Origin: a virus
Virus record (IMG/VR): IMGVR_UViG_3300030451_004287
Span: 62,001 to 126,000 of that record
Strand: one strand, 5' to 3'
Length of the DNA: 64,000 nucleotides
Part shown: one piece after another, positions 1 to 64,000 of the stretch
How the letters are laid out: each line of letters opens with the position of its first letter
How positions within the stretch are numbered: the stretch's first letter is position 1
Notes under the pieces: model-generated
Told to the model about the DNA's origin: nothing
Databases searched by the model: none
The model's input: the letters and a program-made list of their open reading frames with translations, nothing else
Program-made: the position numbers and the translations under genes

Positions 1-282
1 GAAGCTGAAGATATAGACGAGTCTGTATTACTTCTATATTCTGATATGGGAGTTATACCATATAATGAAAAAATGCCATCAGGCAAAATATTTAATTTTT
101 GGATAGGACATACTAATTTTGATATTACGCACAGCATAAAAGAAAAAATAGAACAGGTGGATGGTATAGAGATACTGGATGTTTTTACTAGATATAGATT
201 TCGTATAGCTATAGCTAAGTCATTTAGAGATCGAGAAGTAATGAACAATATATCTAAAGCACTTTCCAATAAATTCAGTTAG
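1..282 (+). CDS. Hypothetical protein, 5' end outside the window
   Basis: The reading frame is open from base 1, so the gene very probably begins left of the window. The first in-frame ATG (46) has no ribosome binding site in front of it. About 93 residues are visible. They are soluble, end in a lysine/serine-rich tail and contain no motif I recognise. The gene sits seven bases before the ClpP-like protease, so it belongs to the same virion or morphogenesis operon. I assign no function. Confidence 0.6.
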   Translation, partial: EAEDIDESVLLLYSDMGVIPYNEKMPSGKIFNFWIGHTNFDITHSIKEKIEQVDGIEILDVFTRYRFRIAIAKSFRDREVMNNISKALSNKFS

Positions 283-288
283 GTTAAA

Positions 289-906
289 ATGGATCATCTA
301 CAAGACATTCACAGTTATGGCCTGAATGTAAAAAACAGAGAAATATTTTTACATAATTTTTTAGGCTCAAATGATGAAGCTAATCCGGGCGTAGAGTTTC
401 GGATGGCAAGTATATTCTTAAAAAACATTAAAATACTAGAGCATATTTCTCGTGATCCAATCACTATTTATATGAATAGTGTTGGAGGTGAGTGGTCGGA
501 TGGTATGTTGATATATGATGCAATACAACTATGTAAATGCTATGTTACTACGATTGTATACGCACAAGCAGAAAGTATGAGTAGCATAATCTTACAAGCT
601 GCTGATGAAAGAGTATTGTCTCCTAATAGTTATTTTATGCCTCACTATGGATCAACCGATGCTGGTGGAGAATATTTAAGTGTTCAAAATTGGGTTAAAT
701 TTGAAAAACATATTTGTGATGTTATGTTTAATATATATGCTGAAAGATGTTATAAAGGCAAATTTTTTAAAGATAAATATGGTGGAACTAAAGAAACAAT
801 ACCTAAAGTTACGACATGGTTAAGATCAAAATTAAAAAATGGTGATTGGTATATTAACGCAAAAGAGGCTATTCATTACGGTTTTGCTGATAAAATCTTA
901 AGCTAA
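289..906 (+). CDS. ClpP-like serine protease (possible prohead/maturation protease)
   Basis: The 205-residue protein has the ClpP/crotonase fold pattern. Gly-rich strand residues lie near 63-67 (SVGGE). The nucleophile motif AESMSS gives Ser96, replacing the usual ASMG. The PHYGS motif gives His119. The C-terminal segment with Asp186 followed by AKEAIHYGFADKIL resembles the end of ClpP. A full Ser-His-Asp triad is therefore visible, and the length matches ClpP (about 195-210 residues). Tailed phages often use ClpP-fold enzymes to process scaffold or portal proteins, and the structural-type genes around it favour that role over host protein turnover. A ClpP that works with a host Clp ATPase remains possible. 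Confidence 0.8.
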   Translation: MDHLQDIHSYGLNVKNREIFLHNFLGSNDEANPGVEFRMASIFLKNIKILEHISRDPITIYMNSVGGEWSDGMLIYDAIQLCKCYVTTIVYAQAESMSSIILQAADERVLSPNSYFMPHYGSTDAGGEYLSVQNWVKFEKHICDVMFNIYAERCYKGKFFKDKYGGTKETIPKVTTWLRSKLKNGDWYINAKEAIHYGFADKILS

Positions 907-926
907 GATACCTTAGAAAGTGTATA

Positions 927-932
927 TAGTAT
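927..932 (+). promoter_or_regulatory. Candidate -10-like element upstream of the DeoC-like gene
   Basis: TAGTAT lies inside GTGTATATAGTATTGTA in the gap after the protease gene. A nearly identical string recurs before the gene at 2891, and a shorter version before the ribonucleotide reductase. No convincing -35 box is present, so this may be an extended -10 or a phage-specific promoter. A short perfect inverted repeat (895-909, ATCTTA-AGC-TAAGAT) lies just upstream. Confidence 0.35.
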
Positions 933-953
933 TGTAAACTTAATGAGGTAAAT

Positions 954-1604
954 ATGAATATAGAATATGCCCTGCACGATATAGAGTCAAATGACAAATC
1001 TATTAAGAAAGAAATAGAATCAGCTTTAGAATATCCTATTAAACAGGTTAGTGTTTTACCACAACATATTAAAGTTGTTAAAAAAATAGTACCTAAACAC
1101 ATTAACCTATCTTGTATCATAGATTTTCCGTTCGGTATCAGTTCCGAAGAAATTAGAATGGATATGATACAGTTTGCTTCTGATGAAGGTGTAGATACTG
1201 TGGAGATTATTGCGCCAAATAGAATGATGTGTAATAGAAACTACACATCTATTCGTAGTGAAATAACTAAACAGTTTGATCTGTGTGTTAAAAATATGAT
1301 AGATGTTGCTTATGTTTTAGAGTATAGGAGATTTACCTTTACAGCTATTGCTAGAGTAGCAAAAATATTAACAGACTTTACTATTAATAAATGCTATGCG
1401 TCATCTGGAAATAAGCTAGATAATATTCATGATCATTTAATAGCTATAGCTATGCTCAAGAAAGAAGTTCCTGATATATCTATACCTTTTAATGGAAATT
1501 TGTGGTTAAAAGATCAAGTAGATCTACTGTATGAATCTGACGTTAAAATGGCCCGTGTTAGAACATTAAATGCTTTAGATCTATTTTTTAATAAAATAGC
1601 CTGA
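954..1604 (+). CDS. DeoC-like (deoxyribose-phosphate aldolase fold) protein
   Basis: The 216-residue protein resembles DeoC-type TIM barrels. It has a CIIDFPFG segment near 54-61 (DeoC: VIGFPLG), a GVDTVEII strand near 79-86, and KCYASSG near 146-152 where DeoC has the FVKTSTG Schiff-base motif. Tyr148 aligns with the catalytic lysine. Lys146 is two residues away, so normal aldolase chemistry is doubtful. It starts after a good GAGGT ribosome binding site. It lies between the protease and a probable structural gene, so a structural or regulatory use of the fold is as likely as nucleoside breakdown. The fold call is moderate and the function is open. Confidence 0.5.
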   Translation: MNIEYALHDIESNDKSIKKEIESALEYPIKQVSVLPQHIKVVKKIVPKHINLSCIIDFPFGISSEEIRMDMIQFASDEGVDTVEIIAPNRMMCNRNYTSIRSEITKQFDLCVKNMIDVAYVLEYRRFTFTAIARVAKILTDFTINKCYASSGNKLDNIHDHLIAIAMLKKEVPDISIPFNGNLWLKDQVDLLYESDVKMARVRTLNALDLFFNKIA

Positions 1605-1615
1605 TTTATTAAATT

Positions 1616-1645
1616 TTGGGGTATTTAAAAATAAGTTTCTACTAT
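1616..1645 (+). promoter_or_regulatory. Sigma70-like promoter for the small structural gene
   Basis: TTGGGG (1616-1621), an 18-base spacer and TACTAT (1640-1645, context CTACTATAC) lie in the 64-base gap before the gene at 1669. The -10 is the same hexamer as in the promoters at 33212 and 45478. The -35 is only a partial match. Confidence 0.55.
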
Positions 1646-1668
1646 ACGCGCACAATGGAGAAAATAGT

Positions 1669-2208
1669 ATGTCTACCAGACAAGTCGATAATTCTGCTGT
1701 TACCTCAACCAGCACGGATAATAATGGATCAGCAATCTACGGTCTACGAACAGACCGAAATAATGCTAAAGCAGTTACTCTAGGTGATTCCCGACCAGAT
1801 CTTAATGGTTCAAGAATTACTGTAGCTATGGGTGCTGTAACCAGTGGTGTTGCTGGTGCTGTAGCTGTGAACAATGATCGAGGAGTAATTCTACAGGTTA
1901 CGGAAACACTCGCTAACGGAACAGCCACTGATCCAGCGGGCTTCCTCAAGAGTGCTGGTCAAGATAAATTTGATAGCACGCTGCACAAGTCAGAAAGCAA
2001 TACAATTACCAATCGTACCACGCGACTTCGAGAAGGAGCTTGGAATCCCTTTAGTGGTGTCTTTGGTGCTACAGCAGCGAACGAAGGTACACTAAGCAAT
2101 GTTACAATGGCATTTGGTGCTGATAGTGGTGTTCTTACAAGTGGTCCGACCTATCAATTCGGTAGTAACGTTCCAAAGCAAGATGACTATGAAGCTCCAA
2201 CTACATAG
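1669..2208 (+). CDS. Probable virion structural protein (decoration/fibre-type), unknown family
   Basis: The 179-residue protein is rich in Gly, Ala, Ser and Thr, low in Lys and without Cys, typical of phage capsid decoration or fibre proteins. Examples are the AMGAVTSGVAGAVAVNN segment and the repeated FGA/TSG turns. Codon and base use is clearly less AT-rich than its neighbours. The GGAG ribosome binding site at 1657 is well placed. The gene stands alone between its own promoter and a strong terminator, as expected for an abundantly made virion protein. I recognise no homologous family, so the structural role is inferred from composition and context. Confidence 0.55.
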   Translation: MSTRQVDNSAVTSTSTDNNGSAIYGLRTDRNNAKAVTLGDSRPDLNGSRITVAMGAVTSGVAGAVAVNNDRGVILQVTETLANGTATDPAGFLKSAGQDKFDSTLHKSESNTITNRTTRLREGAWNPFSGVFGATAANEGTLSNVTMAFGADSGVLTSGPTYQFGSNVPKQDDYEAPTT

Positions 2209-2253
2209 TAGTAATATAATTAAGTTATTTGATTGTGCGATTTAAGTACTTAT

Positions 2254-2286
2254 AATAAGCCAATGTCTATCATTGGCTTATTTTTT
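2254..2286 (+). terminator. Rho-independent terminator after the structural gene
   Basis: A perfect 12-bp stem (2254-2265 with 2271-2282; core AAGCCAATG/CATTGGCTT) closes a five-base TCTAT loop and is followed by a T run. It closes the single-gene unit that starts at the 1616 promoter. It also shows that the true start of the next gene lies downstream. Confidence 0.9.
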
Positions 2287-2301
2287 ATCACAGAAAGCAA
2301 C

Positions 2302-2610
2302 ATGATGGACACATTACTGCAACACTTATTACCAGAATGGATAAGCCTCGCTGTAGTTTTAATAGGTCTTTGGGTTAGTATTGGAAGAAATCTAGTAACT
2401 AAAGCTGAGGTAGAAAAAATGATAGCATCTTTATCTCCATATAATGTAGACAAACAATTTATATATGAAAGGTTGGATATGAATAAAGAAATGCAAGAAC
2501 AATTTGCTGATGCTCTACAAAGAAATACAGAAGTTATGAATGATTTAAAAGTACAAATAGCTACATTGAGCAAGACTTTAGAAACTATAGAACATCATAT
2601 TCAAAAGTAG
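2302..2610 (+). CDS. Small membrane protein with coiled-coil tail
   Basis: A longer frame opens at 2233, but that start lies upstream of the terminator hairpin, so I choose ATG 2302 (102 residues). Residues about 12-30 form one hydrophobic membrane segment (SLAVVLIGLWVSIG). The remainder is charged and heptad-like and probably a coiled coil (about 45-100). The layout, one N-terminal anchor plus a cytoplasmic or periplasmic coil, is common in phage lysis or superinfection genes, but no family is recognised. Confidence 0.6.
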   Translation: MMDTLLQHLLPEWISLAVVLIGLWVSIGRNLVTKAEVEKMIASLSPYNVDKQFIYERLDMNKEMQEQFADALQRNTEVMNDLKVQIATLSKTLETIEHHIQK

Positions 2611-2617
2611 GACTATT

Positions 2618-2845
2618 ATGAGTTATTTCGATGATATGTATAAAAAGTTTAAGACTAATTCAGAGTATAATCCTGAAGTAGAAGGTGAAGACATTTTTAA
2701 TATAGCTGGTTATGATCCAACGGATTCTGGTGGAACAGGATATTTTGCTGATGTTAGAGGAACTGGTACTGGTGCTGGTACAGTAGGTCACGTTTATCGC
2801 AATAGTGATGGTGATTTTTTCCTTAGAATTAGAGCTACGGGCTAA
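2618..2845 (+). CDS. Small hypothetical protein
   Basis: A 75-residue acidic protein with a Gly/Thr-rich centre (GTGTGAGTVG near 49-58). It starts after AGGA, eight bases behind the previous gene. The low-complexity glycine segment suggests a small virion or tail component. I recognise no family. Confidence 0.5.
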   Translation: MSYFDDMYKKFKTNSEYNPEVEGEDIFNIAGYDPTDSGGTGYFADVRGTGTGAGTVGHVYRNSDGDFFLRIRATG

Positions 2846-2853
2846 AAGGTGTA

Positions 2854-2867
2854 TATAAATATAGTAT
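2854..2867 (+). promoter_or_regulatory. Candidate late-type promoter TATAAATA / -10 TAGTAT
   Basis: TATAAATA (2854-2861) matches the T4 late promoter consensus and overlaps a TAGTAT hexamer (2862-2867). The surrounding string GTGTATATAAATATAGTATTGTA is a longer version of the one at 921-937. It lies in the 45-base gap before the gene at 2891. No sigma70 -35 box is visible. Confidence 0.4.
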
Positions 2868-2890
2868 TGTACAATAACTAGGAGTAAATT

Positions 2891-3121
2891 ATGGCGATTT
2901 CAACTACAGATGTTTTGACCTCAGCAATTACTACGAGCGATGCTGTTAAGAATGGCACTATCGTTTTAGCTGTGTCACCAGTATTGGGAACTACTCAAGA
3001 TATTAATACTTATGTTGTAAGCACTCCCGGTCACACAGGAGTACAGACAACACTGACAAATAGACTTGATGAAGTAGCATACTATAACACAGCAAGCGGT
3101 ATTTCTGGTGGCGGTGCATAA
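2891..3121 (+). CDS. Small hypothetical, possibly structural protein
   Basis: A 76-residue Thr/Ser/Val/Gly-rich protein with no Cys or Trp, beginning after a clear AGGAG. Its composition resembles the structural protein at 1669, and it follows its own candidate promoter. It shares its last base with the start of the holin-like gene (TAATG). I recognise no family. Confidence 0.5.
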   Translation: MAISTTDVLTSAITTSDAVKNGTIVLAVSPVLGTTQDINTYVVSTPGHTGVQTTLTNRLDEVAYYNTASGISGGGA

Positions 3122-3462
3122 TGAAACCGGGTTACAAAACAACAGAGTTTTGGTTTACCCTAGCAACTTTTATCGTTAGTGGATTATTTTTGTTGGGGCT
3201 TTTTAGAGATGAGTCTCAAAAAGATGAATTAATTATTGTAATCAGTCACGCTATTGAGAGTATATTCTTAATAGGCGGACAGGTTATGATATTTTTAAGG
3301 TATATGCAAGGACGCAGAGAAGAAAAATTAATTAGAGTTTATAACGAGGTGGAACACGATGACAGCAGCATTTATTCAACAGAACGACCCGAACCAGACA
3401 ACAAAAGAATTGATCCGGCAAGAAGTTCTAAAACTAATTACCGAAGTAAAAATCTCTCTTAA
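3121..3462 (+). CDS. Holin-like small membrane protein
   Basis: The 113-residue protein opens with KPGYKTTEFWFTLATF, a pattern familiar from phage holin-like proteins. It has two hydrophobic segments (about 11-29 and 37-60) and a charged, mostly hydrophilic C-terminal tail. That topology fits a small holin that permeabilises the inner membrane. The last 35 codons overlap the next gene in another frame. Several other small membrane proteins and a peptidase follow, consistent with a lysis region. The family assignment is by pattern only. Confidence 0.6.
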   Translation: MKPGYKTTEFWFTLATFIVSGLFLLGLFRDESQKDELIIVISHAIESIFLIGGQVMIFLRYMQGRREEKLIRVYNEVEHDDSSIYSTERPEPDNKRIDPARSSKTNYRSKNLS

Positions 3463-3850
3463 AGATGTAAAACGCTTTGCTATTTCTGAAGCATGGAAAG
3501 TTTTACAGTTAGTAGTAGCGGTTGTAATCCAAATCATTGAAAAGTTAGGCGAAAATTTAAGTGGGCCTGAGAAGAAAAAAGTCGCACTAGAAGTTATAGA
3601 AAACTTTTATGACACAGTATTAGGCTCGATTGATATTCCGGGCATTCCAAGTTTTCTCGAACCTATGTTTCATAATAGCGTAAAAAGTCTTATGATGATA
3701 TTTGTAGGAGCTAGTATAGATGCTATGGTAGCTACATTTAGAAATGTTGGAGTATTTAAATCAAAATACATAGAAGGTCAATCAACAGACAGCACTTTAG
3801 TTGATCAATTATTAAATGATATATCACAAATAGTAAAGGTGGAGACATGA
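3359..3850 (+). CDS. Hypothetical membrane-associated protein overlapping the holin-like gene
   Basis: A 163-residue protein whose ATG follows a strong GAGGTGG site (3346-3352), so the start is credible despite a 104-base overlap with the preceding gene in a different frame. Residues about 45-62 (VLQLVVAVVIQII) and 110-125 are hydrophobic and may contact the membrane. The ends are charged and helical. No family is recognised. Position suggests a role with the holin-like protein. Confidence 0.6.
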   Translation: MTAAFIQQNDPNQTTKELIRQEVLKLITEVKISLKDVKRFAISEAWKVLQLVVAVVIQIIEKLGENLSGPEKKKVALEVIENFYDTVLGSIDIPGIPSFLEPMFHNSVKSLMMIFVGASIDAMVATFRNVGVFKSKYIEGQSTDSTLVDQLLNDISQIVKVET

Positions 3851-4197
3851 ATTATTTAGAACAGTTTGCTAAAGAAAGTACAGCTTTCGATCTTGCTTTA
3901 TATGCTGGCGTAATAGGAATTTGTTTTGTATTATTTAAAGATAAACTTGCTCCGGTCACAAAATGGATAGGTGATGTAATAGCAAAATTAAAACCTAATT
4001 TAAAAACTCCTGATTTAGATTTTATTACTGTGGTAGAATCTAGAGATGAAGACACAGAATTATTTTTTGAACTTGTTAAAAGCTGGAAAAAGACTAGAGA
4101 TTTAGCAGAAGATTATGGTGCAACTAAAGCTGTTGATATAGCAGATCAAATGTTTCCTTACTTAGTTCCAAATGAAGAAGAGATAACTGATGAGTAG
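3847..4197 (+). CDS. Single-span membrane protein
   Basis: A 116-residue protein with one membrane span (about 17-31, LYAGVIGICFVLF) and an acidic cytoplasmic-looking tail. It overlaps both neighbours by four to eight bases, indicating translational coupling. I recognise no family. It is one of six consecutive small proteins with hydrophobic segments in this block. Confidence 0.55.
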   Translation: MNYLEQFAKESTAFDLALYAGVIGICFVLFKDKLAPVTKWIGDVIAKLKPNLKTPDLDFITVVESRDEDTELFFELVKSWKKTRDLAEDYGATKAVDIADQMFPYLVPNEEEITDE

Positions 4198-4693
4198 AGA
4201 TAAAATTATACTGTGCGTAGCTGGATTACTTTTATTTATTGGAGTATTTAAACCTAACTTAAATTGGTTACGGCCTTCTATACCAACACCAACTGTAGTC
4301 GATGTTGTAGAAATAGAAGCTCCAGAAGATAAAGAATTAAAAGCATTAGCAGAGAATGTTAGAGACTGTTTCTTAAATAGTTCTTCATCAACACGACAAA
4401 ATGATTCTAGACTGCTAGCTAACCTGTATAAAGATATTGCTATATTAATTAGTTTAAATAGTACTAATGAAGTTATAACTACAACAGAAGCTATTAGACA
4501 AGCAAATGTTTTGTGTGGTGCTATGTTGAACTTAGATATAAAAGGTAAGTATGAAGGATTATCTGAAGCAGCAGAGAAATTATTATCAGAAACTATAGGG
4601 GTTGATAATGTAAAGATGACAAAAGAATTAAGAGAAAAAAGTGTTAATTGTTTTAACGCTTTATCATGGGCTTGTCAAGAAGGAAGTAAATAA
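4190..4693 (+). CDS. Hypothetical protein with N-terminal anchor
   Basis: The 167-residue protein has an N-terminal hydrophobic stretch (about 6-20, ILCVAGLLLFIGVF) followed by a proline-rich linker and a helical domain with four cysteines (Cys9 in the anchor not counted). This fits an anchored periplasmic protein; a spanin-like role is possible but unsupported. It shares one base with the peptidase gene that follows. Confidence 0.5.
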   Translation: MSRDKIILCVAGLLLFIGVFKPNLNWLRPSIPTPTVVDVVEIEAPEDKELKALAENVRDCFLNSSSSTRQNDSRLLANLYKDIAILISLNSTNEVITTTEAIRQANVLCGAMLNLDIKGKYEGLSEAAEKLLSETIGVDNVKMTKELREKSVNCFNALSWACQEGSK

Positions 4694-5619
4694 TGCCACG
4701 ATATACCCCACAAACATTAAATAGATTATATAATGATGGTCTTAATGGGGCTATTTGGGAGCAAGAACATTTTGATACTTTTATGTCTACATTGAAATAT
4801 CCTTTATTTCATGATGCTGATATTAGAATTAGAAATAGCGGTAAAGGCAAACTAAGCACACCTTTTAAAAGTGTTTTAAAGTTTGACCCAAACGCTTACG
4901 AAGAACGACAAACTACAGGTGATTGTGTGTCTCACTCTACTCGAAACGGATGTGATCTAAGTAGAGCAGTAGAGATAGATGTTAAAGGAGAAAATGAAGG
5001 CTGGGTTACTAGAGGTGCTACTGAGGCTATCTACGGATGTAGAGGTCATGGCGGTCAGGGTATGAGTTGTAGTAGAGCAACACAATTTGTTAGTAAAATG
5101 GGAGGAATTGTTTTAAGGAAAAATTATCCGGGTATTGTTGATTTAAGTAAATATAAAAGTTCTATTGGTACTAAATGGGGAACTAGAGGAGTTCCTGAAG
5201 CACTAAAAAAAATTGCTGATGATAACCAAGTTAAAACTACTTCATTAATTAAAACTGTAGACGAAGCAAGAGATGCATTAGCGAATGGGTATGGTATAAG
5301 TGTGTGTAGTGGTTATGGATTTTCTAACCGTAGAGACTCTAAGGGATTTGCGCGAAAAAGTGGGTCATGGGCACATGCGATGTGCTGGACAGCTTGCGAC
5401 GATACGGGTAGTGAACCTGCATTTTTAGTTCAAAATAGCTGGGGTAAATGGAACTCTGGAGGACATCCAGAATGGGGTCCTATCCCAGATGGTTCTTTTT
5501 TAATACACGCTGATATTGCGGCTGGTATGCTTAGAGGTAATGGAGCATATGCTTACAGTAATGTAGATGGGTTTCCTCCACAAAAACTTCCTAATTACGG
5601 ATTTGAAAGTTATTTATGA
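4693..5619 (+). CDS. Papain-fold (C1 family) cysteine peptidase
   Basis: The 308-residue protein carries all papain landmarks in order: Gln73 and Cys78 in QTTGDC, His229 in SWAHAMC, and Asn248 in the diagnostic QNSWGKWN motif. The catalytic set (oxyanion Gln, Cys, His, Asn) is complete. There is no obvious secretion signal or propeptide, so it may be made as an active cytoplasmic enzyme or be packaged in the virion. It sits directly after holin-like and membrane genes. It could cleave peptide cross-bridges of the wall during lysis or entry, or process virion proteins. A C1 peptidase is unusual for such a role. Confidence 0.85.
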   Translation: MPRYTPQTLNRLYNDGLNGAIWEQEHFDTFMSTLKYPLFHDADIRIRNSGKGKLSTPFKSVLKFDPNAYEERQTTGDCVSHSTRNGCDLSRAVEIDVKGENEGWVTRGATEAIYGCRGHGGQGMSCSRATQFVSKMGGIVLRKNYPGIVDLSKYKSSIGTKWGTRGVPEALKKIADDNQVKTTSLIKTVDEARDALANGYGISVCSGYGFSNRRDSKGFARKSGSWAHAMCWTACDDTGSEPAFLVQNSWGKWNSGGHPEWGPIPDGSFLIHADIAAGMLRGNGAYAYSNVDGFPPQKLPNYGFESYL

Positions 5620-5801
5620 CAGACGATAAAAAAGAAGAAAAAGAAACAGGAGGTTGGATAGATCAGCTTCTTATGAATCAATTAATTAGAATATTAAGTG
5701 ATTTTATTTTAGGTGTGCTAAAACTATTTAGTACCGATAAAAATATAACAAAACCCAAAAGACCATTAAAAGATCTACTCGATAGGTGGTTTAAGAAATG
5801 A
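5616..5801 (+). CDS. Small basic hypothetical protein
   Basis: A 61-residue protein with a charged N-terminus (DDKKEEKETGG), an amphipathic or membrane-associating middle (about 18-40) and a lysine/arginine-rich end. It overlaps both neighbours by four bases. Unrecognised; probably part of the same coupled membrane/lysis group. Confidence 0.5.
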   Translation: MTDDKKEEKETGGWIDQLLMNQLIRILSDFILGVLKLFSTDKNITKPKRPLKDLLDRWFKK

Positions 5802-6052
5802 TTAGATTAACATTATGTAGTTTTTTAGTATTATTTTTTATGTCTAATACAATAAGCGATACTACACCTATCGTAGTTATTGCTGGAGCGTCAATCAAAG
5901 CTCAGTCAGTCCCAGTAAAAGAAAAATATAAAAGAGAAGACTGTCCAATTTGTAAAGGTAAAGGTTGGTACATTAGTGGTGATGGTATCAAAAAGGTTGA
6001 GTGCGGTTACTGTGAACCGTCAAAACCTAAGACTGAATTCTATAAATATTGA
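5798..6052 (+). CDS. Small exported protein with DnaJ-type zinc knuckle
   Basis: An 84-residue protein with a signal-peptide-like start (about 3-30) and a Cys motif, CPICKGKGW near 49-57 and CGYC about 18 residues later. The CxxCxGxG element is the half-repeat of DnaJ cysteine-rich domains and probably binds one zinc ion. It may be an exported or membrane-tethered zinc protein. The function is unknown. Confidence 0.55.
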   Translation: MIRLTLCSFLVLFFMSNTISDTTPIVVIAGASIKAQSVPVKEKYKREDCPICKGKGWYISGDGIKKVECGYCEPSKPKTEFYKY

Positions 6053-6060
6053 GGAAAATC

Positions 6061-6426
6061 ATGTCTGATTCACAAGTAGAAAACTTTGCAAGAAAAGTAT
6101 TAGCAGAAACTTCTATACCAGAAGAAGAAGAATTTGGTAGCATTATAGCTTTACTTATGATCATCAGTTTATGCTTTACTGCCATAAGAATTGTACAAGA
6201 ATGCAAAAAGAATAACTCTTCTATAGAAGATATTCAAAGTGATATTATTAAATTTTCTCAAGAGAGAATATTAGCCAAATGGAGACTACGCAGAGAAATG
6301 CGTAAGGCTATGAGTAAACAACAATATAAAAAATATAGGTCTGAATTGGAGTCAGCACTAGTTAATGTAGGGAGTAATATTTCGTATTCAGAAACAGAAG
6401 CTTTACTGGAGGCTATAAATGATTAG
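6061..6426 (+). CDS. Hypothetical membrane protein
   Basis: An in-frame TTG at 6049 gives a longer version, but the GAGGAA ribosome binding site (6051-6056) lies just ahead of ATG 6061, which I take as the start (121 residues). One membrane span (about 25-41, IIALLMIISLCFTAIRIV) precedes a basic helical tail. Unrecognised. It overlaps the following membrane gene by eight bases. Confidence 0.55.
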   Translation: MSDSQVENFARKVLAETSIPEEEEFGSIIALLMIISLCFTAIRIVQECKKNNSSIEDIQSDIIKFSQERILAKWRLRREMRKAMSKQQYKKYRSELESALVNVGSNISYSETEALLEAIND

Positions 6427-6664
6427 TATATTAGCATGGTGTGTATATGGTGTTATTGTAGGTTCAGTTGCTAAAACAATAGTACCGGGTGAAGAAAAAA
6501 TGGGTTTCTTTCAAACAGTTGCCCTCGGTGTTGTTGGTTCTTATATGGGTGGTGCAGCAAATTACTTATTAGGATTCGATGATGCTTTTGGTCCAACAGG
6601 AATTTTTATGGGAATCGCTGGTGGCGTGCTGGCACTAATAACTTATAATAAATTAAAATCATAG
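6419..6664 (+). CDS. GlsB/YeaQ/YmgE (transglycosylase-associated) membrane protein
   Basis: The 81-residue protein has three hydrophobic segments with glycine-rich turns (GVIVGSVAKTIVPG, ALGVVGSYMGGA, IFMGIAGGVLAL). This is the signature of the small Transgly_assoc family found in bacterial envelopes and linked to stress responses. A GGAGG site (6408-6412) precedes the start. Its molecular job is unknown even in hosts. Here it may protect or modify the envelope or act as a lysis accessory. It is the last gene before the glycan cluster. Confidence 0.7.
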   Translation: MISILAWCVYGVIVGSVAKTIVPGEEKMGFFQTVALGVVGSYMGGAANYLLGFDDAFGPTGIFMGIAGGVLALITYNKLKS

Positions 6665-6671
6665 GACTTAA

Positions 6672-7514
6672 ATGTTTATATTCGTAGCTGATTTGTTTGC
6701 TGAAGATTTCTTGGGTGGTGCTGAATTAACTAGTGAAGCTATCTTAAATAAAGCTACAGATAAAGTAATTAAAGTTAGGTCTAGTGATCTTACATTAGAT
6801 TTCGTTAAGTCTCATGAAGACGCTAAATGGATATTTGGTAATTTCTTGGGGATTAATCGTATCATACCAGAATATTTCCTACATAAGAATCTTAACTATT
6901 CTATTATTGAATATGATTATAAATATTGTGATATTAGAATGCCTGAAGCTTGTAAACAACATAGAGGTGAATGTTGTGAAAATAAACCTATTGGTCAATT
7001 AATTAAGAGATTTTTTTTAGGCGCTAAAGATATTTGGTATATGTCTAAGCAGCAAAAAGACTGGTACGAGTCAGTTTTTCCAGAATTAGCAAAAGATAAT
7101 TCTTATGTTTTAAGTTCTATATTTGACGATGCGACTTTAGATAAAATTTGTAAATTAGACACCACCAATAAAGATGATGTATTTTTAATACAAGATCATC
7201 AGCATCCATTAAAAGGAACATCTGTAGCTATCTCTGTAGCAAAAGACAATAATTTAAAGTATCGTAAATTTTCAAATTTATCACATGATCAGTTGCTTGA
7301 ATTATTTGCAAAATCTAAAGGTTTAATTTTTGTTCCAACGCAATTTGATACCTGCCCTAGAGTTACAATAGAAGCTAAAATGCTTGACTGTGCATTAATA
7401 TTAAGTAACAAAGTTCAACACGCTAATGAGGATTGGTTTAACGGATCTAAAGAAGATATAATTAATTACATGAAAGAACGACTAGATTTTTTCTGGACAA
7501 CCGTAAGTAAGTAA
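6672..7514 (+). CDS. GT-B fold glycosyltransferase-like protein
   Basis: The 280-residue protein has the ending of a GT4/GT1-like enzyme: a strand-helix domain with HQHPLKGT near 176-183, then FVPTQFDTCPRVTIEAKML near 221-239. That is the donor-binding EX7E-like region of GT-B enzymes, in reduced form. Cysteine-rich residues about 90-105 (CKQHRGECCENKP) are odd and could bind metal. It opens the glycan cluster and is followed two bases later by a GT2 gene. Donor and acceptor cannot be inferred. Confidence 0.7.
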   Translation: MFIFVADLFAEDFLGGAELTSEAILNKATDKVIKVRSSDLTLDFVKSHEDAKWIFGNFLGINRIIPEYFLHKNLNYSIIEYDYKYCDIRMPEACKQHRGECCENKPIGQLIKRFFLGAKDIWYMSKQQKDWYESVFPELAKDNSYVLSSIFDDATLDKICKLDTTNKDDVFLIQDHQHPLKGTSVAISVAKDNNLKYRKFSNLSHDQLLELFAKSKGLIFVPTQFDTCPRVTIEAKMLDCALILSNKVQHANEDWFNGSKEDIINYMKERLDFFWTTVSK

Positions 7515-7515
7515 T

Positions 7516-8337
7516 ATGAATACTTTTAAGGTGATAGTTCCTGTGTATAATGCTCAGGAATGGATTATTAATAATTTAAATATTCTTCATTCACAAACAC
7601 ACAAACATTTTGAGTGTGTAATTATTGATGATATGTCTACAGATAAAACTGTAGAATATATTGAAAAATATTTATCTATAATTAATGACGATAGATTTAA
7701 ATTAGTTGTTAATACAGAAAAGGCATACGCTCTTAAAAACATATATCAAGGGATTCAACATGGTGGTGTTGCTTTTTGTGATATCATTGTTGTTGTAGAT
7801 GGCGATGATTGGTTAGTAAATGATAGGGTATTAGAATATTTAGATAAGTTTTATACCGAAAAAGAATGTTGGTTGACATACGGTAGTTTTGTTGTTTATC
7901 CTCATGCTTACAAAGGTAGAGAGGCTAGTCCGTATCCTAACGAAATTATTGAAAAGAATCTTTATAGAAAAGATGCGTGGAGAGCATCACACTTAAAAAC
8001 ATTTAAATATCATCTTTGGTCTAAGGTTGAAGAAAAAGATTTACAGGATAAAGATGGTAAGTTTTATGAGTGTGCGTATGACCAAGCTATGATGTTACCT
8101 ATGTTAGAAATGGCTGGACATAGGGCTGAATATATTGACGAAATTCTATATGTTTATAATGTAACTAATCCACAAGCTGTCAATCAAACAAGAGTAAATA
8201 AACAAACAGAAATTATGGTTGAAGTTAGACATAAACAACCTTATTCTAGAATAGATATATATTCTGAAGGTCTTTTAAAAACCAGCAGCAAATCATTTGT
8301 TGACATAGAGGATACAAAACAAGGCAACAGTAAATGA
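7516..8337 (+). CDS. GT2 family glycosyltransferase
   Basis: The 273-residue protein starts with the classical GT-A/GT2 pattern VIVPVYNAQEW (about 6-16), IIDDMSTDKT (about 36-45) and a metal-binding VVVDGDDW (about 92-99). It is an inverting, nucleotide-sugar-dependent transferase, cytoplasmic, without membrane spans. It overlaps the next glycosyltransferase by four bases. Substrate unknown. Confidence 0.85.
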   Translation: MNTFKVIVPVYNAQEWIINNLNILHSQTHKHFECVIIDDMSTDKTVEYIEKYLSIINDDRFKLVVNTEKAYALKNIYQGIQHGGVAFCDIIVVVDGDDWLVNDRVLEYLDKFYTEKECWLTYGSFVVYPHAYKGREASPYPNEIIEKNLYRKDAWRASHLKTFKYHLWSKVEEKDLQDKDGKFYECAYDQAMMLPMLEMAGHRAEYIDEILYVYNVTNPQAVNQTRVNKQTEIMVEVRHKQPYSRIDIYSEGLLKTSSKSFVDIEDTKQGNSK

Positions 8338-9242
8338 AGATAGCATTGGAAAATGTAGATTTAAATAGTAGCAGCGGTCCAAACTCATTCGGGCAAAAAT
8401 TAGTTGCACATTTAAAAGACACTGTTAGTACAGGCGGTACTCATGCTCAATTTACAAACATAAGTGACGCTGATATAGCATTGTGTTTTATTGAATCGAC
8501 GACTCAAATAAACATACCAAGAGTTTTAAGACTAGATGGAATTTATTTTAATTCCGCAATGAATTACGATCAATTAAATTTTAATATAAAACATACATAC
8601 GATCGTTCACAAGGTATTATATTTCAATCTGAATTTAATAAAAAGCTAATAACAAAATACTTTGGAGAGCATAATAATAGTGTTGTGATCCATAATGGTG
8701 CTGACGTAGAAACAATTTCAAAAATACCAGCATATGAACACAACTATAATAATCTTTGGATCTGTGCATCACAATGGAGACCTCATAAAAGACTTGATAA
8801 AAATATAAGATATTTTTTAGAACATAAAGAAGTTGGAGATCATTTAATTGTAGCGGGTAATACTCCTAGTCAAATAGAAGATCCACGAATTACATATGTT
8901 GGTCAATTAAATCAAAATCAATTATATAGTTTGTATAAATCAGCAAAATACTTTTTACATCTAGCTTGGCTAGATCATTGTCCAAATGTTGTTGTAGATG
9001 CTAGAGCTTGTGGTTGTCATATTATATGTACCAATGCTGGTGGTACAGTAGAAATAGCTGGGCCAAATTCTACTATTATAGATGAAGACGAATGGGATTT
9101 TAAACCAGTTGCTTTATACGAACCCCCTAATTTAGACTTTAGTAAAAAAATTGACAATGTCTATAATGTAGATTACAATATGAATATTGTTGCTAGTAAA
9201 TATCTCAATTTTATAAAGGATGTTCATGCCAGTAGTCATTAG
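8334..9242 (+). CDS. GT4-type (GT-B) glycosyltransferase
   Basis: The 302-residue protein is a compact GT-B enzyme. It contains IHNGADVETI near 120-129, ASQWRPHKRLDK near 141-152, and a C-terminal AWLDHCPNVVVDARACGC near 211-228 that supplies the donor-binding acidic residues. This layout is typical of GT4 enzymes adding hexoses to lipid-linked or protein-linked glycans. It overlaps the aminotransferase gene by 17 bases. Confidence 0.8.
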   Translation: MKIALENVDLNSSSGPNSFGQKLVAHLKDTVSTGGTHAQFTNISDADIALCFIESTTQINIPRVLRLDGIYFNSAMNYDQLNFNIKHTYDRSQGIIFQSEFNKKLITKYFGEHNNSVVIHNGADVETISKIPAYEHNYNNLWICASQWRPHKRLDKNIRYFLEHKEVGDHLIVAGNTPSQIEDPRITYVGQLNQNQLYSLYKSAKYFLHLAWLDHCPNVVVDARACGCHIICTNAGGTVEIAGPNSTIIDEDEWDFKPVALYEPPNLDFSKKIDNVYNVDYNMNIVASKYLNFIKDVHASSH

Positions 9243-10044
9243 AAATATCTTTGAAGAATACGTTAAAGACACTTTTAATTTGCAAGATTGCATCGCTGTT
9301 AATAGCGGAACTAGTGCTTTAATAGCAACTTTATGGTCTATGGATTTAAAACCCGACGATGAAGTAATAACAACACCATTTACATTTATTGCTACATCTA
9401 ATGCTATTTTGATAGCTGGTGCTAAACCTGTATTTGTGGATATTGATCCAAATACTTTACTAATTGACGCAAATAAAATTAAGGAAAAAATCAATAGTAA
9501 AACCAAAGCAATTATGCCCGTACATTTATACGGTCGTGTATGTGATATGGACGCTATCAATAGTCTTGCAAAATCAAATAACTTAGCAGTTATTGAAGAT
9601 AGTTCTCAGGCTTTTGGGGCTACATATAAAGACGGATGTAATAATATTAGACAAGCTGGAATGATGAGTGATGCTGGAACTTTTAGTTTTTATAAAACAA
9701 AAAACATATCTACATTTGAAGGAGGTATGATATGTATACCTAAGTATAGTAAGATTGATAGTGTTAAAGTAAGATCTATTTGTGACCAAGGTCAAATTGG
9801 TAGATATAATCATGAGTATATAGGTTTTAATTTTAGATTAGCTGAACCATTATGTCTAATGGCATACGAACAAATGAAATTACATATGACTGGAATAAAA
9901 TCTGAACTAGGTTTAAGAGGACCAAAACAAGGACATTATCCTAAAGTAGTATATGAACAGCCTATTTATAAGAAATTAAATATCACCGGAGACTGCCCAA
10001 TAGCAGAAAATGTTGCCGACAAAATTTCTAAGGGAGAATATTGA
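9226..10044 (+). CDS. DegT/DnrJ/EryC1 family aminotransferase, shortened
   Basis: The start is ATG 9226, correctly spaced behind AAGGA; an in-frame ATG at 9220 is part of the site. The protein (272 residues) has NSGTSALIATL near 26-36, EDSSQAFGA with the pyridine-binding Asp125, and the PLP lysine Lys159 in FSFYKTKN. Family members make amino sugars from keto sugars and are about 360-400 residues long. Here roughly 80-100 residues between the core and the HYP/QPIY end are missing. The PLP site is intact, so activity is possible, but the domain loss is notable. Confidence 0.8.
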   Translation: MPVVIRNIFEEYVKDTFNLQDCIAVNSGTSALIATLWSMDLKPDDEVITTPFTFIATSNAILIAGAKPVFVDIDPNTLLIDANKIKEKINSKTKAIMPVHLYGRVCDMDAINSLAKSNNLAVIEDSSQAFGATYKDGCNNIRQAGMMSDAGTFSFYKTKNISTFEGGMICIPKYSKIDSVKVRSICDQGQIGRYNHEYIGFNFRLAEPLCLMAYEQMKLHMTGIKSELGLRGPKQGHYPKVVYEQPIYKKLNITGDCPIAENVADKISKGEY

Positions 10045-10871
10045 TGCGGTGTGCTGTGATTGGTTTGGGTGTGATGGGTAAAAATCATTATAAGATTTTA
10101 CAAGACATGCCTGCTATAAGTTCTGTTGTTACAGTAGATAGCCAAGAACCAGCAACATACAATAGTGTATCAGATATGCTCGTAGCGGAAGATGATATTG
10201 ATTTTGCTGTTGTGGCAACACCTACAATATCACACAAAGACGTTGCTATAGAATTAATTAAAAATAAAATACATGTATTAATAGAAAAACCAATATCTAA
10301 TGATATAGAAAATTCTAAAAAAATATTATATTTATCAACTCTAAACAATGTTAAAGTTGCAGTAGGCCATATTGAAAGATTTAATCCTGCGATTCAAAAT
10401 CTTCTAAAGCAAATAGAAGGTCAACAGGTAATTAATTGCAACATTATTAGGATTGGTCCGTATCCATCTAGAATTAAAGATGTAGGTGTTAAATTAGATT
10501 TGTCTGTTCATGATATGGATTTGTTGTCTTTTTTAACAAAAGAAAAAATAATAGACTCTTATTGTATATCTTCTAATATTAAAGGAGTCAATGAAGATAC
10601 GGTTAATTTTTTGTGTAAAATGTCTAATGGTTGTACCGGAACTATTTTTAATAGTTGGTTATCGCCACATAAAAAAAGAAACATTGAAATCTTAACAACA
10701 GAACAGTATTATAATGTTGATCTGATGTCGCATAATCTTAAAGGTAATGCTTTACAGTTAGAGTTAGAAGAATTTATTAAATATATTCAAACTGGAAACA
10801 TAGGATTTTTGTGCTCCCCCTCAGAAGCTATCAACACTCTAATTAATATATTATGGACGCAAATAACATAA
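10044..10871 (+). CDS. Gfo/Idh/MocA family sugar oxidoreductase
   Basis: The 275-residue protein has an N-terminal Rossmann motif GLGVMG (7-12), the family EKP motif (about 81-83) and GHIERFNPA, followed by an LSVHDMDLL segment with the probable catalytic His. These NAD(P)-dependent enzymes oxidise or reduce hydroxyls of UDP- or GDP-sugars. Next to a DegT aminotransferase, this pairing commonly makes 3- or 4-amino sugars. Start ATG 10044 shares one base with the previous stop (TGATG). Confidence 0.82.
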   Translation: MRCAVIGLGVMGKNHYKILQDMPAISSVVTVDSQEPATYNSVSDMLVAEDDIDFAVVATPTISHKDVAIELIKNKIHVLIEKPISNDIENSKKILYLSTLNNVKVAVGHIERFNPAIQNLLKQIEGQQVINCNIIRIGPYPSRIKDVGVKLDLSVHDMDLLSFLTKEKIIDSYCISSNIKGVNEDTVNFLCKMSNGCTGTIFNSWLSPHKKRNIEILTTEQYYNVDLMSHNLKGNALQLELEEFIKYIQTGNIGFLCSPSEAINTLINILWTQIT

Positions 10872-11740
10872 ACGCTTGTATTGTTTACATATCATCTAGA
10901 CACAAGTGTATAGACCAATCTTTACAGTCTCTATGGGAAAATTATAATTGTAAATATAATTATCCTGTTTATGTACATTACTTTGATGACATATATGATA
11001 ATAAAGTATCAAATACAGAACAGAATGTAAAATTTATTAGTGTTCCGTATAAAACACCAAGCTTTATACCAGAGAACGAACTGTTTTATAATCGTATGAA
11101 TTTGTGGTATGTAAGATCTAGTTTTAATATACAAAGAAAAGGTTATTTACATATGTGCAATTTTACTAGCAATATGTTTAAATATCCTAATACAGAAATA
11201 CATAATCACGATTTTGTGATGACTGTAGATGATGAGTCAATGTTTGTTAAAGAAATGCCTTACGACCCATTTGCTAAACTAATAGAAAACGATAAAGTTT
11301 TTGCGGCTATGAAGGTTGTAGATCAAACGGTTAAGAAACCACATCAAGGTAATTTTGACACAAGAATTAATCTATGGAATTTTGTCAAAGAATATATATC
11401 GCAAAATAACATAGAGCCTGCATCATCATTTATCTTAAAATTATTATCAGATCCTCAGAGTGATTACAATTTTAATTTTTATCCAGTTGCAGATTCTTAT
11501 GTTATAAACACTAAGCTGTTTGAAAGCCCAGAATGGAAACAGTGGATCAATGCAGTAAATGAGTCTGGTGGAATTTATAAATATCGTTGGGGTGATAATG
11601 ATGTGTATAGTTTATTTTGGTTAATATACAAGGGTGATTGTATCCATGATTTAAAAACAGTAGACGAAGGATATCATTCACAAGGAGCTTTAAGGCATTT
11701 ACAAGACTATGCTCCGGGTGTTAAAAATTTAGGACTATAA
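10853..11740 (+). CDS. GT15-like (KRE2/MNT1-type) glycosyltransferase
   Basis: The 295-residue protein matches the order of landmarks in the GT15 alpha-1,2-mannosyltransferases known mainly from fungi. YLHMCNFTSNMF near 98-109 corresponds to the fungal MCRFYSGFFF. VDDES near 125-129 takes the place of the acidic metal site. GGIYKYRWGD near 239-248 corresponds to GGFFYERWGD, and GYHSQG near 273-278 to GYHHPP. The fungal N-terminal membrane anchor is absent, as expected for a cytoplasmic phage enzyme. GDP-mannose would be the donor, which fits the GDP-mannose-using epimerase in the same cluster. Confidence 0.72.
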   Translation: MDANNINACIVYISSRHKCIDQSLQSLWENYNCKYNYPVYVHYFDDIYDNKVSNTEQNVKFISVPYKTPSFIPENELFYNRMNLWYVRSSFNIQRKGYLHMCNFTSNMFKYPNTEIHNHDFVMTVDDESMFVKEMPYDPFAKLIENDKVFAAMKVVDQTVKKPHQGNFDTRINLWNFVKEYISQNNIEPASSFILKLLSDPQSDYNFNFYPVADSYVINTKLFESPEWKQWINAVNESGGIYKYRWGDNDVYSLFWLIYKGDCIHDLKTVDEGYHSQGALRHLQDYAPGVKNLGL

Positions 11741-11746
11741 ATTATA

Positions 11747-12670
11747 ATGAAAATTCTTTACATAGATCGTGGAAGTGTCACTAATAGTAATTATACATAT
11801 CAATACTATGGTGATTTTTATAGAGAATTACAAAAGAAAGCTGATGTAACATTATACCAAAGTTATATCGAGAGTGTAAACTTACAAAATTATGATTGTG
11901 TAATTTTTGGTCTAGGATTTTTTGCCCAAACTCACAAAGACGCATATACATATTTTGAAAATATTGCTAACGCAAATATTCCTGTAGTTTGTATGATACA
12001 TAAGTTAATGACTTTAGTACCAGAAAAGCTAAATTTTTGTAAGATAAATAATATAGATTTACTATTACATCCACACATAACTTATAAAGATGATGCTAAA
12101 AGTATTGATGGTGAGACTATTAGATTTTGGTTTGGTGCTGATCCGGAAATTTATTATCCAAGAGATATTGCTAAAATATATGACATAGGTTTTAGTGGAA
12201 CTGCTCATGGTGGAGATAAGATACCGGGACCAACCAATGATCTTAGAAATAGAGTACATGGTAAGTTACTAAAAAATAATTACAGTCTATTCTGGAACAT
12301 TGAAAATAGAATACCCGTTGAAGAATACGCTACAAAAATGTGTTCATGTAAAATGTGGGTTTCTACAACAGGCCCGGTATTAGATGTAAGTCCCAGATAT
12401 TTCGAAGTTATGTTATCAAAGACGCTACTTCTGTGTAATAATATGCCATATGAATACGAAGGCGTTTTTAAAGATGGTATTAACTGTGTAACTTTTGCAA
12501 ATGATTTAAGCGATTTAGAAGAAAAGGTTGAGTATTATTTGAACAATGACGAAGAAAGAAAAAAAATTATTGATAATGCTTACGATATGGCTATAAGTAA
12601 TTACACATGGTCTGCAATTACAGATAATGTTTTAAACAAGATAAGAGAAATCAAACATGACAGAGTATAA
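11747..12670 (+). CDS. CgeB-like GT-B glycosyltransferase
   Basis: The 307-residue protein has a Rossmann-like N-terminus (MKILYIDRG) and the CgeB/GT_1_2-type C-terminal half: YDIGFSGTAHGG near 145-156, SPRYFEVMLSKTLLLCNN near 213-230, FKDGINCVTF near 240-249, and a helical LEEKVEYYL end. This group transfers sugars to surface glycans or spore-type polysaccharides in bacteria. It overlaps the next gene by 14 bases. Confidence 0.75.
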   Translation: MKILYIDRGSVTNSNYTYQYYGDFYRELQKKADVTLYQSYIESVNLQNYDCVIFGLGFFAQTHKDAYTYFENIANANIPVVCMIHKLMTLVPEKLNFCKINNIDLLLHPHITYKDDAKSIDGETIRFWFGADPEIYYPRDIAKIYDIGFSGTAHGGDKIPGPTNDLRNRVHGKLLKNNYSLFWNIENRIPVEEYATKMCSCKMWVSTTGPVLDVSPRYFEVMLSKTLLLCNNMPYEYEGVFKDGINCVTFANDLSDLEEKVEYYLNNDEERKKIIDNAYDMAISNYTWSAITDNVLNKIREIKHDRV

Positions 12671-13367
12671 TCCTTGGCCTTTAGGTAGTTTACCTGAAAA
12701 TTTTAGAAGACCTGAAATAGATCAGCTAAAATCAGCTGGATATGATATTGATGATGCTAGAGATGCTGTTACTATTTTTGAAAATAAAATAGCTGAATAT
12801 GCTGGTAGTAAATATGCTGTGGCTGTTGATAGCTGTACTGATGCTTTATTTTTGTCTTTAAAATATATTAACGCAAATGACACTATTACATTCCCATCAA
12901 GAACATATGTTTCTGCACCTATGGCTGCCGTTTTAGCAGGATGCAATATTAAATTTAAAGATTACGCATGGAGTGGACTATACCGATTAGACCCATATCC
13001 TGTCGTAGATAGTGCAGTAAGATTTACAAAAGATATGTATGTTAAAGATACTTTACAGTGTTTATCTTTTCAAATCAAAAAACGACTACCAATCGGTAAG
13101 GGTGGTATGATTTTAACTGACAGTAAAGAAGCAGAGCGATGGTTGAGACTAGCTTCATTTGAGGGTAGAGATTTATCTGTTCCATATGATCAAGATGAAT
13201 TTGCTATGATAGGATGGAATATGTACATGACACCAGAAGATGCTGCTAGAGGAATACTATTATTCGATCAATTATCCACACACAATCCCGACAGTTGCAC
13301 ACATGAAGATTATCATGATTTAACTACAAAGGAAATATTTAAAGATGGCGAATATAAGATACGTTAG
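12657..13367 (+). CDS. DegT-like aminotransferase, truncated form
   Basis: The 236-residue protein has the DegT N-terminal part: FENKIAEYAGSKYAVAVDSCTDAL near 41-64, DSAVRF near 118-123 (pyridine-binding Asp118) and SFQIKKRLPIGKGGMIL near 137-153, where Lys142 aligns with the PLP lysine. It ends well before the family's C-terminal domain, so it is even shorter than the gene at 9226. It may be a reduced enzyme, a partner of another subunit, or inactive. A final HEDYHDL segment resembles the HYP loop region. Confidence 0.7.
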   Translation: MTEYNPWPLGSLPENFRRPEIDQLKSAGYDIDDARDAVTIFENKIAEYAGSKYAVAVDSCTDALFLSLKYINANDTITFPSRTYVSAPMAAVLAGCNIKFKDYAWSGLYRLDPYPVVDSAVRFTKDMYVKDTLQCLSFQIKKRLPIGKGGMILTDSKEAERWLRLASFEGRDLSVPYDQDEFAMIGWNMYMTPEDAARGILLFDQLSTHNPDSCTHEDYHDLTTKEIFKDGEYKIR

Positions 13368-14679
13368 TCACGCTTCTGTATTAATTGAATCTAACAATCA
13401 AACAATTCTTACAGATCCTTGGTATGACAAACCTGCTTTTGGTAGTTGGTTACCAACACCTCCAATGAGTATACATCCCGTTTATATATTAACGTTAGCA
13501 AAAGATAATCCTAATTTTAGTTTAGCTATATCTCATGGTCATGATGATCATATTGATGATCACTTTTTATCTTTGTTTGATAAAAATACTAGAGTGCTAA
13601 TTCCAGAATATAGCTCAAAAGGTTTTTTGTTTAGAATTAAAAATAAAGGTTTTACTAACATTATAGAAGTTCCAACTTCAGGATATTCTTTTAACAATGT
13701 TACTGTCAAGTCTTATATTAATACAGAAATTTCAAGAGATGATGGTATTTTAACATTTGAATTTCCTCATCATTTCATAGTTCATGCTAACGACAACTGG
13801 CAAGAAATCACAGGGTCAAATTTTGAGCAAATGAAAGCAGATGCAGATAGGTTTGCTCCTGATAGAAAACTATTTATGTCTCAATGTAATTTAGCTGATG
13901 GATGGCCAAATATATACAGAGACTATTCAGAAGAAGAAAAGAATGACATTCATGAAAAAAGAGTTAATAATATTATTAAAAATAGCCTAGGTAATGCTAA
14001 TAGTCTTCGAATTAGAAATTTTCTGAACTATGCTGGTCATGCGTCTGCTTTTGTAAAGAATAGACCAGATCTAAAAAGTAAAGTATCGTTTAAGTCCAAC
14101 GAATACATACAAGATATAGTTAGAAAATCAAAGTTTGATGTTAATGTTTTAAATATGATTCCGGGAGATACTTTTAATTTTGAAGGAGTACGCAAATTAT
14201 TCCAGCAAAATTTAGATGAAGAAGAATTAAAACAGCAATCTTTTGCATTTTATGAAGCAACAAATAAACTTGATGAGTGTGATTCTTATAAGAATTATGA
14301 ATCTCTACCTTACGATGAAATGAAAAATCTATTAGATGAATTTGTAAAAGGTTTTGCAGAATTTGTTACTCCTAGAATAGATAGAACACAATTTAATACA
14401 GATATTTTAGGATATAAAGTAGTGTTCAGTTCTACAGGAAATGATACTATATCTAGTAGTGTTGTAGTTGGTGATGAATTTAAAGATAAAACAGTACACT
14501 TTTATGTTCTTAATAGCGTGCTGTCTGCTTTATTAAGAGGAGAAATTAATTGGGAAAATTTATATATTGGATATGGCGCTGAGATAGAAACGACCCCTAA
14601 AGATACGAATGCTCGTGCAGTTATACGATGGATGGCTATGTATGGCTATGTTTATCAAAGGAATATAAATGCAAGATAA
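13345..14679 (+). CDS. MBL-fold metal-dependent protein, CMP-Neu5Ac hydroxylase-like
   Basis: The 444-residue protein has a metallo-beta-lactamase N-terminus with VSHASVLIE (7-15), TDPWY, and the metal motif SHGHDDHID (His64, His66, Asp68, His69). The long C-terminal part, with NYAGHASAFVKN near 228-239, resembles the MBL proteins related to CMP-N-acetylneuraminate monooxygenase and UlaG found in sugar clusters. It probably hydrolyses or oxidises a sugar or sugar phosphate. It lacks an N-terminal Rieske domain. Substrate unknown. Confidence 0.72.
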   Translation: MANIRYVSHASVLIESNNQTILTDPWYDKPAFGSWLPTPPMSIHPVYILTLAKDNPNFSLAISHGHDDHIDDHFLSLFDKNTRVLIPEYSSKGFLFRIKNKGFTNIIEVPTSGYSFNNVTVKSYINTEISRDDGILTFEFPHHFIVHANDNWQEITGSNFEQMKADADRFAPDRKLFMSQCNLADGWPNIYRDYSEEEKNDIHEKRVNNIIKNSLGNANSLRIRNFLNYAGHASAFVKNRPDLKSKVSFKSNEYIQDIVRKSKFDVNVLNMIPGDTFNFEGVRKLFQQNLDEEELKQQSFAFYEATNKLDECDSYKNYESLPYDEMKNLLDEFVKGFAEFVTPRIDRTQFNTDILGYKVVFSSTGNDTISSSVVVGDEFKDKTVHFYVLNSVLSALLRGEINWENLYIGYGAEIETTPKDTNARAVIRWMAMYGYVYQRNINAR

Positions 14680-15217
14680 TATTTTTTTCGATGTAAGTAA
14701 ATTAAAACACGTTGGCAAAAATGTGGTTATAGGTAAGACTGTTAGAATTAGACAGCCAGAAAATGTAACCATAGGTGATAATACTATTATTGATGACTTT
14801 GCTTATATTTCAGCTAAAATAGATATCGGTAAAAACTGCCATATTGCTTCACACTCATCTATTAGTGGCAGTAAAGGTAAATTCACTATGGGCGATTATT
14901 CTACTTTGGCTCATGGGTGTTCTATTCATTGTGCATCTAGTGATTACAGAGAATGCTCGCTAGACCTACCATCTGTTCCAAAAGAACAACAGTTTGGTGG
15001 ATGTGTTGAAGACATTGTTATTGGTGATTTTGTAACATTAGGCACATATTGTTGTGTGTTACCGGGATCTAATATTCCTGATGGTACAGCTTTTGGTGCA
15101 TATACGTTAATTAAAAAAGAAAGTAAACTATTACCATTTCATTTATACGCAGGACATAAATGTAAAGACCTAGGAGAAAGAACAAAACAGGAGTTATTAA
15201 AAAACATAAAACCATGA
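14669..15217 (+). CDS. Left-handed beta-helix acyltransferase (hexapeptide repeat)
   Basis: The 182-residue protein consists of hexapeptide repeats ([LIV]GxxxxI-type: VIGKTVRI, TIGDNTII, DIGKNCHI, TMGDYSTL, VIGDFVTLG) over about 18-145. This forms the trimeric LbH fold of acetyl/acyltransferases. His94 in CSIHCASSD is a candidate catalytic residue. It could O- or N-acetylate an amino sugar made by the neighbouring aminotransferases. An AGGA site precedes the start. Confidence 0.82.
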   Translation: MQDNIFFDVSKLKHVGKNVVIGKTVRIRQPENVTIGDNTIIDDFAYISAKIDIGKNCHIASHSSISGSKGKFTMGDYSTLAHGCSIHCASSDYRECSLDLPSVPKEQQFGGCVEDIVIGDFVTLGTYCCVLPGSNIPDGTAFGAYTLIKKESKLLPFHLYAGHKCKDLGERTKQELLKNIKP

Positions 15218-16149
15218 GAATATTAGTATTAGGTCATACGGGTTTTGTAGGAACAAACCTTATAAATAGATTAATTATTGATAATAAACATCATATTATG
15301 GGGGCTTCAAGATCAGATGGTATTTATAATCATCGTATTAATTTGTTAGATTATGATCATACAAAAAGCTATCTACTACGATATAAGCCAGATGTTATCT
15401 ACAACTTAGCATGTCATGGTGGCAGCATGAAGTATGTAAGAGATTTTGCTGCTGATGTGATTTTTGATAATACTCAAATGGCTTTAAATTTATACAAAGC
15501 TGTTAATAGCATAGATCCTAAAATTAAAATTATACAACCATTTTCTAATTGTTCTTATCCCGGTGATAGCAGTGTACAGCATGAGGACGAATGGTTATCT
15601 GGAGAAGTTCATCCGTCAGTATTTTCTTATGGGAATGCTAAGAGAAGTATATATTATATATCTAAATGTTATAATGATCAATATAATATTAATAGCGTTA
15701 ATTTATTGTTGCCAAATACATATGGTCCGGGAGATTCTATAGACCCAAATCATACACACGCTTTAAATGGTATGATTATTAGAATGATACAAGCAAAGCG
15801 TTCTGGACAAGAAAGGTTTGAAGTCTGGGGTACTGGCAAACCAATTCGAGAATGGGCTTATATAGATGATTTTATAGAGGCTTTAGTACGAGCTATAGAT
15901 TTAAATAACATGGTTTATCCAGTAAATGTGGGGCAAGAAAGGGGATATTCTATTGCTGAATCAGCTCAAATTATTAAAGAACAACTTGGCTATGAAGGTG
16001 AGATATTTTTTGATACTAGTCACCAAGACGGTGATCCCTGTAAAATTTTAAGTAAAGGTAATTTTAATAATCTATTTACAAATTTTAAATGGTATGATCA
16101 TACTCAAGGAATAGCAAATACTATTAGGTATTATGAAAGTAAACTATGA
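15214..16149 (+). CDS. NAD-dependent epimerase/reductase (GDP-L-fucose synthase-like SDR)
   Basis: The 311-residue extended SDR has GHTGFVGTN (7-15), a FSNCSYPG segment corresponding to the catalytic Ser/Cys region, and YGNAKR as the YxxxK pair. WGTGKPIREWAYIDDF is close to the GDP-L-fucose synthase motif WGTGxPxREFLYVDD. It probably epimerises and/or reduces a GDP-hexose. With the GDP-mannose 3,5-epimerase at 21185 it points to GDP-sugar metabolism. No GDP-mannose 4,6-dehydratase is visible in the window. Confidence 0.8.
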   Translation: MRILVLGHTGFVGTNLINRLIIDNKHHIMGASRSDGIYNHRINLLDYDHTKSYLLRYKPDVIYNLACHGGSMKYVRDFAADVIFDNTQMALNLYKAVNSIDPKIKIIQPFSNCSYPGDSSVQHEDEWLSGEVHPSVFSYGNAKRSIYYISKCYNDQYNINSVNLLLPNTYGPGDSIDPNHTHALNGMIIRMIQAKRSGQERFEVWGTGKPIREWAYIDDFIEALVRAIDLNNMVYPVNVGQERGYSIAESAQIIKEQLGYEGEIFFDTSHQDGDPCKILSKGNFNNLFTNFKWYDHTQGIANTIRYYESKL

Positions 16150-16439
16150 CAATTAATGAATATTATAAGAATTATTTATGGTTACATAAAAATCCTAAGT
16201 GTCGTTTGTTACATTTCTTAGGACAATTAGCCACTATTATTTTTATTGCATATACAGTAATGAATTTTTACTGGTTTTTATTTCCTTTAATACCATTTAT
16301 AGTTTATCCCTTTGCATGGTCTGGTCACTATATATTTGAGCAAAATGAACCAGCAGCGTTTAAAAATCCTCTTTACGCTAAAATATCTGACATTATTATG
16401 TTTAAAGATATACTATTAGGGAGACTTTCTATATGGTAA
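16146..16439 (+). CDS. Mpo1-like (DUF962 family) membrane protein
   Basis: The 97-residue protein has two or three hydrophobic segments (about 28-62) and the DUF962 hallmarks: an early H-NP motif (LHKNPKCRLLHFLGQ, about 13-27) and a late GHYIFEQNEPAAFKNP (about 61-76) followed by an Asp-rich turn. Eukaryotic Mpo1 is an iron-dependent dioxygenase that shortens 2-hydroxy fatty acids. Bacterial relatives are uncharacterised. The four-base overlaps show it is co-translated with sugar-nucleotide genes, suggesting it acts on a lipid carrier or lipid part of the glycan. Confidence 0.75.
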   Translation: MTINEYYKNYLWLHKNPKCRLLHFLGQLATIIFIAYTVMNFYWFLFPLIPFIVYPFAWSGHYIFEQNEPAAFKNPLYAKISDIIMFKDILLGRLSIW

Positions 16440-17359
16440 AAAATATTTTTATTACTGGTGGTGCTGGATATATTGGATGTGTTCTTGTGCCTAAATTATT
16501 AGAGTCTGGATATAATGTCACTGTATACGATAACTTGATGTATGGTGGTGAAGGATTGATTACAAACTTTGCTAATCCGTCATTTACTTTTATAAAAGGT
16601 GATATTAGAGATAAAGATCTTTTAAAAGAATCTATAAAAGGTCATGACATAGTAATACATTTAGCTGCTATAGTAGGCTATACAGCATGTAGAAAAGATG
16701 AACGGCTAACTCATGAGATAAACCATCAAGGCACTAAAAATGTAATTGAATGTTTAGATGGTCAGTTTTTATTATACGGATCAACTGGATCTAACTATGG
16801 TTCAATAGAAGGTGTCTGCACAGAAGAAAGCCCTTTAAATCCTTTAAGTCTATATGGCGTGACTAAAACAGCAGGAGAACAGGAAGTAGTTAAATATCCG
16901 AATAGTACAGCATTTAGATTTGCTACTGCATTTGGATCTAGTCCAAGATTACGTTTAGATTTACTTGTTAATGATTTAGCGTACTCAGCTTTTATACAAA
17001 ACTACATAGCTGTATATGAATCGCATTTTATGAGAACTTTTATTCATGTAACAGATATTGCTGAAGTATTTAAATTTGCTATTGAAAATCAAGATAAGAT
17101 GAAAGGTCAAGTATATAATGTTGGATCTAATAGTATGAATTATTCTAAAAAAGATATTTGCGAAAAAATAAAAGACAAGTCTGGTTGTTATGTTCACTAT
17201 GCTGATTTTGATAATGATGCAGATAAAAGGGATTATGTCGTTTCGTATGATAAAATAAATAGTCTAGGTTACGATACTAAAATAGGAATTGATAAGGGTA
17301 TAGATGAACTTTTTAAGGTATTTAAAATAATATCGACACAGAACAAGTATAGAAATTAA
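16433..17359 (+). CDS. NAD-dependent sugar epimerase/dehydratase (extended SDR)
   Basis: The 308-residue protein has TGGAGYIGC (8-16), HLAAIVG near 79-85, YGSTGSNYG containing the catalytic Ser/Thr, and SLYGVTKTAGE with the YxxxK pair, then FRFATAFG. It is a nucleotide-sugar SDR of the GalE/RfbB superclass. Which sugar it acts on cannot be read from the sequence. A GGGAG site precedes ATG 16433. Confidence 0.82.
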   Translation: MVKNIFITGGAGYIGCVLVPKLLESGYNVTVYDNLMYGGEGLITNFANPSFTFIKGDIRDKDLLKESIKGHDIVIHLAAIVGYTACRKDERLTHEINHQGTKNVIECLDGQFLLYGSTGSNYGSIEGVCTEESPLNPLSLYGVTKTAGEQEVVKYPNSTAFRFATAFGSSPRLRLDLLVNDLAYSAFIQNYIAVYESHFMRTFIHVTDIAEVFKFAIENQDKMKGQVYNVGSNSMNYSKKDICEKIKDKSGCYVHYADFDNDADKRDYVVSYDKINSLGYDTKIGIDKGIDELFKVFKIISTQNKYRN

Positions 17360-18220
17360 ATGAATAATAAAGACTATTTTCGTGAGAATCTTAAACTAAT
17401 AGAAATAGAGACCTTCTCTTACTGCAACAGGAAGTGTTGGTTTTGTCCTAATTCTGTAGTAGATAGGTTGTCAGAAAATCATATAATGCCTGAAGAAGTA
17501 TATTTAGATTTAATACAACAATTACAAGAGATAGATTTTGCTGGAGAGTTAACATATAGTCGTTATAATGAACCTTTATCTCAACGAGAACTAATAGTAA
17601 AAAGAATTAAACAGGCTAGAACTTTATTACCAAATGCTATTTTAAGAACAAACACAAATGGAGATTATATTACTAGAGATTATATTGAAGAGTTATGTGA
17701 CGCAGGCTTAAACCAATTATGGATACAGCAATACTTAGGTAATAATGAACAGTATGATCATGAAAAAATGCGTGAAAGAGCAGAGCGTAAAATTGATAAG
17801 TTAGGATTACCTGCTAAAATTATTACAGATATTACAGACTGTAAATTAGAATATGACTTGTCATGGAATAATATGACAATTCACATTCGATCAAGAAATT
17901 TTGCAAAAGATGGTTCTAGTAGAGGAGAGGTAGTAGAGATAGCTTCAGACTATACTAGAACACAAAGATGTTTACAAGTCTCTAATAATATGTATATAGA
18001 TTATAACGGCAGTGTTATGGTTTGCTGTGCTTTAAGATCAGATGTTGTTGGACAAGAAGACGGAATAATGGGACATATAAAAGATGGTAAGCTATGGGAT
18101 ATTTGGATGAACGATAAATATAAACCTTGGAGAGATCACCATAAAACTGATGGACCCAAAAAAGGTTTTTGTAAATCGTGCCGTGACAGCATAGAACCAG
18201 AATACATGAAAGAGAATTGA
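17360..18220 (+). CDS. Radical SAM / SPASM domain protein
   Basis: The 286-residue protein has the radical SAM motif CNRKCWFC (Cys22, Cys26, Cys29). The C-terminal SPASM-type region has a Cys in TQRCLQVS, then VMVCCAL, and a final CKSCRD pair, enough for an auxiliary iron-sulfur cluster. Such proteins in glycan clusters dehydrogenate, epimerise or rearrange sugars, or modify peptides. It starts immediately after the previous stop. The substrate is unknown. Confidence 0.85.
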   Translation: MNNKDYFRENLKLIEIETFSYCNRKCWFCPNSVVDRLSENHIMPEEVYLDLIQQLQEIDFAGELTYSRYNEPLSQRELIVKRIKQARTLLPNAILRTNTNGDYITRDYIEELCDAGLNQLWIQQYLGNNEQYDHEKMRERAERKIDKLGLPAKIITDITDCKLEYDLSWNNMTIHIRSRNFAKDGSSRGEVVEIASDYTRTQRCLQVSNNMYIDYNGSVMVCCALRSDVVGQEDGIMGHIKDGKLWDIWMNDKYKPWRDHHKTDGPKKGFCKSCRDSIEPEYMKEN

Positions 18221-19023
18221 TGAAAGTAGCAGTAGTAATAACAGGGCAACTAAGAGACTATAAAATTAATTGCCAAAATCATATTGAGCATCTTATAAAA
18301 CCAAACAACGCAGATGTTTTTGTGTATGCTTCTACAAAAAATACTATCCATACCACTAGCTCTGGTAATCAATTAACTCAAAAATATATATTAACTAATG
18401 AGTATTCTAGTGAAGAAATAGTAGATGGCATTAACCAAACTTACGGTTCATATGTAAAAAATATAGTTATAGATACTGAAGAAAAATTACCTGATAATAA
18501 CTTTGGAACTATTGCATATTTTAGACAAAGAATGCAAAATCAAATAGATAATGTAGGCAAGGGTTTCAATATAGCTAAAAAATATTCACTAGACAATAAT
18601 TTTAAATACGATGTTATTGTTAGGTGTCGTCCAGATAATTCTATGTTTCCAAAAGCAGTATCCTTAGATAAGTTTGATTTTCCAGATAATAGGATATATA
18701 GTACTGTATTTATGCCATCTGGACATAGAGATTTATGTTTTTTCGCTGCGGGTAATCCTGTAGCATTTGAAAAATATTGTTCTTTTAAGTATTTGGAAAA
18801 TGTGGATGGTAATAGCACAGATGGTAGTTTAGCTGGTAGCACTGAATATATGTGGGCAGACTATTTACATAGTATAGGTGTTGATACCTTTTTCATAGAA
18901 AACGTATGTAGACCATTTACTGGGTTTGATAAAACTTTACCCGTTACAGATTTCCCTTTTAGAAATAAAAATGAATTATTAATAGATTCAAATGGTAATT
19001 TTGTAAAGCAGGTTGAACCGTGA
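18220..19023 (+). CDS. Glycosyltransferase-like protein (ITGQLRDY type)
   Basis: The 267-residue protein starts at ATG 18220, sharing one base with the previous stop. It opens with AVVITGQLRDY, and in the middle has a KYDVIVRCRPDN motif (about 128-139). That combination is frequent in uncharacterised GT-A-like proteins in LPS and capsule loci. DVFVYAS near 33-39 also fits. It is probably a transferase, but no CAZy family is certain. Confidence 0.65.
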   Translation: MKVAVVITGQLRDYKINCQNHIEHLIKPNNADVFVYASTKNTIHTTSSGNQLTQKYILTNEYSSEEIVDGINQTYGSYVKNIVIDTEEKLPDNNFGTIAYFRQRMQNQIDNVGKGFNIAKKYSLDNNFKYDVIVRCRPDNSMFPKAVSLDKFDFPDNRIYSTVFMPSGHRDLCFFAAGNPVAFEKYCSFKYLENVDGNSTDGSLAGSTEYMWADYLHSIGVDTFFIENVCRPFTGFDKTLPVTDFPFRNKNELLIDSNGNFVKQVEP

Positions 19024-19751
19024 ATGTTAAGGCAGTTTATATACACATTCCCAAAACTGGGGGTACAAGTTTTAAAAAAGTTTTTGAACCTTTTATAAAC
19101 GATCATATTGTAACTGAACAAAGCAAGATTATAAAATATCAAAAAAATTACTATAGAAATGAGTTGTCAGTTATAAATTTTGAGATATCTAATGCTTTAA
19201 GAAATAAAGAAGCATTAGGAGATGAAGTTTGGAAAAATGCTTTTAAGTTTACTCTTGTTAGAAATCCATGGGATAGATATGTGTCAAATTGGAAATGGTT
19301 AACCAGAAAAGAGCGTTTATTTCCCAAGAAAGGATGGCACGCAAGAGGATGGCAAGGCATGGACGGACAAATAACATTTGAAAATTTTGTTAAACAAATA
19401 CAAGCTTGTTATTATGAGTTAACACCTTGGCACTTGTATTGGCATGATAAGTGGCACATAAGAAATCAAATCGAACATATTGTAGATAATAACGACAATA
19501 TTATCGTTGATTATATAGGAAGATTTGAAAATATAGAAAATGAATACAGTTTTATTCGTAAAAAAATTGGATTAGATAATTTAGAACTGCCGCACTTAAA
19601 TCATGATGGTCATTATTCTGGTGAGGAAAAAACACACGATGTTAAGAAAATACATTACTCAAATTATTACAACGATGAATTAATAGATATTGTTTACGAA
19701 AGATGCAAACAAGACATATTAACATTTAACTATGATTTTGAAAGGCAATAG
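19020..19751 (+). CDS. Sulfotransferase
   Basis: The 243-residue protein has both PAPS-binding motifs: PKTGGTS (11-17, 5'-phosphosulfate loop) and RNPWDRYVSNW (81-91, 3'-phosphate site). It transfers sulfate from PAPS to a hydroxyl or amine, here presumably on a sugar. The start is GTG (overlapping the previous stop as GTGA), and no ATG lies nearby in frame. It has no membrane anchor, unlike Golgi enzymes, and is the first of five sulfotransferases in the cluster. Confidence 0.85.
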   Translation: MNVKAVYIHIPKTGGTSFKKVFEPFINDHIVTEQSKIIKYQKNYYRNELSVINFEISNALRNKEALGDEVWKNAFKFTLVRNPWDRYVSNWKWLTRKERLFPKKGWHARGWQGMDGQITFENFVKQIQACYYELTPWHLYWHDKWHIRNQIEHIVDNNDNIIVDYIGRFENIENEYSFIRKKIGLDNLELPHLNHDGHYSGEEKTHDVKKIHYSNYYNDELIDIVYERCKQDILTFNYDFERQ

Positions 19752-19754
19752 AAT

Positions 19755-20351
19755 ATGCACGTTACAGAAAAGAAAGTTGCTATACTAAAGAGTTTTTTAG
19801 ATAGTAATGTTACGCTAATAGAAACAGGCACGCATTTAGGTTACACAAGCTCTAATTGTAGTCCATTTTGTAAAGCAGTCCACACTTGCGAAATTAATAT
19901 GGGGTTCGCTAGGCAAGCCGAAAATACTTTCAAGAATTGCCCAAATGTTACTCTACACAAAGAATCGTCGTATGATACTTTACAAAAGATAGCCTCTGGT
20001 GAAATAGCAACGTCTGCTCCATATGTTTTTTGGTTAGATGCGCACATGGGTAATAATGCTGAAGAAGAAAAACAAAAAATACTAGTTAAAGAATTAAATA
20101 TCATAAAAGATCAATTTAAAAAAGAAAATATTAGAGCCTTACTAATTGATGATTCCTGTGGACTTAAACTAGCATCAGAACTTTTGACAGTTCAAGAGTG
20201 CTATGATTTATTATTAGAAATTAATCCAAACTTTAGAATTAGCTCTATATTAAGAGGCGGTCACTATAACGGTCCTACAATCTACGATGCTGATGTTCTT
20301 ATGGCTTATGATGCTGATTTATTTGATATGACTATTAAATTTAGAGAATAA
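19755..20351 (+). CDS. Class I SAM methyltransferase-like protein
   Basis: The 198-residue protein has a LIETGTHLGYTS segment near 21-32 (SAM-binding motif I in its ETGTxxGxT form), VHTCEIN near 42-48 (acidic motif II), and PYVFWLDAH near 89-97. These are typical of sugar or lipid methyltransferases in phage and cyanobacterial glycan loci. It is short for an FkbM protein (usually 240 or more). The target is unknown. Confidence 0.65.
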   Translation: MHVTEKKVAILKSFLDSNVTLIETGTHLGYTSSNCSPFCKAVHTCEINMGFARQAENTFKNCPNVTLHKESSYDTLQKIASGEIATSAPYVFWLDAHMGNNAEEEKQKILVKELNIIKDQFKKENIRALLIDDSCGLKLASELLTVQECYDLLLEINPNFRISSILRGGHYNGPTIYDADVLMAYDADLFDMTIKFRE

Positions 20352-20352
20352 T

Positions 20353-21180
20353 ATGATATACGTTAAATTTACAAATGGTTTTGGAAATAATCTTTTCCAA
20401 TATAATGCAGCTAAAGTTCTAGCTGAAAAGAAAAATACTGAAGTATTAGCGATAGCTCCTACACCAGATTACTATGCTAAAAATTGTTTAGAAAATATAG
20501 GCGTTAAATTTACAGAAAATTTTAACCCAAATAATGCTAGGCAAGTAAATGATGATAATTATTTACAAACATTAAACGGATTATCTTTTGGTGATGATTT
20601 TGTATTAAACGGATATTTCGAAGATTATAACTTTTATTATGATAAAATAGACTATCTTAAAAGTATTTATCCTAAAGTAAAAAATACTAATCATAATGAT
20701 TTAGTATTACATTTTCGAACTGGCGATAGATTATTTATGAAAAATGAATTTTACACTAAACCCAAAGTGCAAAATTATCTTAATGCTATGAGTCAATTTA
20801 ATTTCAATCGTTTATATATAGTCACAGATATGCCTAAATGGGGTCATGTCACTGCTGAAGAACTATCTAACATGAAATTCCATTTACATGTACCTGAAAA
20901 CGATAGGGTTGATATTAATGAATCTGTTGACTACTTTAATAGTTTTATAGATGGTTTTTCTCAATTCGAGCCTATAATAGAGAATAGGTCTATCTATGAA
21001 GATTTCAACTTTATACGATCTTTCAAAAATATACTATTTGAACATGGCACATTAGGTTGGTGGGCATCAGTATTAAGTGAAGCCACAAGAGTTGGTGTGT
21101 ATGGTCCGTGGAGATCATGGAAAAAGAATAACAAAAATTTATCTAGTATACCATTAAAAGGATGGTTTAAGTGGGGTTAA
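20353..21180 (+). CDS. GT11-like glycosyltransferase (alpha-1,2-fucosyltransferase type)
   Basis: The 275-residue protein begins with NGFGNNLFQYNAAKVLAEKK near 8-27 (GT11: GGLGNQLFQYA). It has an LNGYFED motif near 85-91 and the GDP-binding HxRxGD motif LHFRTGD (His120, Arg122, Asp125). A C-terminal GTLGWWASVLSEA segment matches the last conserved motif. The family uses GDP-L-fucose. GDP-L-galactose, the product of the enzyme encoded immediately downstream, is a close analogue and could be the donor here (inference). Confidence 0.75.
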   Translation: MIYVKFTNGFGNNLFQYNAAKVLAEKKNTEVLAIAPTPDYYAKNCLENIGVKFTENFNPNNARQVNDDNYLQTLNGLSFGDDFVLNGYFEDYNFYYDKIDYLKSIYPKVKNTNHNDLVLHFRTGDRLFMKNEFYTKPKVQNYLNAMSQFNFNRLYIVTDMPKWGHVTAEELSNMKFHLHVPENDRVDINESVDYFNSFIDGFSQFEPIIENRSIYEDFNFIRSFKNILFEHGTLGWWASVLSEATRVGVYGPWRSWKKNNKNLSSIPLKGWFKWG

Positions 21181-21184
21181 TTAT

Positions 21185-22171
21185 ATGAAAACAGCATTAG
21201 TTTGTGGAGCCGGTGGATTTATTGGTTCTCATTTAGTTAAACGATTAAAGTCAGAAGGATTCTGGGTTAGAGGCATTGATTTAAAATATCCAGAATTTTC
21301 TGACAGTCACGCTGATGATTTTATTTTAGGCGACTTAAGAGAATTTGATGTAGTAGAAAATTGTTTAACCGATCCTACTCAAAAAACCGGAGGATTTGAT
21401 GAAGTTTATCAGTTAGCTGCTGATATGGGAGGTGCTGGATATATTTTTACAGGGGAAAATGATGCAAATATAATGCACAACTCTGCTCAAATAAATTTAA
21501 ATGTTTGTAGTTTAGCAGTTCGTAAAAAAGTTAAAAGTATTTTTTATAGCAGTAGTGCGTGTATGTACCCATCGTATAATCAGCAAGATACTGAAAATCC
21601 TAAATGTAGCGAAGATTCTGCTTACCCTGCTGATCCAGATAGTGAATATGGATGGGAAAAACTTTTTAGTGAAAGACTATATTTAGCATTTCACAAAAAC
21701 TATAATTTAAATGTACATATCGCTAGATATCATAATATTTTTGGGCCTGAAGGAACATGGGATGGTGGTAGAGAAAAAGCTCCCGCAGCGTTATGTAGAA
21801 AAGTAATTAGAGCAAAAGAAGGTGATACAATCGAAATTTGGGGAACAGGTAAGCAGACTAGATCATTTTTATATATTGATGAATGCGTTGAAGGTACGAC
21901 CAGATTAATGAGATCAAACTTTTCTGGACCGGTAAATATAGGTTCTGAAGAAATGGTTAGTATAAATGGTTTTGCAGAAAGTATAATTAAACTGTCTGGT
22001 AAAAATGTAGATTATAAAAACGTAGATGGACCTGTAGGTGTTAATGGTAGAAATTCTGATAATGCTTTAATTCAAGAAAAACTACATTGGCAACCGTCCA
22101 TGAAACTGTATGATGGTTTAGAAAAAACTTACGCATGGATTCAACAGCAAGTGGAGAAAGAAAATGGCTAG
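21185..22171 (+). CDS. GDP-mannose 3,5-epimerase
   Basis: The 328-residue SDR matches the plant vitamin C enzyme along its length: CGAGGFIGSH (7-16), AADMGGAGYI (78-87), SSACMYPS with catalytic Cys126, EYGWEKL with Tyr155 and Lys159, ARYHNIFGPEGTWDGG (180-195), REKAPAA with Lys198, GTGKQTRSFLYIDECVEG and GRNSDN. All catalytic residues known from Arabidopsis GME have counterparts. It converts GDP-D-mannose to GDP-L-galactose (and GDP-L-gulose). The host must supply GDP-mannose unless other phage genes do. It lies between a GT11-like transferase and another epimerase. Confidence 0.88.
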   Translation: MKTALVCGAGGFIGSHLVKRLKSEGFWVRGIDLKYPEFSDSHADDFILGDLREFDVVENCLTDPTQKTGGFDEVYQLAADMGGAGYIFTGENDANIMHNSAQINLNVCSLAVRKKVKSIFYSSSACMYPSYNQQDTENPKCSEDSAYPADPDSEYGWEKLFSERLYLAFHKNYNLNVHIARYHNIFGPEGTWDGGREKAPAALCRKVIRAKEGDTIEIWGTGKQTRSFLYIDECVEGTTRLMRSNFSGPVNIGSEEMVSINGFAESIIKLSGKNVDYKNVDGPVGVNGRNSDNALIQEKLHWQPSMKLYDGLEKTYAWIQQQVEKENG

Positions 22172-23012
22172 ATGTATTGTAACAGGTCACAAAGGTTATA
22201 TTGGTTCACATCTGTATAATAAACTTCAAAGTTTAGCTCATGATGTTATTGGTATAGATTATACTGGTAAGAATGGCATAAACCTACTTTCAAACCCAAC
22301 TTATACACACACTCTTGCAAATCAAAAAATAGACTATATTTTCCATCTTGCTTGTATACCTCGTGTTGGTTATAGTGTTGAAAACCCAGTACAAACTATG
22401 TATAACAATGTAATAAGCACTTCTAAACTGTTAAATTTTGCTCGTCAAGCTGATTGTAAAAGATTAATATATGCTGGATCATCATCTGTAGTTGGTAATG
22501 GAGATGGTCCTTCTAGTCCTTACGGTCTGCAAAAACTAGTTTCAGAAATGGAATGTAAACTGTATTCAGATTTATATGGTCTAGATACTGTTACTCTAAG
22601 ATACTTCAATGTATACTCAAAAGACCAAGTTCCAACAAGCCCATACGCTACAGCAATTTGTAATTGGATGGAGTGCATTAGAGAAGGAACTAAACCATAT
22701 ATTACTGGTAGTGGTGAACAAAGACGAGATATGGCATATGTAGATGATATTGTAGATGCTAACATAGCAGCTATGGAATATGATGGTAAATTTAATGGTC
22801 AACATTTTGATATTGGTACAGGTTCTAATATTTCTCTAAATGAAATTAAAGACATTGTTTTACAGTATCATGATATTGAATTTGATTATGTTGAAGAAAG
22901 AAAAGGTGATGTGTTTATGACAAAAGCAAATATAGAACCTTTTAAACAATACGGATGGTCACCTAAAGTAGATTTACAAGAGGGCATGCGTAGATGCTTC
23001 CAGAAGAAGTAA
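22164..23012 (+). CDS. UDP-sugar epimerase-like SDR
   Basis: The 282-residue extended SDR has TGHKGYIGSH (7-16), FHLACIPRV near 60-68, YAGSSSVVG near 97-105 and SPYGLQKLVSE with the YxxxK pair, and a GSGEQRRDMAYVDDI segment typical of the GalE/WbpP/RmlB group. It likely epimerises a UDP- or GDP-hexose. It overlaps both neighbours, so it is translated with the GDP-mannose epimerase. Confidence 0.8.
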   Translation: MARCIVTGHKGYIGSHLYNKLQSLAHDVIGIDYTGKNGINLLSNPTYTHTLANQKIDYIFHLACIPRVGYSVENPVQTMYNNVISTSKLLNFARQADCKRLIYAGSSSVVGNGDGPSSPYGLQKLVSEMECKLYSDLYGLDTVTLRYFNVYSKDQVPTSPYATAICNWMECIREGTKPYITGSGEQRRDMAYVDDIVDANIAAMEYDGKFNGQHFDIGTGSNISLNEIKDIVLQYHDIEFDYVEERKGDVFMTKANIEPFKQYGWSPKVDLQEGMRRCFQKK

Positions 23013-24193
23013 TTGATAAATACATAAACAATAAGTGTGACATAAAAACTTTAAGATATTATTTTTTAGAATTTGACTATCATAAAAATATTCTAGATCG
23101 AATTACAGTACAAAAGCTGTTAATGATACTGGCTGCCAATAATTCAAATATTGTATATAACTTTATATTACAAATATATTCTGATATATATGATTTATCA
23201 AACTTTGAACAATTAAATATTTTCAAATACGAACCACCTAATCATTTACAAAATTTGATTAATTGTTATGGGAAAAATTTTAGTGGAGGTATTGGTGACT
23301 TTTTAAAAGGTTCAACATACCTATATGAAAAATTAAAAAACACAAACATTAAATTTAGTATTGATTTTTCTAAACATCCTTTAGGTAAATTTATTAAAGG
23401 TAATTGTAACATAGATTATGATGAAGATAAAATTATAGATATAGAAAAAGAGTGTAACGCTAATGATGATGGTAGTCCGTGGTCTATAAGATTAAATAAA
23501 ATAATTGCTAATACTATAAATGACACGCAAGAGAATAATCTATATATTAGTTCCTTCTTTTCTGAAGCATTTTTGGTTCCTAACTATCAAAAAAATGCAA
23601 CCCTATATCTAGATCATTATACCATTTCTGAGTCGTGTAGTAGTTTTTTTAGAAATAATATTAAATTTGATGAGTCTGTAGAAGACCTATTTAAATCTAT
23701 AGACATACAAGATTATGAAGTATTGCATTTTCGTCTTGGTGATAGAAAGATTTTAAGTAATCTTGACGAAGAGATAAAAAACTTCCCTACTAACATACAA
23801 CAAAGTAAAAACTATAAAGTTTTCGATCATGACTACAACTATTATTATATGCTTACCTTGCAACACTTAAAAAATAGCAAGTGTAAAAATTTAATTATTA
23901 TGTCAGATTGTAATGATTTTAAGTCGTATATTACAAAAATAAACCATCACAAAAATATACATATGCTACATACTCAAAGTTGTCATACGTCTTACAACCC
24001 ATCTACATTATATTTAGCTGGTTTCAAAAATGTAGATATAGAGAATCACAAATTAATGTATACAGCTTTAGATACTAAGATATTATCACAAAGTAAAGCT
24101 AATACATCTTATAGTGTTTATGATTGGGGGTCTGGTTTTGTTTACTGGATTAGTAAAATTTTTAATGTGCCCTGTAGGATTAATGCATTATGA
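22994..24193 (+). CDS. Putative fucosyltransferase-fold glycosyltransferase
   Basis: The 399-residue protein is divergent but has VLHFRLGDR with the HxRxGD motif (His245, Arg247, Asp250) used by fucosyltransferase-type GT-B enzymes for GDP-sugar binding. GGIGDFLKGS near 98-107 resembles the N-terminal glycine loop. A C-terminal LYLAGFKNVD segment follows a possible donor site. It overlaps the preceding epimerase by 19 bases. It may be the second GDP-L-sugar transferase of the cluster. The call rests mainly on one motif. Confidence 0.55.
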   Translation: MLPEEVIDKYINNKCDIKTLRYYFLEFDYHKNILDRITVQKLLMILAANNSNIVYNFILQIYSDIYDLSNFEQLNIFKYEPPNHLQNLINCYGKNFSGGIGDFLKGSTYLYEKLKNTNIKFSIDFSKHPLGKFIKGNCNIDYDEDKIIDIEKECNANDDGSPWSIRLNKIIANTINDTQENNLYISSFFSEAFLVPNYQKNATLYLDHYTISESCSSFFRNNIKFDESVEDLFKSIDIQDYEVLHFRLGDRKILSNLDEEIKNFPTNIQQSKNYKVFDHDYNYYYMLTLQHLKNSKCKNLIIMSDCNDFKSYITKINHHKNIHMLHTQSCHTSYNPSTLYLAGFKNVDIENHKLMYTALDTKILSQSKANTSYSVYDWGSGFVYWISKIFNVPCRINAL

Positions 24194-25872
24194 GTTTCGA
24201 TATATATGAATTTATAAAAAAAGATTTGAATGACATATCTATAGATGATTTTTATTCAAAGTATGATGTTCCAAAAGAATTTGATCATGAGTTTTACAAT
24301 GATAACTATGAAGGTCTTCAAGATTTTTATCAACCATACTGCAAAGTAAAGGGTTTTTCTGAGAGACAAAGATTATTTTTCCATTGGTGTTTGTATGGTT
24401 CTAAGTTTGGATGGCGAGCATGTCCTAACGTAGAGTTAAAAAAAGATTTTGATCCTGAAATTATTAATGAAAATATATCTGTCGTAGTAGGATGCAAGAA
24501 CAGAGAAGATATGTTAAGTATTAGCGTTATGTCTTGGATTCTAAAACCGCAAATTAAAGAAATCATAATTGTAGACTGGTCTTCATCAAAAAATTTAAAA
24601 TACTTTGAAGATATTGATCCAAAAATTAGAGTTATAAGAGTAGAAGGAGAGCAATTTTATAATGCAAGCAAGCCTATTAATATGGCAATTAAAGAAGCTA
24701 AGTATGAAAAAATATTAAAGATGGATGTTGATTATATCATAAACCCTTACTGTCCATTAGAAAGTCTAGTTGATATACGAGAAGGTGAGTTTGTTGCTGG
24801 AAACTACCGTCAATTTTACATAGATAATGATTTAGGGTTCTTGCGTAACCTTAATGGGGTTATATGTTGTCACAGAAAATTTTTCCTTAAAGCTGGATTG
24901 TATAATGAAGACATTGATAATTATGGTAGAGAAGACTGCGAGATGTTTGAAAAACTAGAAGGCATTGGTGTTAAAAGAAAAGATATTGAGTTTTATCATA
25001 ATCAAGTTCCAATATATCATAACCCTCACAACCATAAAGTTAGAGGTATGAACAGACAAGATAAGGATACTAATAAGACTCTTTTGTACTTTAATAAAAA
25101 ATTCGGTCTGTCTAAATTTGAATTAGTTATTAATCTACATAGAGATCCAGTTCAGGCTAGAACTGAAGAATTAATTGAATGTTTAAGATTAAACTTACAA
25201 AATAAATATATAGATCGTATACATGTATTTCTAGAAAACTACGATAATTTTCCAGAATTCTATAAAATTAAAGAACAAAATGAAGATAAAATAAAAGTTA
25301 TAAACACTGATAATAGAATGTCTTTTAAAAAGATTTTTGCATACACTAACAAAAACATTTTGAATACACAGTGTATCGTAGCAAATAGTGACATTCTTTT
25401 TAACGATGACTTAGCAAAAATAAGAGGACTCAGACCTAGAGACATGATTGCTCTTACAAGACATGAAGGTAAAAATTTACTAAAAAATAGACATAGAAAT
25501 GCTTATTGTTCTCAAGACGCTTGGATATTTAGATCTCCTATGTTAGATGATTTTCCAGAATTAGATGACGATATAATTATAGGAACTTTTTATTCTGATG
25601 TTGTTTTAAACTATTTAATTTCTAAATCTGAACAGTACACAGCTTGGAATATATGTCACGATATAATAATACAACACTGTCATAAAACTACCAAGCACGA
25701 CCATAACACTAAGAGCAGAGAAGAAAATATTAGAAAATATAGATATTTTTGCTGTAAATTTAAAGACGACAATTTTGATAAACACTTAGCCGCTACAACT
25801 TTAGAAGATTATTATTTACACAGACATCCAAATAAATTTTTAAGTAGTTCTGAATATGATAATATGTACTAA
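24190..25872 (+). CDS. Two-domain GT-A glycosyltransferase
   Basis: The 560-residue protein appears bifunctional. Residues about 95-290 form a GT2/GT7-like domain: ISVVVGCKNREDM, IIVDWSSS, KMDVDYI as the metal site, then GREDCEMFEKLEGIG, typical of galactosyl/GalNAc-transferase C-termini. Residues about 310-560 look like a second GT-A domain: LVINLHRD, VANSDILFND near 395-404 as a possible DxD site, and YCSQDAWIF. Such fusions in bacteria polymerise disaccharide repeats. This is the largest enzyme in the cluster and a candidate polymerase. Confidence 0.7.
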   Translation: MSFDIYEFIKKDLNDISIDDFYSKYDVPKEFDHEFYNDNYEGLQDFYQPYCKVKGFSERQRLFFHWCLYGSKFGWRACPNVELKKDFDPEIINENISVVVGCKNREDMLSISVMSWILKPQIKEIIIVDWSSSKNLKYFEDIDPKIRVIRVEGEQFYNASKPINMAIKEAKYEKILKMDVDYIINPYCPLESLVDIREGEFVAGNYRQFYIDNDLGFLRNLNGVICCHRKFFLKAGLYNEDIDNYGREDCEMFEKLEGIGVKRKDIEFYHNQVPIYHNPHNHKVRGMNRQDKDTNKTLLYFNKKFGLSKFELVINLHRDPVQARTEELIECLRLNLQNKYIDRIHVFLENYDNFPEFYKIKEQNEDKIKVINTDNRMSFKKIFAYTNKNILNTQCIVANSDILFNDDLAKIRGLRPRDMIALTRHEGKNLLKNRHRNAYCSQDAWIFRSPMLDDFPELDDDIIIGTFYSDVVLNYLISKSEQYTAWNICHDIIIQHCHKTTKHDHNTKSREENIRKYRYFCCKFKDDNFDKHLAATTLEDYYLHRHPNKFLSSSEYDNMY

Positions 25873-26542
25873 GCATAAAATTATTTATCTTTCTAATTGT
25901 AAATGCGCTAGTAGCACAATCAGAAAATATTTTTGGGAAATAAGAGACCATGAAATTGTAGATGCAATAGAGAAACAAGGTAATGGAAATCCACATATGC
26001 CATACGATAAAGTTGCAAAGTTTCTTACAAAAAATTACGATATAGATATTGATACATTTTTTTTATTTTCTACAATTAGAAATCCTTGGGAAAGGATAGT
26101 AAGTCTTTATAATTATTCTAAACCAGACAAAAACGGAGTGCCTTTTTGGAGTCCAAGATTTGGAATCAAACGCGAAGAAGGTACTAGTTGTAGCTTTGAA
26201 AAGTTTATTTTAAGTGGTTTAGATTACAAACGTAACACCTCTGGATCGTTTGTACATGCGTGTAAAAATGTACGAGATATGTTTGGAAAAGATTATCATA
26301 AATTTAAACTATATAAAAGTGAAGAGTTAGACATAGACAAAATAATGGATGATATAAATGACCCTAGTCTTGAAGCTAAGTTGGGCAGATCAGAATTAAA
26401 AATTGTAGACTCTACGCACTGGCACATGGAAAAAGAAAAAAGAGATAGCGAAAATTACAGAGAATACTATACCGACGAAGTGCGAGATATAATATCAGAT
26501 CATTATAAATTAGATATACAAATAGGAGGATACGAGTTTTGA
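25856..26542 (+). CDS. Sulfotransferase (second)
   Basis: The 228-residue protein has a modified phosphosulfate loop (NCKCASSTIRKYF near 14-26) and a clear 3'-phosphate motif STIRNPWERIVSLY near 72-85. It resembles the Sulfotransfer_2 group that sulfates carbohydrates. A lysine and a Ser/Thr remain in the modified loop, so binding of PAPS is plausible. Start ATG 25856 overlaps the upstream gene by 17 bases. It is the first of three tandem sulfotransferase genes. Confidence 0.75.
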   Translation: MIICTKHKIIYLSNCKCASSTIRKYFWEIRDHEIVDAIEKQGNGNPHMPYDKVAKFLTKNYDIDIDTFFLFSTIRNPWERIVSLYNYSKPDKNGVPFWSPRFGIKREEGTSCSFEKFILSGLDYKRNTSGSFVHACKNVRDMFGKDYHKFKLYKSEELDIDKIMDDINDPSLEAKLGRSELKIVDSTHWHMEKEKRDSENYREYYTDEVRDIISDHYKLDIQIGGYEF

Positions 26543-27102
26543 TAGTATCACACTCTAATAAATTTATTTATCTAAAAAGTTATAAAACAGCCTCTACATC
26601 AGTAGAAATGTTTTTTGAAAGATTCTGTAAAGATTCAGATATTGTAGGGTATAGAGGACCAAATCCTATACCAAAAGATCAAGTTTGGTACAACCATATG
26701 ACTCCATCACAAATAAAAACAAAACTTAATAATAACAATATATGGAATAATTATTTCAAATTTGGTTGTGTAAGAAATCCTTGGGACAGAAAACTGTCTA
26801 GTTATTTCTTTGAAAAAGCTACAGAAACGTTTGAAGAATACTGCATGAATAAAAAATTTAATAATCTTTGTTCTTTTTATAATTTAGATATGGATTATTA
26901 TATACGGTTTGAAAAGTTGCATGAAGATCTACAGGCCGTTTGTGACTTACTCGGTTTACCTTGCGATCTTTCACAGCTGCCTCATGAAAAGAAAACAAAA
27001 CACAAACATTACACAGAATACTACACAGATAAAATGCGTGACAAGATAGCTGAAGACTGCAAGGCTGACATAGACTTTTTTAATTATACGTTTGGTGACT
27101 AA
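26539..27102 (+). CDS. Sulfotransferase (third), TTG start
   Basis: The 187-residue protein begins at TTG, supported by GGAGGA at 26525-26530 and by alignment with its neighbours (MIVSHSNKFIYLKSYKTASTS matches the start of the next gene, MLISFSHKFI). SYKTASTS is the phosphosulfate loop, and CVRNPWDRKLSSY near 74-86 the 3'-phosphate site. It is shorter than the other copies but retains both motifs. Stop and start codons overlap on both sides. Confidence 0.75.
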   Translation: MIVSHSNKFIYLKSYKTASTSVEMFFERFCKDSDIVGYRGPNPIPKDQVWYNHMTPSQIKTKLNNNNIWNNYFKFGCVRNPWDRKLSSYFFEKATETFEEYCMNKKFNNLCSFYNLDMDYYIRFEKLHEDLQAVCDLLGLPCDLSQLPHEKKTKHKHYTEYYTDKMRDKIAEDCKADIDFFNYTFGD

Positions 27103-27716
27103 TGTTAATATCATTTTCTCATAAATTTATTACGATTGCCATACCCAAAACAGGCACTAGATCATTAAGAGGTTGCTTAACTATGAACAATCAATTTCAT
27201 GATGGTCAGTCTGATAATAGGTTAGTAGATGTAATAGCAACTCAATATTCAAGAGTATTTAAAAGACATGGCACTCTAACAGAGCATATGAAAGATGCTG
27301 AAAATGTAGGTCTTGATATAAGCTTATACTTTACTTTTGCGTTTGTTAGAAACCCTTGGAGCAGATATGTTTCATACATACTTTGGGCTAAAGACAAACC
27401 AGAATTTATAAAAAAAGGTCGTCGGACCATGTCTCTGGAATTAGCTATAGACAGGCAAAGAATTCAGTACGACTATATTTATGATAAGGAAAGTGGAAAA
27501 ACAGTAGATTATATTGCGAGATTTGAAAACTACCAAGAAGAACTAATGAAAATTTCTGATAAACTTAATTTGAATTTAGACGCAAAGAATATACCACATT
27601 TAAACAAGAACAAAAAATACGACTACAAAGATTTTTACACTAAAGAGTTGATAGACAAGGTTTACGAGAAAGAACATAAAATTATAGATCTTATGGGTTA
27701 CAGCTATGATGAATAA
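27102..27716 (+). CDS. Sulfotransferase (fourth)
   Basis: The 204-residue protein has AIPKTGTRSLRGC near 12-24 (phosphosulfate loop) and FVRNPWSRYVSYI near 80-92 (3'-phosphate site). An IARFENY motif near 142-148 matches IGRFENI in the gene at 19020, a segment shared by carbohydrate sulfotransferases. Tandem with two relatives; likely different acceptor positions of one glycan (inference). Confidence 0.8.
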   Translation: MLISFSHKFITIAIPKTGTRSLRGCLTMNNQFHDGQSDNRLVDVIATQYSRVFKRHGTLTEHMKDAENVGLDISLYFTFAFVRNPWSRYVSYILWAKDKPEFIKKGRRTMSLELAIDRQRIQYDYIYDKESGKTVDYIARFENYQEELMKISDKLNLNLDAKNIPHLNKNKKYDYKDFYTKELIDKVYEKEHKIIDLMGYSYDE

Positions 27717-28389
27717 AGGTTATATAATTATACAAAACTTCCTGTCTACGGAAGAACATCAAAAATTATTGCATACATGCAAGACTTTGTATGATGAAGC
27801 TACTAACAATAAAAATAATGAACACTACGAATGGGATGAGCAAGGACAGTTAAACAAGATTAATTATGCCTGTGCTAATAATAAGGCTTTTAAAGATTTG
27901 GCTAACAATGATATATTGGTCTATATAGCAAAAAATATTATTCAAACTCAAGATACTTTAGATTGTTATATTAGTAAATTTTTCCCGATGCAACCTAAAA
28001 CTGGAACTTCGACATTTATGCATCAAGATAATTATTATTTTCAAGGTGATAATAAAAAAATATTAAGCTGCGCAGTATATTTAACAGATACACGCAAAGA
28101 AAATGGTTGCTTGAGATTAGCTGAAGACTCTCATAAAAATGGTATTATACCCCACGAAATTACTAGTAATATAAATAAATATGTTAAATGGATTGACAAC
28201 TCTCGTCTTACTGAGTATGATATAGTAGATTTAGAATTAAAGGCTCCTTATGCTGTAATGTTTGATATAAATTTAGTACATGGTTGTTACCAAAACACTT
28301 CTAATGATTTTCGGTATAGTTTAGCATGGGAATATATTGAATCATCAAATGATACCGTTAGAAAATGCGACAGGATAAAATTACACTAA
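27706..28389 (+). CDS. Phytanoyl-CoA dioxygenase (PhyH) family Fe(II)/2-oxoglutarate enzyme
   Basis: The 227-residue protein has the facial triad His106 and Asp108 in MHQDNYYF and His192 in LVHGCYQN, plus Arg203 for 2-oxoglutarate in DFRYSLAWEY. Members hydroxylate lipids, amino acids or sugars in secondary metabolism. Between sulfotransferases and a methyltransferase it probably hydroxylates a glycan or its carrier, perhaps creating the site for sulfation or methylation (inference). Confidence 0.82.
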   Translation: MMNKGYIIIQNFLSTEEHQKLLHTCKTLYDEATNNKNNEHYEWDEQGQLNKINYACANNKAFKDLANNDILVYIAKNIIQTQDTLDCYISKFFPMQPKTGTSTFMHQDNYYFQGDNKKILSCAVYLTDTRKENGCLRLAEDSHKNGIIPHEITSNINKYVKWIDNSRLTEYDIVDLELKAPYAVMFDINLVHGCYQNTSNDFRYSLAWEYIESSNDTVRKCDRIKLH

Positions 28390-28958
28390 TGACTGATACA
28401 ACAAAAATAAAAAGCATGAGATTTTTCCCGGATTGGGAAAGGACCAACGGAAGTCAAATTCGTGGTTTGATAGAGATGATGTATGATATTAATAAGTTGA
28501 GAAATGGTAAACATTTAGAGTGTGTAGAAATTGGATCTCATACAGGAGAATCAGCTTTAATTATGTCATCATTTCCATTTATTAAACGTTTTCATTGTGT
28601 AGATATACATGAAAATGAAGATATTAAGAAACGACTAAAACAACTGGTAATGTTGGATAGAGTTAAAATAATATTTCAAGACTCTGAAGAATACGCACCT
28701 ACTATACCAGACAACAGTATTGATATGGTATACATAGACGCTAATCATGATTATGATTCTGTTAAAAGAGATTTAAATACTTGGTCAAGTAAAGTAAAAA
28801 AATCAGGATTCATTTGCGGTCATGATTACTCAAAAACTTTTTGGGGTGTAATTCAATCTGTTAACGAGTTGTCAGACCTAAAACAAGCATTAGTTAAAAA
28901 TTATGTAGACGGTAGCTATATGATACAAAAAACATGGGATGTCAAACCTCTATGCTAA
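28389..28958 (+). CDS. Class I SAM-dependent methyltransferase (Methyltransf_24 type)
   Basis: I use ATG 28389, which shares a base with the previous stop (TAATG). An in-frame ATG at 28365 would add eight residues. The protein (189 residues) has CVEIGSHTGESAL (motif I), FHCVDIHEN (motif II, acidic), and MVYIDANHDYDSVKRDL, a signature of the Methyltransf_24 group that O-methylates sugars or small molecules. It probably caps or decorates the glycan. Confidence 0.8.
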   Translation: MTDTTKIKSMRFFPDWERTNGSQIRGLIEMMYDINKLRNGKHLECVEIGSHTGESALIMSSFPFIKRFHCVDIHENEDIKKRLKQLVMLDRVKIIFQDSEEYAPTIPDNSIDMVYIDANHDYDSVKRDLNTWSSKVKKSGFICGHDYSKTFWGVIQSVNELSDLKQALVKNYVDGSYMIQKTWDVKPLC

Positions 28959-29638
28959 TATCCAAAGAATATGGTGTTATTTTTATACACATTCCTAAAA
29001 CTGGTGGAACTACTTTACATCGTGCTTTTCGTGAAGTGTTAAAAGACGACACTAATATCCTGTCAACAGGATCACAAGCTATGCGAAGAATAACGATAAA
29101 TCAACCATCAAAATTTTTAGATTTTTACAATAAGGTACATTTAAAATATAAATATCTTGAAGACAGACAAAACTCACCGATGGAAACTGGTGTATGGTTA
29201 AAGTATTTTGATAGCTATAGAATTTTTACAGCTATGAGAAATCCTTGGAGTTGGTATGTTTCTAATTATTTATTTGATCAAAAACTTCATGCAGCAGATC
29301 CGACATATATAACCCGCCCTTCAACAGTTTTGCCTTTTGACGAGTGGCTTAAAACTAGAGATACAAATCAATTTGATTGGGTAATAGATAGTTATGGAAA
29401 AAATTGCGCAACCATGATAGGTCAAACTGAAACATTACAAGATTCATTTAATCAAATGTGTGATGAAATTGGTGTTCCTAGTATACAATTAGAAAACGTA
29501 AATGTTAGTGAAGAATCTCTTCAAGAAGATGGAACTATAGATCATTCATATTATAGAGATTTTTATACAGATGAAACCAAAGCTATAGTTGCTGAAAAAT
29601 CTAAAAGGGTAATAGAACAGTTTAATTATGAATTTTAA
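28952..29638 (+). CDS. Sulfotransferase (fifth)
   Basis: An upstream in-frame ATG (28934) exists, but ATG 28952 gives a start, MLISKEYG, like that of the other copies and overlaps the previous stop. Motifs are HIPKTGGTTLHRAF near 13-26 and AMRNPWSWYVSNY near 94-106. It closes the glycan cluster and overlaps the dCMP deaminase gene by 11 bases, so sulfation and nucleotide genes share a transcript. Confidence 0.83.
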   Translation: MLISKEYGVIFIHIPKTGGTTLHRAFREVLKDDTNILSTGSQAMRRITINQPSKFLDFYNKVHLKYKYLEDRQNSPMETGVWLKYFDSYRIFTAMRNPWSWYVSNYLFDQKLHAADPTYITRPSTVLPFDEWLKTRDTNQFDWVIDSYGKNCATMIGQTETLQDSFNQMCDEIGVPSIQLENVNVSEESLQEDGTIDHSYYRDFYTDETKAIVAEKSKRVIEQFNYEF

Positions 29639-30095
29639 AACAAGACCAGATTGGACAGACTATTTTTTAGGATTGGCTAAAGTAGTTGCTCAAAGAAGTC
29701 ATGATATACATACACAGCATGGGTGTGTGATTACAGATCGTCAACATAGAATTTTGGGAGTTGGATACAATGGATTCCCTAAAGGTATGGATGATACTAA
29801 ATTACCAACGAGTCGTCCTGAAAAATATGAATGGATGATTCATGCCGAAAGAAATGCACTATCTAATTGTGTTATACGTCCAGATGATGGGATAGCATAT
29901 GTTACAGGTCAATGTTGTAATGATTGCATTAAAGCTTTGTGGCAAGAGGGAATAACTGAAGTGCATATGATTGATGGACACGGTACACAATTATTTGATA
30001 ATAATCAGAAAAAACATTTTGACTTGTTTGTAAAGTCTACTAATATAGGTATATTCTACGAAACCCCTAATTTATCTTGGATAGCTAACATTTAG
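29628..30095 (+). CDS. Deoxycytidylate (dCMP) deaminase
   Basis: The 155-residue zinc enzyme has HAERNAL with His72 and Glu74, and a CxxC pair Cys97/Cys100 in GQCCNDCIKAL; upstream GVGYNGFPKG is diagnostic of dCMP/ComEB-type deaminases. It converts dCMP to dUMP for thymidylate synthesis. It is the first gene of the nucleotide/replication block and is translated from the end of the glycan operon. Confidence 0.9.
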   Translation: MNFKTRPDWTDYFLGLAKVVAQRSHDIHTQHGCVITDRQHRILGVGYNGFPKGMDDTKLPTSRPEKYEWMIHAERNALSNCVIRPDDGIAYVTGQCCNDCIKALWQEGITEVHMIDGHGTQLFDNNQKKHFDLFVKSTNIGIFYETPNLSWIANI

Positions 30096-30120
30096 CAATA
30101 CTGATAAAGGTGTATAGTAT
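30092..30120 (+). promoter_or_regulatory. Promoter in front of the ribonucleotide reductase leader
   Basis: TTAGCA (30092-30097), a 17-base spacer and TAGTAT (30115-30120). The GGTGTATAGTAT context repeats the strings at 921 and 2849. It is the only candidate promoter in the 151-base gap, the largest non-coding stretch of the window. Confidence 0.5.
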
Positions 30121-30159
30121 ATTACAAAAACACAACGTAAGATTTAAATAGTCATAACT

Positions 30160-30231
30160 ATGGCAAAAAAATTCAAAAATAAACTCTTATTAATTGATCA
30201 ACTCTCTGGTCAATTTTTCTTTTTTATGTAA
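30160..30231 (+). CDS. Possible 23-residue leader peptide
   Basis: An ATG at 30160 opens a 23-codon frame ending at TAA 30231, inside the leader of the ribonucleotide reductase gene. The peptide is basic at its start (MAKKFKNK) and ends in four phenylalanines. Its coding sequence covers the terminator hairpin at 30193-30225, the arrangement of an attenuator. There is no strong ribosome binding site, so it may not be translated. Confidence 0.3.
   Translation: MAKKFKNKLLLIDQLSGQFFFFM
30193..30225 (+). terminator. Hairpin plus T tract before the ribonucleotide reductase gene
   Basis: ATTGATCA (30193-30200) pairs with TGGTCAAT (30207-30214) around a six-base loop, followed by a T-rich run to 30225. 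It lies about 70 bases after the promoter's -10 and just before the gene's ribosome binding site. It could end the upstream operon, form a small RNA, or act as an attenuator. Confidence 0.65.
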
Positions 30232-30246
30232 GTCAAAGGAAGATTT

Positions 30247-32445
30247 ATGTCTGCTCTTAATGAATTAAAAAATTATACATTTGTTAGTAAATATGCCCGA
30301 TGGATTGAAAGTGAGAATCGTAGAGAAACTTGGAGAGAAGCGGTTGATAGAGTTAAGAACATGATGCATACTTATTATGATGACAAAGATATATCTGATC
30401 AAATAGATTGGGCATATGAACTTATGTTTCATAAAAAAGTTTTAGGTAGTCAAAGAGCATTGCAATTTGGTGGAGAACCTATTTTAAAAAGACATGCTAA
30501 AATTTATAATTGCACAAGCTCGTACTGCGATAGACTTAGGTTTTTTCAAGAGTGTTTTTGGTTGCTTCTGTGTGGTAGCGGCACAGGATTTAGTGTGCAA
30601 AAACATCATGTAGCAAAACTACCTAATTTAATTTCACAACCTAAAAATACAGACGATGGTGTTAAGTATGTTATTGAAGATAGTATTGAAGGTTGGGCTG
30701 ACGCATTAGGTGTTCTATTAAGTTCTTATTTTAATAAGCCTTCAGAATCTAGATTTGCTGAATACAAAGGCCAATATATTGTTTTTGATTATAGCAATAT
30801 TCGTGAGAAGGGAGCTACTCTTTCATCTGGTGTAGGCAAGGCTCCCGGTTTTGAACCTTTACAAAATGGTCTAGAAAAAATACGATTACTTTTACAGAAA
30901 TGTGTTGAAAATGGACAGAAAAAACTCCGACCTATTGATGCTTATGATATTATTATGCACTCAAGCGATGCTGTACTATCTGGTGGTGTTCGCAGAAGTG
31001 CGTCGTTAGCACTTTTTAGTGGTGACGATGATGAAATGGCAAAAGCTAAAACGGGTAACTGGTACATTGATAATCCTCAAAGAGCAAGAAGTAATAATTC
31101 TGCTTTGTTGCTGAAGGATGATACTACATACGAAGAATTTAAAACTCTTATGGAGTCCGTTAAAGAGTTTGGTGAACCCGGTTTTATTTGGAGTGACTCA
31201 ACAGAAATGACTTTTAATCCATGTGTTGAGGTTGGCATGTGGCCTGTAGATGAAGAAACTGGCAAGTCTGGATGGCAGGGCTGTAATTTGTCTACTGTGA
31301 ATTGTTCATCAGTAACAGATGAAGAAGATTTTTATGAAAGATGTAAAGCCGCTGCAATCATAGGTACGCTACAAGCAGGGTTTACTGGATTAGATTATCT
31401 AGGAGATATTAGTAAAAAGATTTTTGCTAGAGAAGCACTTCTAGGTGTTTCTTTAACAGGCATCATGGAAAAGCACGATCTAGTATTAACTGAAAAAGTT
31501 TTAAAACAAGGAGCTAAAATTGCAGTTGATACTAATAAAAAACTTTCTAAAAAAATCAAGATTAATCAAGCTGCTAGAGTAACGTGTTTAAAACCAGAAG
31601 GAACTTCTAGTTCAATGCTAGGAACTTCATCTGGTATTCACCCACATCATGCTAAAAGATATATTAGACATGTACAAGCTAATATTTTAGAGCCTCCATA
31701 TCAATATTTTAAAAGCTATAATCCTCATGCTTGCGAAAAATCAGCATGGTCTGCTAATGATACTGATGAAGTTGTAAAATTCCCTATTGAAGTGCCTGAT
31801 GGTTCTAAATTAAAAAACCAATTACCAGCAGTTGATATGCTTTCTATAGTTAAAGATACTCAAAAAAATTGGGTGCAATCAGGTAAAAACAGATCATTGT
31901 GTACGCAAGAATATCTCAGTCATAATGTTAGTAATACTGTGACAGTACGCCCAGATGAGTGGGAAGATGTAACAAAATATATTTATAATAATCGTAAGTT
32001 TTTTGCTGGTATTAGTTTAATACCACAAAGCGGAGACAAAGATTACCCTCAAGCGCCATTTACCACAGTATACACAAGCAGAGAAATTGCTAAAGAATAT
32101 GGTGAAGCATCTCTGTGGTGTTCTGGATTAATCGAACTAGGATTAAATGCTTTCGATAATAATCTATGGGCAGCTTGTGACTATATGACGATGCAACAAG
32201 AATCAGATAAAGATACTGATGATAAAAAACTATTTTCAATTAAAATGAAAAGATTTGCAAAGAAGTATTTTGATAGTGATATTAAAAGACTTACTTATTG
32301 TATGAAAGATGTTTATAATTGGAAAATCTACACAGATTTATTTGATAGCTATACAAAGGTGGATTATACACAATTATTAGAAACAGAGGACAATACTGTA
32401 GGAATAGAGGAAATTAGCTGTGCTGGTGGAGCATGTTTAATTTAA
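30247..32445 (+). CDS. nrdJ: Class II (adenosylcobalamin-dependent) ribonucleotide reductase
   Basis: The 732-residue protein resembles the monomeric Lactobacillus-type ribonucleoside-triphosphate reductase. It has YNCTSSYCD near 93-101, LCGSGTGFSVQ near 115-125, the active-site NPCVE motif with Asn324, Cys326 and Glu328, a GCNLSTVNCSS loop, and a C-terminal redox pair in SCAGGACLI. It makes dNTPs without oxygen or iron and needs B12 from the host or environment. No small radical-generating subunit is needed or seen. AAGGA precedes the ATG. The leader carries a promoter and hairpin. Confidence 0.9.
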   Translation: MSALNELKNYTFVSKYARWIESENRRETWREAVDRVKNMMHTYYDDKDISDQIDWAYELMFHKKVLGSQRALQFGGEPILKRHAKIYNCTSSYCDRLRFFQECFWLLLCGSGTGFSVQKHHVAKLPNLISQPKNTDDGVKYVIEDSIEGWADALGVLLSSYFNKPSESRFAEYKGQYIVFDYSNIREKGATLSSGVGKAPGFEPLQNGLEKIRLLLQKCVENGQKKLRPIDAYDIIMHSSDAVLSGGVRRSASLALFSGDDDEMAKAKTGNWYIDNPQRARSNNSALLLKDDTTYEEFKTLMESVKEFGEPGFIWSDSTEMTFNPCVEVGMWPVDEETGKSGWQGCNLSTVNCSSVTDEEDFYERCKAAAIIGTLQAGFTGLDYLGDISKKIFAREALLGVSLTGIMEKHDLVLTEKVLKQGAKIAVDTNKKLSKKIKINQAARVTCLKPEGTSSSMLGTSSGIHPHHAKRYIRHVQANILEPPYQYFKSYNPHACEKSAWSANDTDEVVKFPIEVPDGSKLKNQLPAVDMLSIVKDTQKNWVQSGKNRSLCTQEYLSHNVSNTVTVRPDEWEDVTKYIYNNRKFFAGISLIPQSGDKDYPQAPFTTVYTSREIAKEYGEASLWCSGLIELGLNAFDNNLWAACDYMTMQQESDKDTDDKKLFSIKMKRFAKKYFDSDIKRLTYCMKDVYNWKIYTDLFDSYTKVDYTQLLETEDNTVGIEEISCAGGACLI

Positions 32446-32468
32446 CTTTACTTCTATGAGGTATTACA

Positions 32469-33182
32469 TTGAGAAAAAATAAAGCTAAAAAAGCTGGTAA
32501 TGTAACTAAACCAGAATCAAGAACAGTTGTATATAGAAATAGGTTAAAACCTAAAACTATACATCAAAATGATTATATACATTCTATAGCAGAAAATACT
32601 ATTACATTTTGTCATGGTCCTGCTGGTAGCGGTAAAACACATATTGCTATTGGTCTAGCTTTAGAATATCTACTAGAAAATAAAGTAGAAAAAATTGTTA
32701 TAACAAGACCTGTGGTAGAAGCTGGAGAAAAATTAGGGTTTTTACCGGGTAAGGCAGAAGATAAATTAAGTCCATATCTATTGCCTTTATTTGATGAATT
32801 AAATCATTTTATTAGTCCATTTGATCTGTCATATCTTAAAAATGAAAAGAAAATTGTTGTAGTGCCATTAGCTTTAATGAGAGGCCGCAGTTTTCATAAT
32901 AGTTTTATAGTGGCAGATGAATGCCAAAACGCGTCATATGAACAGCTAAAAATGCTGTTAACTAGAATTGGACATAATAGCAAGATGGTATTAACTGGTG
33001 ATGTCACACAATCTGATCTACAAACCCATAGACAGGGAGGTTTTAATCATTTGATTGATATACTAGATGGTATTAATCAAGTATCTATGGTTCATTTAGA
33101 CGGTGCTGACATATTAAGAAATCCTATAATATCATCAATTATTAATAGAATTGAAAGCGTAGAACAAAGAGAACAGCAATAA
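32469..33182 (+). CDS. phoH: PhoH-like ATPase
   Basis: The 237-residue protein has a Walker A motif GPAGSGKT (50-57), ITRPVVEAGEKLGFLPG near 78-94, and the PhoH Walker B region IVADECQNASYEQLKMLLTR. TTG at 32469 is the start, correctly spaced after GAGGT (32458-32462); ATGs nearby are out of frame. PhoH ATPases are frequent in marine phages; proposed RNA-related roles are unproven. Confidence 0.9.
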   Translation: MRKNKAKKAGNVTKPESRTVVYRNRLKPKTIHQNDYIHSIAENTITFCHGPAGSGKTHIAIGLALEYLLENKVEKIVITRPVVEAGEKLGFLPGKAEDKLSPYLLPLFDELNHFISPFDLSYLKNEKKIVVVPLALMRGRSFHNSFIVADECQNASYEQLKMLLTRIGHNSKMVLTGDVTQSDLQTHRQGGFNHLIDILDGINQVSMVHLDGADILRNPIISSIINRIESVEQREQQ

Positions 33183-33189
33183 TTTATAC

Positions 33190-33217
33190 TTGCCAAAGTC
33201 ACAGTGTAGACTACTAT
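33190..33217 (+). promoter_or_regulatory. Sigma70-like promoter
   Basis: TTGCCA (33190-33195), a 16-base spacer and TACTAT (33212-33217, context CTACTATAG) in the 73-base gap after phoH. It would drive the zinc-ribbon gene and the replication genes downstream. Spacing and -10 equal those of the SSB promoter. Confidence 0.7.
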
Positions 33218-33255
33218 AGTAGACATAACAGATATACTTTGTAAGATTAAAAATT

Positions 33256-33597
33256 ATGCCAATCTATACATACGTCTGCACAGACTGTCAATTAAAAATA
33301 GAAATTCTTGGTAGCCCTTCTAACTACCAAGAAACTATTGAATGTGAGAAATGTGGAAAACAATGTTACAGATCTTTACAAGACGATTTAACATTTGGTT
33401 TTGTAAAATTAGCAGATTCAGAAATTAAAACTTTAGGACATCTGGCAAAAAGAAATGCTGAAAAATTTAGCGATGATTATAAAGCAGAGTTAAAGCGTAA
33501 GCATTACGATTATCAAGAACAAGTTTCTCCAAAAGAATTACCTAAAGGTATGACAAGAATACCTAAACAACCAAAGATTAAATGGACAAAGGATTAA
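33256..33597 (+). CDS. FmdB-like zinc-ribbon protein
   Basis: The 113-residue protein opens with MPIYTYVCTDC and has a second pair CEKCGKQC near 30-37, the FmdB (CxxC_CXXC_SSSS) pattern binding one zinc. The remainder is lysine-rich and helical. FmdB proteins are small and poorly understood, with suggested regulatory roles. First gene after the 33190 promoter. Confidence 0.75.
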   Translation: MPIYTYVCTDCQLKIEILGSPSNYQETIECEKCGKQCYRSLQDDLTFGFVKLADSEIKTLGHLAKRNAEKFSDDYKAELKRKHYDYQEQVSPKELPKGMTRIPKQPKIKWTKD

Positions 33598-33600
33598 AAA

Positions 33601-33975
33601 ATGGATAGCTTTAGAGTTACAAAAGATGTGCCTAATTACGAAAGCGAATACTATACTATTATTGGTGATCATGATTACTTAGATGATGATAGTAATCCAA
33701 AACTTAATGATCCAGATGATACGAAACTTATGGCAGAAAAAATTATTTACAGTGATGGTAGAGAAGCTTTTTATGTTAAGGTCGGAACATACGGTAAATT
33801 GTTTAATCCTATAGGTATGTTTTCAGAAGGTCGTATTAAAAAGTACATGGCTAAGTTTGGTAAAAAAGAATGGACACTTAAAAAAGTAAACCCAAAAGTA
33901 TTCTCGTATTATGTATCATTTTTAAGAACAAAAAATTTAGCGTGGTTTAATAACGCAGAAAGGGAAATGGAATGA
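33601..33975 (+). CDS. Hypothetical protein
   Basis: A 124-residue protein, very acidic in the first third (about 23-42, Asp-rich) and basic in the last third, with a FNPIGMFSEGR loop in the middle. No Cys, no membrane segment and no recognised family. It overlaps the next gene by four bases at the head of the replication operon. Confidence 0.5.
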   Translation: MDSFRVTKDVPNYESEYYTIIGDHDYLDDDSNPKLNDPDDTKLMAEKIIYSDGREAFYVKVGTYGKLFNPIGMFSEGRIKKYMAKFGKKEWTLKKVNPKVFSYYVSFLRTKNLAWFNNAEREME

Positions 33976-34298
33976 AAAAGCTATCTCGTGTCAAAGAATA
34001 TGCAGCTAGATATTTATTTAGTGAAGTAAAGATGGATTGTAAAGCTATAGCTAAAGAGCTGGGTGTAACCGAAGAAACCATAAGAAATACTTTAGAATTA
34101 CCTAAAGAAGAGTCTCCATTAAAAACAGTGACATCTAAGACCTCAGATTTTATTAACGAAACGTCTATGAAGGGTACTCAAAATGTTATGATTATGACAG
34201 AAGGAGCATCTCAAAGATTAGACGGTATTGCAGAACAACAACGATCACAAGGGCCAAACCCTAAATATACCAATGTCATCAGAAAAGCCCGCGAATAA
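33972..34298 (+). CDS. Small helix-turn-helix protein
   Basis: The 108-residue protein has an N-terminal helix-turn-helix (about 5-40), with IAKELGVTEETIRNTL as the turn and recognition helix. A flexible hydrophilic tail follows. It may regulate transcription of the replication operon or be a small DNA-binding adaptor. The family is not specific. Confidence 0.55.
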   Translation: MKKLSRVKEYAARYLFSEVKMDCKAIAKELGVTEETIRNTLELPKEESPLKTVTSKTSDFINETSMKGTQNVMIMTEGASQRLDGIAEQQRSQGPNPKYTNVIRKARE

Positions 34299-34707
34299 AT
34301 ATCTCTCTAAATACTCGAACGGCAAAGAGGTGTCTGCTGCTCAATATATTACAGAGATAATATGTGAAAATAAAGCTCGTATTGAAAAAAAAGATTTACA
34401 CTATAGGTTTTGGCAAAGTAAAGAATGGGCACAGTTTTATAGAAATCAAATATCATCTTCACATAAATTACTAAAGAAGCATAGTGATAAGGCTATTATA
34501 GCAGCATTAAAAGATAATAAAGCTAGGCGAATATTTTCGTTAAGAGCGCCTTCATTAGTAGCCTTAATTAAAAAACATGAAGCTATTATAGAATCGCAAA
34601 ACACAGAATTAAAAATAAAAATAGACAGAAAGCAAGATTCAACTTATCAGAAGAATAACAAGAAAGGTATACTCTCTAAATTAGAGGAATTAGATAATGA
34701 GCATTAA
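34273..34707 (+). CDS. Hypothetical basic protein
   Basis: I choose ATG 34273 (144 residues). A longer frame would need TTG 34228 and a 71-base overlap. The protein is lysine-rich and helical with aromatic residues HYRFWQSKEWAQFY near 43-56, which could bind nucleic acid. Located directly before the recombinase gene and overlapping it by 11 bases. Unrecognised. Confidence 0.5.
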   Translation: MSSEKPANKYLSKYSNGKEVSAAQYITEIICENKARIEKKDLHYRFWQSKEWAQFYRNQISSSHKLLKKHSDKAIIAALKDNKARRIFSLRAPSLVALIKKHEAIIESQNTELKIKIDRKQDSTYQKNNKKGILSKLEELDNEH

Positions 34708-35710
34708 GGAAGAAGTTAATAAAAGTTTTGGTGATGATATTGTATTGTCAGCAAATTCGGTTCTAGATACAAAAGTAATAAACATTCCTATTAGTCCTTC
34801 TTTGGATATTATCTTAAACGGCGGAGTACCAGAAGGTAGTTTTGTTATCTTCACTGGACAACCTAAGTGTGGTAAGACAACAACATCATTATATCTTGCT
34901 GGTAATGCTCAACAACCAGAGTATGGATACGGATCGTTTAAAGATGGTAGAGAGGTTTACTATTTAAACATTGAAGGACGCTTAAAGAAAAGAGATTTAG
35001 AAGGTATCCCCCACATTAATAAAGATAAGTTTCACATCATTGGTTCTCAACAGGGTAAAATTTTACATGCTGAAGAGTACTTACAAATTGCTGAAAAAAT
35101 TATTAATCAAGTTCCCGGATCTGTTGTTATTATTGATTCGTATTCAGCACTTTGCACAGAAGCAGAAATTACATCAGATATGGGTAAAATGCAAAGAGCA
35201 GACGGTGCAAAACTACTAGCTAAATTTTGCAGAAAAGTTGCTAATGTTATTCCTGTTAATAAGAATATAGTGATTGGTATTACTCATCTTATGGGTAATC
35301 CTACAGGGTACGGTGCTGAATTTAAAGAAAAGTCTGGACAGGCGGTAGCTTATCAAACAGATATTAAATTACGAGCAAAAAGATTTAGTCCTTGGAAGGT
35401 AGGTAAGGAAGATACTCAAATAGGACAAGAAGTAGAATGGCAAGTAGTAACATCGGCACTTGGTTCTCCCGGTGGAAACATTGTTAGCCATCTAAGATAT
35501 GGCGAAGGTATTGACAAGCATATGGAGTTATTTAGTCTTGCTGTAGATATTGGTTTAATTAATAAAGGTGGAGCATGGTATACCTTTTCTTCTTTGCCAG
35601 ATAGTCCAAAATTTCAAGGAGCAGAAAAAGCTAGAGACTTTTTAGTATCTAAGCCTGAAGTATATAAAGATTTATGGCATCAAATTAAAGATACAATGGG
35701 TCTTAAATGA
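34697..35710 (+). CDS. RecA-like recombinase
   Basis: The 337-residue ATPase has Walker A GQPKCGKT (54-61), a Walker B strand SVVIIDSYSAL and an L2-like region MGNPTGYGAEFKEKSGQAV, in RecA order. The catalytic Glu lies in YLNIEGRL. It would drive strand exchange in phage recombination-dependent replication, as T4 UvsX or host RecA do. It precedes a nuclease gene and the helicase, all coupled by overlaps. Confidence 0.87.
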   Translation: MSIKEEVNKSFGDDIVLSANSVLDTKVINIPISPSLDIILNGGVPEGSFVIFTGQPKCGKTTTSLYLAGNAQQPEYGYGSFKDGREVYYLNIEGRLKKRDLEGIPHINKDKFHIIGSQQGKILHAEEYLQIAEKIINQVPGSVVIIDSYSALCTEAEITSDMGKMQRADGAKLLAKFCRKVANVIPVNKNIVIGITHLMGNPTGYGAEFKEKSGQAVAYQTDIKLRAKRFSPWKVGKEDTQIGQEVEWQVVTSALGSPGGNIVSHLRYGEGIDKHMELFSLAVDIGLINKGGAWYTFSSLPDSPKFQGAEKARDFLVSKPEVYKDLWHQIKDTMGLK

Positions 35711-36114
35711 ATGTTAAGGACTTAGATGGAAACATTAGTAAGTGGCATTTAACAGGCTATATAGCTAAAGGTGCTGTAACAAAAAAATCTAGCTTGCATC
35801 TTAAGGCTAGACAGCTTATTAAAGAATGTAATCCAACATTACAGATTTTAGAAGAAGTTCCAATTAATCCTAGAAGATCCGAAACATTATATTTAGACTT
35901 TTATTTACCTCTTACTAAAACTTGTATAGAAGTACACGGTGAACAACACTATAAATTTGTTCCTTTTTATCATACAACAAAATTAGGATTTTTTAAACAT
36001 AAAAAAAGAGATCAGGATAAAAAAGATTGGTGTGAAACAAACGGAATAAAGATTGTAGAATTGTCATATGCTGAATCACAAGAAGAATGGTTAAAGAAAA
36101 TTAAAGATGAATAA
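35707..36114 (+). CDS. Small PD-(D/E)XK endonuclease-like protein
   Basis: The 135-residue protein contains LYLDFYLP then CIEVHGEQHYKF (about 57-80), the spaced Asp and E-x-x-G-x-QHY pattern of Vsr/DUF559-type nucleases. A KKRDQDKKDWCETNGIKIVEL segment follows, as in those folds. It may resolve recombination intermediates next to the RecA-like gene, or be a remnant of a freestanding homing enzyme. Confidence 0.65.
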   Translation: MNVKDLDGNISKWHLTGYIAKGAVTKKSSLHLKARQLIKECNPTLQILEEVPINPRRSETLYLDFYLPLTKTCIEVHGEQHYKFVPFYHTTKLGFFKHKKRDQDKKDWCETNGIKIVELSYAESQEEWLKKIKDE

Positions 36115-36601
36115 TCAAACTGCTAAAGAAGAACTTGCACATTGGGATAAATTATTAGACGAATATGAGTCTAGTATTGGCCTGCCTGTATATCAAGCAG
36201 ATGGTTTACAAGAATCACAATTACAAAGCTATTTGCAAATGAGCAGAGATAAGCTAGAAAAGCTTGGACCTCAAGAGTGTGCTGAAGTAGCATACATTCT
36301 TGGTCAATTTTCATTTCACACACAAAGAACAGCTAACAGAGAAACAGCTAGACTTAATTGGGCAGATGAAACTATTAAGGAAGTTATTGCTGATGAAATC
36401 AATAATTATAAAGGATATGGATATATAGAAAAATCTATGCAGGCAATCAAGCATAATGAAAAAGCTAGTAAACTTAATAGAATTAAAAGATACGCTAAAC
36501 AAAGAGTAGATAGACTTTGCTATCTGTCTAACAGTATCAAAAATTTATCAGATATTTTACTTTCAATTCAAAGGGCGAAAATGGTGAAGCAAAATGGATG
36601 A
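36107..36601 (+). CDS. Hypothetical protein of the replication operon
   Basis: A 164-residue all-helical, charged protein without Cys-rich motif or membrane segment, except for a short LCYLSNSI stretch. It overlaps both neighbours by eight bases. Position between recombinase/nuclease and helicase suggests an accessory replication factor. No family recognised. Confidence 0.5.
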   Translation: MNNQTAKEELAHWDKLLDEYESSIGLPVYQADGLQESQLQSYLQMSRDKLEKLGPQECAEVAYILGQFSFHTQRTANRETARLNWADETIKEVIADEINNYKGYGYIEKSMQAIKHNEKASKLNRIKRYAKQRVDRLCYLSNSIKNLSDILLSIQRAKMVKQNG

Positions 36602-36923
36602 TCTAAATAATCTGTCTAATGAGCAGTTGAGTTTAATGATTCAAATGCTGCAAAAAACTTTAGAAGATAGACAACCTAAAGAAACAGACAAAGACACTCG
36701 ACCAAACAAATTTTTAGATATGCCAGAGTTTTCTATGCACAAGCAAGACTCTATTATAGATAAACAACTTAATGTAAGACCACCAACACCTAGAACGAGA
36801 CAGTTTAAACCTATAGCCGTTCAGTGTAGAGTCTGTGGCAAAAAAGAAACAATAAATCCAGCACTACTTTCGACAGAACCTAATAGATATAAGTGTAATT
36901 CGTGTTCATCAATTCCGGGATAA
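36594..36923 (+). CDS. Small zinc-ribbon protein
   Basis: A 109-residue protein with a helical N-terminus, a proline-rich linker and a C-terminal zinc ribbon: CRVCGKK near 80-86 and CNSC near 102-105. It precedes the helicase gene by one base, so a helicase- or ssDNA-associated role is possible. Function unknown. Confidence 0.55.
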   Translation: MDDLNNLSNEQLSLMIQMLQKTLEDRQPKETDKDTRPNKFLDMPEFSMHKQDSIIDKQLNVRPPTPRTRQFKPIAVQCRVCGKKETINPALLSTEPNRYKCNSCSSIPG

Positions 36924-36924
36924 T

Positions 36925-38385
36925 ATGAAACTTTCAGACAGTGCTGCCGAACGAGCAATCTTGTCAGGTATCTTTAATTATGGTGAAGATGCGTACTTTG
37001 ACATTTGTGATCTCATACAAGAACAATCTTTTACTATAGATAGTAATATCTATATTTACAAATGTTTTAAGCACATTTTTACCAATCATCAAAATCCTAA
37101 AATAGATTTAGCCTTAATATTTTCAGCGGCAGAAGAACTTTCTCTTTCTAAAATACTAACTAAGAAAGATGAAGTACAACACATTAATGCGATAATTAAC
37201 TTTCCTGTAGATAAAGATAATCTACGAAAGTTTGCTGCAAAGATAAAGAAATTAGAAATAGCTAGACTGTTGCAACAGCAGTTGGAAGAAGCTAAAAACA
37301 AAGTTGTTAAAATTAGTGGTAATGAATCTGTTGGTAATATTGTAGGTATTGCTGAAGATATTATATTTAATTTTACATCAATGTTGAATGATGGTGAGGA
37401 TGCGCCTGCTACGCTAGGTTCAGAAATTGATTCTTATCTAGAAGATATTATTAATAATCCTATAGATCAAATTGGAATACCAACAGGGTTTCCAGTGTAT
37501 GATAAAGCTATCGGTGGAGGATTAAGAAAGAATACCGTAAACGTAATTGCCGCTAGACCTAAAACTGGAAAAACTCTTTTATCTGATAACATGAGTTTTA
37601 ATATTGCTAACAACTGTGAAGTTCCTGTATTAAATATGGATACAGAAATGACAAGAGAAGACCATATACACAGAACCTTGGCTATGATGACAGATGTAGA
37701 GATCAATGAAATCGAAACTGGTCAATTCGCTAAGTCTCCATCTAAAAAAGAAAAGGTTACAAAAGCAGCTAATAAACTAAAAAGCCTTAAAATTTTCCAT
37801 AAATCTATAGCGGGTAAACCATTTGAAGATCAATTATCATTAATTCGTAGATGGTTAATAAAAGATGTTGGATTAAATGAAGACGGAACAGCTAAAGATT
37901 GCGTGATATTTTATGACTACCTAAAACTTATGGATAGTCAAGGTGTAAGTCAAGACATGAAAGAATATCAAGTTCTTGGTTTTATGATGACCCAATTACA
38001 CAACTTTGCTACAAAATATAAAGTACCAATCGTAGCTTTTGTTCAGTTGAACAGAGATGGTATTACTAAAGAAAGCACAGATACCGCTAGTGGTTCTGAT
38101 AGAATTATTTGGTTATGTAGTAATTTTACTATATTTAAAAGAAAGTCTGATGAAGAAATTGCTGAAGACGGACCAAATGCTGGTAACAGAAAACTCTTAC
38201 CTGTAATTAGTAGACATGGTGGAGGTTTAGATGATAATGATTACATTAACTGTCACATGGAAGGACAGTTTGCAAAAATTAAAGAAGGTAAAACTAGATT
38301 AGAACTAATGAATAATATTAACTCAGACTCTGACATACAGGAGTATATTGGTGAAAACGATGACCAAGAAATCCCATTCAACTGA
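36925..38385 (+). CDS. DnaB-type replicative helicase
   Basis: The 486-residue protein has a DnaB-like N-terminal domain (about 1-105, SAAERAILSGIF) and a RecA-like core with Walker A ARPKTGKT (210-217), MDTEMTRED, a Walker B strand CVIFYDYLKLM and FVQLNRD near sensor position. It unwinds DNA at the fork and pairs with the primase whose gene overlaps its end by 26 bases. The length is typical (450-500). Confidence 0.9.
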   Translation: MKLSDSAAERAILSGIFNYGEDAYFDICDLIQEQSFTIDSNIYIYKCFKHIFTNHQNPKIDLALIFSAAEELSLSKILTKKDEVQHINAIINFPVDKDNLRKFAAKIKKLEIARLLQQQLEEAKNKVVKISGNESVGNIVGIAEDIIFNFTSMLNDGEDAPATLGSEIDSYLEDIINNPIDQIGIPTGFPVYDKAIGGGLRKNTVNVIAARPKTGKTLLSDNMSFNIANNCEVPVLNMDTEMTREDHIHRTLAMMTDVEINEIETGQFAKSPSKKEKVTKAANKLKSLKIFHKSIAGKPFEDQLSLIRRWLIKDVGLNEDGTAKDCVIFYDYLKLMDSQGVSQDMKEYQVLGFMMTQLHNFATKYKVPIVAFVQLNRDGITKESTDTASGSDRIIWLCSNFTIFKRKSDEEIAEDGPNAGNRKLLPVISRHGGGLDDNDYINCHMEGQFAKIKEGKTRLELMNNINSDSDIQEYIGENDDQEIPFN

Positions 38386-39508
38386 TCAAAACAAACTTAA
38401 AGTTTTGTGTGATCTAATGTGTGATAATATTTTTGACTTATTAGATTACTTTGATATTGACTATAAAGAAAATGGCAAGATGATTAGCATGCCATGTCCT
38501 ATTCATGATGGAGATAATAAATCTGCACTTAATATATATCATGAGGGTGACAGCTATAGAGGTAATTGGAAATGTAGAACTCATGGTTGCGAAGAATGTT
38601 TTAAAGGATCTATCATAGGTTTTGTTAGAGGTGTTTTATCTAACAGAAAAAAGAACTGGATAAAAAATGGAGATGATGTTGTATCATTTAAAGAAGCTTT
38701 AGATTTTTGCACCAAGTTTGTAAATAAAGATCTTGGTGATATCAAAATTTGTGAAGACACTAAAAATAAAAAGAATTTTACTAATGTTATTAATAATATA
38801 TCATCAGATAAACAAAACAATGTACCCACAATTAGTAGAAATAGTATTAGGTCATTACTAGAAATACCATCACAGTATTATATTAATAGGGGATATTCGA
38901 CAGATATTTTAAATAAATACGATGTAGGTCTATGTAGTAGACCAAATAAAGAAATGTCGGGCAGGGTGGTAGTACCTATATACGATGCTAATTATAAAAG
39001 TATGATTGGATGTTCAGGTAGAAGTATTTATGATAAATGTAATAAATGCGGAGGGTTTCACAATCCAGCAGATGCTTGTCCATCTTCTGAAAATTTGTGG
39101 AAATATTCTAAATGGAAACATAATTCTGGATTTAAAGCACAGGATCACCTGTATAACTTTTGGTTTGCTAAAGAGCATATGGCAAAATCGTCTTTTGCTA
39201 TAATCTTAGAGAGTCCGGGTAATGTATGGAAGTTAGAAGAAAACGGTATACATAATAGTGTTGCTATTTTTGGAACAAATTTAAGCGCAAAACAAAAATT
39301 GTTATTAGATAGTTCTGGAGCTATGAGTCTTATTGTTATGATGGATAATGATGAAGCTGGTCATAAAGCAGCACAGGCTATTATAGAAAAATGTAATAGA
39401 ACATATAATACATATTCTTTAACAGTTGAAAAAAATGATATTGGTGAAATGTCAAAAGATGAAATACAAAATCAAATTGTTAATAAAATTAAGGAATTAC
39501 CATTATGA
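38360..39508 (+). CDS. DnaG-like primase
   Basis: With ATG 38360 as start (382 residues; a TTG at 38348 is also in frame), the protein has a CHC2-type zinc site (CPIH at 46-49 and CRTHGC at 72-77) and a second Cys/His cluster CNKCGGFHNPADAC. A TOPRIM domain carries LESPGN and VMMDNDEAGHKA. The compact form lacks the DnaG helicase-binding C-terminus. It synthesises RNA primers with the adjacent helicase. Confidence 0.85.
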   Translation: MTKKSHSTDQNKLKVLCDLMCDNIFDLLDYFDIDYKENGKMISMPCPIHDGDNKSALNIYHEGDSYRGNWKCRTHGCEECFKGSIIGFVRGVLSNRKKNWIKNGDDVVSFKEALDFCTKFVNKDLGDIKICEDTKNKKNFTNVINNISSDKQNNVPTISRNSIRSLLEIPSQYYINRGYSTDILNKYDVGLCSRPNKEMSGRVVVPIYDANYKSMIGCSGRSIYDKCNKCGGFHNPADACPSSENLWKYSKWKHNSGFKAQDHLYNFWFAKEHMAKSSFAIILESPGNVWKLEENGIHNSVAIFGTNLSAKQKLLLDSSGAMSLIVMMDNDEAGHKAAQAIIEKCNRTYNTYSLTVEKNDIGEMSKDEIQNQIVNKIKELPL

Positions 39509-40095
39509 TAATAGCATTTGCAGGAAGAAAGCAGTCTGGTAAAGATACATCAGCAGAGTTTGTGTGCAAATTGTTTGAAACTAGCTTACAAGGCTCGTGT
39601 CGTATTTATCACTTTGCTGATCCTCTCAAAAAAAATATATGCATGGATGTTTTAGGTTTAACATATCATCAATGTTATGGATCTGACGAATCTAAAAATG
39701 AATTAGTAGATTGTTGCTGGCCAGATACAAATGAAAAAATGACAGCAAGAGAAGTTATGCAATATGTTGGGACTGATATTTTCAGAAAAATGCAACACAA
39801 TGTATGGGCTAGTGCTACTATTAATAAAATTAAGAACGATAATTTTGATCTATCACTAATAGCAGATTGTCGTTTTCCAAACGAAGTTGAGGCTGTCAAA
39901 CAAGCTGGAGGCTTAGTAATTAAATTAAATAGAAATAACTATCACTCTACACATTCTAGTGAGACAGCATTGGATTCCGCCAACTACGATCAGTCGTGTT
40001 TTGATTTGGTTGTTGATAATATAGATTTAACATTAACACAAAAAAATCAAGTCATTTACGATTTTTTACAGAATAAGGGAATATTACCATCATAA
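39505..40095 (+). CDS. Deoxynucleoside monophosphate kinase
   Basis: The 196-residue protein begins IIAFAGRKQSGKDTSAEF with a P-loop (about 7-14), followed by YHFADPLKK near 36-44 and LIADCRFPNEVEA near 117-129. This is the order of motifs in T4 gene 1-type dNMP kinases. It phosphorylates dNMPs from host DNA breakdown, complementing the reductase. Its stop overlaps the presumed start of the nuclease gene. Confidence 0.85.
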   Translation: MIIAFAGRKQSGKDTSAEFVCKLFETSLQGSCRIYHFADPLKKNICMDVLGLTYHQCYGSDESKNELVDCCWPDTNEKMTAREVMQYVGTDIFRKMQHNVWASATINKIKNDNFDLSLIADCRFPNEVEAVKQAGGLVIKLNRNNYHSTHSSETALDSANYDQSCFDLVVDNIDLTLTQKNQVIYDFLQNKGILPS

Positions 40096-41120
40096 TTACA
40101 TACTTTCGTAGCTCATCATATAATACGCATAATATGTGTGAGCAACAATACTTTTTTGATTATGTCTTAGGCTATAAACAGCCATCAAACAAAAAAGCAG
40201 ATAAAGGAACGATTGTTCACAAAGCTTTAGAAATTTTAGCTTTTATTAAGTATACTGAACAACAAGATAAAAAAACGTTTATAGATGATATTATTGGTGA
40301 AGTTAATATCAATAATTATAATTTAGATAATATTATTAAACAGGTTTATGACTTTTATTCAAGTAATTTTACACATCATGAATGGAAACCAATAGATTTT
40401 AAAGATTGTTATAAATGGACATACAAAGCTATTAATTATGCTAATGGTATGTTTGATCCGAGAAATAGAAACATACTATATCCTGAACAAAGATTTGATA
40501 TAACTATAGATAAACCTTGGGCAAAATATGATTATGGAGATTTAAAAGGTGAACTTGCTATTAAAGGCACTATAGATTTAATCACTAGACCTAGCGAAGA
40601 CACATTAGAAATTATTGATTGGAAAACTGGTCGTAGATTAGATTGGGCCACAGGACAAGAGAAAACACAGGAGAAATTAGAAAAAGATCCACAGCTTATG
40701 ATCTATTTCTACGCAGCTAAAAAACTATATCCAGAAATTAAAAATTGTATAGTTACAATATTCTTTATTAATGATGGTGGTCCTTTTAGCGTAAGTTTTC
40801 ATAATAATGATTTATTAGCCACAGAAGATTTATTAAGAGAAAAATTTAATAGAATAAAACAATGTAAGTTACCTAGACTAAGCAAAAGTTGGAAATGCAC
40901 TAAATTGTGTATGTACGGTAAAAAAACTTTTGAAGATACACATATACCAGTAATTACGGAATATAGAGATAATCAAATCTGTAATGTTGGAGAGTCAATG
41001 ACTATGTGCGAACAAGTTAAACACGATATCCAACTAAAAGGCATGAAGGAAGTGGTTGACGAATACACAGTTCCCGGTTATAATGTAGGACATTACAAAG
41101 CACCCGGAAGTACGGAATGA
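40092..41120 (+). CDS. RecB/Cas4-like PD-(D/E)XK nuclease, probable non-ATG start
   Basis: The first ATG (40134) truncates the conserved family N-terminus. The 14 codons upstream read ITYFRSSSYNTHN, matching the usual xYxxSSxxxY...C...Y pattern. No ATG/GTG/TTG lies between the in-frame stop at 40074 and 40134, so translation probably begins at ATA 40092 or ATT 40095, overlapping the kinase stop; AAGGGA (40075-40080) lies upstream. The nuclease core has GTIVHKALE, KGTIDLI and EIIDWKTGR (Asp and Glu/Asp-x-Lys), then DPQLMIYFYA. A C-terminal Cys set (CTKLCMYG, CNVGESMTMC) may hold an iron-sulfur cluster as in Cas4/AddB. Confidence 0.75.
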   Translation: MITYFRSSSYNTHNMCEQQYFFDYVLGYKQPSNKKADKGTIVHKALEILAFIKYTEQQDKKTFIDDIIGEVNINNYNLDNIIKQVYDFYSSNFTHHEWKPIDFKDCYKWTYKAINYANGMFDPRNRNILYPEQRFDITIDKPWAKYDYGDLKGELAIKGTIDLITRPSEDTLEIIDWKTGRRLDWATGQEKTQEKLEKDPQLMIYFYAAKKLYPEIKNCIVTIFFINDGGPFSVSFHNNDLLATEDLLREKFNRIKQCKLPRLSKSWKCTKLCMYGKKTFEDTHIPVITEYRDNQICNVGESMTMCEQVKHDIQLKGMKEVVDEYTVPGYNVGHYKAPGSTE

Positions 41121-42973
41121 AGAAATATATACCTTTGCATGTGCATACGCACTACTCTTTGTTAGATGGTCTCAGTAAACCTATAGATATTGCTAATAGA
41201 TGTGAAAAAATAGGCGTTCCTAGTTGCGCTATCACAGATCATGGCAATATATCTGGATGTATTCAGTTCTATTCGACAATGAAAAGTCGTGGAATCAAAC
41301 CGATACTAGGTACAGAATTATATCTATGCGACCAATCACCAGAGGTCAAAGATAATTCTAATAAAAAACTTTCTCATATAGTTCTGCTTGCTAAAAATTT
41401 GCAAGGATGGAAAGATCTAATCAATATAGTCTCTGCTTCAAATAAACCAGAACACTATTATTACAAACCTAGACTTGATCTTAATAGTTTATATGAATTA
41501 GTAAATGGAAATATTATATGTTTGTGTGGACATCCCGGATCTTACTTAGCTAATCAAATTTATTCAGAGGGTAAGTTCGTAGACGATAAAACTATTGAGT
41601 CTAAAATAAAAGAATTACAAGATGTGTTTGGACAAGATAATACTTTTGTAGAAATACAAACAATGGATCAAACAAATGAGTATCAACAAAACATAGGATT
41701 GAAATTAAGAGACTTTTGTAAATCTAGACACATTAAAACCGTAGCTAGTTTAGACGCTCATTACTGCGAATCTGAGGATAGTGCTGATCAAAGAATTTTA
41801 TTATGTAGTAATCTTAAACTAACACTACCCCAAGTAGCATCAAAAATAACTAATGACGAAGAGTTTGGATTAAGTAGTTTTTTTAAGTCTGATCAATATC
41901 ATATTCTATCTCATGAAGAAATCAACGCTGTAAATACAGAGGAAGAAATAGAAAACACTAACGTTATAAACGAAATGTGTGAAGAATATGAAATACTTAA
42001 CAAACCTATTTTACCTAACTTTAATTGTCCAGAAGGATTTGCACCAGATGAATATTTAAGACAATTATGTAGAGATGGCTGGAAAGATAAAATACAAGAT
42101 AGTATACCAAAAGAAAATCATGGCGAATATGTAGATAGAGTAAAGTATGAACTAGATGTTTTACAGTCGGCTAACCTATCTAGTTATTTTTTAATTGTTC
42201 AAGATATTGTGAACTATCTTCATAAGAAAGATTGGTTACCGGGTCCGGGTAGAGGTAGTGCTGCTGGTTGTTTAGTATCATACTTAATCGGCATAACTTC
42301 AATCGACCCTATTAAATACAATCTAATTTTTGAAAGATTCTATAATGCAGGGCGAAATACTAAGGATAGAATTTCTATGCCTGATATTGATGTAGACGTA
42401 CCAATCAATCATAGAGAAGAAATTATTAATTATATTAAAGATACTTACGGATCTAACAAAGTATCTCAAATGATTACATATAATACACTAAAAGGTAGAG
42501 GCGCACTGAAAGAAGTATTGAGAGTATATGGTAATATATCTTTTGAAGAAATGAATCAGATTACTAAATGCTTACCTGATGAAGCTAAGATCGCTGATGA
42601 ACTTCAAGAAATGAAAGATGAAAATGGAGAAGCGTCAATTATCCAATGGGCATTGGAAAATAATTCTAAAAAGTTAAAAGATTGGTGTTATCTTAAAGAT
42701 GATAAATTAGAAGGGCCTCTTGCCAAACGTTTTGAACAAGCTATTAGATTAGAAGGAACTAAATACAATCAATCTAAACATGCTGCTGGAATTGCTATAT
42801 CTAGACATGATCTGTCAACAGTATGTCCTATGATTTATGATACTAAAACAAAACAAAATATTGCTGGATTAGAAATGAATGATTTGGAATCATTAGGCAT
42901 TGTAAAATTTGATATTCTTGGTATTGCTTTACTAGATAAAATGATGCAAATTAAACAATATCTGAAAGGTTAA
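41117..42973 (+). CDS. dnaE-N: DNA polymerase III alpha subunit, N-terminal part (PHP, palm, thumb)
   Basis: The 618-residue protein covers the PHP domain (HVHTHYSLLDG, ITDHGNISG) and the palm/thumb with GPGRGSAAGCLVSYL near 376-390 and PDIDVD near 422-427. All three catalytic aspartates are present: Asp423, Asp425 and Asp599 in VKFDILG. It stops a few residues after the palm, just before the fingers, which are encoded from 43862. Together the two genes make a near-complete C-family polymerase. No intein sequence is at the junction, so the parts must associate as a heterodimer. Confidence 0.9.
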   Translation: MKKYIPLHVHTHYSLLDGLSKPIDIANRCEKIGVPSCAITDHGNISGCIQFYSTMKSRGIKPILGTELYLCDQSPEVKDNSNKKLSHIVLLAKNLQGWKDLINIVSASNKPEHYYYKPRLDLNSLYELVNGNIICLCGHPGSYLANQIYSEGKFVDDKTIESKIKELQDVFGQDNTFVEIQTMDQTNEYQQNIGLKLRDFCKSRHIKTVASLDAHYCESEDSADQRILLCSNLKLTLPQVASKITNDEEFGLSSFFKSDQYHILSHEEINAVNTEEEIENTNVINEMCEEYEILNKPILPNFNCPEGFAPDEYLRQLCRDGWKDKIQDSIPKENHGEYVDRVKYELDVLQSANLSSYFLIVQDIVNYLHKKDWLPGPGRGSAAGCLVSYLIGITSIDPIKYNLIFERFYNAGRNTKDRISMPDIDVDVPINHREEIINYIKDTYGSNKVSQMITYNTLKGRGALKEVLRVYGNISFEEMNQITKCLPDEAKIADELQEMKDENGEASIIQWALENNSKKLKDWCYLKDDKLEGPLAKRFEQAIRLEGTKYNQSKHAAGIAISRHDLSTVCPMIYDTKTKQNIAGLEMNDLESLGIVKFDILGIALLDKMMQIKQYLKG

Positions 42974-42976
42974 ATT

Positions 42977-43165
42977 ATGGTACAGTTTTATGTTATGCCT
43001 GAAGGCGATCCGTTTACCTTTAATGGTAAAAGATACAAGAAGATAAAAGAGGAAAGAGTTAGTTGTTGTAAAATTAAACATAATGCTTTAGACATTGATA
43101 CTAATGAAAAGATAGCTATACAGCCTAAACAAGAAGTTACACCGGTGAGAAGTCATGACGAATAA
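42977..43165 (+). CDS. Small hypothetical protein inside the split polymerase locus
   Basis: A 62-residue protein with FTFNGKRYKKIKEE near 14-27 and a paired CC near 30-31, ending in a polar tail. It lies three bases after the first polymerase fragment and overlaps the exonuclease gene by 11 bases. I recognise no family. It could bridge or stabilise the split polymerase. Confidence 0.5.
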   Translation: MVQFYVMPEGDPFTFNGKRYKKIKEERVSCCKIKHNALDIDTNEKIAIQPKQEVTPVRSHDE

Positions 43166-43865
43166 TAAAATTTGTGTTTTTGATTTTGAGACTGACGGTT
43201 CTGATCCAACAGAATGCAGTCCTGTTCAATTATCTTCAGTTATAGTAGATCCTATTAAGTTAGAAATAGTAAAAGATTCAGAATTTAATATTTACTTAAA
43301 GCCAGAAAAGCTATGCAAGGCTAAGGCTGTATCTATAAATAATCACCCGTATATGGATTCTGATATATTAGAATGGCACGGTAAGGTAAAAGGTGTAGAT
43401 AAAGCCGAAATATTGGAGAGTTGGCTAACCTACCCGGATGCAAAACATTCTTGGAAACAATTTATGGAGTATCTAGAGTCTTACCATCTGTTTAGAAGCG
43501 GCGGTAAAAAGACAAAGTTTTCTGCGCCTATAGCTTCAGGTTATAATATAATTAGTTTTGATATGAAGATTGTAGATCGCTTTGCCAAAAAATACGGAGG
43601 GTACGATAAAAAAGAAAAAGGTAATTCTATATTTCATCCTAGAGACAAAATTGATATCATGAGTCTTGTATATATTTGGTTTAGATATATACCAGAAATT
43701 AAATCAATATCATTGGATAATATTAGAAACTATTTAGGTATTGACGCAACTAATGCTCACGATGCCGTTAAAGATGTAACTGACTGTGCAGAAATACTTA
43801 TCAGATTTTTGAAACTTCATAAAAATTTTGTTAGTAAGATAAAGTTTAAAGACTCATTTAAATGA
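43155..43865 (+). CDS. DnaQ-like (DEDDh) 3'-5' exonuclease, probable proofreading subunit
   Basis: The 236-residue protein has ExoI VFDFET (Asp10, Glu12), ExoII SGYNIISFDMKIVD and ExoIII NAHDAVKDVTD with the catalytic His and Asp, the DEDDh family layout. Encoded between the two polymerase fragments and overlapping the second by four bases, it is probably the editing exonuclease. It is longer than epsilon's catalytic domain, owing to an insertion around 70-115. Confidence 0.88.
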   Translation: MTNNKICVFDFETDGSDPTECSPVQLSSVIVDPIKLEIVKDSEFNIYLKPEKLCKAKAVSINNHPYMDSDILEWHGKVKGVDKAEILESWLTYPDAKHSWKQFMEYLESYHLFRSGGKKTKFSAPIASGYNIISFDMKIVDRFAKKYGGYDKKEKGNSIFHPRDKIDIMSLVYIWFRYIPEIKSISLDNIRNYLGIDATNAHDAVKDVTDCAEILIRFLKLHKNFVSKIKFKDSFK

Positions 43866-45454
43866 AAAAAATAAAATTTAAATCTTGTGGTTGTGTTTTC
43901 CCATCTCACAACAATCATATAGAATATAACATTGACATATCAAATCTAGATTTAGAATGTAAATCTACATGGGATATCATAGGTAGTGGTAATACTAAAG
44001 GATGTTTCCAGCTAGAGTCTAGATTAGGGCAAATGATGTCCAAAAAACTCAAGCCAGAAAACATAGAACAGTTAGCAGCTTTAATTAGTATTATGCGTCC
44101 CGGCTGTTTGGAGGCGTACAGAGATGGTAAAAGCGTTAGTGATCACTACATAGACAAAAAAAATGGTATTGAATCTATAGATTATTTTCACCCATCTCTA
44201 GAACCTGTATTAAAAACAACCTATGGAGAAATGATTTATCAAGAACAGGCGATGGAAATAGCAAAAGTTATTGCTGGTTTTGGATTAGAAGAAGCGGATG
44301 TTCTTAGAAAAGCTATTGGTAAGAAAAAAGTAGATCTTATGAATAGCGTTAAAAAATCTTTTATACTAGGAGCACAAAAAACTAATGTAGTTTCTAAAGA
44401 AATCGCTGAAGAAATATTTGGATGGATCGAAAAAAGTCAAAGATATAGTTTTAATAAATCTCATGCTATTAGTTATGCCTTGAATGCATACTTATCAGCA
44501 TACTCTAAAGCACATTTTCCTGCTCATTTTTTTGCGTCTTATTTAAAGTTTGCGCAAGACAAGATTGATCCAATGAAAGAGATTTATGAACTTATAAATA
44601 ATTGCAGAGAAATGGATATTGATGTATACAAACCAGATTTTAGAAAGCTCTCAAGATCTTTTACTATAGATGATGATAAGAATATATATTTCGGTTTAAC
44701 AAATATTAAAGGTGTTGGAGAATCAGTATGTAACAAAATAGAAATTTTAGTGAAAGATATGGACTTGGAAAATATGTCATATCTAGAAACACTATTTAAA
44801 ATTTTAGATAAAATCAATCAAACCGCTAGTAAAGCTATGATTAGTGTGGGTTGTTTTGATTATTTAAATGTTGGTAGAAGAGAGATGTTATTTCATTTTA
44901 GTCTTATAAATGATCTGACAAAAAAAGAAAAAGATACTATATCAGCAAATCTTGAGTCATTAGCTTCTTTAGAAGATTGTTTACATTTCCTTGACGATAA
45001 AGTAAACATAAGAAGAAAACAAAAAGTATTAGCTGTATTACATACTCTTAAAAATCCTCCATATAAACTTGAAGACAGTTGTCTGTGGATAGCAGATCAA
45101 GAAAATCAACTACTGGGCATAAGTATTACATGCTCAAAAATAGATGAATACAGTTTAGAAAATGTTAACTCAACATGTAGAGATTTAAATAATGATAAAT
45201 GTATTTATAAGAATATTATTCTAGGAATAGAAATTAAAGAAGTTAATGTAATTAAAACAAAACGCGGAGCAAATCCGGGTCAAGAAATGTGTTTTGCTAA
45301 AGTGTCAGATAATACTGGAGGCGTAGATATTGTTGTATTTCCAGAACAATACGCTAAATATAAAGACGTACTACAAACTGACACAACAGCTATCCTAAGC
45401 CTAGAAAAATCTAAAAATGACAGTCTTATAGTTAAAAAAATTTGGCAGTTATAA
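43862..45454 (+). CDS. dnaE-C: DNA polymerase III alpha subunit, C-terminal part (fingers, HhH, OB)
   Basis: The 530-residue protein begins with a short basic segment with SCGC near 8-11, then the fingers: TKGCFQLESRLGQMM near 45-59, IMRPGCLEAYRDG and YGEMIYQEQAMEIAKVIAGF. SFNKSHAISYALNAY follows unbroken, i.e. the site used by cyanobacterial DnaE inteins is not split here. A helix-hairpin-helix (TNIKGVGESVCNKI) and an OB fold (about 455-525) close the chain. It has no palm, so it needs the product of the gene at 41117. No obvious beta-clamp peptide at the extreme end. Confidence 0.88.
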   Translation: MKKIKFKSCGCVFPSHNNHIEYNIDISNLDLECKSTWDIIGSGNTKGCFQLESRLGQMMSKKLKPENIEQLAALISIMRPGCLEAYRDGKSVSDHYIDKKNGIESIDYFHPSLEPVLKTTYGEMIYQEQAMEIAKVIAGFGLEEADVLRKAIGKKKVDLMNSVKKSFILGAQKTNVVSKEIAEEIFGWIEKSQRYSFNKSHAISYALNAYLSAYSKAHFPAHFFASYLKFAQDKIDPMKEIYELINNCREMDIDVYKPDFRKLSRSFTIDDDKNIYFGLTNIKGVGESVCNKIEILVKDMDLENMSYLETLFKILDKINQTASKAMISVGCFDYLNVGRREMLFHFSLINDLTKKEKDTISANLESLASLEDCLHFLDDKVNIRRKQKVLAVLHTLKNPPYKLEDSCLWIADQENQLLGISITCSKIDEYSLENVNSTCRDLNNDKCIYKNIILGIEIKEVNVIKTKRGANPGQEMCFAKVSDNTGGVDIVVFPEQYAKYKDVLQTDTTAILSLEKSKNDSLIVKKIWQL

Positions 45455-45455
45455 C

Positions 45456-45483
45456 TTGACATATTGATAGCTAATTGTACTAT
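45456..45483 (+). promoter_or_regulatory. Strong sigma70-like promoter of ssb
   Basis: TTGACA (45456-45461), a 16-base spacer and TACTAT (45478-45483). It is the best match to the sigma70 consensus in the window and directly precedes ssb, after the polymerase stop. Transcription would start near 45490. Confidence 0.82.
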
Positions 45484-45529
45484 AGAAGGTATTGAAAACT
45501 ATTCGTTTTGAACTTTAAAAGGAGATGAT

Positions 45530-45904
45530 ATGAATCTTATTGTATTAAAGGGTAATCTTGCTCGTGATCCAGACCTGCGATCAATCACCACAGGTAACAG
45601 GGATACTTCTGTTGTAAATTTTACGGTAGCTGTTTCTAGGGAATATAGGAAATCAGACGGTACTACTGATAAGAATACAACATTTGTAAATTGCGAAGCA
45701 TGGGACAGTGGAGCAGAGGCTATTGCATCTACTTTTAAAAAGGGCGATCTAGTTATGCTAGAAGGTTCTTTGCGTAATGATAACTGGGAAAAAGATGGTG
45801 TTAAGCATTCATCTATGAAAGTTCGTGTCAGCAATTTTGGTAAAATTCAAAAAACTAAAAAGTCTTCCGCAAAGACAGAAGATGAAGCTGTAACAGCATT
45901 CTAG
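45530..45904 (+). CDS. ssb: Single-stranded DNA-binding protein
   Basis: The 124-residue protein has the bacterial SSB OB fold: LIVLKGNLARDPDLR near 3-17, VVNFTVAVSREY near 28-39, TTFVNCEAWDSGAEAI near 50-65 and LVMLEGSLRNDNWEKDG. A short basic then acidic tail ends in AVTAF, an abbreviated protein-interaction tip. The GGAG site (45521) and the strong promoter fit a highly expressed protein. Less AT-biased codons than its neighbours. Confidence 0.92.
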   Translation: MNLIVLKGNLARDPDLRSITTGNRDTSVVNFTVAVSREYRKSDGTTDKNTTFVNCEAWDSGAEAIASTFKKGDLVMLEGSLRNDNWEKDGVKHSSMKVRVSNFGKIQKTKKSSAKTEDEAVTAF

Positions 45905-45912
45905 GATTTTAT

Positions 45913-47538
45913 ATGAAAAAAAGAATTATGATGCTAACCGAATCTGGGCATATTATGTCTGGATTCGGTAATTATACTAGAAATGTTCTTTCTAGATTAC
46001 ACAATACAGGGAAGTATGAAATAGCAGAACTGTCTTGTTATAGAGATAAAAACGTCCCTAAAACAGAGGCATGGAAGGTATACCCTAATGTTCCAACAGG
46101 TGAAGAATCTGAAAAAAAATATAGAGGTATTACATCATCAGTTTTTGGTGCTTGGGGTTTTGAAACCGCCTGTTTAGATTTTAAACCAGATATTGTATTT
46201 GATATTAGAGATTACTGGATGCTAAACTTTCCAGAGTATTCTCCGTTTAGGCCATTTTTCCATTGGGTATTAGCACCAACCATCGACTCTGCACCACAAA
46301 GAAAAGAATGGTTACAAACATATTCTAACGCTGATTTAGTTTCTGGTCATACTCAATGGGGTATTGATTACCTAAAACAATTTTCAAATATAAATACAAC
46401 ATTTCCAGTTAATGATTCTGTAGATGTAAATAATTTTAAGCCTGTGTCTATAGATAAAAAAGCTCACAAAGCTAATCATTTTTTAGATCCTAATGATTTT
46501 ATTGTTGGTAGTGTTATGCGTAATCAAAAACGCAAATTAATTCCTAATCTTATTAAAGTTATTAAACAACTCAATAAGAAATATCCAAGAATTAAATTAC
46601 ATTTACACACTAGTTATCCAGACAACGCTGGATGGCCAATACCTGAACTAATGTTAGAGCATGATGCTGCCGATATAGTTTACTTTACTTACAAGTGTGC
46701 TCACTGTGGAAAATATTCTGTAATGAGTTTCAAGGAAGGACTTGCTATATGTCCACATTGTAAAAATCAATCAGCTAATATATGTAATGTATCTCAAGGT
46801 TTAAATGATAGTGAATTATGTTCAGTATATAATTTATTTGATACATATGTTCAGTATGCTATATGTGAAGGTTTTGGTATACCTCCTGTAGAAGCAGCAG
46901 CGTGTGGCTTGTCTTTGATTACTGTAGATCATGGTGCTATGCGAGAAATTGGAGATAATCTTAACGGAAGAATTGTTAAGTTAGCATCAACATTTAGAGA
47001 ATTAGAAACTAACGCTGAAAGAGTCAGTCCAGACGATGAAGATTTATATAATCAAATAGAACAGGAATATTTAAAACAAGAACAACAAAGTTGGCTACAG
47101 TCTTTAAAGTCTATAGAAGAAAACAGAAACACTCTGTTAGAAAACTACAGCTGGGATAAAACCGCTAAAGATTATGAAAAAATGTTTGATAACATTGAAT
47201 TAACTGGATTGCAAGGCAAATGGGATTCTCCACCTCAACCAATTAGTGAGGATACCAACGTAGACACACAAAATGTTCGAAGTAATAGGGAACTAATTGA
47301 TAAAGTAGTTTGCGAAATTATTAAATCTCCATATTTATTACGAACTGCTATGGTACAAACGGCAATTAGAAATTTAGATGCAGGATTTGTAAACGATGGC
47401 GGAACCATTAAACCTTATACCATGAAAGAAGCTAGTGGGTTTTTGGATCAATTATATAACTCTAAAAAAACATGGGATGCTATTCGTACAGGCTCTATGG
47501 AATTACCTGATCAGTTTAAAGAAATTATAGAATACTAA
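45913..47538 (+). CDS. GT4-like glycosyltransferase with inserted zinc ribbon
   Basis: The 541-residue protein has a GT-B core: ESGHIMSGFGNYTRN near 9-23, GSVMRNQKRKLIPNLIKVI near 196-214 and AICEGFGIPPVEAAACG near 316-332, the donor-binding segment. Between the last two lies a zinc ribbon (Cys262, Cys265, Cys280, Cys283) that is not part of normal GT4 enzymes. About 110 residues after the GT core are unassigned. It follows ssb rather than lying in the main glycan cluster and heads a second glycan-type group. Confidence 0.78.
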   Translation: MKKRIMMLTESGHIMSGFGNYTRNVLSRLHNTGKYEIAELSCYRDKNVPKTEAWKVYPNVPTGEESEKKYRGITSSVFGAWGFETACLDFKPDIVFDIRDYWMLNFPEYSPFRPFFHWVLAPTIDSAPQRKEWLQTYSNADLVSGHTQWGIDYLKQFSNINTTFPVNDSVDVNNFKPVSIDKKAHKANHFLDPNDFIVGSVMRNQKRKLIPNLIKVIKQLNKKYPRIKLHLHTSYPDNAGWPIPELMLEHDAADIVYFTYKCAHCGKYSVMSFKEGLAICPHCKNQSANICNVSQGLNDSELCSVYNLFDTYVQYAICEGFGIPPVEAAACGLSLITVDHGAMREIGDNLNGRIVKLASTFRELETNAERVSPDDEDLYNQIEQEYLKQEQQSWLQSLKSIEENRNTLLENYSWDKTAKDYEKMFDNIELTGLQGKWDSPPQPISEDTNVDTQNVRSNRELIDKVVCEIIKSPYLLRTAMVQTAIRNLDAGFVNDGGTIKPYTMKEASGFLDQLYNSKKTWDAIRTGSMELPDQFKEIIEY

Positions 47539-47543
47539 ACTAA

Positions 47544-48602
47544 ATGAATGCTCTTTATTTGGGTCATTATAGGGAAGACACGGATGCAGGTAGTTCTTCT
47601 CGTAGATTTATACATGGTTTACTAAAAAAGGGCATCAATGTTGCTGTAAGACCATTGTATCATTTTCGCAACAAAACGTTTAGACTAACAGATCAAGAAA
47701 TTCTTAAAGTAGAAAATGCTGAATATAGCAATTATGATTGTGTGTTTCAGCACACGGTTCCTATAAACTTCTGTTATAATAAAAATTTGGGACAAAATAT
47801 AGGAGTATTAGATCTACAAACTTTTAATACTCAATATGGATCTACGATAGATCACATAAGCTTAATGGATAAGATTTACATTAGATCTTCTTATGGTATT
47901 AAAGATTTAAAAAAACATATAAAAAATACATCTATAGATATAGTACCAGAGCCTTTTGATAAAATAGATAATACTTATGTTAAAAATGATGATGAGTATA
48001 GATTTTACGCTAGAGGTAGCACAGATAATCGCTATAACTTATTTAAGATTGTAGTAGCGTTTTTGTCTGAGTTTGCTAACGAAAATATACCTCAATTAAT
48101 TTTATACATGAATGAGGACGAATCTAAAATAACTAGCATGTTAAATAAAGCATATAAAAAATTAAATGTAAAAGCTAACACTTCTGAAAAAATTGTTGTT
48201 GTAAATAACAAATATAATGAAGAAGAAGAAAACAACATTATTAAAAATATACATTGCGCAATTAATATAGATAAAGCAGATAGTTCAGCTGTGTTTACTA
48301 TTAGAAATTTACTTTATAAAAATATTGTTATTACACAAAAAAACTCTGCCTCTTGTTACTATGTCAATGATAATAATGGTATACTTGCAGAAAGTTATCC
48401 AACTAATATAGATGATATGGAAAATTGTTATGATAATAGTATACAGTCTATATATGAAAAATGGTACGACACAGATATCAATTCTCTAAAAGCATGTATG
48501 AGAAACGCTTATTGTTTATCTGAAAATGAAACACAAAGTAAAAAAATTAATATTGATACAAGTCTATTTTCCTATAACAAATTTTGTGAAACTATATTAT
48601 GA
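47544..48602 (+). CDS. GT-B glycosyltransferase-like protein
   Basis: A 352-residue protein whose start LYLGHYREDTDAGSSSRRFIHGLLK matches the acceptor-domain loop of GT4 enzymes. The C-terminal half retains the domain rhythm but a weak donor site (INIDKADSSAVFTIRNLLYK). It may be inactive or highly divergent. It follows the zinc-ribbon glycosyltransferase and overlaps the next gene by four bases. Confidence 0.55.
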   Translation: MNALYLGHYREDTDAGSSSRRFIHGLLKKGINVAVRPLYHFRNKTFRLTDQEILKVENAEYSNYDCVFQHTVPINFCYNKNLGQNIGVLDLQTFNTQYGSTIDHISLMDKIYIRSSYGIKDLKKHIKNTSIDIVPEPFDKIDNTYVKNDDEYRFYARGSTDNRYNLFKIVVAFLSEFANENIPQLILYMNEDESKITSMLNKAYKKLNVKANTSEKIVVVNNKYNEEEENNIIKNIHCAINIDKADSSAVFTIRNLLYKNIVITQKNSASCYYVNDNNGILAESYPTNIDDMENCYDNSIQSIYEKWYDTDINSLKACMRNAYCLSENETQSKKINIDTSLFSYNKFCETIL

Positions 48603-49045
48603 TTGATAGCCTAATAAAAAAAGAACTAAATGAAATTAATATTGTATGGATACCATCAAACAATAAAAATTTTGAAAATCTGTTTGATAGTTTAGGTTTT
48701 AATTATTTCCATTTGACAGATTTCTTTTTAGGTCTATGCTCTCCAAATTTAGTTATCACTAATAATAGATTTAGTAAATTTGATACAGCTATTAATTTAT
48801 GCTTAACTCATCATTGTAATTTAATTATAATTGACCACGACGAAAAACCAGATATAATATCTACTGACAAAATCATATCCAAAATGAAGTTAGTTCCTAA
48901 CGTACTTCAAATAGCTGCGACTCCAAATGTATATCACTCTTGGGGTAACATACACGATATTGTGCTAGATACAGGTATTATACAAGAAGATTTTAGTAAA
49001 ATATTAACATCGTTTTATAAGAAAATATTTAAAGTACATGAATAA
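48599..49045 (+). CDS. Hypothetical protein
   Basis: A 148-residue protein of alternating strands and helices (NIVWIPSNN near 14-22, LIIIDHDEKPD near 75-85), like half of a Rossmann-type domain. No motif supports a function. Overlaps both neighbours. Confidence 0.45.
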   Translation: MIDSLIKKELNEINIVWIPSNNKNFENLFDSLGFNYFHLTDFFLGLCSPNLVITNNRFSKFDTAINLCLTHHCNLIIIDHDEKPDIISTDKIISKMKLVPNVLQIAATPNVYHSWGNIHDIVLDTGIIQEDFSKILTSFYKKIFKVHE

Positions 49046-49454
49046 AATACATTTACATAATACAGAAAATCCTATTGATATACCTAAATATCACTCTTTG
49101 AACTTTGATCAAATGATTAAATTAGAAGATAATTCTGTTGAGTCTGTGTTTATGTTAGATATTCTAGATTATCATAATAAAACGCAAGCGTCTACAATAC
49201 TAGAAACTATACACAATAAATTAATTAAAGATGGGGAACTGATCGTTCAATCGCCTGATTTAAAACAATTAATTATTTGTATGAATTTTAATAAAATTGA
49301 TTTTAATCAAGGTAAAGCTGTACTATATGATCAACGGGTTACTATGCACCAAATGGAAGACTTAATAAATAAAGTATGTGAACATAATTTTAAATGTAAA
49401 GTAAAAAAATATATTAACACATTTGAGTGTTTTTTAGAATTTAATAAAATATGA
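49038..49454 (+). CDS. Methyltransferase-fold fragment or divergent small methyltransferase
   Basis: The 138-residue protein resembles the second half of a class I methyltransferase: SLNFDQMIKLEDNSVESVFMLDILDY near 19-44 recalls the D..LP..D.SFD.V....VLEH region, and KLIKDGELIVQSPDL near 68-82 the post-motif strand. Motif I for SAM binding is missing, so it is probably catalytically dead or a partner subunit. Confidence 0.5.
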   Translation: MNKIHLHNTENPIDIPKYHSLNFDQMIKLEDNSVESVFMLDILDYHNKTQASTILETIHNKLIKDGELIVQSPDLKQLIICMNFNKIDFNQGKAVLYDQRVTMHQMEDLINKVCEHNFKCKVKKYINTFECFLEFNKI

Positions 49455-50137
49455 AAAACTTATCAGTACTTATACTATGCACTAATACAGCTAAAGGAAC
49501 TAAATCCTTGGGTAGTATAGGCTTGTTAAAACTAAACAATAAAAAGAATATAATAGATTATCACATTAATAACATTAAACTTTGCTGGCCTGACTGTAAT
49601 ATTTCTATTATTGCTAGACATGATGACATTAAATTAAACAAATATATTACCAACGAAAAACCAGATATTAATTATATCGATTATGAATTAGATAAAATGT
49701 CAAACGAGTGCGAGAGTTTACTAAGAGGAATTAACTCCGATAATGTTAATGATAATTTTTTAATCATTGATATTAATTGTCTTTTAGATAAAAACATATT
49801 TAAAAAGTTTTCAACATATGACATGTCTAAATCATTTATTATTCACAATAGGGATATTTCGTATGAGTCAAAATTAGGATGTATCCATGATTACAAATCT
49901 GATAAGATACAGAATATCTTTTTCGATTTACCTGTAAAAATTTTAAAATACTATTATATATGTAATGATCAATTACTAGAAATTTTAAAATCTAAGCCTA
50001 CTAGATCTAAATTTTTGTTCGAAATTTTGAATCACACAAATAATGATATAAATATGTATAATATAAAAACAAAAAAATGTATTAATATAAATTCTATTAA
50101 AGATTATAAAATAGCTAAGGAGACTAATTTTGTATAA
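49451..50137 (+). CDS. Nucleotidyltransferase-like (GT-A fold) protein, degenerate
   Basis: The 228-residue protein follows the sugar-phosphate nucleotidyltransferase layout: LSVLILCTNTAKGTKSLG near 4-21 in place of LILAGGxGTR, LLKLNNKKNIIDYHI near 27-41 in place of the KPxxPVxxKP motif, and LIIDINCLLD near 105-114 at the metal position. The signature glycines and arginine are changed, so activity is doubtful. Confidence 0.5.
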   Translation: MKNLSVLILCTNTAKGTKSLGSIGLLKLNNKKNIIDYHINNIKLCWPDCNISIIARHDDIKLNKYITNEKPDINYIDYELDKMSNECESLLRGINSDNVNDNFLIIDINCLLDKNIFKKFSTYDMSKSFIIHNRDISYESKLGCIHDYKSDKIQNIFFDLPVKILKYYYICNDQLLEILKSKPTRSKFLFEILNHTNNDINMYNIKTKKCININSIKDYKIAKETNFV

Positions 50138-50507
50138 TATAAGTGTATTTTTACAAAGAATAGCTGCAGAAAGCCATGTATTAAAAATAATGTCATTAAC
50201 TAATCCTAAAAAGATCTACATAAAAGAGATGTTTTGTGATACAAACCAGATGGCTAATTATCATAATCCATTTTTCCATTCTTGGATGTTGATGGCAGAA
50301 AATAAATTGTTACTATCTGATGCAAGTTGCTACAATATAGCAGCAATTTTTGATACTAATAAATTTATTGCTATAGATGATCCTAAATTTAAACAAGATA
50401 TGGATAATGTAGAGTTTGTAGATATCAATATATTTAATCAAGGTAACACCGAAGAAAAACTGTTAGAAATCTTAGGACAAGATAAATATGCAAAATATAA
50501 AGTATGA
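50130..50507 (+). CDS. Hypothetical protein
   Basis: A 125-residue protein with mixed strand-helix pattern, an HNPFFHSWMLMAENK segment near 45-59 and an acidic end. No family seen. It overlaps both neighbours (8 and 20 bases). Confidence 0.45.
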   Translation: MYNISVFLQRIAAESHVLKIMSLTNPKKIYIKEMFCDTNQMANYHNPFFHSWMLMAENKLLLSDASCYNIAAIFDTNKFIAIDDPKFKQDMDNVEFVDINIFNQGNTEEKLLEILGQDKYAKYKV

Positions 50508-51288
50508 TCAACTTTCTGATACTGAAAAATGTAATATTATTAAAAAACTTTATACAAAAGAAAAACTAAGCTTTGCTGGTATAGCAAAACAGCTTGGTAC
50601 ATATTCTAATAAAGTTAGAAGAGATGCTAATAAGTTTAATATTAAAATTAGAGATAGAAGCCAAGCGCAAAAAAATGCTTTACAAACGGGAGCAGTTAAA
50701 CATCCAACACAAGGTAAAAATAGAAGCGAAGAAGAAAAACAAAAAATCAGCATGTCTCAACATGAAAGCTGGAAAAATCAAGACGAGAATACTAAAAAAC
50801 AAAGATCAAAAAAAGCAAAGTTAAGATGGCAGTCTATGTCAGAATCACAAAAAGAAAATTTAAGAGTTGCTGCTCATCAAGCTATTAGAGAAACTAGCAA
50901 AACAGGGTCTAAGCTAGAAAAATTTTTACTAACTAAACTCATAGAAAAAGGCTACAAACCTGAGTTTCACAAAGAACAAATTTTATCGAATACAAAATTA
51001 CATATTGACCTCTTTATTGCAAAACTTAATACAGCTATAGAGATCGACGGTCCATCTCATTACATTTCTGTTTGGGGAGAAGAGTCTTTAGCCAGAAACC
51101 AAAAATATGACCAAAAAAAGAATGGTTTAATTATTGGCAAAGGAATGAGACTAATTAGAATCAAACAGTTAAATGACTATTCAAAAGCTAGGGCAGAAAT
51201 AGTATTTTCTAAACTAGATAATTTATTACAACAAATTAAAACAAATTCGTTAGATTCATCTCAAAAAATTTTATATATAGAGGATTAA
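50488..51288 (+). CDS. Probable homing endonuclease (HTH, NUMOD3-like, EDxHD nuclease)
   Basis: The 266-residue protein has an N-terminal helix-turn-helix (about 22-55, FAGIAKQLGTYSNKVRRDA), a NUMOD3-like basic region (HPTQGKNRSEEEKQKIS near 72-88) and a C-terminal Vsr/DUF559-type catalytic domain: Glu near 144 in SKLEKFL, Asp174 in LHIDLFI, and AIEIDGPSHY with Glu185, Asp187 and His191. This resembles the EDxHD homing endonucleases of phages. It is freestanding here. It could spread with the surrounding genes. Confidence 0.7.
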   Translation: MQNIKYDQLSDTEKCNIIKKLYTKEKLSFAGIAKQLGTYSNKVRRDANKFNIKIRDRSQAQKNALQTGAVKHPTQGKNRSEEEKQKISMSQHESWKNQDENTKKQRSKKAKLRWQSMSESQKENLRVAAHQAIRETSKTGSKLEKFLLTKLIEKGYKPEFHKEQILSNTKLHIDLFIAKLNTAIEIDGPSHYISVWGEESLARNQKYDQKKNGLIIGKGMRLIRIKQLNDYSKARAEIVFSKLDNLLQQIKTNSLDSSQKILYIED

Positions 51289-51291
51289 ATA

Positions 51292-51984
51292 ATGGCTAAG
51301 GCAAAAACTAAGACAGAAGAAAAAATCAACCCAAATGATATTAATTGGACAGATAATGTATTGAAACTGTTGTCTGATGACGAAAAGATCAAAGGTAATC
51401 CAACTACAGATGGGTTAAGAAGGATTTTTGAAATTGCTTTAGACTGTGTTGTTATTGACTCGTCCTCTTCTGTATTACAAAGTCCTAGCCCAGAAAATGA
51501 AAAGAGGGCTACTGTGGTCCATTCTCTGACGTATGTTTTAAATAATCCTGATCTAGCACCAGAATTTAAAACCAGAACTGTAAATGGAGCAGCGGATGTA
51601 TATTGGGGTAATTGTGATAAGATTTTTAGAAATCATCCAGTAGCAGTTGCAGAAACAAGAGCAGAAGGAAGGGCTTTACGAAGAGGATTAAAATTACGCA
51701 AAGTTGTAGCAGCAGAAGAAATTGCTGATACTATTGAAGATAATCCTGATATGGACTCTGTAACCAAGATTACAAATAATCAAATTGGTTTTATGGATGT
51801 ATTGTGTAAACGTCTAAATGTTAATCCTATTAGTTTGATGGAATATTTAAAGTTTGAAGTTAATGATTTTAGAAACTTGACACATAATGATGCTGTGTCT
51901 ATTATAAGACAACTATCTGGATATCAACAAAATGTAGATAGTATTCCACAAGACGTTATGGGTTACACAGAGGAGTGGCGATGA
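51292..51984 (+). CDS. Hypothetical DNA-metabolism protein (annealing-protein-like motif)
   Basis: A 230-residue protein with PVAVAETRAEGRALRRGLKL near 116-135, an Ala/Arg helix of the type found in Rad52/Erf-like ssDNA annealing proteins (A..TRA..RALR..L). The rest is helical and unassigned, except for an acidic segment near 140-155. It sits by DNA-metabolism genes. The function is suggested only by this motif. Confidence 0.4.
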   Translation: MAKAKTKTEEKINPNDINWTDNVLKLLSDDEKIKGNPTTDGLRRIFEIALDCVVIDSSSSVLQSPSPENEKRATVVHSLTYVLNNPDLAPEFKTRTVNGAADVYWGNCDKIFRNHPVAVAETRAEGRALRRGLKLRKVVAAEEIADTIEDNPDMDSVTKITNNQIGFMDVLCKRLNVNPISLMEYLKFEVNDFRNLTHNDAVSIIRQLSGYQQNVDSIPQDVMGYTEEWR

Positions 51985-52304
51985 TTGAAGGCGAAATTAA
52001 AGTTAATGATAAATTAACTCTTAAAATTAGTGCAGAAGGACAGAAAGAATTATTTAAAGATCTGTCTACTGTACAAGAAATTTTTGGAGAAAACAGCTGT
52101 GGTATGTGTGGTAGCACTGATATTAAATATGTTGTTCGCACTGTTGACGGTAATGATTATTTTGAGTTAAGATGCAATAAATGTGGGGCTATACTTTCTT
52201 TTGGTCAACATAAAAAAGGTGGAACAATCTTTCCTAAACGAAAAGACTCTAATGGTAAATGGTTAGAGAATCGTGGTTGGCACAAGTATGTTCCTAAAAA
52301 ATAA
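51981..52304 (+). CDS. Zinc-ribbon protein
   Basis: With ATG 51981 (behind AGGAG, overlapping the previous stop) the protein has 107 residues. It has a ribbon of CGMCGS near 38-43 and CNKCGA near 62-67, then a basic tail with KRKDSNGKW. This single-stranded DNA- or RNA-binding-type small protein has no assigned function. Last plus-strand gene before the convergent junction. Confidence 0.55.
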   Translation: MIEGEIKVNDKLTLKISAEGQKELFKDLSTVQEIFGENSCGMCGSTDIKYVVRTVDGNDYFELRCNKCGAILSFGQHKKGGTIFPKRKDSNGKWLENRGWHKYVPKK

Positions 52305-52315
52305 TTAACTTTTTT
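52296..52315. terminator. Possible weak bidirectional terminator at the convergent junction
   Basis: Six A's (52296-52301) face six T's (52310-52315) around TAATTAAC at the point where the two convergent stop codons abut with no base between them. Only A:T pairs form, so the hairpin is weak, but the T or A run would serve either direction. Confidence 0.3.
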
Positions 52316-52829
52316 CTTCTAATTGTTTTTTCCATGCTGCTGTTTGTTTAGCTGATATTTCTCTTTCTCTTTCAGCTTCTTCTTTTTGTGCCTTACGAGA
52401 ATTAGCAACAGCTTTCTTAATAAGAATACGACCTGCTGTTTTTAAAAACGGCAAACCTCTTTTATTTGCTTCTTCTTGTAACCAACCTACAACAGTTTCT
52501 ACATTATTTTCTACCCAATCATTACCATTATGATCCATAGCGTGTGCTCTTTTATTACAGCTACAGTTTGCTTTAGAGTGTATACCAAACTTTGCTAGTA
52601 GTTTTTTTAATTGAGTGCCGGGGCCAGAACTCATAGAATCTGGTCTAAATTGATCAGGGTCATCTTTTAAAAGTTTTACTATATCATCTTTTACACTCCA
52701 TATTTCATTAATTTCAGGCTCAGTTAATCCTCCAGTATTAAAACTTATTGTATTTGTTTGTTCATGATACATTACCTGTATATTTTTAGATTGTAATATT
52801 TTTAATATTTTATAAGCCTTAGTTTGCAT
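52305..52829 (-). CDS. Conserved-type phage protein of unknown function
   Basis: The 174-residue protein has a motif block SGPGTQLKKLLAKFGI near 67-82, NCSCNKRAHAMD near 88-99 and NDWVENNVETVVGWLQEEA near 102-120. I recall such blocks from uncharacterised bacterial and phage proteins. The Cys pair could bind metal or form a disulfide. A lysine-rich coil ends the chain. An AAAGGAG site precedes the start. It follows the giant structural genes on the same strand, so it is probably a tail-related or virion protein. Confidence 0.55.
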   Translation of the reverse strand: MQTKAYKILKILQSKNIQVMYHEQTNTISFNTGGLTEPEINEIWSVKDDIVKLLKDDPDQFRPDSMSSGPGTQLKKLLAKFGIHSKANCSCNKRAHAMDHNGNDWVENNVETVVGWLQEEANKRGLPFLKTAGRILIKKAVANSRKAQKEEAEREREISAKQTAAWKKQLEEKS

Positions 52830-52844
52830 TATAGTTTTTCTCCT

Positions 52845-55800
52845 TTAAAATCCACCATCTTTAGTATATGGATCACCATCTGGTCCGTATACACTTGGTC
52901 CAGTATCTTCCTCACATTCGCCACTATCAACATTTTTTAAACAACTTTGCTCAATTCCATCTTTCGCAAGAGGAATCGTTACATTTTTATAATTTCTTCT
53001 ACCATGAGGGTCAAGGAAATCCGCTGTAGTATGAACATAACAATCTCCTTTACAACTTGGTTTAACTTTATATATAAAACCTACATTACTAGCTCCACCT
53101 CTTGGTTGAGCAGGCCAAGTACCATCATACTCTTCTGGAGTATTAGGCCATCTGCCATTCCAACAAATTCGTCTATCAGGAAATTTTGTTCCAAATGTAC
53201 CTTCTTGCCATTTGTAACCAGCATTGTTACCTCCCAGATAGCCGGGCAAATTGGTATTGGTTCCGGGGAAATTTGGTAGTTTACCTTGAAGCCAAGGGAA
53301 GTTTTCTATAGCTTCGCCGCCACCAAATTGACCTTCAAGCATAGCCTGTACTACCGCTTGAACCTCTTCAGCCGTAATAGTTTCTCCCTCATTTTGTGCA
53401 ATTATAAGTATTTGTTGAGTATATAATTGTTGATACAGATAATGATGTATATATTCCTGTTTGGGTTCAAAAAATAATTCTTCTGCATCCCAATTAACAG
53501 TAATTGAACCACCATTAGCTCCCTCTGCGGTAAAACCCCAGCTACCGGGATCTGCACACTCAACAAAACCTGTGCCATAATAACTATTTTCACAACCTTT
53601 ACAACTCGCTAAGTAATCATCTCTAACCTGCCACCACCACTGTTCACAATACGGAGCATAGTTTCTTGGAAAGGTTATGCCTTGATCTGCAAGAGCTGCT
53701 GCTTTTTGTTTTTGAAATTCGTCAAGTGCTGAACCTACATACCACTGTTCTGATTTTAGCACTGTTCCATCGTCCTGAAAACCAAAAGTCCCAGTCATAT
53801 ACGACTCATCAGGAACACTAGTTACTCCAGTTAGTGTCCATTTCCATCGACCTCCACCTCCTGTAGCTTGCATACATTCTAATGTTAATGTAGCTGACGT
53901 ACCACCATCAATGTCGTTATCATTCCAAGTGCTTTGATCTGTTGGGTCTCCATCACCCCAAGGATTTGTCGAACCTAGCAGACAATGAGATCCTCCAAAA
54001 TTTATTGTTACTACAGGACATCCTGAAGATTTAGGTCTGTCACAACAATTCATAACAACTGCGCCAGTATCAGGATCAGTATATCTCCCTCCAAAATCTA
54101 TACTCGTAGTATTCACAGAAAATCTATAATCACCGTGAATCATATTAGAATGAACATATTCTGCTGCAGGACCGGGTTGAACTTCACAATCATCATTAAT
54201 CCCAACAATCATACCAAAGTCTGATTGTGGTCCAGCAGTGTCAAACTGAGCTTCTGCAGTATCTGGATCCCACATGCTTGGAAGACAACCTCCACCACCT
54301 GTTGTTCCTCCGGGACTAATTGACATATATATAGCTGTGCGTCTACTCCATACTTGTTGACCAAAATCTTGATGGTCAAATATGCCTACTTTTTTAAGTA
54401 TATCACGGTCACCTGCCTGAACAACTTGACCAAAAGAACTAGCTACACCAACTGGTACTCCACCGCCCATATTAGCCAATCTACTCGCAGAAAATGGACT
54501 ACAAGCACAATTACTACAACAATAGTAAGGATCGTTATCACCACAAACATCGGCTGTGCTTTGTCTAGCATAATTTAAAGGCATATTTTCATAAGGCTTA
54601 CCACCGCCCTCATTTGTACAATAAGGTCCCGGACCACCCTTGCTTCCTCTAATATCTATAAACTCACCTTCATCATTAAATACCGGATACCTAATTAAAA
54701 AACCGGTAGAGCTGTCATAGTAAGGCTCTTTCCAATCTACATTAAAATCTTCTTGTCTTTTAAAATTAAAATCACCAGCTAATACTGCTCCATAACAAGG
54801 GTTATATCCACCAAAATGATCAAAATCTGGTCTTATTTCTTTCATTTGACTAGTAATAAGCAATCCACTACAACCATATTTTAGAGGTAAATCTAAATCA
54901 TAATACTTATTTCTATCTAAATTATGAACATGAAGACTATCATCGTCACCAGTTTTTTCTTCTCCATCAATAGTTAGCCCTGCTCTCGACCCAATAATAT
55001 TAGCATGTTGATAACAAGTACTAGAAGCACCATTATCTATCATAATAGTACCAGTGCCTAAAGGTTTTATTTTATTAATGTGTCTATTATCCAAGAAAAG
55101 ACTAACTTCAGGAGTAAGTGTTAATGCTCCTTCACCTATCAACTTATCTCCATCAGGGTCTATAATACCTGTTATAACTCCTTCACATGTAACTAATAAC
55201 TGCGCGTATCCTCCTTTACCATAGTAATAACCTTGACAAGCATCATCGAATGGGAAATTATAAGGATAAAAATTAGTTGTATTTGCGTCACCAACAGGAT
55301 TAAATTTTAATGATTGAGGACTATATGGTAACTCTCCACCAGCTCCATCGTCTTTATTTGTTCTTACAAATTGAAAATATCTAGGATCATAAGGATAATC
55401 TTTTAACATTGCAGAATATGGAGTAATAGGCAAATGATCTCTTGACTCTTCTTCACGCATTTGCTTATTACTAACTCCTAAATAAGCTCCGTATAATCTA
55501 CTATATGTATTATCATGACCATGCCTAGTAATATAGTCTGGTCTATGAGTAGGTACTATAGTATGACACTCTCCAAAAACAGCACTTTCACCTCTAAATC
55601 CTTGAACATAAGCATGATAATCATGAGTGCATTGAGTGAAAGGAAATGGCACCAAAGAAGCATTAGGACCTTCTGCTATAGCTTTAGCTTGATCTGCAAG
55701 ATCATTAGTAAACTTTTTATAAAAAGGCAAAGTTTCTGCATGTACAGACGCTGGGACTATATTGTATACTGAACCGTAATTCGGAATATAATACATTTGC

Positions 55801-58271
55801 ATGTACCCTTGACAACCACCGGGTACTGGTAGAAATAAAGGTAGATCAAGCGGCCCAACAGCAGTTTTAGTACTATCTGTTACGTTAGCAGAAAGAGGTA
55901 GTCTTTGCATAGTATTAATATAAAAAGAATTTGTCCAAAGAGGTCTGTTAGATCTTAAAGCACAACTCATATAAACTTCGTTATCAGATACTTTGGTAAC
56001 TCCATCTCCTCCTCGTATATTCTGCATATCACCAAAAAATACCATTTCATAAAAAGGCATATCATTACCCGGCAAACCTCGTGGACTTGGAGGAGCCTGA
56101 TCACCATTAAAATGAGTTGTTAAAGGATTACCATCTCTGTCTTTAACTTGACACACTACAGAACCGGGAACTTTCGTACCGGCATCTCTTTGCGCTTGAT
56201 AATCTCCATTAGCAGGTAAATAATAACCGTCAGTCTCACTAAAAGGCACAACATGTAGTACCTTACTACCTTCTGGAACAAAAGGACCAAATACAGGCAT
56301 ACCAGCATATAAATTTGATACATCATCAATACTACTTAATTCAAATAAACCATTAGCTCTAGCATTAGCTGGACTTCCCATAAACTGCCCACCAGCAAAT
56401 ATAAACTGAGTTAAATAATTAGGATGAACGCACCATTTAGCAAAATCTGTTCTTCCTTTAATAAAGCCAGTAGTCATTTTGGTTTCATCAGCAATTTTTG
56501 AATTAGAACCTGCACTACTATCAATGCCATGAAAAGCTAAATCTGTTAAATTTGTTACATCTATAATTTTATCAGGACCATTTGTTTTAATTCTTAAATT
56601 AAATGTAGCATGACCGGCATTTTCAAGATCACCCAAATTCATAACTTCAACAATATATTGCCTAACATGCATACTATCGTTATGGTTAAATCTCCAATTA
56701 TTAAAATTATTTACATCTTCTAATTTATAACAGTGTGGGTGTTGACGGTCTCCTCTAGCTTCTAAATTGTGTGAAAAATAATTTGGACCACCTGTACTTA
56801 TATATGGTTTAGCTGTTCCATCTACACTTGCTCTAAATCGTCCGGGAGGGGTATCTACTTGTGCCTCTGGTTCTTGGTAAGCAGCAGGCCAGTTCCTTCT
56901 GTGAACATAATAAAGATTTAAATGAATATCTGTATTACTAACATTTTGCCATTCTACTTCTTCACTTGAAGTTAACTGTATACGATTAGTTACATCATTA
57001 AGTGCTTTTTCTTCATCACTTGCATCTTCTGGAAAATCTCTTACTTGTCCGAATTGGTCCACTCGTGGCTTGCTGTATAAATAATGAATACCTCTTTCTG
57101 ATGGTACAAAAAATGGCGTATTGTCAAAATAGTTTAACATTCTAAACTTATATTTACCGGGCCATTTAGTGCTTTTTAGAAAAGGGTTTGCGTCAGCTAT
57201 ACCACTTATAATTATTGACTTTTGTTCATCATCTGTAAATTGTAATGTAGGAACACCAATTTCCATTCTTAAGTCTTGCAGAAATGGTATAAGATTTGCT
57301 GCATCTTCAAGACCCCCATCAATATCACCTTGGCGACGTCTAAGGTAACTATTAAATAAATGAAATTGATCACTATTAAAATCAGTAGCATCTCCCATTT
57401 CACCTAATACAATTTTATCGTAACCAACATCTCCAGCAAGAGCTATATATGGATTATCAATAATATTTCCATTACCCATATCCCATGTTGTGTTCCAAGG
57501 ATTAACTCTAGGATCTCTCATAGCATTCCAAAGATTTCTACCAAATACTTCTTTGCCTAATAATTGAGCATGATCTAAACCTATGTTTTCGACACCGTTA
57601 AACTTAAAACTTCTATCGTAATCAATTCCTTCATCAGTTTCTGCTGGTACAATAATCTCATCGCCATCAAAAGTTACACTAATAGAATCAATAGGCTTTC
57701 TGATAAATTTTTCACCCAAAATAGGATGATCATATTTTGCATGATTTCCTTGAACGTCTTCTATATCAGCAGTAAATAAAGTAGGAACATTAAATAAAGT
57801 TGTAGAAACATTTACATCATTTGGGTTATCTTTATCTTCGGAAAAAACTGGTGTAGAAGTCACAGTACTAATACAAGTACCACGATCTTGGGTGGGTTTT
57901 TCAAATTTTTTATAAAAACCTGATTCTGCATGTTTAGCTAAAGCTAATGGCCCAAATGTAGCATCATCCTTTAATATTGATTTATCTTCGTCAACAAGAC
58001 CTAAAGTTTTTAATAAATGTCCACAATATTTATTAATAATATTAAAAGTTTCTAATTTATCTTGTTGATTTAATTCTTTTAAAGACCCATTAATTTCGTG
58101 AGTATCTAAATTTATAAAAGTTACTTCAAATTGTGGGTCGTAATTTTTTAATATTATACTAGATAATGTCCTAGCACTATCTGAAACTAGTAAATCCTTA
58201 TCATCTCGAATCCTTAAAAGAGTTAATAATAACTTCTCATCTGAAATTTCATCATATTTTATATTATACAT
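52845..58271 (-). CDS. Giant virion/tail-type structural protein (1808 residues)
   Basis: The protein is long, Gly/Asp/Asn/Pro-rich and strand-rich, without membrane segments or recognised enzymatic motif. The first about 200 residues are charged and helical, suggesting an assembly domain. The C-terminal third is unusually cysteine-rich for an intracellular phage protein (clusters CGDNDPYYCCSNCAC and CCDRPKSSGC), which could form disulfides or bind metal in the mature virion. Size and position with another giant gene fit tail, baseplate or fibre components. No ribosome binding site is visible before ATG 58271, which lies seven bases behind the upstream stop, so it may be coupled. Confidence 0.65.
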   Translation of the reverse strand: MYNIKYDEISDEKLLLTLLRIRDDKDLLVSDSARTLSSIILKNYDPQFEVTFINLDTHEINGSLKELNQQDKLETFNIINKYCGHLLKTLGLVDEDKSILKDDATFGPLALAKHAESGFYKKFEKPTQDRGTCISTVTSTPVFSEDKDNPNDVNVSTTLFNVPTLFTADIEDVQGNHAKYDHPILGEKFIRKPIDSISVTFDGDEIIVPAETDEGIDYDRSFKFNGVENIGLDHAQLLGKEVFGRNLWNAMRDPRVNPWNTTWDMGNGNIIDNPYIALAGDVGYDKIVLGEMGDATDFNSDQFHLFNSYLRRRQGDIDGGLEDAANLIPFLQDLRMEIGVPTLQFTDDEQKSIIISGIADANPFLKSTKWPGKYKFRMLNYFDNTPFFVPSERGIHYLYSKPRVDQFGQVRDFPEDASDEEKALNDVTNRIQLTSSEEVEWQNVSNTDIHLNLYYVHRRNWPAAYQEPEAQVDTPPGRFRASVDGTAKPYISTGGPNYFSHNLEARGDRQHPHCYKLEDVNNFNNWRFNHNDSMHVRQYIVEVMNLGDLENAGHATFNLRIKTNGPDKIIDVTNLTDLAFHGIDSSAGSNSKIADETKMTTGFIKGRTDFAKWCVHPNYLTQFIFAGGQFMGSPANARANGLFELSSIDDVSNLYAGMPVFGPFVPEGSKVLHVVPFSETDGYYLPANGDYQAQRDAGTKVPGSVVCQVKDRDGNPLTTHFNGDQAPPSPRGLPGNDMPFYEMVFFGDMQNIRGGDGVTKVSDNEVYMSCALRSNRPLWTNSFYINTMQRLPLSANVTDSTKTAVGPLDLPLFLPVPGGCQGYMQMYYIPNYGSVYNIVPASVHAETLPFYKKFTNDLADQAKAIAEGPNASLVPFPFTQCTHDYHAYVQGFRGESAVFGECHTIVPTHRPDYITRHGHDNTYSRLYGAYLGVSNKQMREEESRDHLPITPYSAMLKDYPYDPRYFQFVRTNKDDGAGGELPYSPQSLKFNPVGDANTTNFYPYNFPFDDACQGYYYGKGGYAQLLVTCEGVITGIIDPDGDKLIGEGALTLTPEVSLFLDNRHINKIKPLGTGTIMIDNGASSTCYQHANIIGSRAGLTIDGEEKTGDDDSLHVHNLDRNKYYDLDLPLKYGCSGLLITSQMKEIRPDFDHFGGYNPCYGAVLAGDFNFKRQEDFNVDWKEPYYDSSTGFLIRYPVFNDEGEFIDIRGSKGGPGPYCTNEGGGKPYENMPLNYARQSTADVCGDNDPYYCCSNCACSPFSASRLANMGGGVPVGVASSFGQVVQAGDRDILKKVGIFDHQDFGQQVWSRRTAIYMSISPGGTTGGGGCLPSMWDPDTAEAQFDTAGPQSDFGMIVGINDDCEVQPGPAAEYVHSNMIHGDYRFSVNTTSIDFGGRYTDPDTGAVVMNCCDRPKSSGCPVVTINFGGSHCLLGSTNPWGDGDPTDQSTWNDNDIDGGTSATLTLECMQATGGGGRWKWTLTGVTSVPDESYMTGTFGFQDDGTVLKSEQWYVGSALDEFQKQKAAALADQGITFPRNYAPYCEQWWWQVRDDYLASCKGCENSYYGTGFVECADPGSWGFTAEGANGGSITVNWDAEELFFEPKQEYIHHYLYQQLYTQQILIIAQNEGETITAEEVQAVVQAMLEGQFGGGEAIENFPWLQGKLPNFPGTNTNLPGYLGGNNAGYKWQEGTFGTKFPDRRICWNGRWPNTPEEYDGTWPAQPRGGASNVGFIYKVKPSCKGDCYVHTTADFLDPHGRRNYKNVTIPLAKDGIEQSCLKNVDSGECEEDTGPSVYGPDGDPYTKDGGF

Positions 58272-58278
58272 ATATTTA

Positions 58279-61200
58279 TTATATTATTTGAGAGCATGTT
58301 CCTACGCCTCTATATCTCACTAAATTAGTTCCTTGTATTCCAAGAAAGAATGTTGGAACCTCACCAACTTCTGGAACATAGTTTGAATTAAAATCAAATC
58401 CAGCTACACTACTAGCATGTCCTACAGCAGATGAATGTTTTCCTATACTAACTAAACAAGGGTTAGCTTCATTAATACCTGCTATAATAATAGGAGTATC
58501 ATCAGGAATAGTTACAGGAATAATATTCATATAGTCTGTTACTGTAATCTGATTAGCAGTATCATTAGTTTGTTCAAACTGATTAGCACCATCACAAATT
58601 TGAGCTACAAAAGTACCGCCTGTACTAACAGAACCACAAGTTCTAGCAGGAGTTAATGTTGCGCTACCACCACCAGCAGACTTTTGATTCATAACAATAT
58701 ATTTTCCATCATCATAATACACATATAATAAATCATCTACAGCTCCTGTCATACCAAGATAATCATATACGTCTATTTCAGCATTTCTTACATCAGCAGA
58801 AAGATCTTCACCTTCTGGACCCCACATAGAAATTCCATCATAATACGCTTTTTTACCGGGACTTTTAAATGTTATAGTTGTATTAGCAGCTAGTTCACCT
58901 GACGTAATACAAGGTGAAATTTCGATAGTATTACTACCAACTGATACAATAGTGGCATCGGAGGGAATGTTTGAACCTTCCACAGTCATGCCCGGAGATA
59001 AATCACTTACATCTTCAAATTCAATAGTTGTTGAAGAACAATCTTCAAACCCAAATACTCTTGTAACTACAGTTTTAGTAATTTCAATCTCACCTGTTCC
59101 ACCAGCCGCCATATTTACTAGTTCAGCTTTAGCTTGTCCAAAAGCATTTAATGTTTCTTTAAGTCTTACTAGTAAAACTTTATTTTGAGTAGGAGCTACC
59201 CAAACACCTCTATGTCTATCAAATCTTAAATCTATTGGTCCTACGGGCCAAGTCTTTGGATTGCTCATCCAATTTTTCATAAATTTATCTGTTAAGCCAG
59301 TATCTCTAAACCTACCTATAACAGTATCTTCAGCACAATCATTTGAGTTAGGTATAGGCTTGCCATTTGTGTCATATCCCCAACCTTGTAAAACTAAAGG
59401 TCCTCTAAAAGCATTAAATCTCTGGTCTGTAAAAGTTTGTCTATCTTGAAGAGTAACTTCTCTTTCAGTACTACCTTGCATATCAAGAACTTTAATATAG
59501 TCGCCTTTAGTAAAGTTTCTAACACTTTGACCAACGGTATTATACTCAACAACGTAACCTGATATTGAACCATTATATCTATTATTATCTACATTATTTA
59601 TTCCAGTTCCTTTCCACATTAAAGGGAAATTGCCAGTTGATGTCCAAGGATGTAAAAATGTTCTGTTTATTCTTAAATCAAATATAAGTTCAGGTCTAAT
59701 TGATGGAACTTGTAAAGGAGGAATACTAGAATATGATCTAGAAAGCATACCCTGTCTAGGATCAGCGGTAAAAACATTAGAAGATCCTGTAAAAGTCAAA
59801 GCTAAGTCTACTGCTAGTGTTGTATCTTCTGTGATAGCAGGTGTAAAAGTTACGCTATTCTCACCAACTGAAGAAATAACAGCGCCTTGAGGAATACCCT
59901 CACCACTAATTACCATTCCGGGTTCAAGATTATCTACACTACCTATTTCAACAGTAGTAGATGTAGCTTCTGCGGTTCCAACTACCTCAGTAGTTACAGT
60001 TGTTGCAAAAGTTACTGCAGCATTAGTGTTTATAACATATCTTGGCAACATTCTAGTACCATCAGCAGATAATCCATTAGCATCTAGAGGAACTCCTCCA
60101 CTTAATGATACAGGAAGAAAGAAAGAATCTAAACTGTTTATTGCGATTCTGCTATAATACGGTGTTTGATAATGATCAAGTGATGCTGATTTTATTTCAG
60201 CTCTAGGTCTTTTCTTATTAGTGTTACCTAGTGTATTAGGTTCAGGCTTAAGACTTGCTATCGGAGTAACACTATCGCTAGAACTACTATTGCTGTCATG
60301 AACTAAATTTTTACGAACTATATTTTCACCACCACAAGCATTAGCTTTTCCATCATTTAAAGTGTAAGCACTATATATTAATTTACCGCTAGTTGCATCA
60401 ACACTTCTGCTAGACCTTTCATTAGGATTCTTAGAGTGTCCTTCGCCTGCACTGTTTTTCTTTCCTCCTTTACCTTTACCTCTATAATGATCTCTGTTTT
60501 CAGCGACAGAAATTCTTTCGTCTTCTAAAGCTACTTTATTTCTAAAAGCAATTTCTTTTCTTCTTTTCTTTTCATCTCTAACTTTAAGATTCATATCTCT
60601 TTTTACAGCAACTAAATCCTTAATAGCATCTCGTACATATTTATCTACTTTTCCAAATTCTTTAGAGTATGTTTGAAAACTTAGCGATGTAGTTGCTCCA
60701 TTAGATCCATAGTTTAAATTCATGTTACTAAGCAACGGACCTAAATTAGTTTGACCTAATTGTAAATCTCTACCAAAATCAATATGTGTAATCATAGGTA
60801 CAGTTAAGCTAGCTTTTTCTTCAAACAATCTAGTTTTTAATCCATCTAGCGCTATTTTTTGACCGTTATTAACCATATCGCTCCAAGTTTTTGGCACAAT
60901 ATTAGCAGCTTTTAAATTGTTAACAAATTGCCAAGGAGCTAAATCGGTATCTACAATTTCTGTTCCACCACTAACATTACCGATTACTGAAAAAGGACCA
61001 TATATTTGTGTTTGACTTTCAAAAGGTATATGAACATCACGAGGTATAAGACACATTGGATTCATGTCCATAAACTCTTTAGCACTAATATTTACAATAG
61101 CACCATCTTTTTTATTTGGGTCAGGAGGATCGTCAGGTACTTCATTGTTTCCTCTAAAAGTCGCATTTGCTTCTTGTGCTTCTGTTTTAGTTAAATTAGT

Positions 61201-64000
61201 GTCTTCTCCATTGAGCCTAGCTATCTGTACATCAAGTGCATCACCTGTAATTTCTTCATCTACCGCATCAATAAATAAAAATTCATTTCTAATATCTATT
61301 TTAGGAACACTAAATCTAACAAAAATAGCATCTCCACCGTCAGGCCAAAGTTTAGGATCAGTAACAGCGCCACCATCGAATTTACTATAAAATAAATTAT
61401 TATCAAATGTTACTTTACCATAAACACCATTAACTCTTTGACCGGGAATATGTTTACCGGCTAAATTTTCTTTAATAATAATACTATTAAAATCTATACT
61501 AGCTAAATTAGGCAAAAGACGAAAGTAAGAAGTACCAACTCTTCTACACTGAGTATCCATATCTCCTAAATAACAAAAACCAGCAATAGTACCATCACCA
61601 TTTTGAAAATGCTCCAAATCATCCATACCTAAATCTCCAATTTTTACATCATCAGGTCCAGAAAACCATGCTCCTTCACTAATTTTGTCGCTTAATTCAA
61701 GATTAGGTTCATCACCATTAACTTTGTATCCGTATATATAGCCTAGATCTAATCTAGATTCAGGAGTAGTTGGAGGAGGAAGTCTATAATCTGAGCCAAT
61801 AGTATTAAATTTATAACTATTAGAAACACAAATATCATGAGTAGCTAAACGAATATTAGTTTCAGCACCTGCAACTTCATTAGCAACACCAGCAGGAACA
61901 TCCCAATCCGGTTCTGTGTTCAATATCGGGTCTAAAGCTCCGATCTCTCTACGATCTAATAATACAGCATACTCTTTACCATAATAATCATCATACATTT
62001 TCTTAAAAAATTGTTGAACAAATTCAAATTGTTTCTTTTGTATTTCTGACATTTTATAAAGTCGAATTGGTTCTGCGTCTTTATCTCCATCTCTTTCTTT
62101 TTGTATTTGATATTCTATGTCTAAAGAATCTATAGCCATGTCTCTAAATGCTTCAATTCCACAAATAATTTCTCCCATTAAATAACCAACACTTCGTTCT
62201 AGTCTTTCAGTAATAGGAACATCGTTTCCATCAATATCTTTTTTAGTTTCACCAACTCTTTCATTTGTAGCTCTTAAAGCAAATACTTTGTATAAATCAT
62301 AATTGGCGCTCATTAATAACTCTTCTTGAGTTATTGTAAATTCATAATCATTAGCAACTAAATCTAAATATGCAAGATTGGCTCCAAACCCGGGATTTGT
62401 TTCTTCATCTAATTCTAATGAATCTAGTAAATTTTTAACATTAAATTTAACTTGAAATTTACCACCACCTCCTTCACCGCCGGGATTATCGAACCCAGTA
62501 AAATTAGTTAAATATAATTTATGAATAACAGGTTGTTCTTGAGTAGTACCGGGCACAGTTTTTGTGTAAAGTTCTTCACCTAAAACTTGAAAAATTCTAT
62601 GAGCAACCATAGGCTCACAGTTTCCTCTGTTGCTATTTACTCCCTTTTGAGGGTTTTTAACAATTCTATTAACCCCATCAGGTTCACCATTTGGTGCAGG
62701 TGGAAAAGTTTTTGATACAGTATTGATAAATGCAGGTAATAAATCTGTTGCACTAGTTTGTAGATTGCTATTATATCCTTGTGAGCTAAGAATACCAGAC
62801 GTTCTTAAATAGTCAGTGAAATCTATAGCAGGATCGACAGGAAATCCTATACTTGGTCCTCCTCTAGTTATAGGAACGTCAGATCCCGGAGCAGTAGTAG
62901 GTTCCTGTCCAAGAACACCGGTAATAGGAGAAGGATCATCTGGTATAGTTTGAATTCTATCACTACTAACAGTTTGATAACCAAATCCATTATTCCAGTT
63001 TGTTATAAACGGTGCTCTTTGAAAGTGTTCGTATAGTGCATGATTATCTTCCACCGCATTCGGATCTATTATATTTGACTTTTCTGCCATGATACTTAAA
63101 AAATACCTATAATGATCACCAAAAACAACTCTTTTAGTATCATTATTTGTGGCTTCTTGCCCATAACTAAAATTAGTAGTAAGTTCAGTATTTACAAAAG
63201 TATCTCTTATAAAATCTCGTAACGCAAAATCTGCTGGCGGATTACGTTGATCTATCATATCAATAGAAATTTCATAATTTCCATTACCAGTATAATCATT
63301 CATTCTAACGCTAAAATCTGCACCTAAATCTTCAGCAACCCTTTCAATAAATCCTAGTATACTTATTGAATCTTCATTAATTACAGAGTATTGAGCTCTA
63401 GCTTGAGTCGATGTAACTACACCACCCTCAGTTAATTCTTCTTGTGTTAACATATATGTTGCTAAATCAGTAAAATTAACTCTAATAGTTTGGCTGTTAA
63501 GAGGTGTGTAAACTTTAGATCCTGTTATTCCTAATGTTCTTAGTATACTAATACTAGGCATGCCATCTTTATCTCTACCAGATGCCATGTGTCCTTGAGT
63601 TTCATCACATTTTTTAACATTATAATTTCCGCATGTAATCCCGCCTTGATCTACAAGAGCGCCATTATGAGTTGAGTTAGCAAATTGGCTAGAAGATCCG
63701 GGCTCTAATTCTCTAAAAACACTTATAGCATTAAAATTATTATTACAATCAAGATAAACACCATCTGTACCATAATATTTACCTATAACAATTACAGCAT
63801 TCTCTAAAAGTTCTCGACCATCTGTTAAAGTAACACTAACTCTTCGTCCATCAGAACCTATTTTTATTTCGTGATTAGTAAGAAGTCCGTGAAAAGTTAC
63901 ACCTCCAGAACCCAATGATGTTGTATTATTATCAGTGCTAGGGAAATTAATAGTATAAACTCTTCCTAATTGCCCATTATATCCATTAAATGTTGCAAAA
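58279..64000 (-). CDS. Giant virion structural protein, 5' end outside the window
   Basis: The frame is open through base 64000, so the gene begins right of the window (a TTG at 63915 is not the true start); more than 1,900 residues are visible. The N-terminal visible part (GVTFHGLLTNHEIKIGSDG, VSVTLTDGRELLENA) resembles tail hub or baseplate proteins. A Lys/Arg-rich stretch (near 60420-60620) divides the protein. The last third contains two copies of a beta-rich domain, listed separately. No lytic or protease motif was seen. Likely a tail or baseplate component. Confidence 0.65.
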   Translation of the reverse strand, partial: FATFNGYNGQLGRVYTINFPSTDNNTTSLGSGGVTFHGLLTNHEIKIGSDGRRVSVTLTDGRELLENAVIVIGKYYGTDGVYLDCNNNFNAISVFRELEPGSSSQFANSTHNGALVDQGGITCGNYNVKKCDETQGHMASGRDKDGMPSISILRTLGITGSKVYTPLNSQTIRVNFTDLATYMLTQEELTEGGVVTSTQARAQYSVINEDSISILGFIERVAEDLGADFSVRMNDYTGNGNYEISIDMIDQRNPPADFALRDFIRDTFVNTELTTNFSYGQEATNNDTKRVVFGDHYRYFLSIMAEKSNIIDPNAVEDNHALYEHFQRAPFITNWNNGFGYQTVSSDRIQTIPDDPSPITGVLGQEPTTAPGSDVPITRGGPSIGFPVDPAIDFTDYLRTSGILSSQGYNSNLQTSATDLLPAFINTVSKTFPPAPNGEPDGVNRIVKNPQKGVNSNRGNCEPMVAHRIFQVLGEELYTKTVPGTTQEQPVIHKLYLTNFTGFDNPGGEGGGGKFQVKFNVKNLLDSLELDEETNPGFGANLAYLDLVANDYEFTITQEELLMSANYDLYKVFALRATNERVGETKKDIDGNDVPITERLERSVGYLMGEIICGIEAFRDMAIDSLDIEYQIQKERDGDKDAEPIRLYKMSEIQKKQFEFVQQFFKKMYDDYYGKEYAVLLDRREIGALDPILNTEPDWDVPAGVANEVAGAETNIRLATHDICVSNSYKFNTIGSDYRLPPPTTPESRLDLGYIYGYKVNGDEPNLELSDKISEGAWFSGPDDVKIGDLGMDDLEHFQNGDGTIAGFCYLGDMDTQCRRVGTSYFRLLPNLASIDFNSIIIKENLAGKHIPGQRVNGVYGKVTFDNNLFYSKFDGGAVTDPKLWPDGGDAIFVRFSVPKIDIRNEFLFIDAVDEEITGDALDVQIARLNGEDTNLTKTEAQEANATFRGNNEVPDDPPDPNKKDGAIVNISAKEFMDMNPMCLIPRDVHIPFESQTQIYGPFSVIGNVSGGTEIVDTDLAPWQFVNNLKAANIVPKTWSDMVNNGQKIALDGLKTRLFEEKASLTVPMITHIDFGRDLQLGQTNLGPLLSNMNLNYGSNGATTSLSFQTYSKEFGKVDKYVRDAIKDLVAVKRDMNLKVRDEKKRRKEIAFRNKVALEDERISVAENRDHYRGKGKGGKKNSAGEGHSKNPNERSSRSVDATSGKLIYSAYTLNDGKANACGGENIVRKNLVHDSNSSSSDSVTPIASLKPEPNTLGNTNKKRPRAEIKSASLDHYQTPYYSRIAINSLDSFFLPVSLSGGVPLDANGLSADGTRMLPRYVINTNAAVTFATTVTTEVVGTAEATSTTVEIGSVDNLEPGMVISGEGIPQGAVISSVGENSVTFTPAITEDTTLAVDLALTFTGSSNVFTADPRQGMLSRSYSSIPPLQVPSIRPELIFDLRINRTFLHPWTSTGNFPLMWKGTGINNVDNNRYNGSISGYVVEYNTVGQSVRNFTKGDYIKVLDMQGSTEREVTLQDRQTFTDQRFNAFRGPLVLQGWGYDTNGKPIPNSNDCAEDTVIGRFRDTGLTDKFMKNWMSNPKTWPVGPIDLRFDRHRGVWVAPTQNKVLLVRLKETLNAFGQAKAELVNMAAGGTGEIEITKTVVTRVFGFEDCSSTTIEFEDVSDLSPGMTVEGSNIPSDATIVSVGSNTIEISPCITSGELAANTTITFKSPGKKAYYDGISMWGPEGEDLSADVRNAEIDVYDYLGMTGAVDDLLYVYYDDGKYIVMNQKSAGGGSATLTPARTCGSVSTGGTFVAQICDGANQFEQTNDTANQITVTDYMNIIPVTIPDDTPIIIAGINEANPCLVSIGKHSSAVGHASSVAGFDFNSNYVPEVGEVPTFFLGIQGTNLVRYRGVGTCSQII
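58862..59038 (-). repeat. Beta-domain repeat, copy 2
   Basis: In the giant protein, residues reading STTIEFEDVSDLSPGMTVEG then IPSDATIVSVGSNTIEI repeat the module of copy 1 (about 59 residues). The pattern is L-x-PGM-x-(V/I)-x-G-x-x-IP, then SVG, a small strand domain seen in phage fibre proteins. Confidence 0.75.
59782..59968 (-). repeat. Beta-domain repeat, copy 1
   Basis: Residues reading STTVEIGSVDNLEPGMVISG then IPQGAVISSVGENSVTF, followed by an ITEDTTL strand, align with copy 2 about 0.9 kb downstream in the gene. They suggest internal duplication of a structural module. Confidence 0.75.

What the first reader, a model, noticed from the sequence alone, without database searches (positions are those of the whole stretch)
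10853..11740. GT15-like mannosyltransferase of eukaryotic type in a phage
Motifs match KRE2/MNT1-type alpha-1,2-mannosyltransferases, known mainly from fungi. A phage version without a membrane anchor would be a notable transfer and a likely GDP-mannose user in the same cluster as the GDP-mannose epimerase.
Basis: partly seen in the sequence, partly recalled or inferred. Interest (0 to 1): 0.65.

Follow-up and report, generated by a model that had tools for sequence, protein, structure and literature searches.

The report
Divergent GT15-family glycosyltransferase in a phage
A tailed phage carries a true relative of the yeast cell-wall enzyme Kre2, but it belongs to a large phage branch of that family that has lost several of the residues yeast uses to grip GDP-mannose, so it is probably neither a recent gift from a fungus nor a plain mannosyltransferase.

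Summary
The ORF at 10853-11740 is real. It is a significant GT15 (PF01793) member: E=5.8e-18, 65.8 bits against a cut-off of 25. Its confident AlphaFold2 model (pLDDT 91.7) matches Ktr4p, Kre2p and CmsA as its top 11 PDB hits. It has no membrane anchor, and a true GDP-mannose 3,5-epimerase lies in the same cluster. That part of the reading holds.

"Eukaryotic type, transferred" is not supported. GT15 turned up in over 80 viral contigs, tailed-phage where testable, none in INPHARED, and sporadically in archaea and bacteria. The window protein belongs to its own strongly supported branch with about 34 other viral contigs and an Omnitrophota gene, apart from the fungal enzymes. Eukaryote sampling was only three fungal sequences.

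"GDP-mannose user" is doubtful. The branch keeps the metal Asp, Tyr98, Arg245 and Asp248. It replaces donor-sugar contacts (Kre2p R245 to T/S/H, N327 to D, A362 to N) and Glu329 to Tyr; 47 other phage GT15 proteins largely keep these. A conserved operon often places a 3-amino-sugar cassette (Gfo/Idh plus DegT) just upstream.

Best reading: a soluble GT-A glycosyltransferase in a phage glycan-assembly operon, with a remodelled donor site. Substrate and activity are unproven.

The parts
10853..11740 (+). GT15-family (PF01793) GT-A glycosyltransferase, 295 aa, soluble, window-type subfamily
   Evidence: Pfam E=5.8e-18; AF2 pLDDT 91.7; top 11 Foldseek PDB hits all GT15; residue counts
11747..12670 (+). 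Glycosyltransferase of GT-B/group 1 type (Glyco_trans_1_2), conserved partner of the GT15 gene
   Evidence: Pfam PF13524 E=9e-16; homologue in 33 of 35 loci, adjacent in most
10041..10871 (+). Gfo/Idh/MocA oxidoreductase, nearest model UDP-GlcNAc 3-dehydrogenase (below the curated cut-off)
   Evidence: NF040723 187.6 bits of 450; PDB 7bvj E=1.6e-19
9220..10044 (+). DegT/DnrJ/EryC1-type sugar aminotransferase, short form (274 aa)
   Evidence: PDB perosamine synthetase E=8e-43, WbpE E=1e-35; conserved in 20 loci
8334..9242 (+). GT4-type glycosyltransferase (Glycos_transf_1)
   Evidence: Pfam E=2e-9; conserved in 24 loci
7516..8337 (+). GT2 glycosyltransferase
   Evidence: Pfam PF00535 E=8e-20; conserved in 23 loci
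6672..7514 (+). Conserved operon protein, no Pfam family; possibly a divergent GT (inference)
   Evidence: homologues in 30 loci; no Pfam match
15214..16149 (+). NAD-dependent epimerase/dehydratase nearest to GDP-L-fucose synthase (below the curated cut-off)
   Evidence: NF047922 162.7 bits of 500
21185..22171 (+). GDP-mannose 3,5-epimerase
   Evidence: PDB 2c59 E=3.3e-95

Best explanation
The gene encodes a soluble, cytoplasmic, metal-dependent GT-A glycosyltransferase of the GT15/PF01793 homology group. It works as one step of a conserved phage glycan-assembly operon: protein of unknown family, GT2, GT4, DegT aminotransferase, Gfo/Idh oxidoreductase, GT15, group-1 GT. Shown: family, fold, kept metal and sugar/phosphate residues (Asp126, Tyr98, Arg245, Asp248), operon conservation, purifying selection. 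Inferred: it binds a nucleotide-diphosphate sugar and a divalent metal and transfers the sugar, probably with retention, onto a glycan built with the adjacent GT. Also inferred: the donor is probably not GDP-mannose, since Kre2p residues that touch the mannose (R245, N327, A362) and Glu329 are replaced throughout the subfamily; an amino-sugar made by the adjacent Gfo/Idh plus DegT pair is one candidate. The glycan probably ends up on the host surface or on the virion; which one is unknown.
For: PF01793 in all 62 homologues tested; profile hits only GT15 structures significantly; AF2 model pLDDT 91.7 with top 11 PDB hits GT15, E 1.5e-13 to 1.7e-11, next family 4e-6; a window-type-only model still ranks GT15 first; hhalign 99.9% to canonical GT15. 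Tree: own clade 100/100 with an Omnitrophota gene, fungal enzymes apart. Residues: Asp126, Tyr98, Arg245, Asp248 in 30/30; Kre2p R245, N327 and E329 equivalents kept in 0/30, against R 47/47, N 43/47, E 44/47 in canonical phage GT15. Contacts as named in PMC11077754, PMC4546622, PMC3787745. Operon conservation in about 30 contigs.
Against: No activity data exist. The donor change is read from sequence columns; conserved residues elsewhere could rebuild a mannose site. GDP-mannose-related enzymes (GME, Fcl-like) are in the same cluster. The amino-sugar cassette is missing next to the GT15 gene in several loci (L012, L018, L020, L021, L027). The good AF2 model used canonical GT15 sequences in its alignment.
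Confidence: 0.6

Rival explanations
1. It is an ordinary GDP-mannose-dependent alpha-mannosyltransferase like Kre2p, adding mannose (or the GME product, GDP-L-galactose or GDP-L-gulose) to a phage-made glycan.
For: GT15 membership; a real GME and an Fcl-like enzyme in the cluster; the O4/O6-binding Asp and catalytic-site Tyr are kept; Asp45 could take over guanine binding in the hhalign register.
Against: Arg245, Asn327 and Ala362 equivalents are replaced in the 30 members (0, 0 and 0 kept) while canonical phage GT15 largely keep them.
Confidence: 0.25
2. A phage acquired this gene from a eukaryote (fungus or alga) as a recent transfer.
For: GT15 is best known from fungi; it is very rare in prokaryote genomes.
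Against: The window clade excludes the three fungal enzymes, is on a long branch, spans at least 30 divergent contigs, and joins a bacterial gene. Related phages carry the separate canonical type (L040). Archaeal and bacterial GT15 genes exist in glycan clusters.
Confidence: 0.05
3. The subfamily is a catalytically inactive GT-A fold protein that acts as a partner or acceptor-binding subunit of the adjacent glycosyltransferase.
For: Loss of Glu329 and of the donor-sugar Arg and Asn, and an uncertain metal His; near-constant presence of the neighbouring GT.
Against: Asp126, Tyr98, Met101, Arg245 and Asp248 are invariant in all 30 members; linker proteins show partial replacement rather than decay of the site.
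Confidence: 0.1

Closest known systems
Kre2p/Mnt1p and Ktr4p of S. cerevisiae, CmsA/Ktr4 of A. fumigatus (CAZy GT15)
   Same: PF01793 family, GT-A fold (TM 0.65-0.68), metal carboxylate, Tyr220, Arg358 and Asp361 equivalents, RWGD motif
   Different: No membrane anchor or stem; 17-19% identity; donor-sugar Arg, Asn and Ala and Glu329 replaced; guanine site uncertain; encoded by a phage in a glycan operon
Canonical-type phage GT15 proteins (L036-L093) and archaeal GT15 (Methanoperedens L096)
   Same: PF01793, shared core motifs, phage or glycan-cluster setting
   Different: They keep DxD, the donor Arg and Asn, Glu329 and the metal His; separate branches in the tree
Omnitrophota GT15-methyltransferase fusion protein (L094)
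   Same: Nearest cellular relative found, 35% identity, same clade 100/100; also lacks Glu329; a homologue of the partner GT lies 4 kb away
   Different: Fused to a methyltransferase domain; keeps the donor Arg and Asn and the metal His
GnnA/GnnB pathway to UDP-GlcNAc3N (for the two upstream genes)
   Same: Gfo/Idh oxidoreductase nearest to UDP-GlcNAc 3-dehydrogenase plus a DegT aminotransferase (pathway in PMC7663294)
   Different: Scores lie below the curated equivalog cut-offs; the aminotransferase ORF is short (274 aa); product not shown

Membership tests
GT15 / PF01793 | Significant match to the family profile | tested here: met
   65.8 bits, cut-off 25, E=5.8e-18; 62 of 62 homologues match
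GT15 / PF01793 | GT-A fold closest to Kre2p/Ktr4p | tested here: met
   AF2 pLDDT 91.7; top 11 PDB hits all GT15, next family seven orders of magnitude weaker in E
GT15 / PF01793 | Metal carboxylate (Kre2p E247) and O4/O6-binding Asp (D361) | tested here: met
   Asp126 and Asp248 in 30/30; Asp in place of Glu as in all other non-fungal members
GT15 / PF01793 | Metal-binding His (Kre2p H388) | tested here: inconclusive
   His275 lies one residue from the aligned column; His in 26/30, absent in four members and in the linkers
GT15 / PF01793 | Guanine-binding Asn-Asp pair (Kre2p N160, D161) | tested here: inconclusive
   Ungapped: Tyr43-Phe44 in 30/30; hhalign places Asp45 opposite the acid
Fungal Kre2/Mnt1 subfamily | Donor-mannose contacts Arg245, Asn327, Ala362 (Kre2p numbers) | tested here: not met
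   Replaced by T/S/H/V/I/C, D (29/30) and N/H/T/I; contacts from PMC11077754
Fungal Kre2/Mnt1 subfamily | Glu329 after the donor Asn (candidate nucleophile in the older literature; own knowledge) | tested here: not met
   Tyr in 28/30, Trp 1, Phe 1; ungapped to RWGD
Fungal Kre2/Mnt1 subfamily | Type II membrane protein with stem | tested here: not met
   Maximum 19-residue hydropathy mean 0.37; catalytic domain starts at residue 8
Fungal Kre2/Mnt1 subfamily | Groups with fungal GT15 in a tree | tested here: not met
   Separate 100/100 clade; only three fungal sequences available
GT15 / PF01793 | Retaining alpha-mannosyl transfer from GDP-mannose | not testable with these tools
   Needs an enzyme assay

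The most novel reading that the evidence does not exclude
A phage-dominated GT15 subfamily has switched donor away from GDP-mannose (candidate: a UDP-2,3-diamino-type sugar made by the adjacent operon genes) and works without the Glu329 position. To my knowledge it would be the first non-mannosyl activity in GT15, and a natural test of how retaining GT-A enzymes work.
Probability: 0.35. Interest if true: 0.65.

Novelty: new variant of a known kind. Interest (0 to 1): 0.5.

Why it matters
GT15 is studied almost only as a fungal cell-wall mannosyltransferase family. Finding it across many phage contigs, with none in the 50,697 INPHARED records by tblastn with three queries and no paper on it found in the held library, widens its known range. 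The natural series Kre2p-like, linker, window-type shows stepwise replacement of donor contacts and of Glu329, which makes donor specificity and the retaining mechanism testable. It also points to unusual amino- and possibly sulfated glycans made by a phage of a probable planctomycete-type host.

Tried and rejected
PHROGs and NCBIfam have no model for this protein. INPHARED tblastn with three GT15 queries: none. The first structure job with seven sequences gave pLDDT 53.6 and was replaced by a 62-sequence alignment. I first read the guanine-binding Asp as clearly lost; hhalign allows Asp45 to replace it, so it is marked inconclusive. NCLDV capsid search in 38 records: none, but the tool warned that nothing rang anywhere, so this is weak; terminase hits show tailed phages for 16 of 44 records tested, some through weak ATPase-only matches. 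Literature searches for GT15 with phage or virus found nothing relevant. Planctomycetota genomes could not be searched for GT15 because no centre genome was reachable. A chance motif match was rejected by the E-values and the fold.

Full report
OBSERVATION. The ORF at 10853-11740 (+) is intact, 295 aa, in a tight same-strand operon. It matches Pfam GT15 (PF01793) with 65.8 bits against a cut-off of 25, E=5.8e-18, and Kre2p in the PDB with E=2.2e-8. No hydrophobic anchor is present. The window is part of a 159,659-base virus record with a terminase and a tape-measure protein, so it is a tailed phage.

FAMILY AND FOLD. IMG/VR scans with the protein and the growing alignment found about 35 homologous loci of the window type, linkers included. 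A scan from one distant hit found 56 loci of a more Kre2p-like, canonical type. Some of these duplicate each other or earlier loci. All 62 aligned proteins match PF01793, and their profile finds only GT15 structures at significant E-values. The AlphaFold2 model built on this alignment is confident and its top 11 Foldseek hits are all GT15. The viral structure library has nothing as close: best TM 0.57. A model from seven window-type sequences alone is poor but still ranks GT15 first. Window-type and canonical profiles match at 99.9% probability.

DISTRIBUTION. A pattern-limited scan of 84,980 prokaryote species found seven loci. GT15 rang in 1 of 193, 1 of 247 and 2 of 289 genomes of three phyla, each tally including the seed genome, and in none of 14 control genomes. 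The two archaeal genes and the Omnitrophota gene lie in glycan gene clusters. INPHARED has none by tblastn. Terminase hits mark many of the GT15 contigs as tailed phages. L047 looks like a cyanophage by its S-layer-type porin and tail genes (inference from the sequence).

TREE. In a maximum-likelihood tree of 60 proteins, the window type (25 rows, 100/99), the linkers (99/85) and the Omnitrophota gene form one group (100/100) on a long branch, apart from the three fungal structures. The root is unknown and eukaryote sampling is thin, so a very old exchange with eukaryotes cannot be excluded; a recent fungal-type capture is not supported.

ACTIVE SITE. Papers name the residues: Glu and His bind Mn2+; Asn and Asp bind guanine; Tyr, Arg, Ser, Asn, Asp and Ala hold the mannose (PMC4546622; PMC11077754; PMC3787745). 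In 30 window-type proteins the metal carboxylate (Asp126), Kre2p Tyr220 (Tyr98), Arg358 (Arg245) and Asp361 (Asp248) are kept in all. Kre2p Arg245 becomes T/S/H/V/I/C, Asn327 becomes D (29), Ala362 becomes N (25) and Glu329 becomes Y (28). In 47 canonical phage proteins the counts kept are R 47, N 43, A 37, E 44. Linkers keep R and N but not E. The Glu329 column is ungapped to RWGD, so it is firm. The guanine acid and the metal His are uncertain by one residue.

OPERON. Across 35 loci with the GT15, homologues of the downstream GT occur in 33, of the 6672 protein in 30, of the GT4 in 24, of the GT2 in 23, of the DegT in 20 and of the Gfo/Idh in 13. Divergent Gfo/Idh enzymes sit just upstream in several more (L001, L008, L009, L016). 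The Gfo/Idh is nearest to UDP-GlcNAc 3-dehydrogenase, below the curated cut-off. This pair resembles GnnA/GnnB (PMC7663294). In L012 a 4,6-dehydratase-like enzyme takes the place; in L018, L020, L021 and L027 a GT does. So an amino-sugar donor is a hypothesis, not a result. GME lies further downstream, as do sulfotransferases.

HOST HINT. Outside the window the genome has PSCyt1-DUF1549-DUF1553, DUF1501 and DUF1559 genes, typical of Planctomycetota and Verrucomicrobiota (own knowledge). The DUF1501 protein's best plasmid match is the planctomycete Singulisphaera at 44.7%, and INPHARED has none. Of 40 other GT15 records tested, only L029's and L040's carry DUF1501.

VERDICT. A true but divergent GT15-family enzyme in a phage glycan operon; a new variant of a known kind. 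Recent fungal transfer is not supported; GDP-mannose use is doubtful; the donor is open.

Noticed in passing
L108:7378-9753, L108:9743-11032 and L110:17446-18432 (same genome, upstream of the window): The phage carries PSCyt1-DUF1549-DUF1553, DUF1501 and DUF1559 (pilin-like) genes, hallmarks of planctomycete-type bacteria. INPHARED has no DUF1501 by tblastn. They hint at the host and are unusual phage cargo.
   Followed up: partly
window 41117-45454: DNA polymerase III alpha is split into two ORFs (PHP plus NTPase part, and finger plus HHH part) with an exonuclease ORF between them.
   Followed up: no
G000:C1:12695-13948 and 153894-155618 (L115, L116): Two large-terminase-like genes, 72% identical over 667 aa, lie near opposite ends of the virus record: a duplication, or an assembly of two variants.
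   Followed up: partly
window 19020-19751, 25856-27102, 28934-29638: Several Sulfotransfer_2 genes sit in and after the glycan cluster, suggesting a sulfated glycan.
   Followed up: no
L040:7418-16570 against L108:14040-18893: By eye, L040 shares neighbouring genes with this phage (macro-domain-like, IMPDH-like, GT4) but carries the canonical GT15 type there, so two GT15 types may circulate in related phages.
   Followed up: no
window 13345-14679: A metallo-beta-lactamase-fold protein (Lactamase_B_3) sits in the glycan cluster; a relative was seen only in L011.
   Followed up: no
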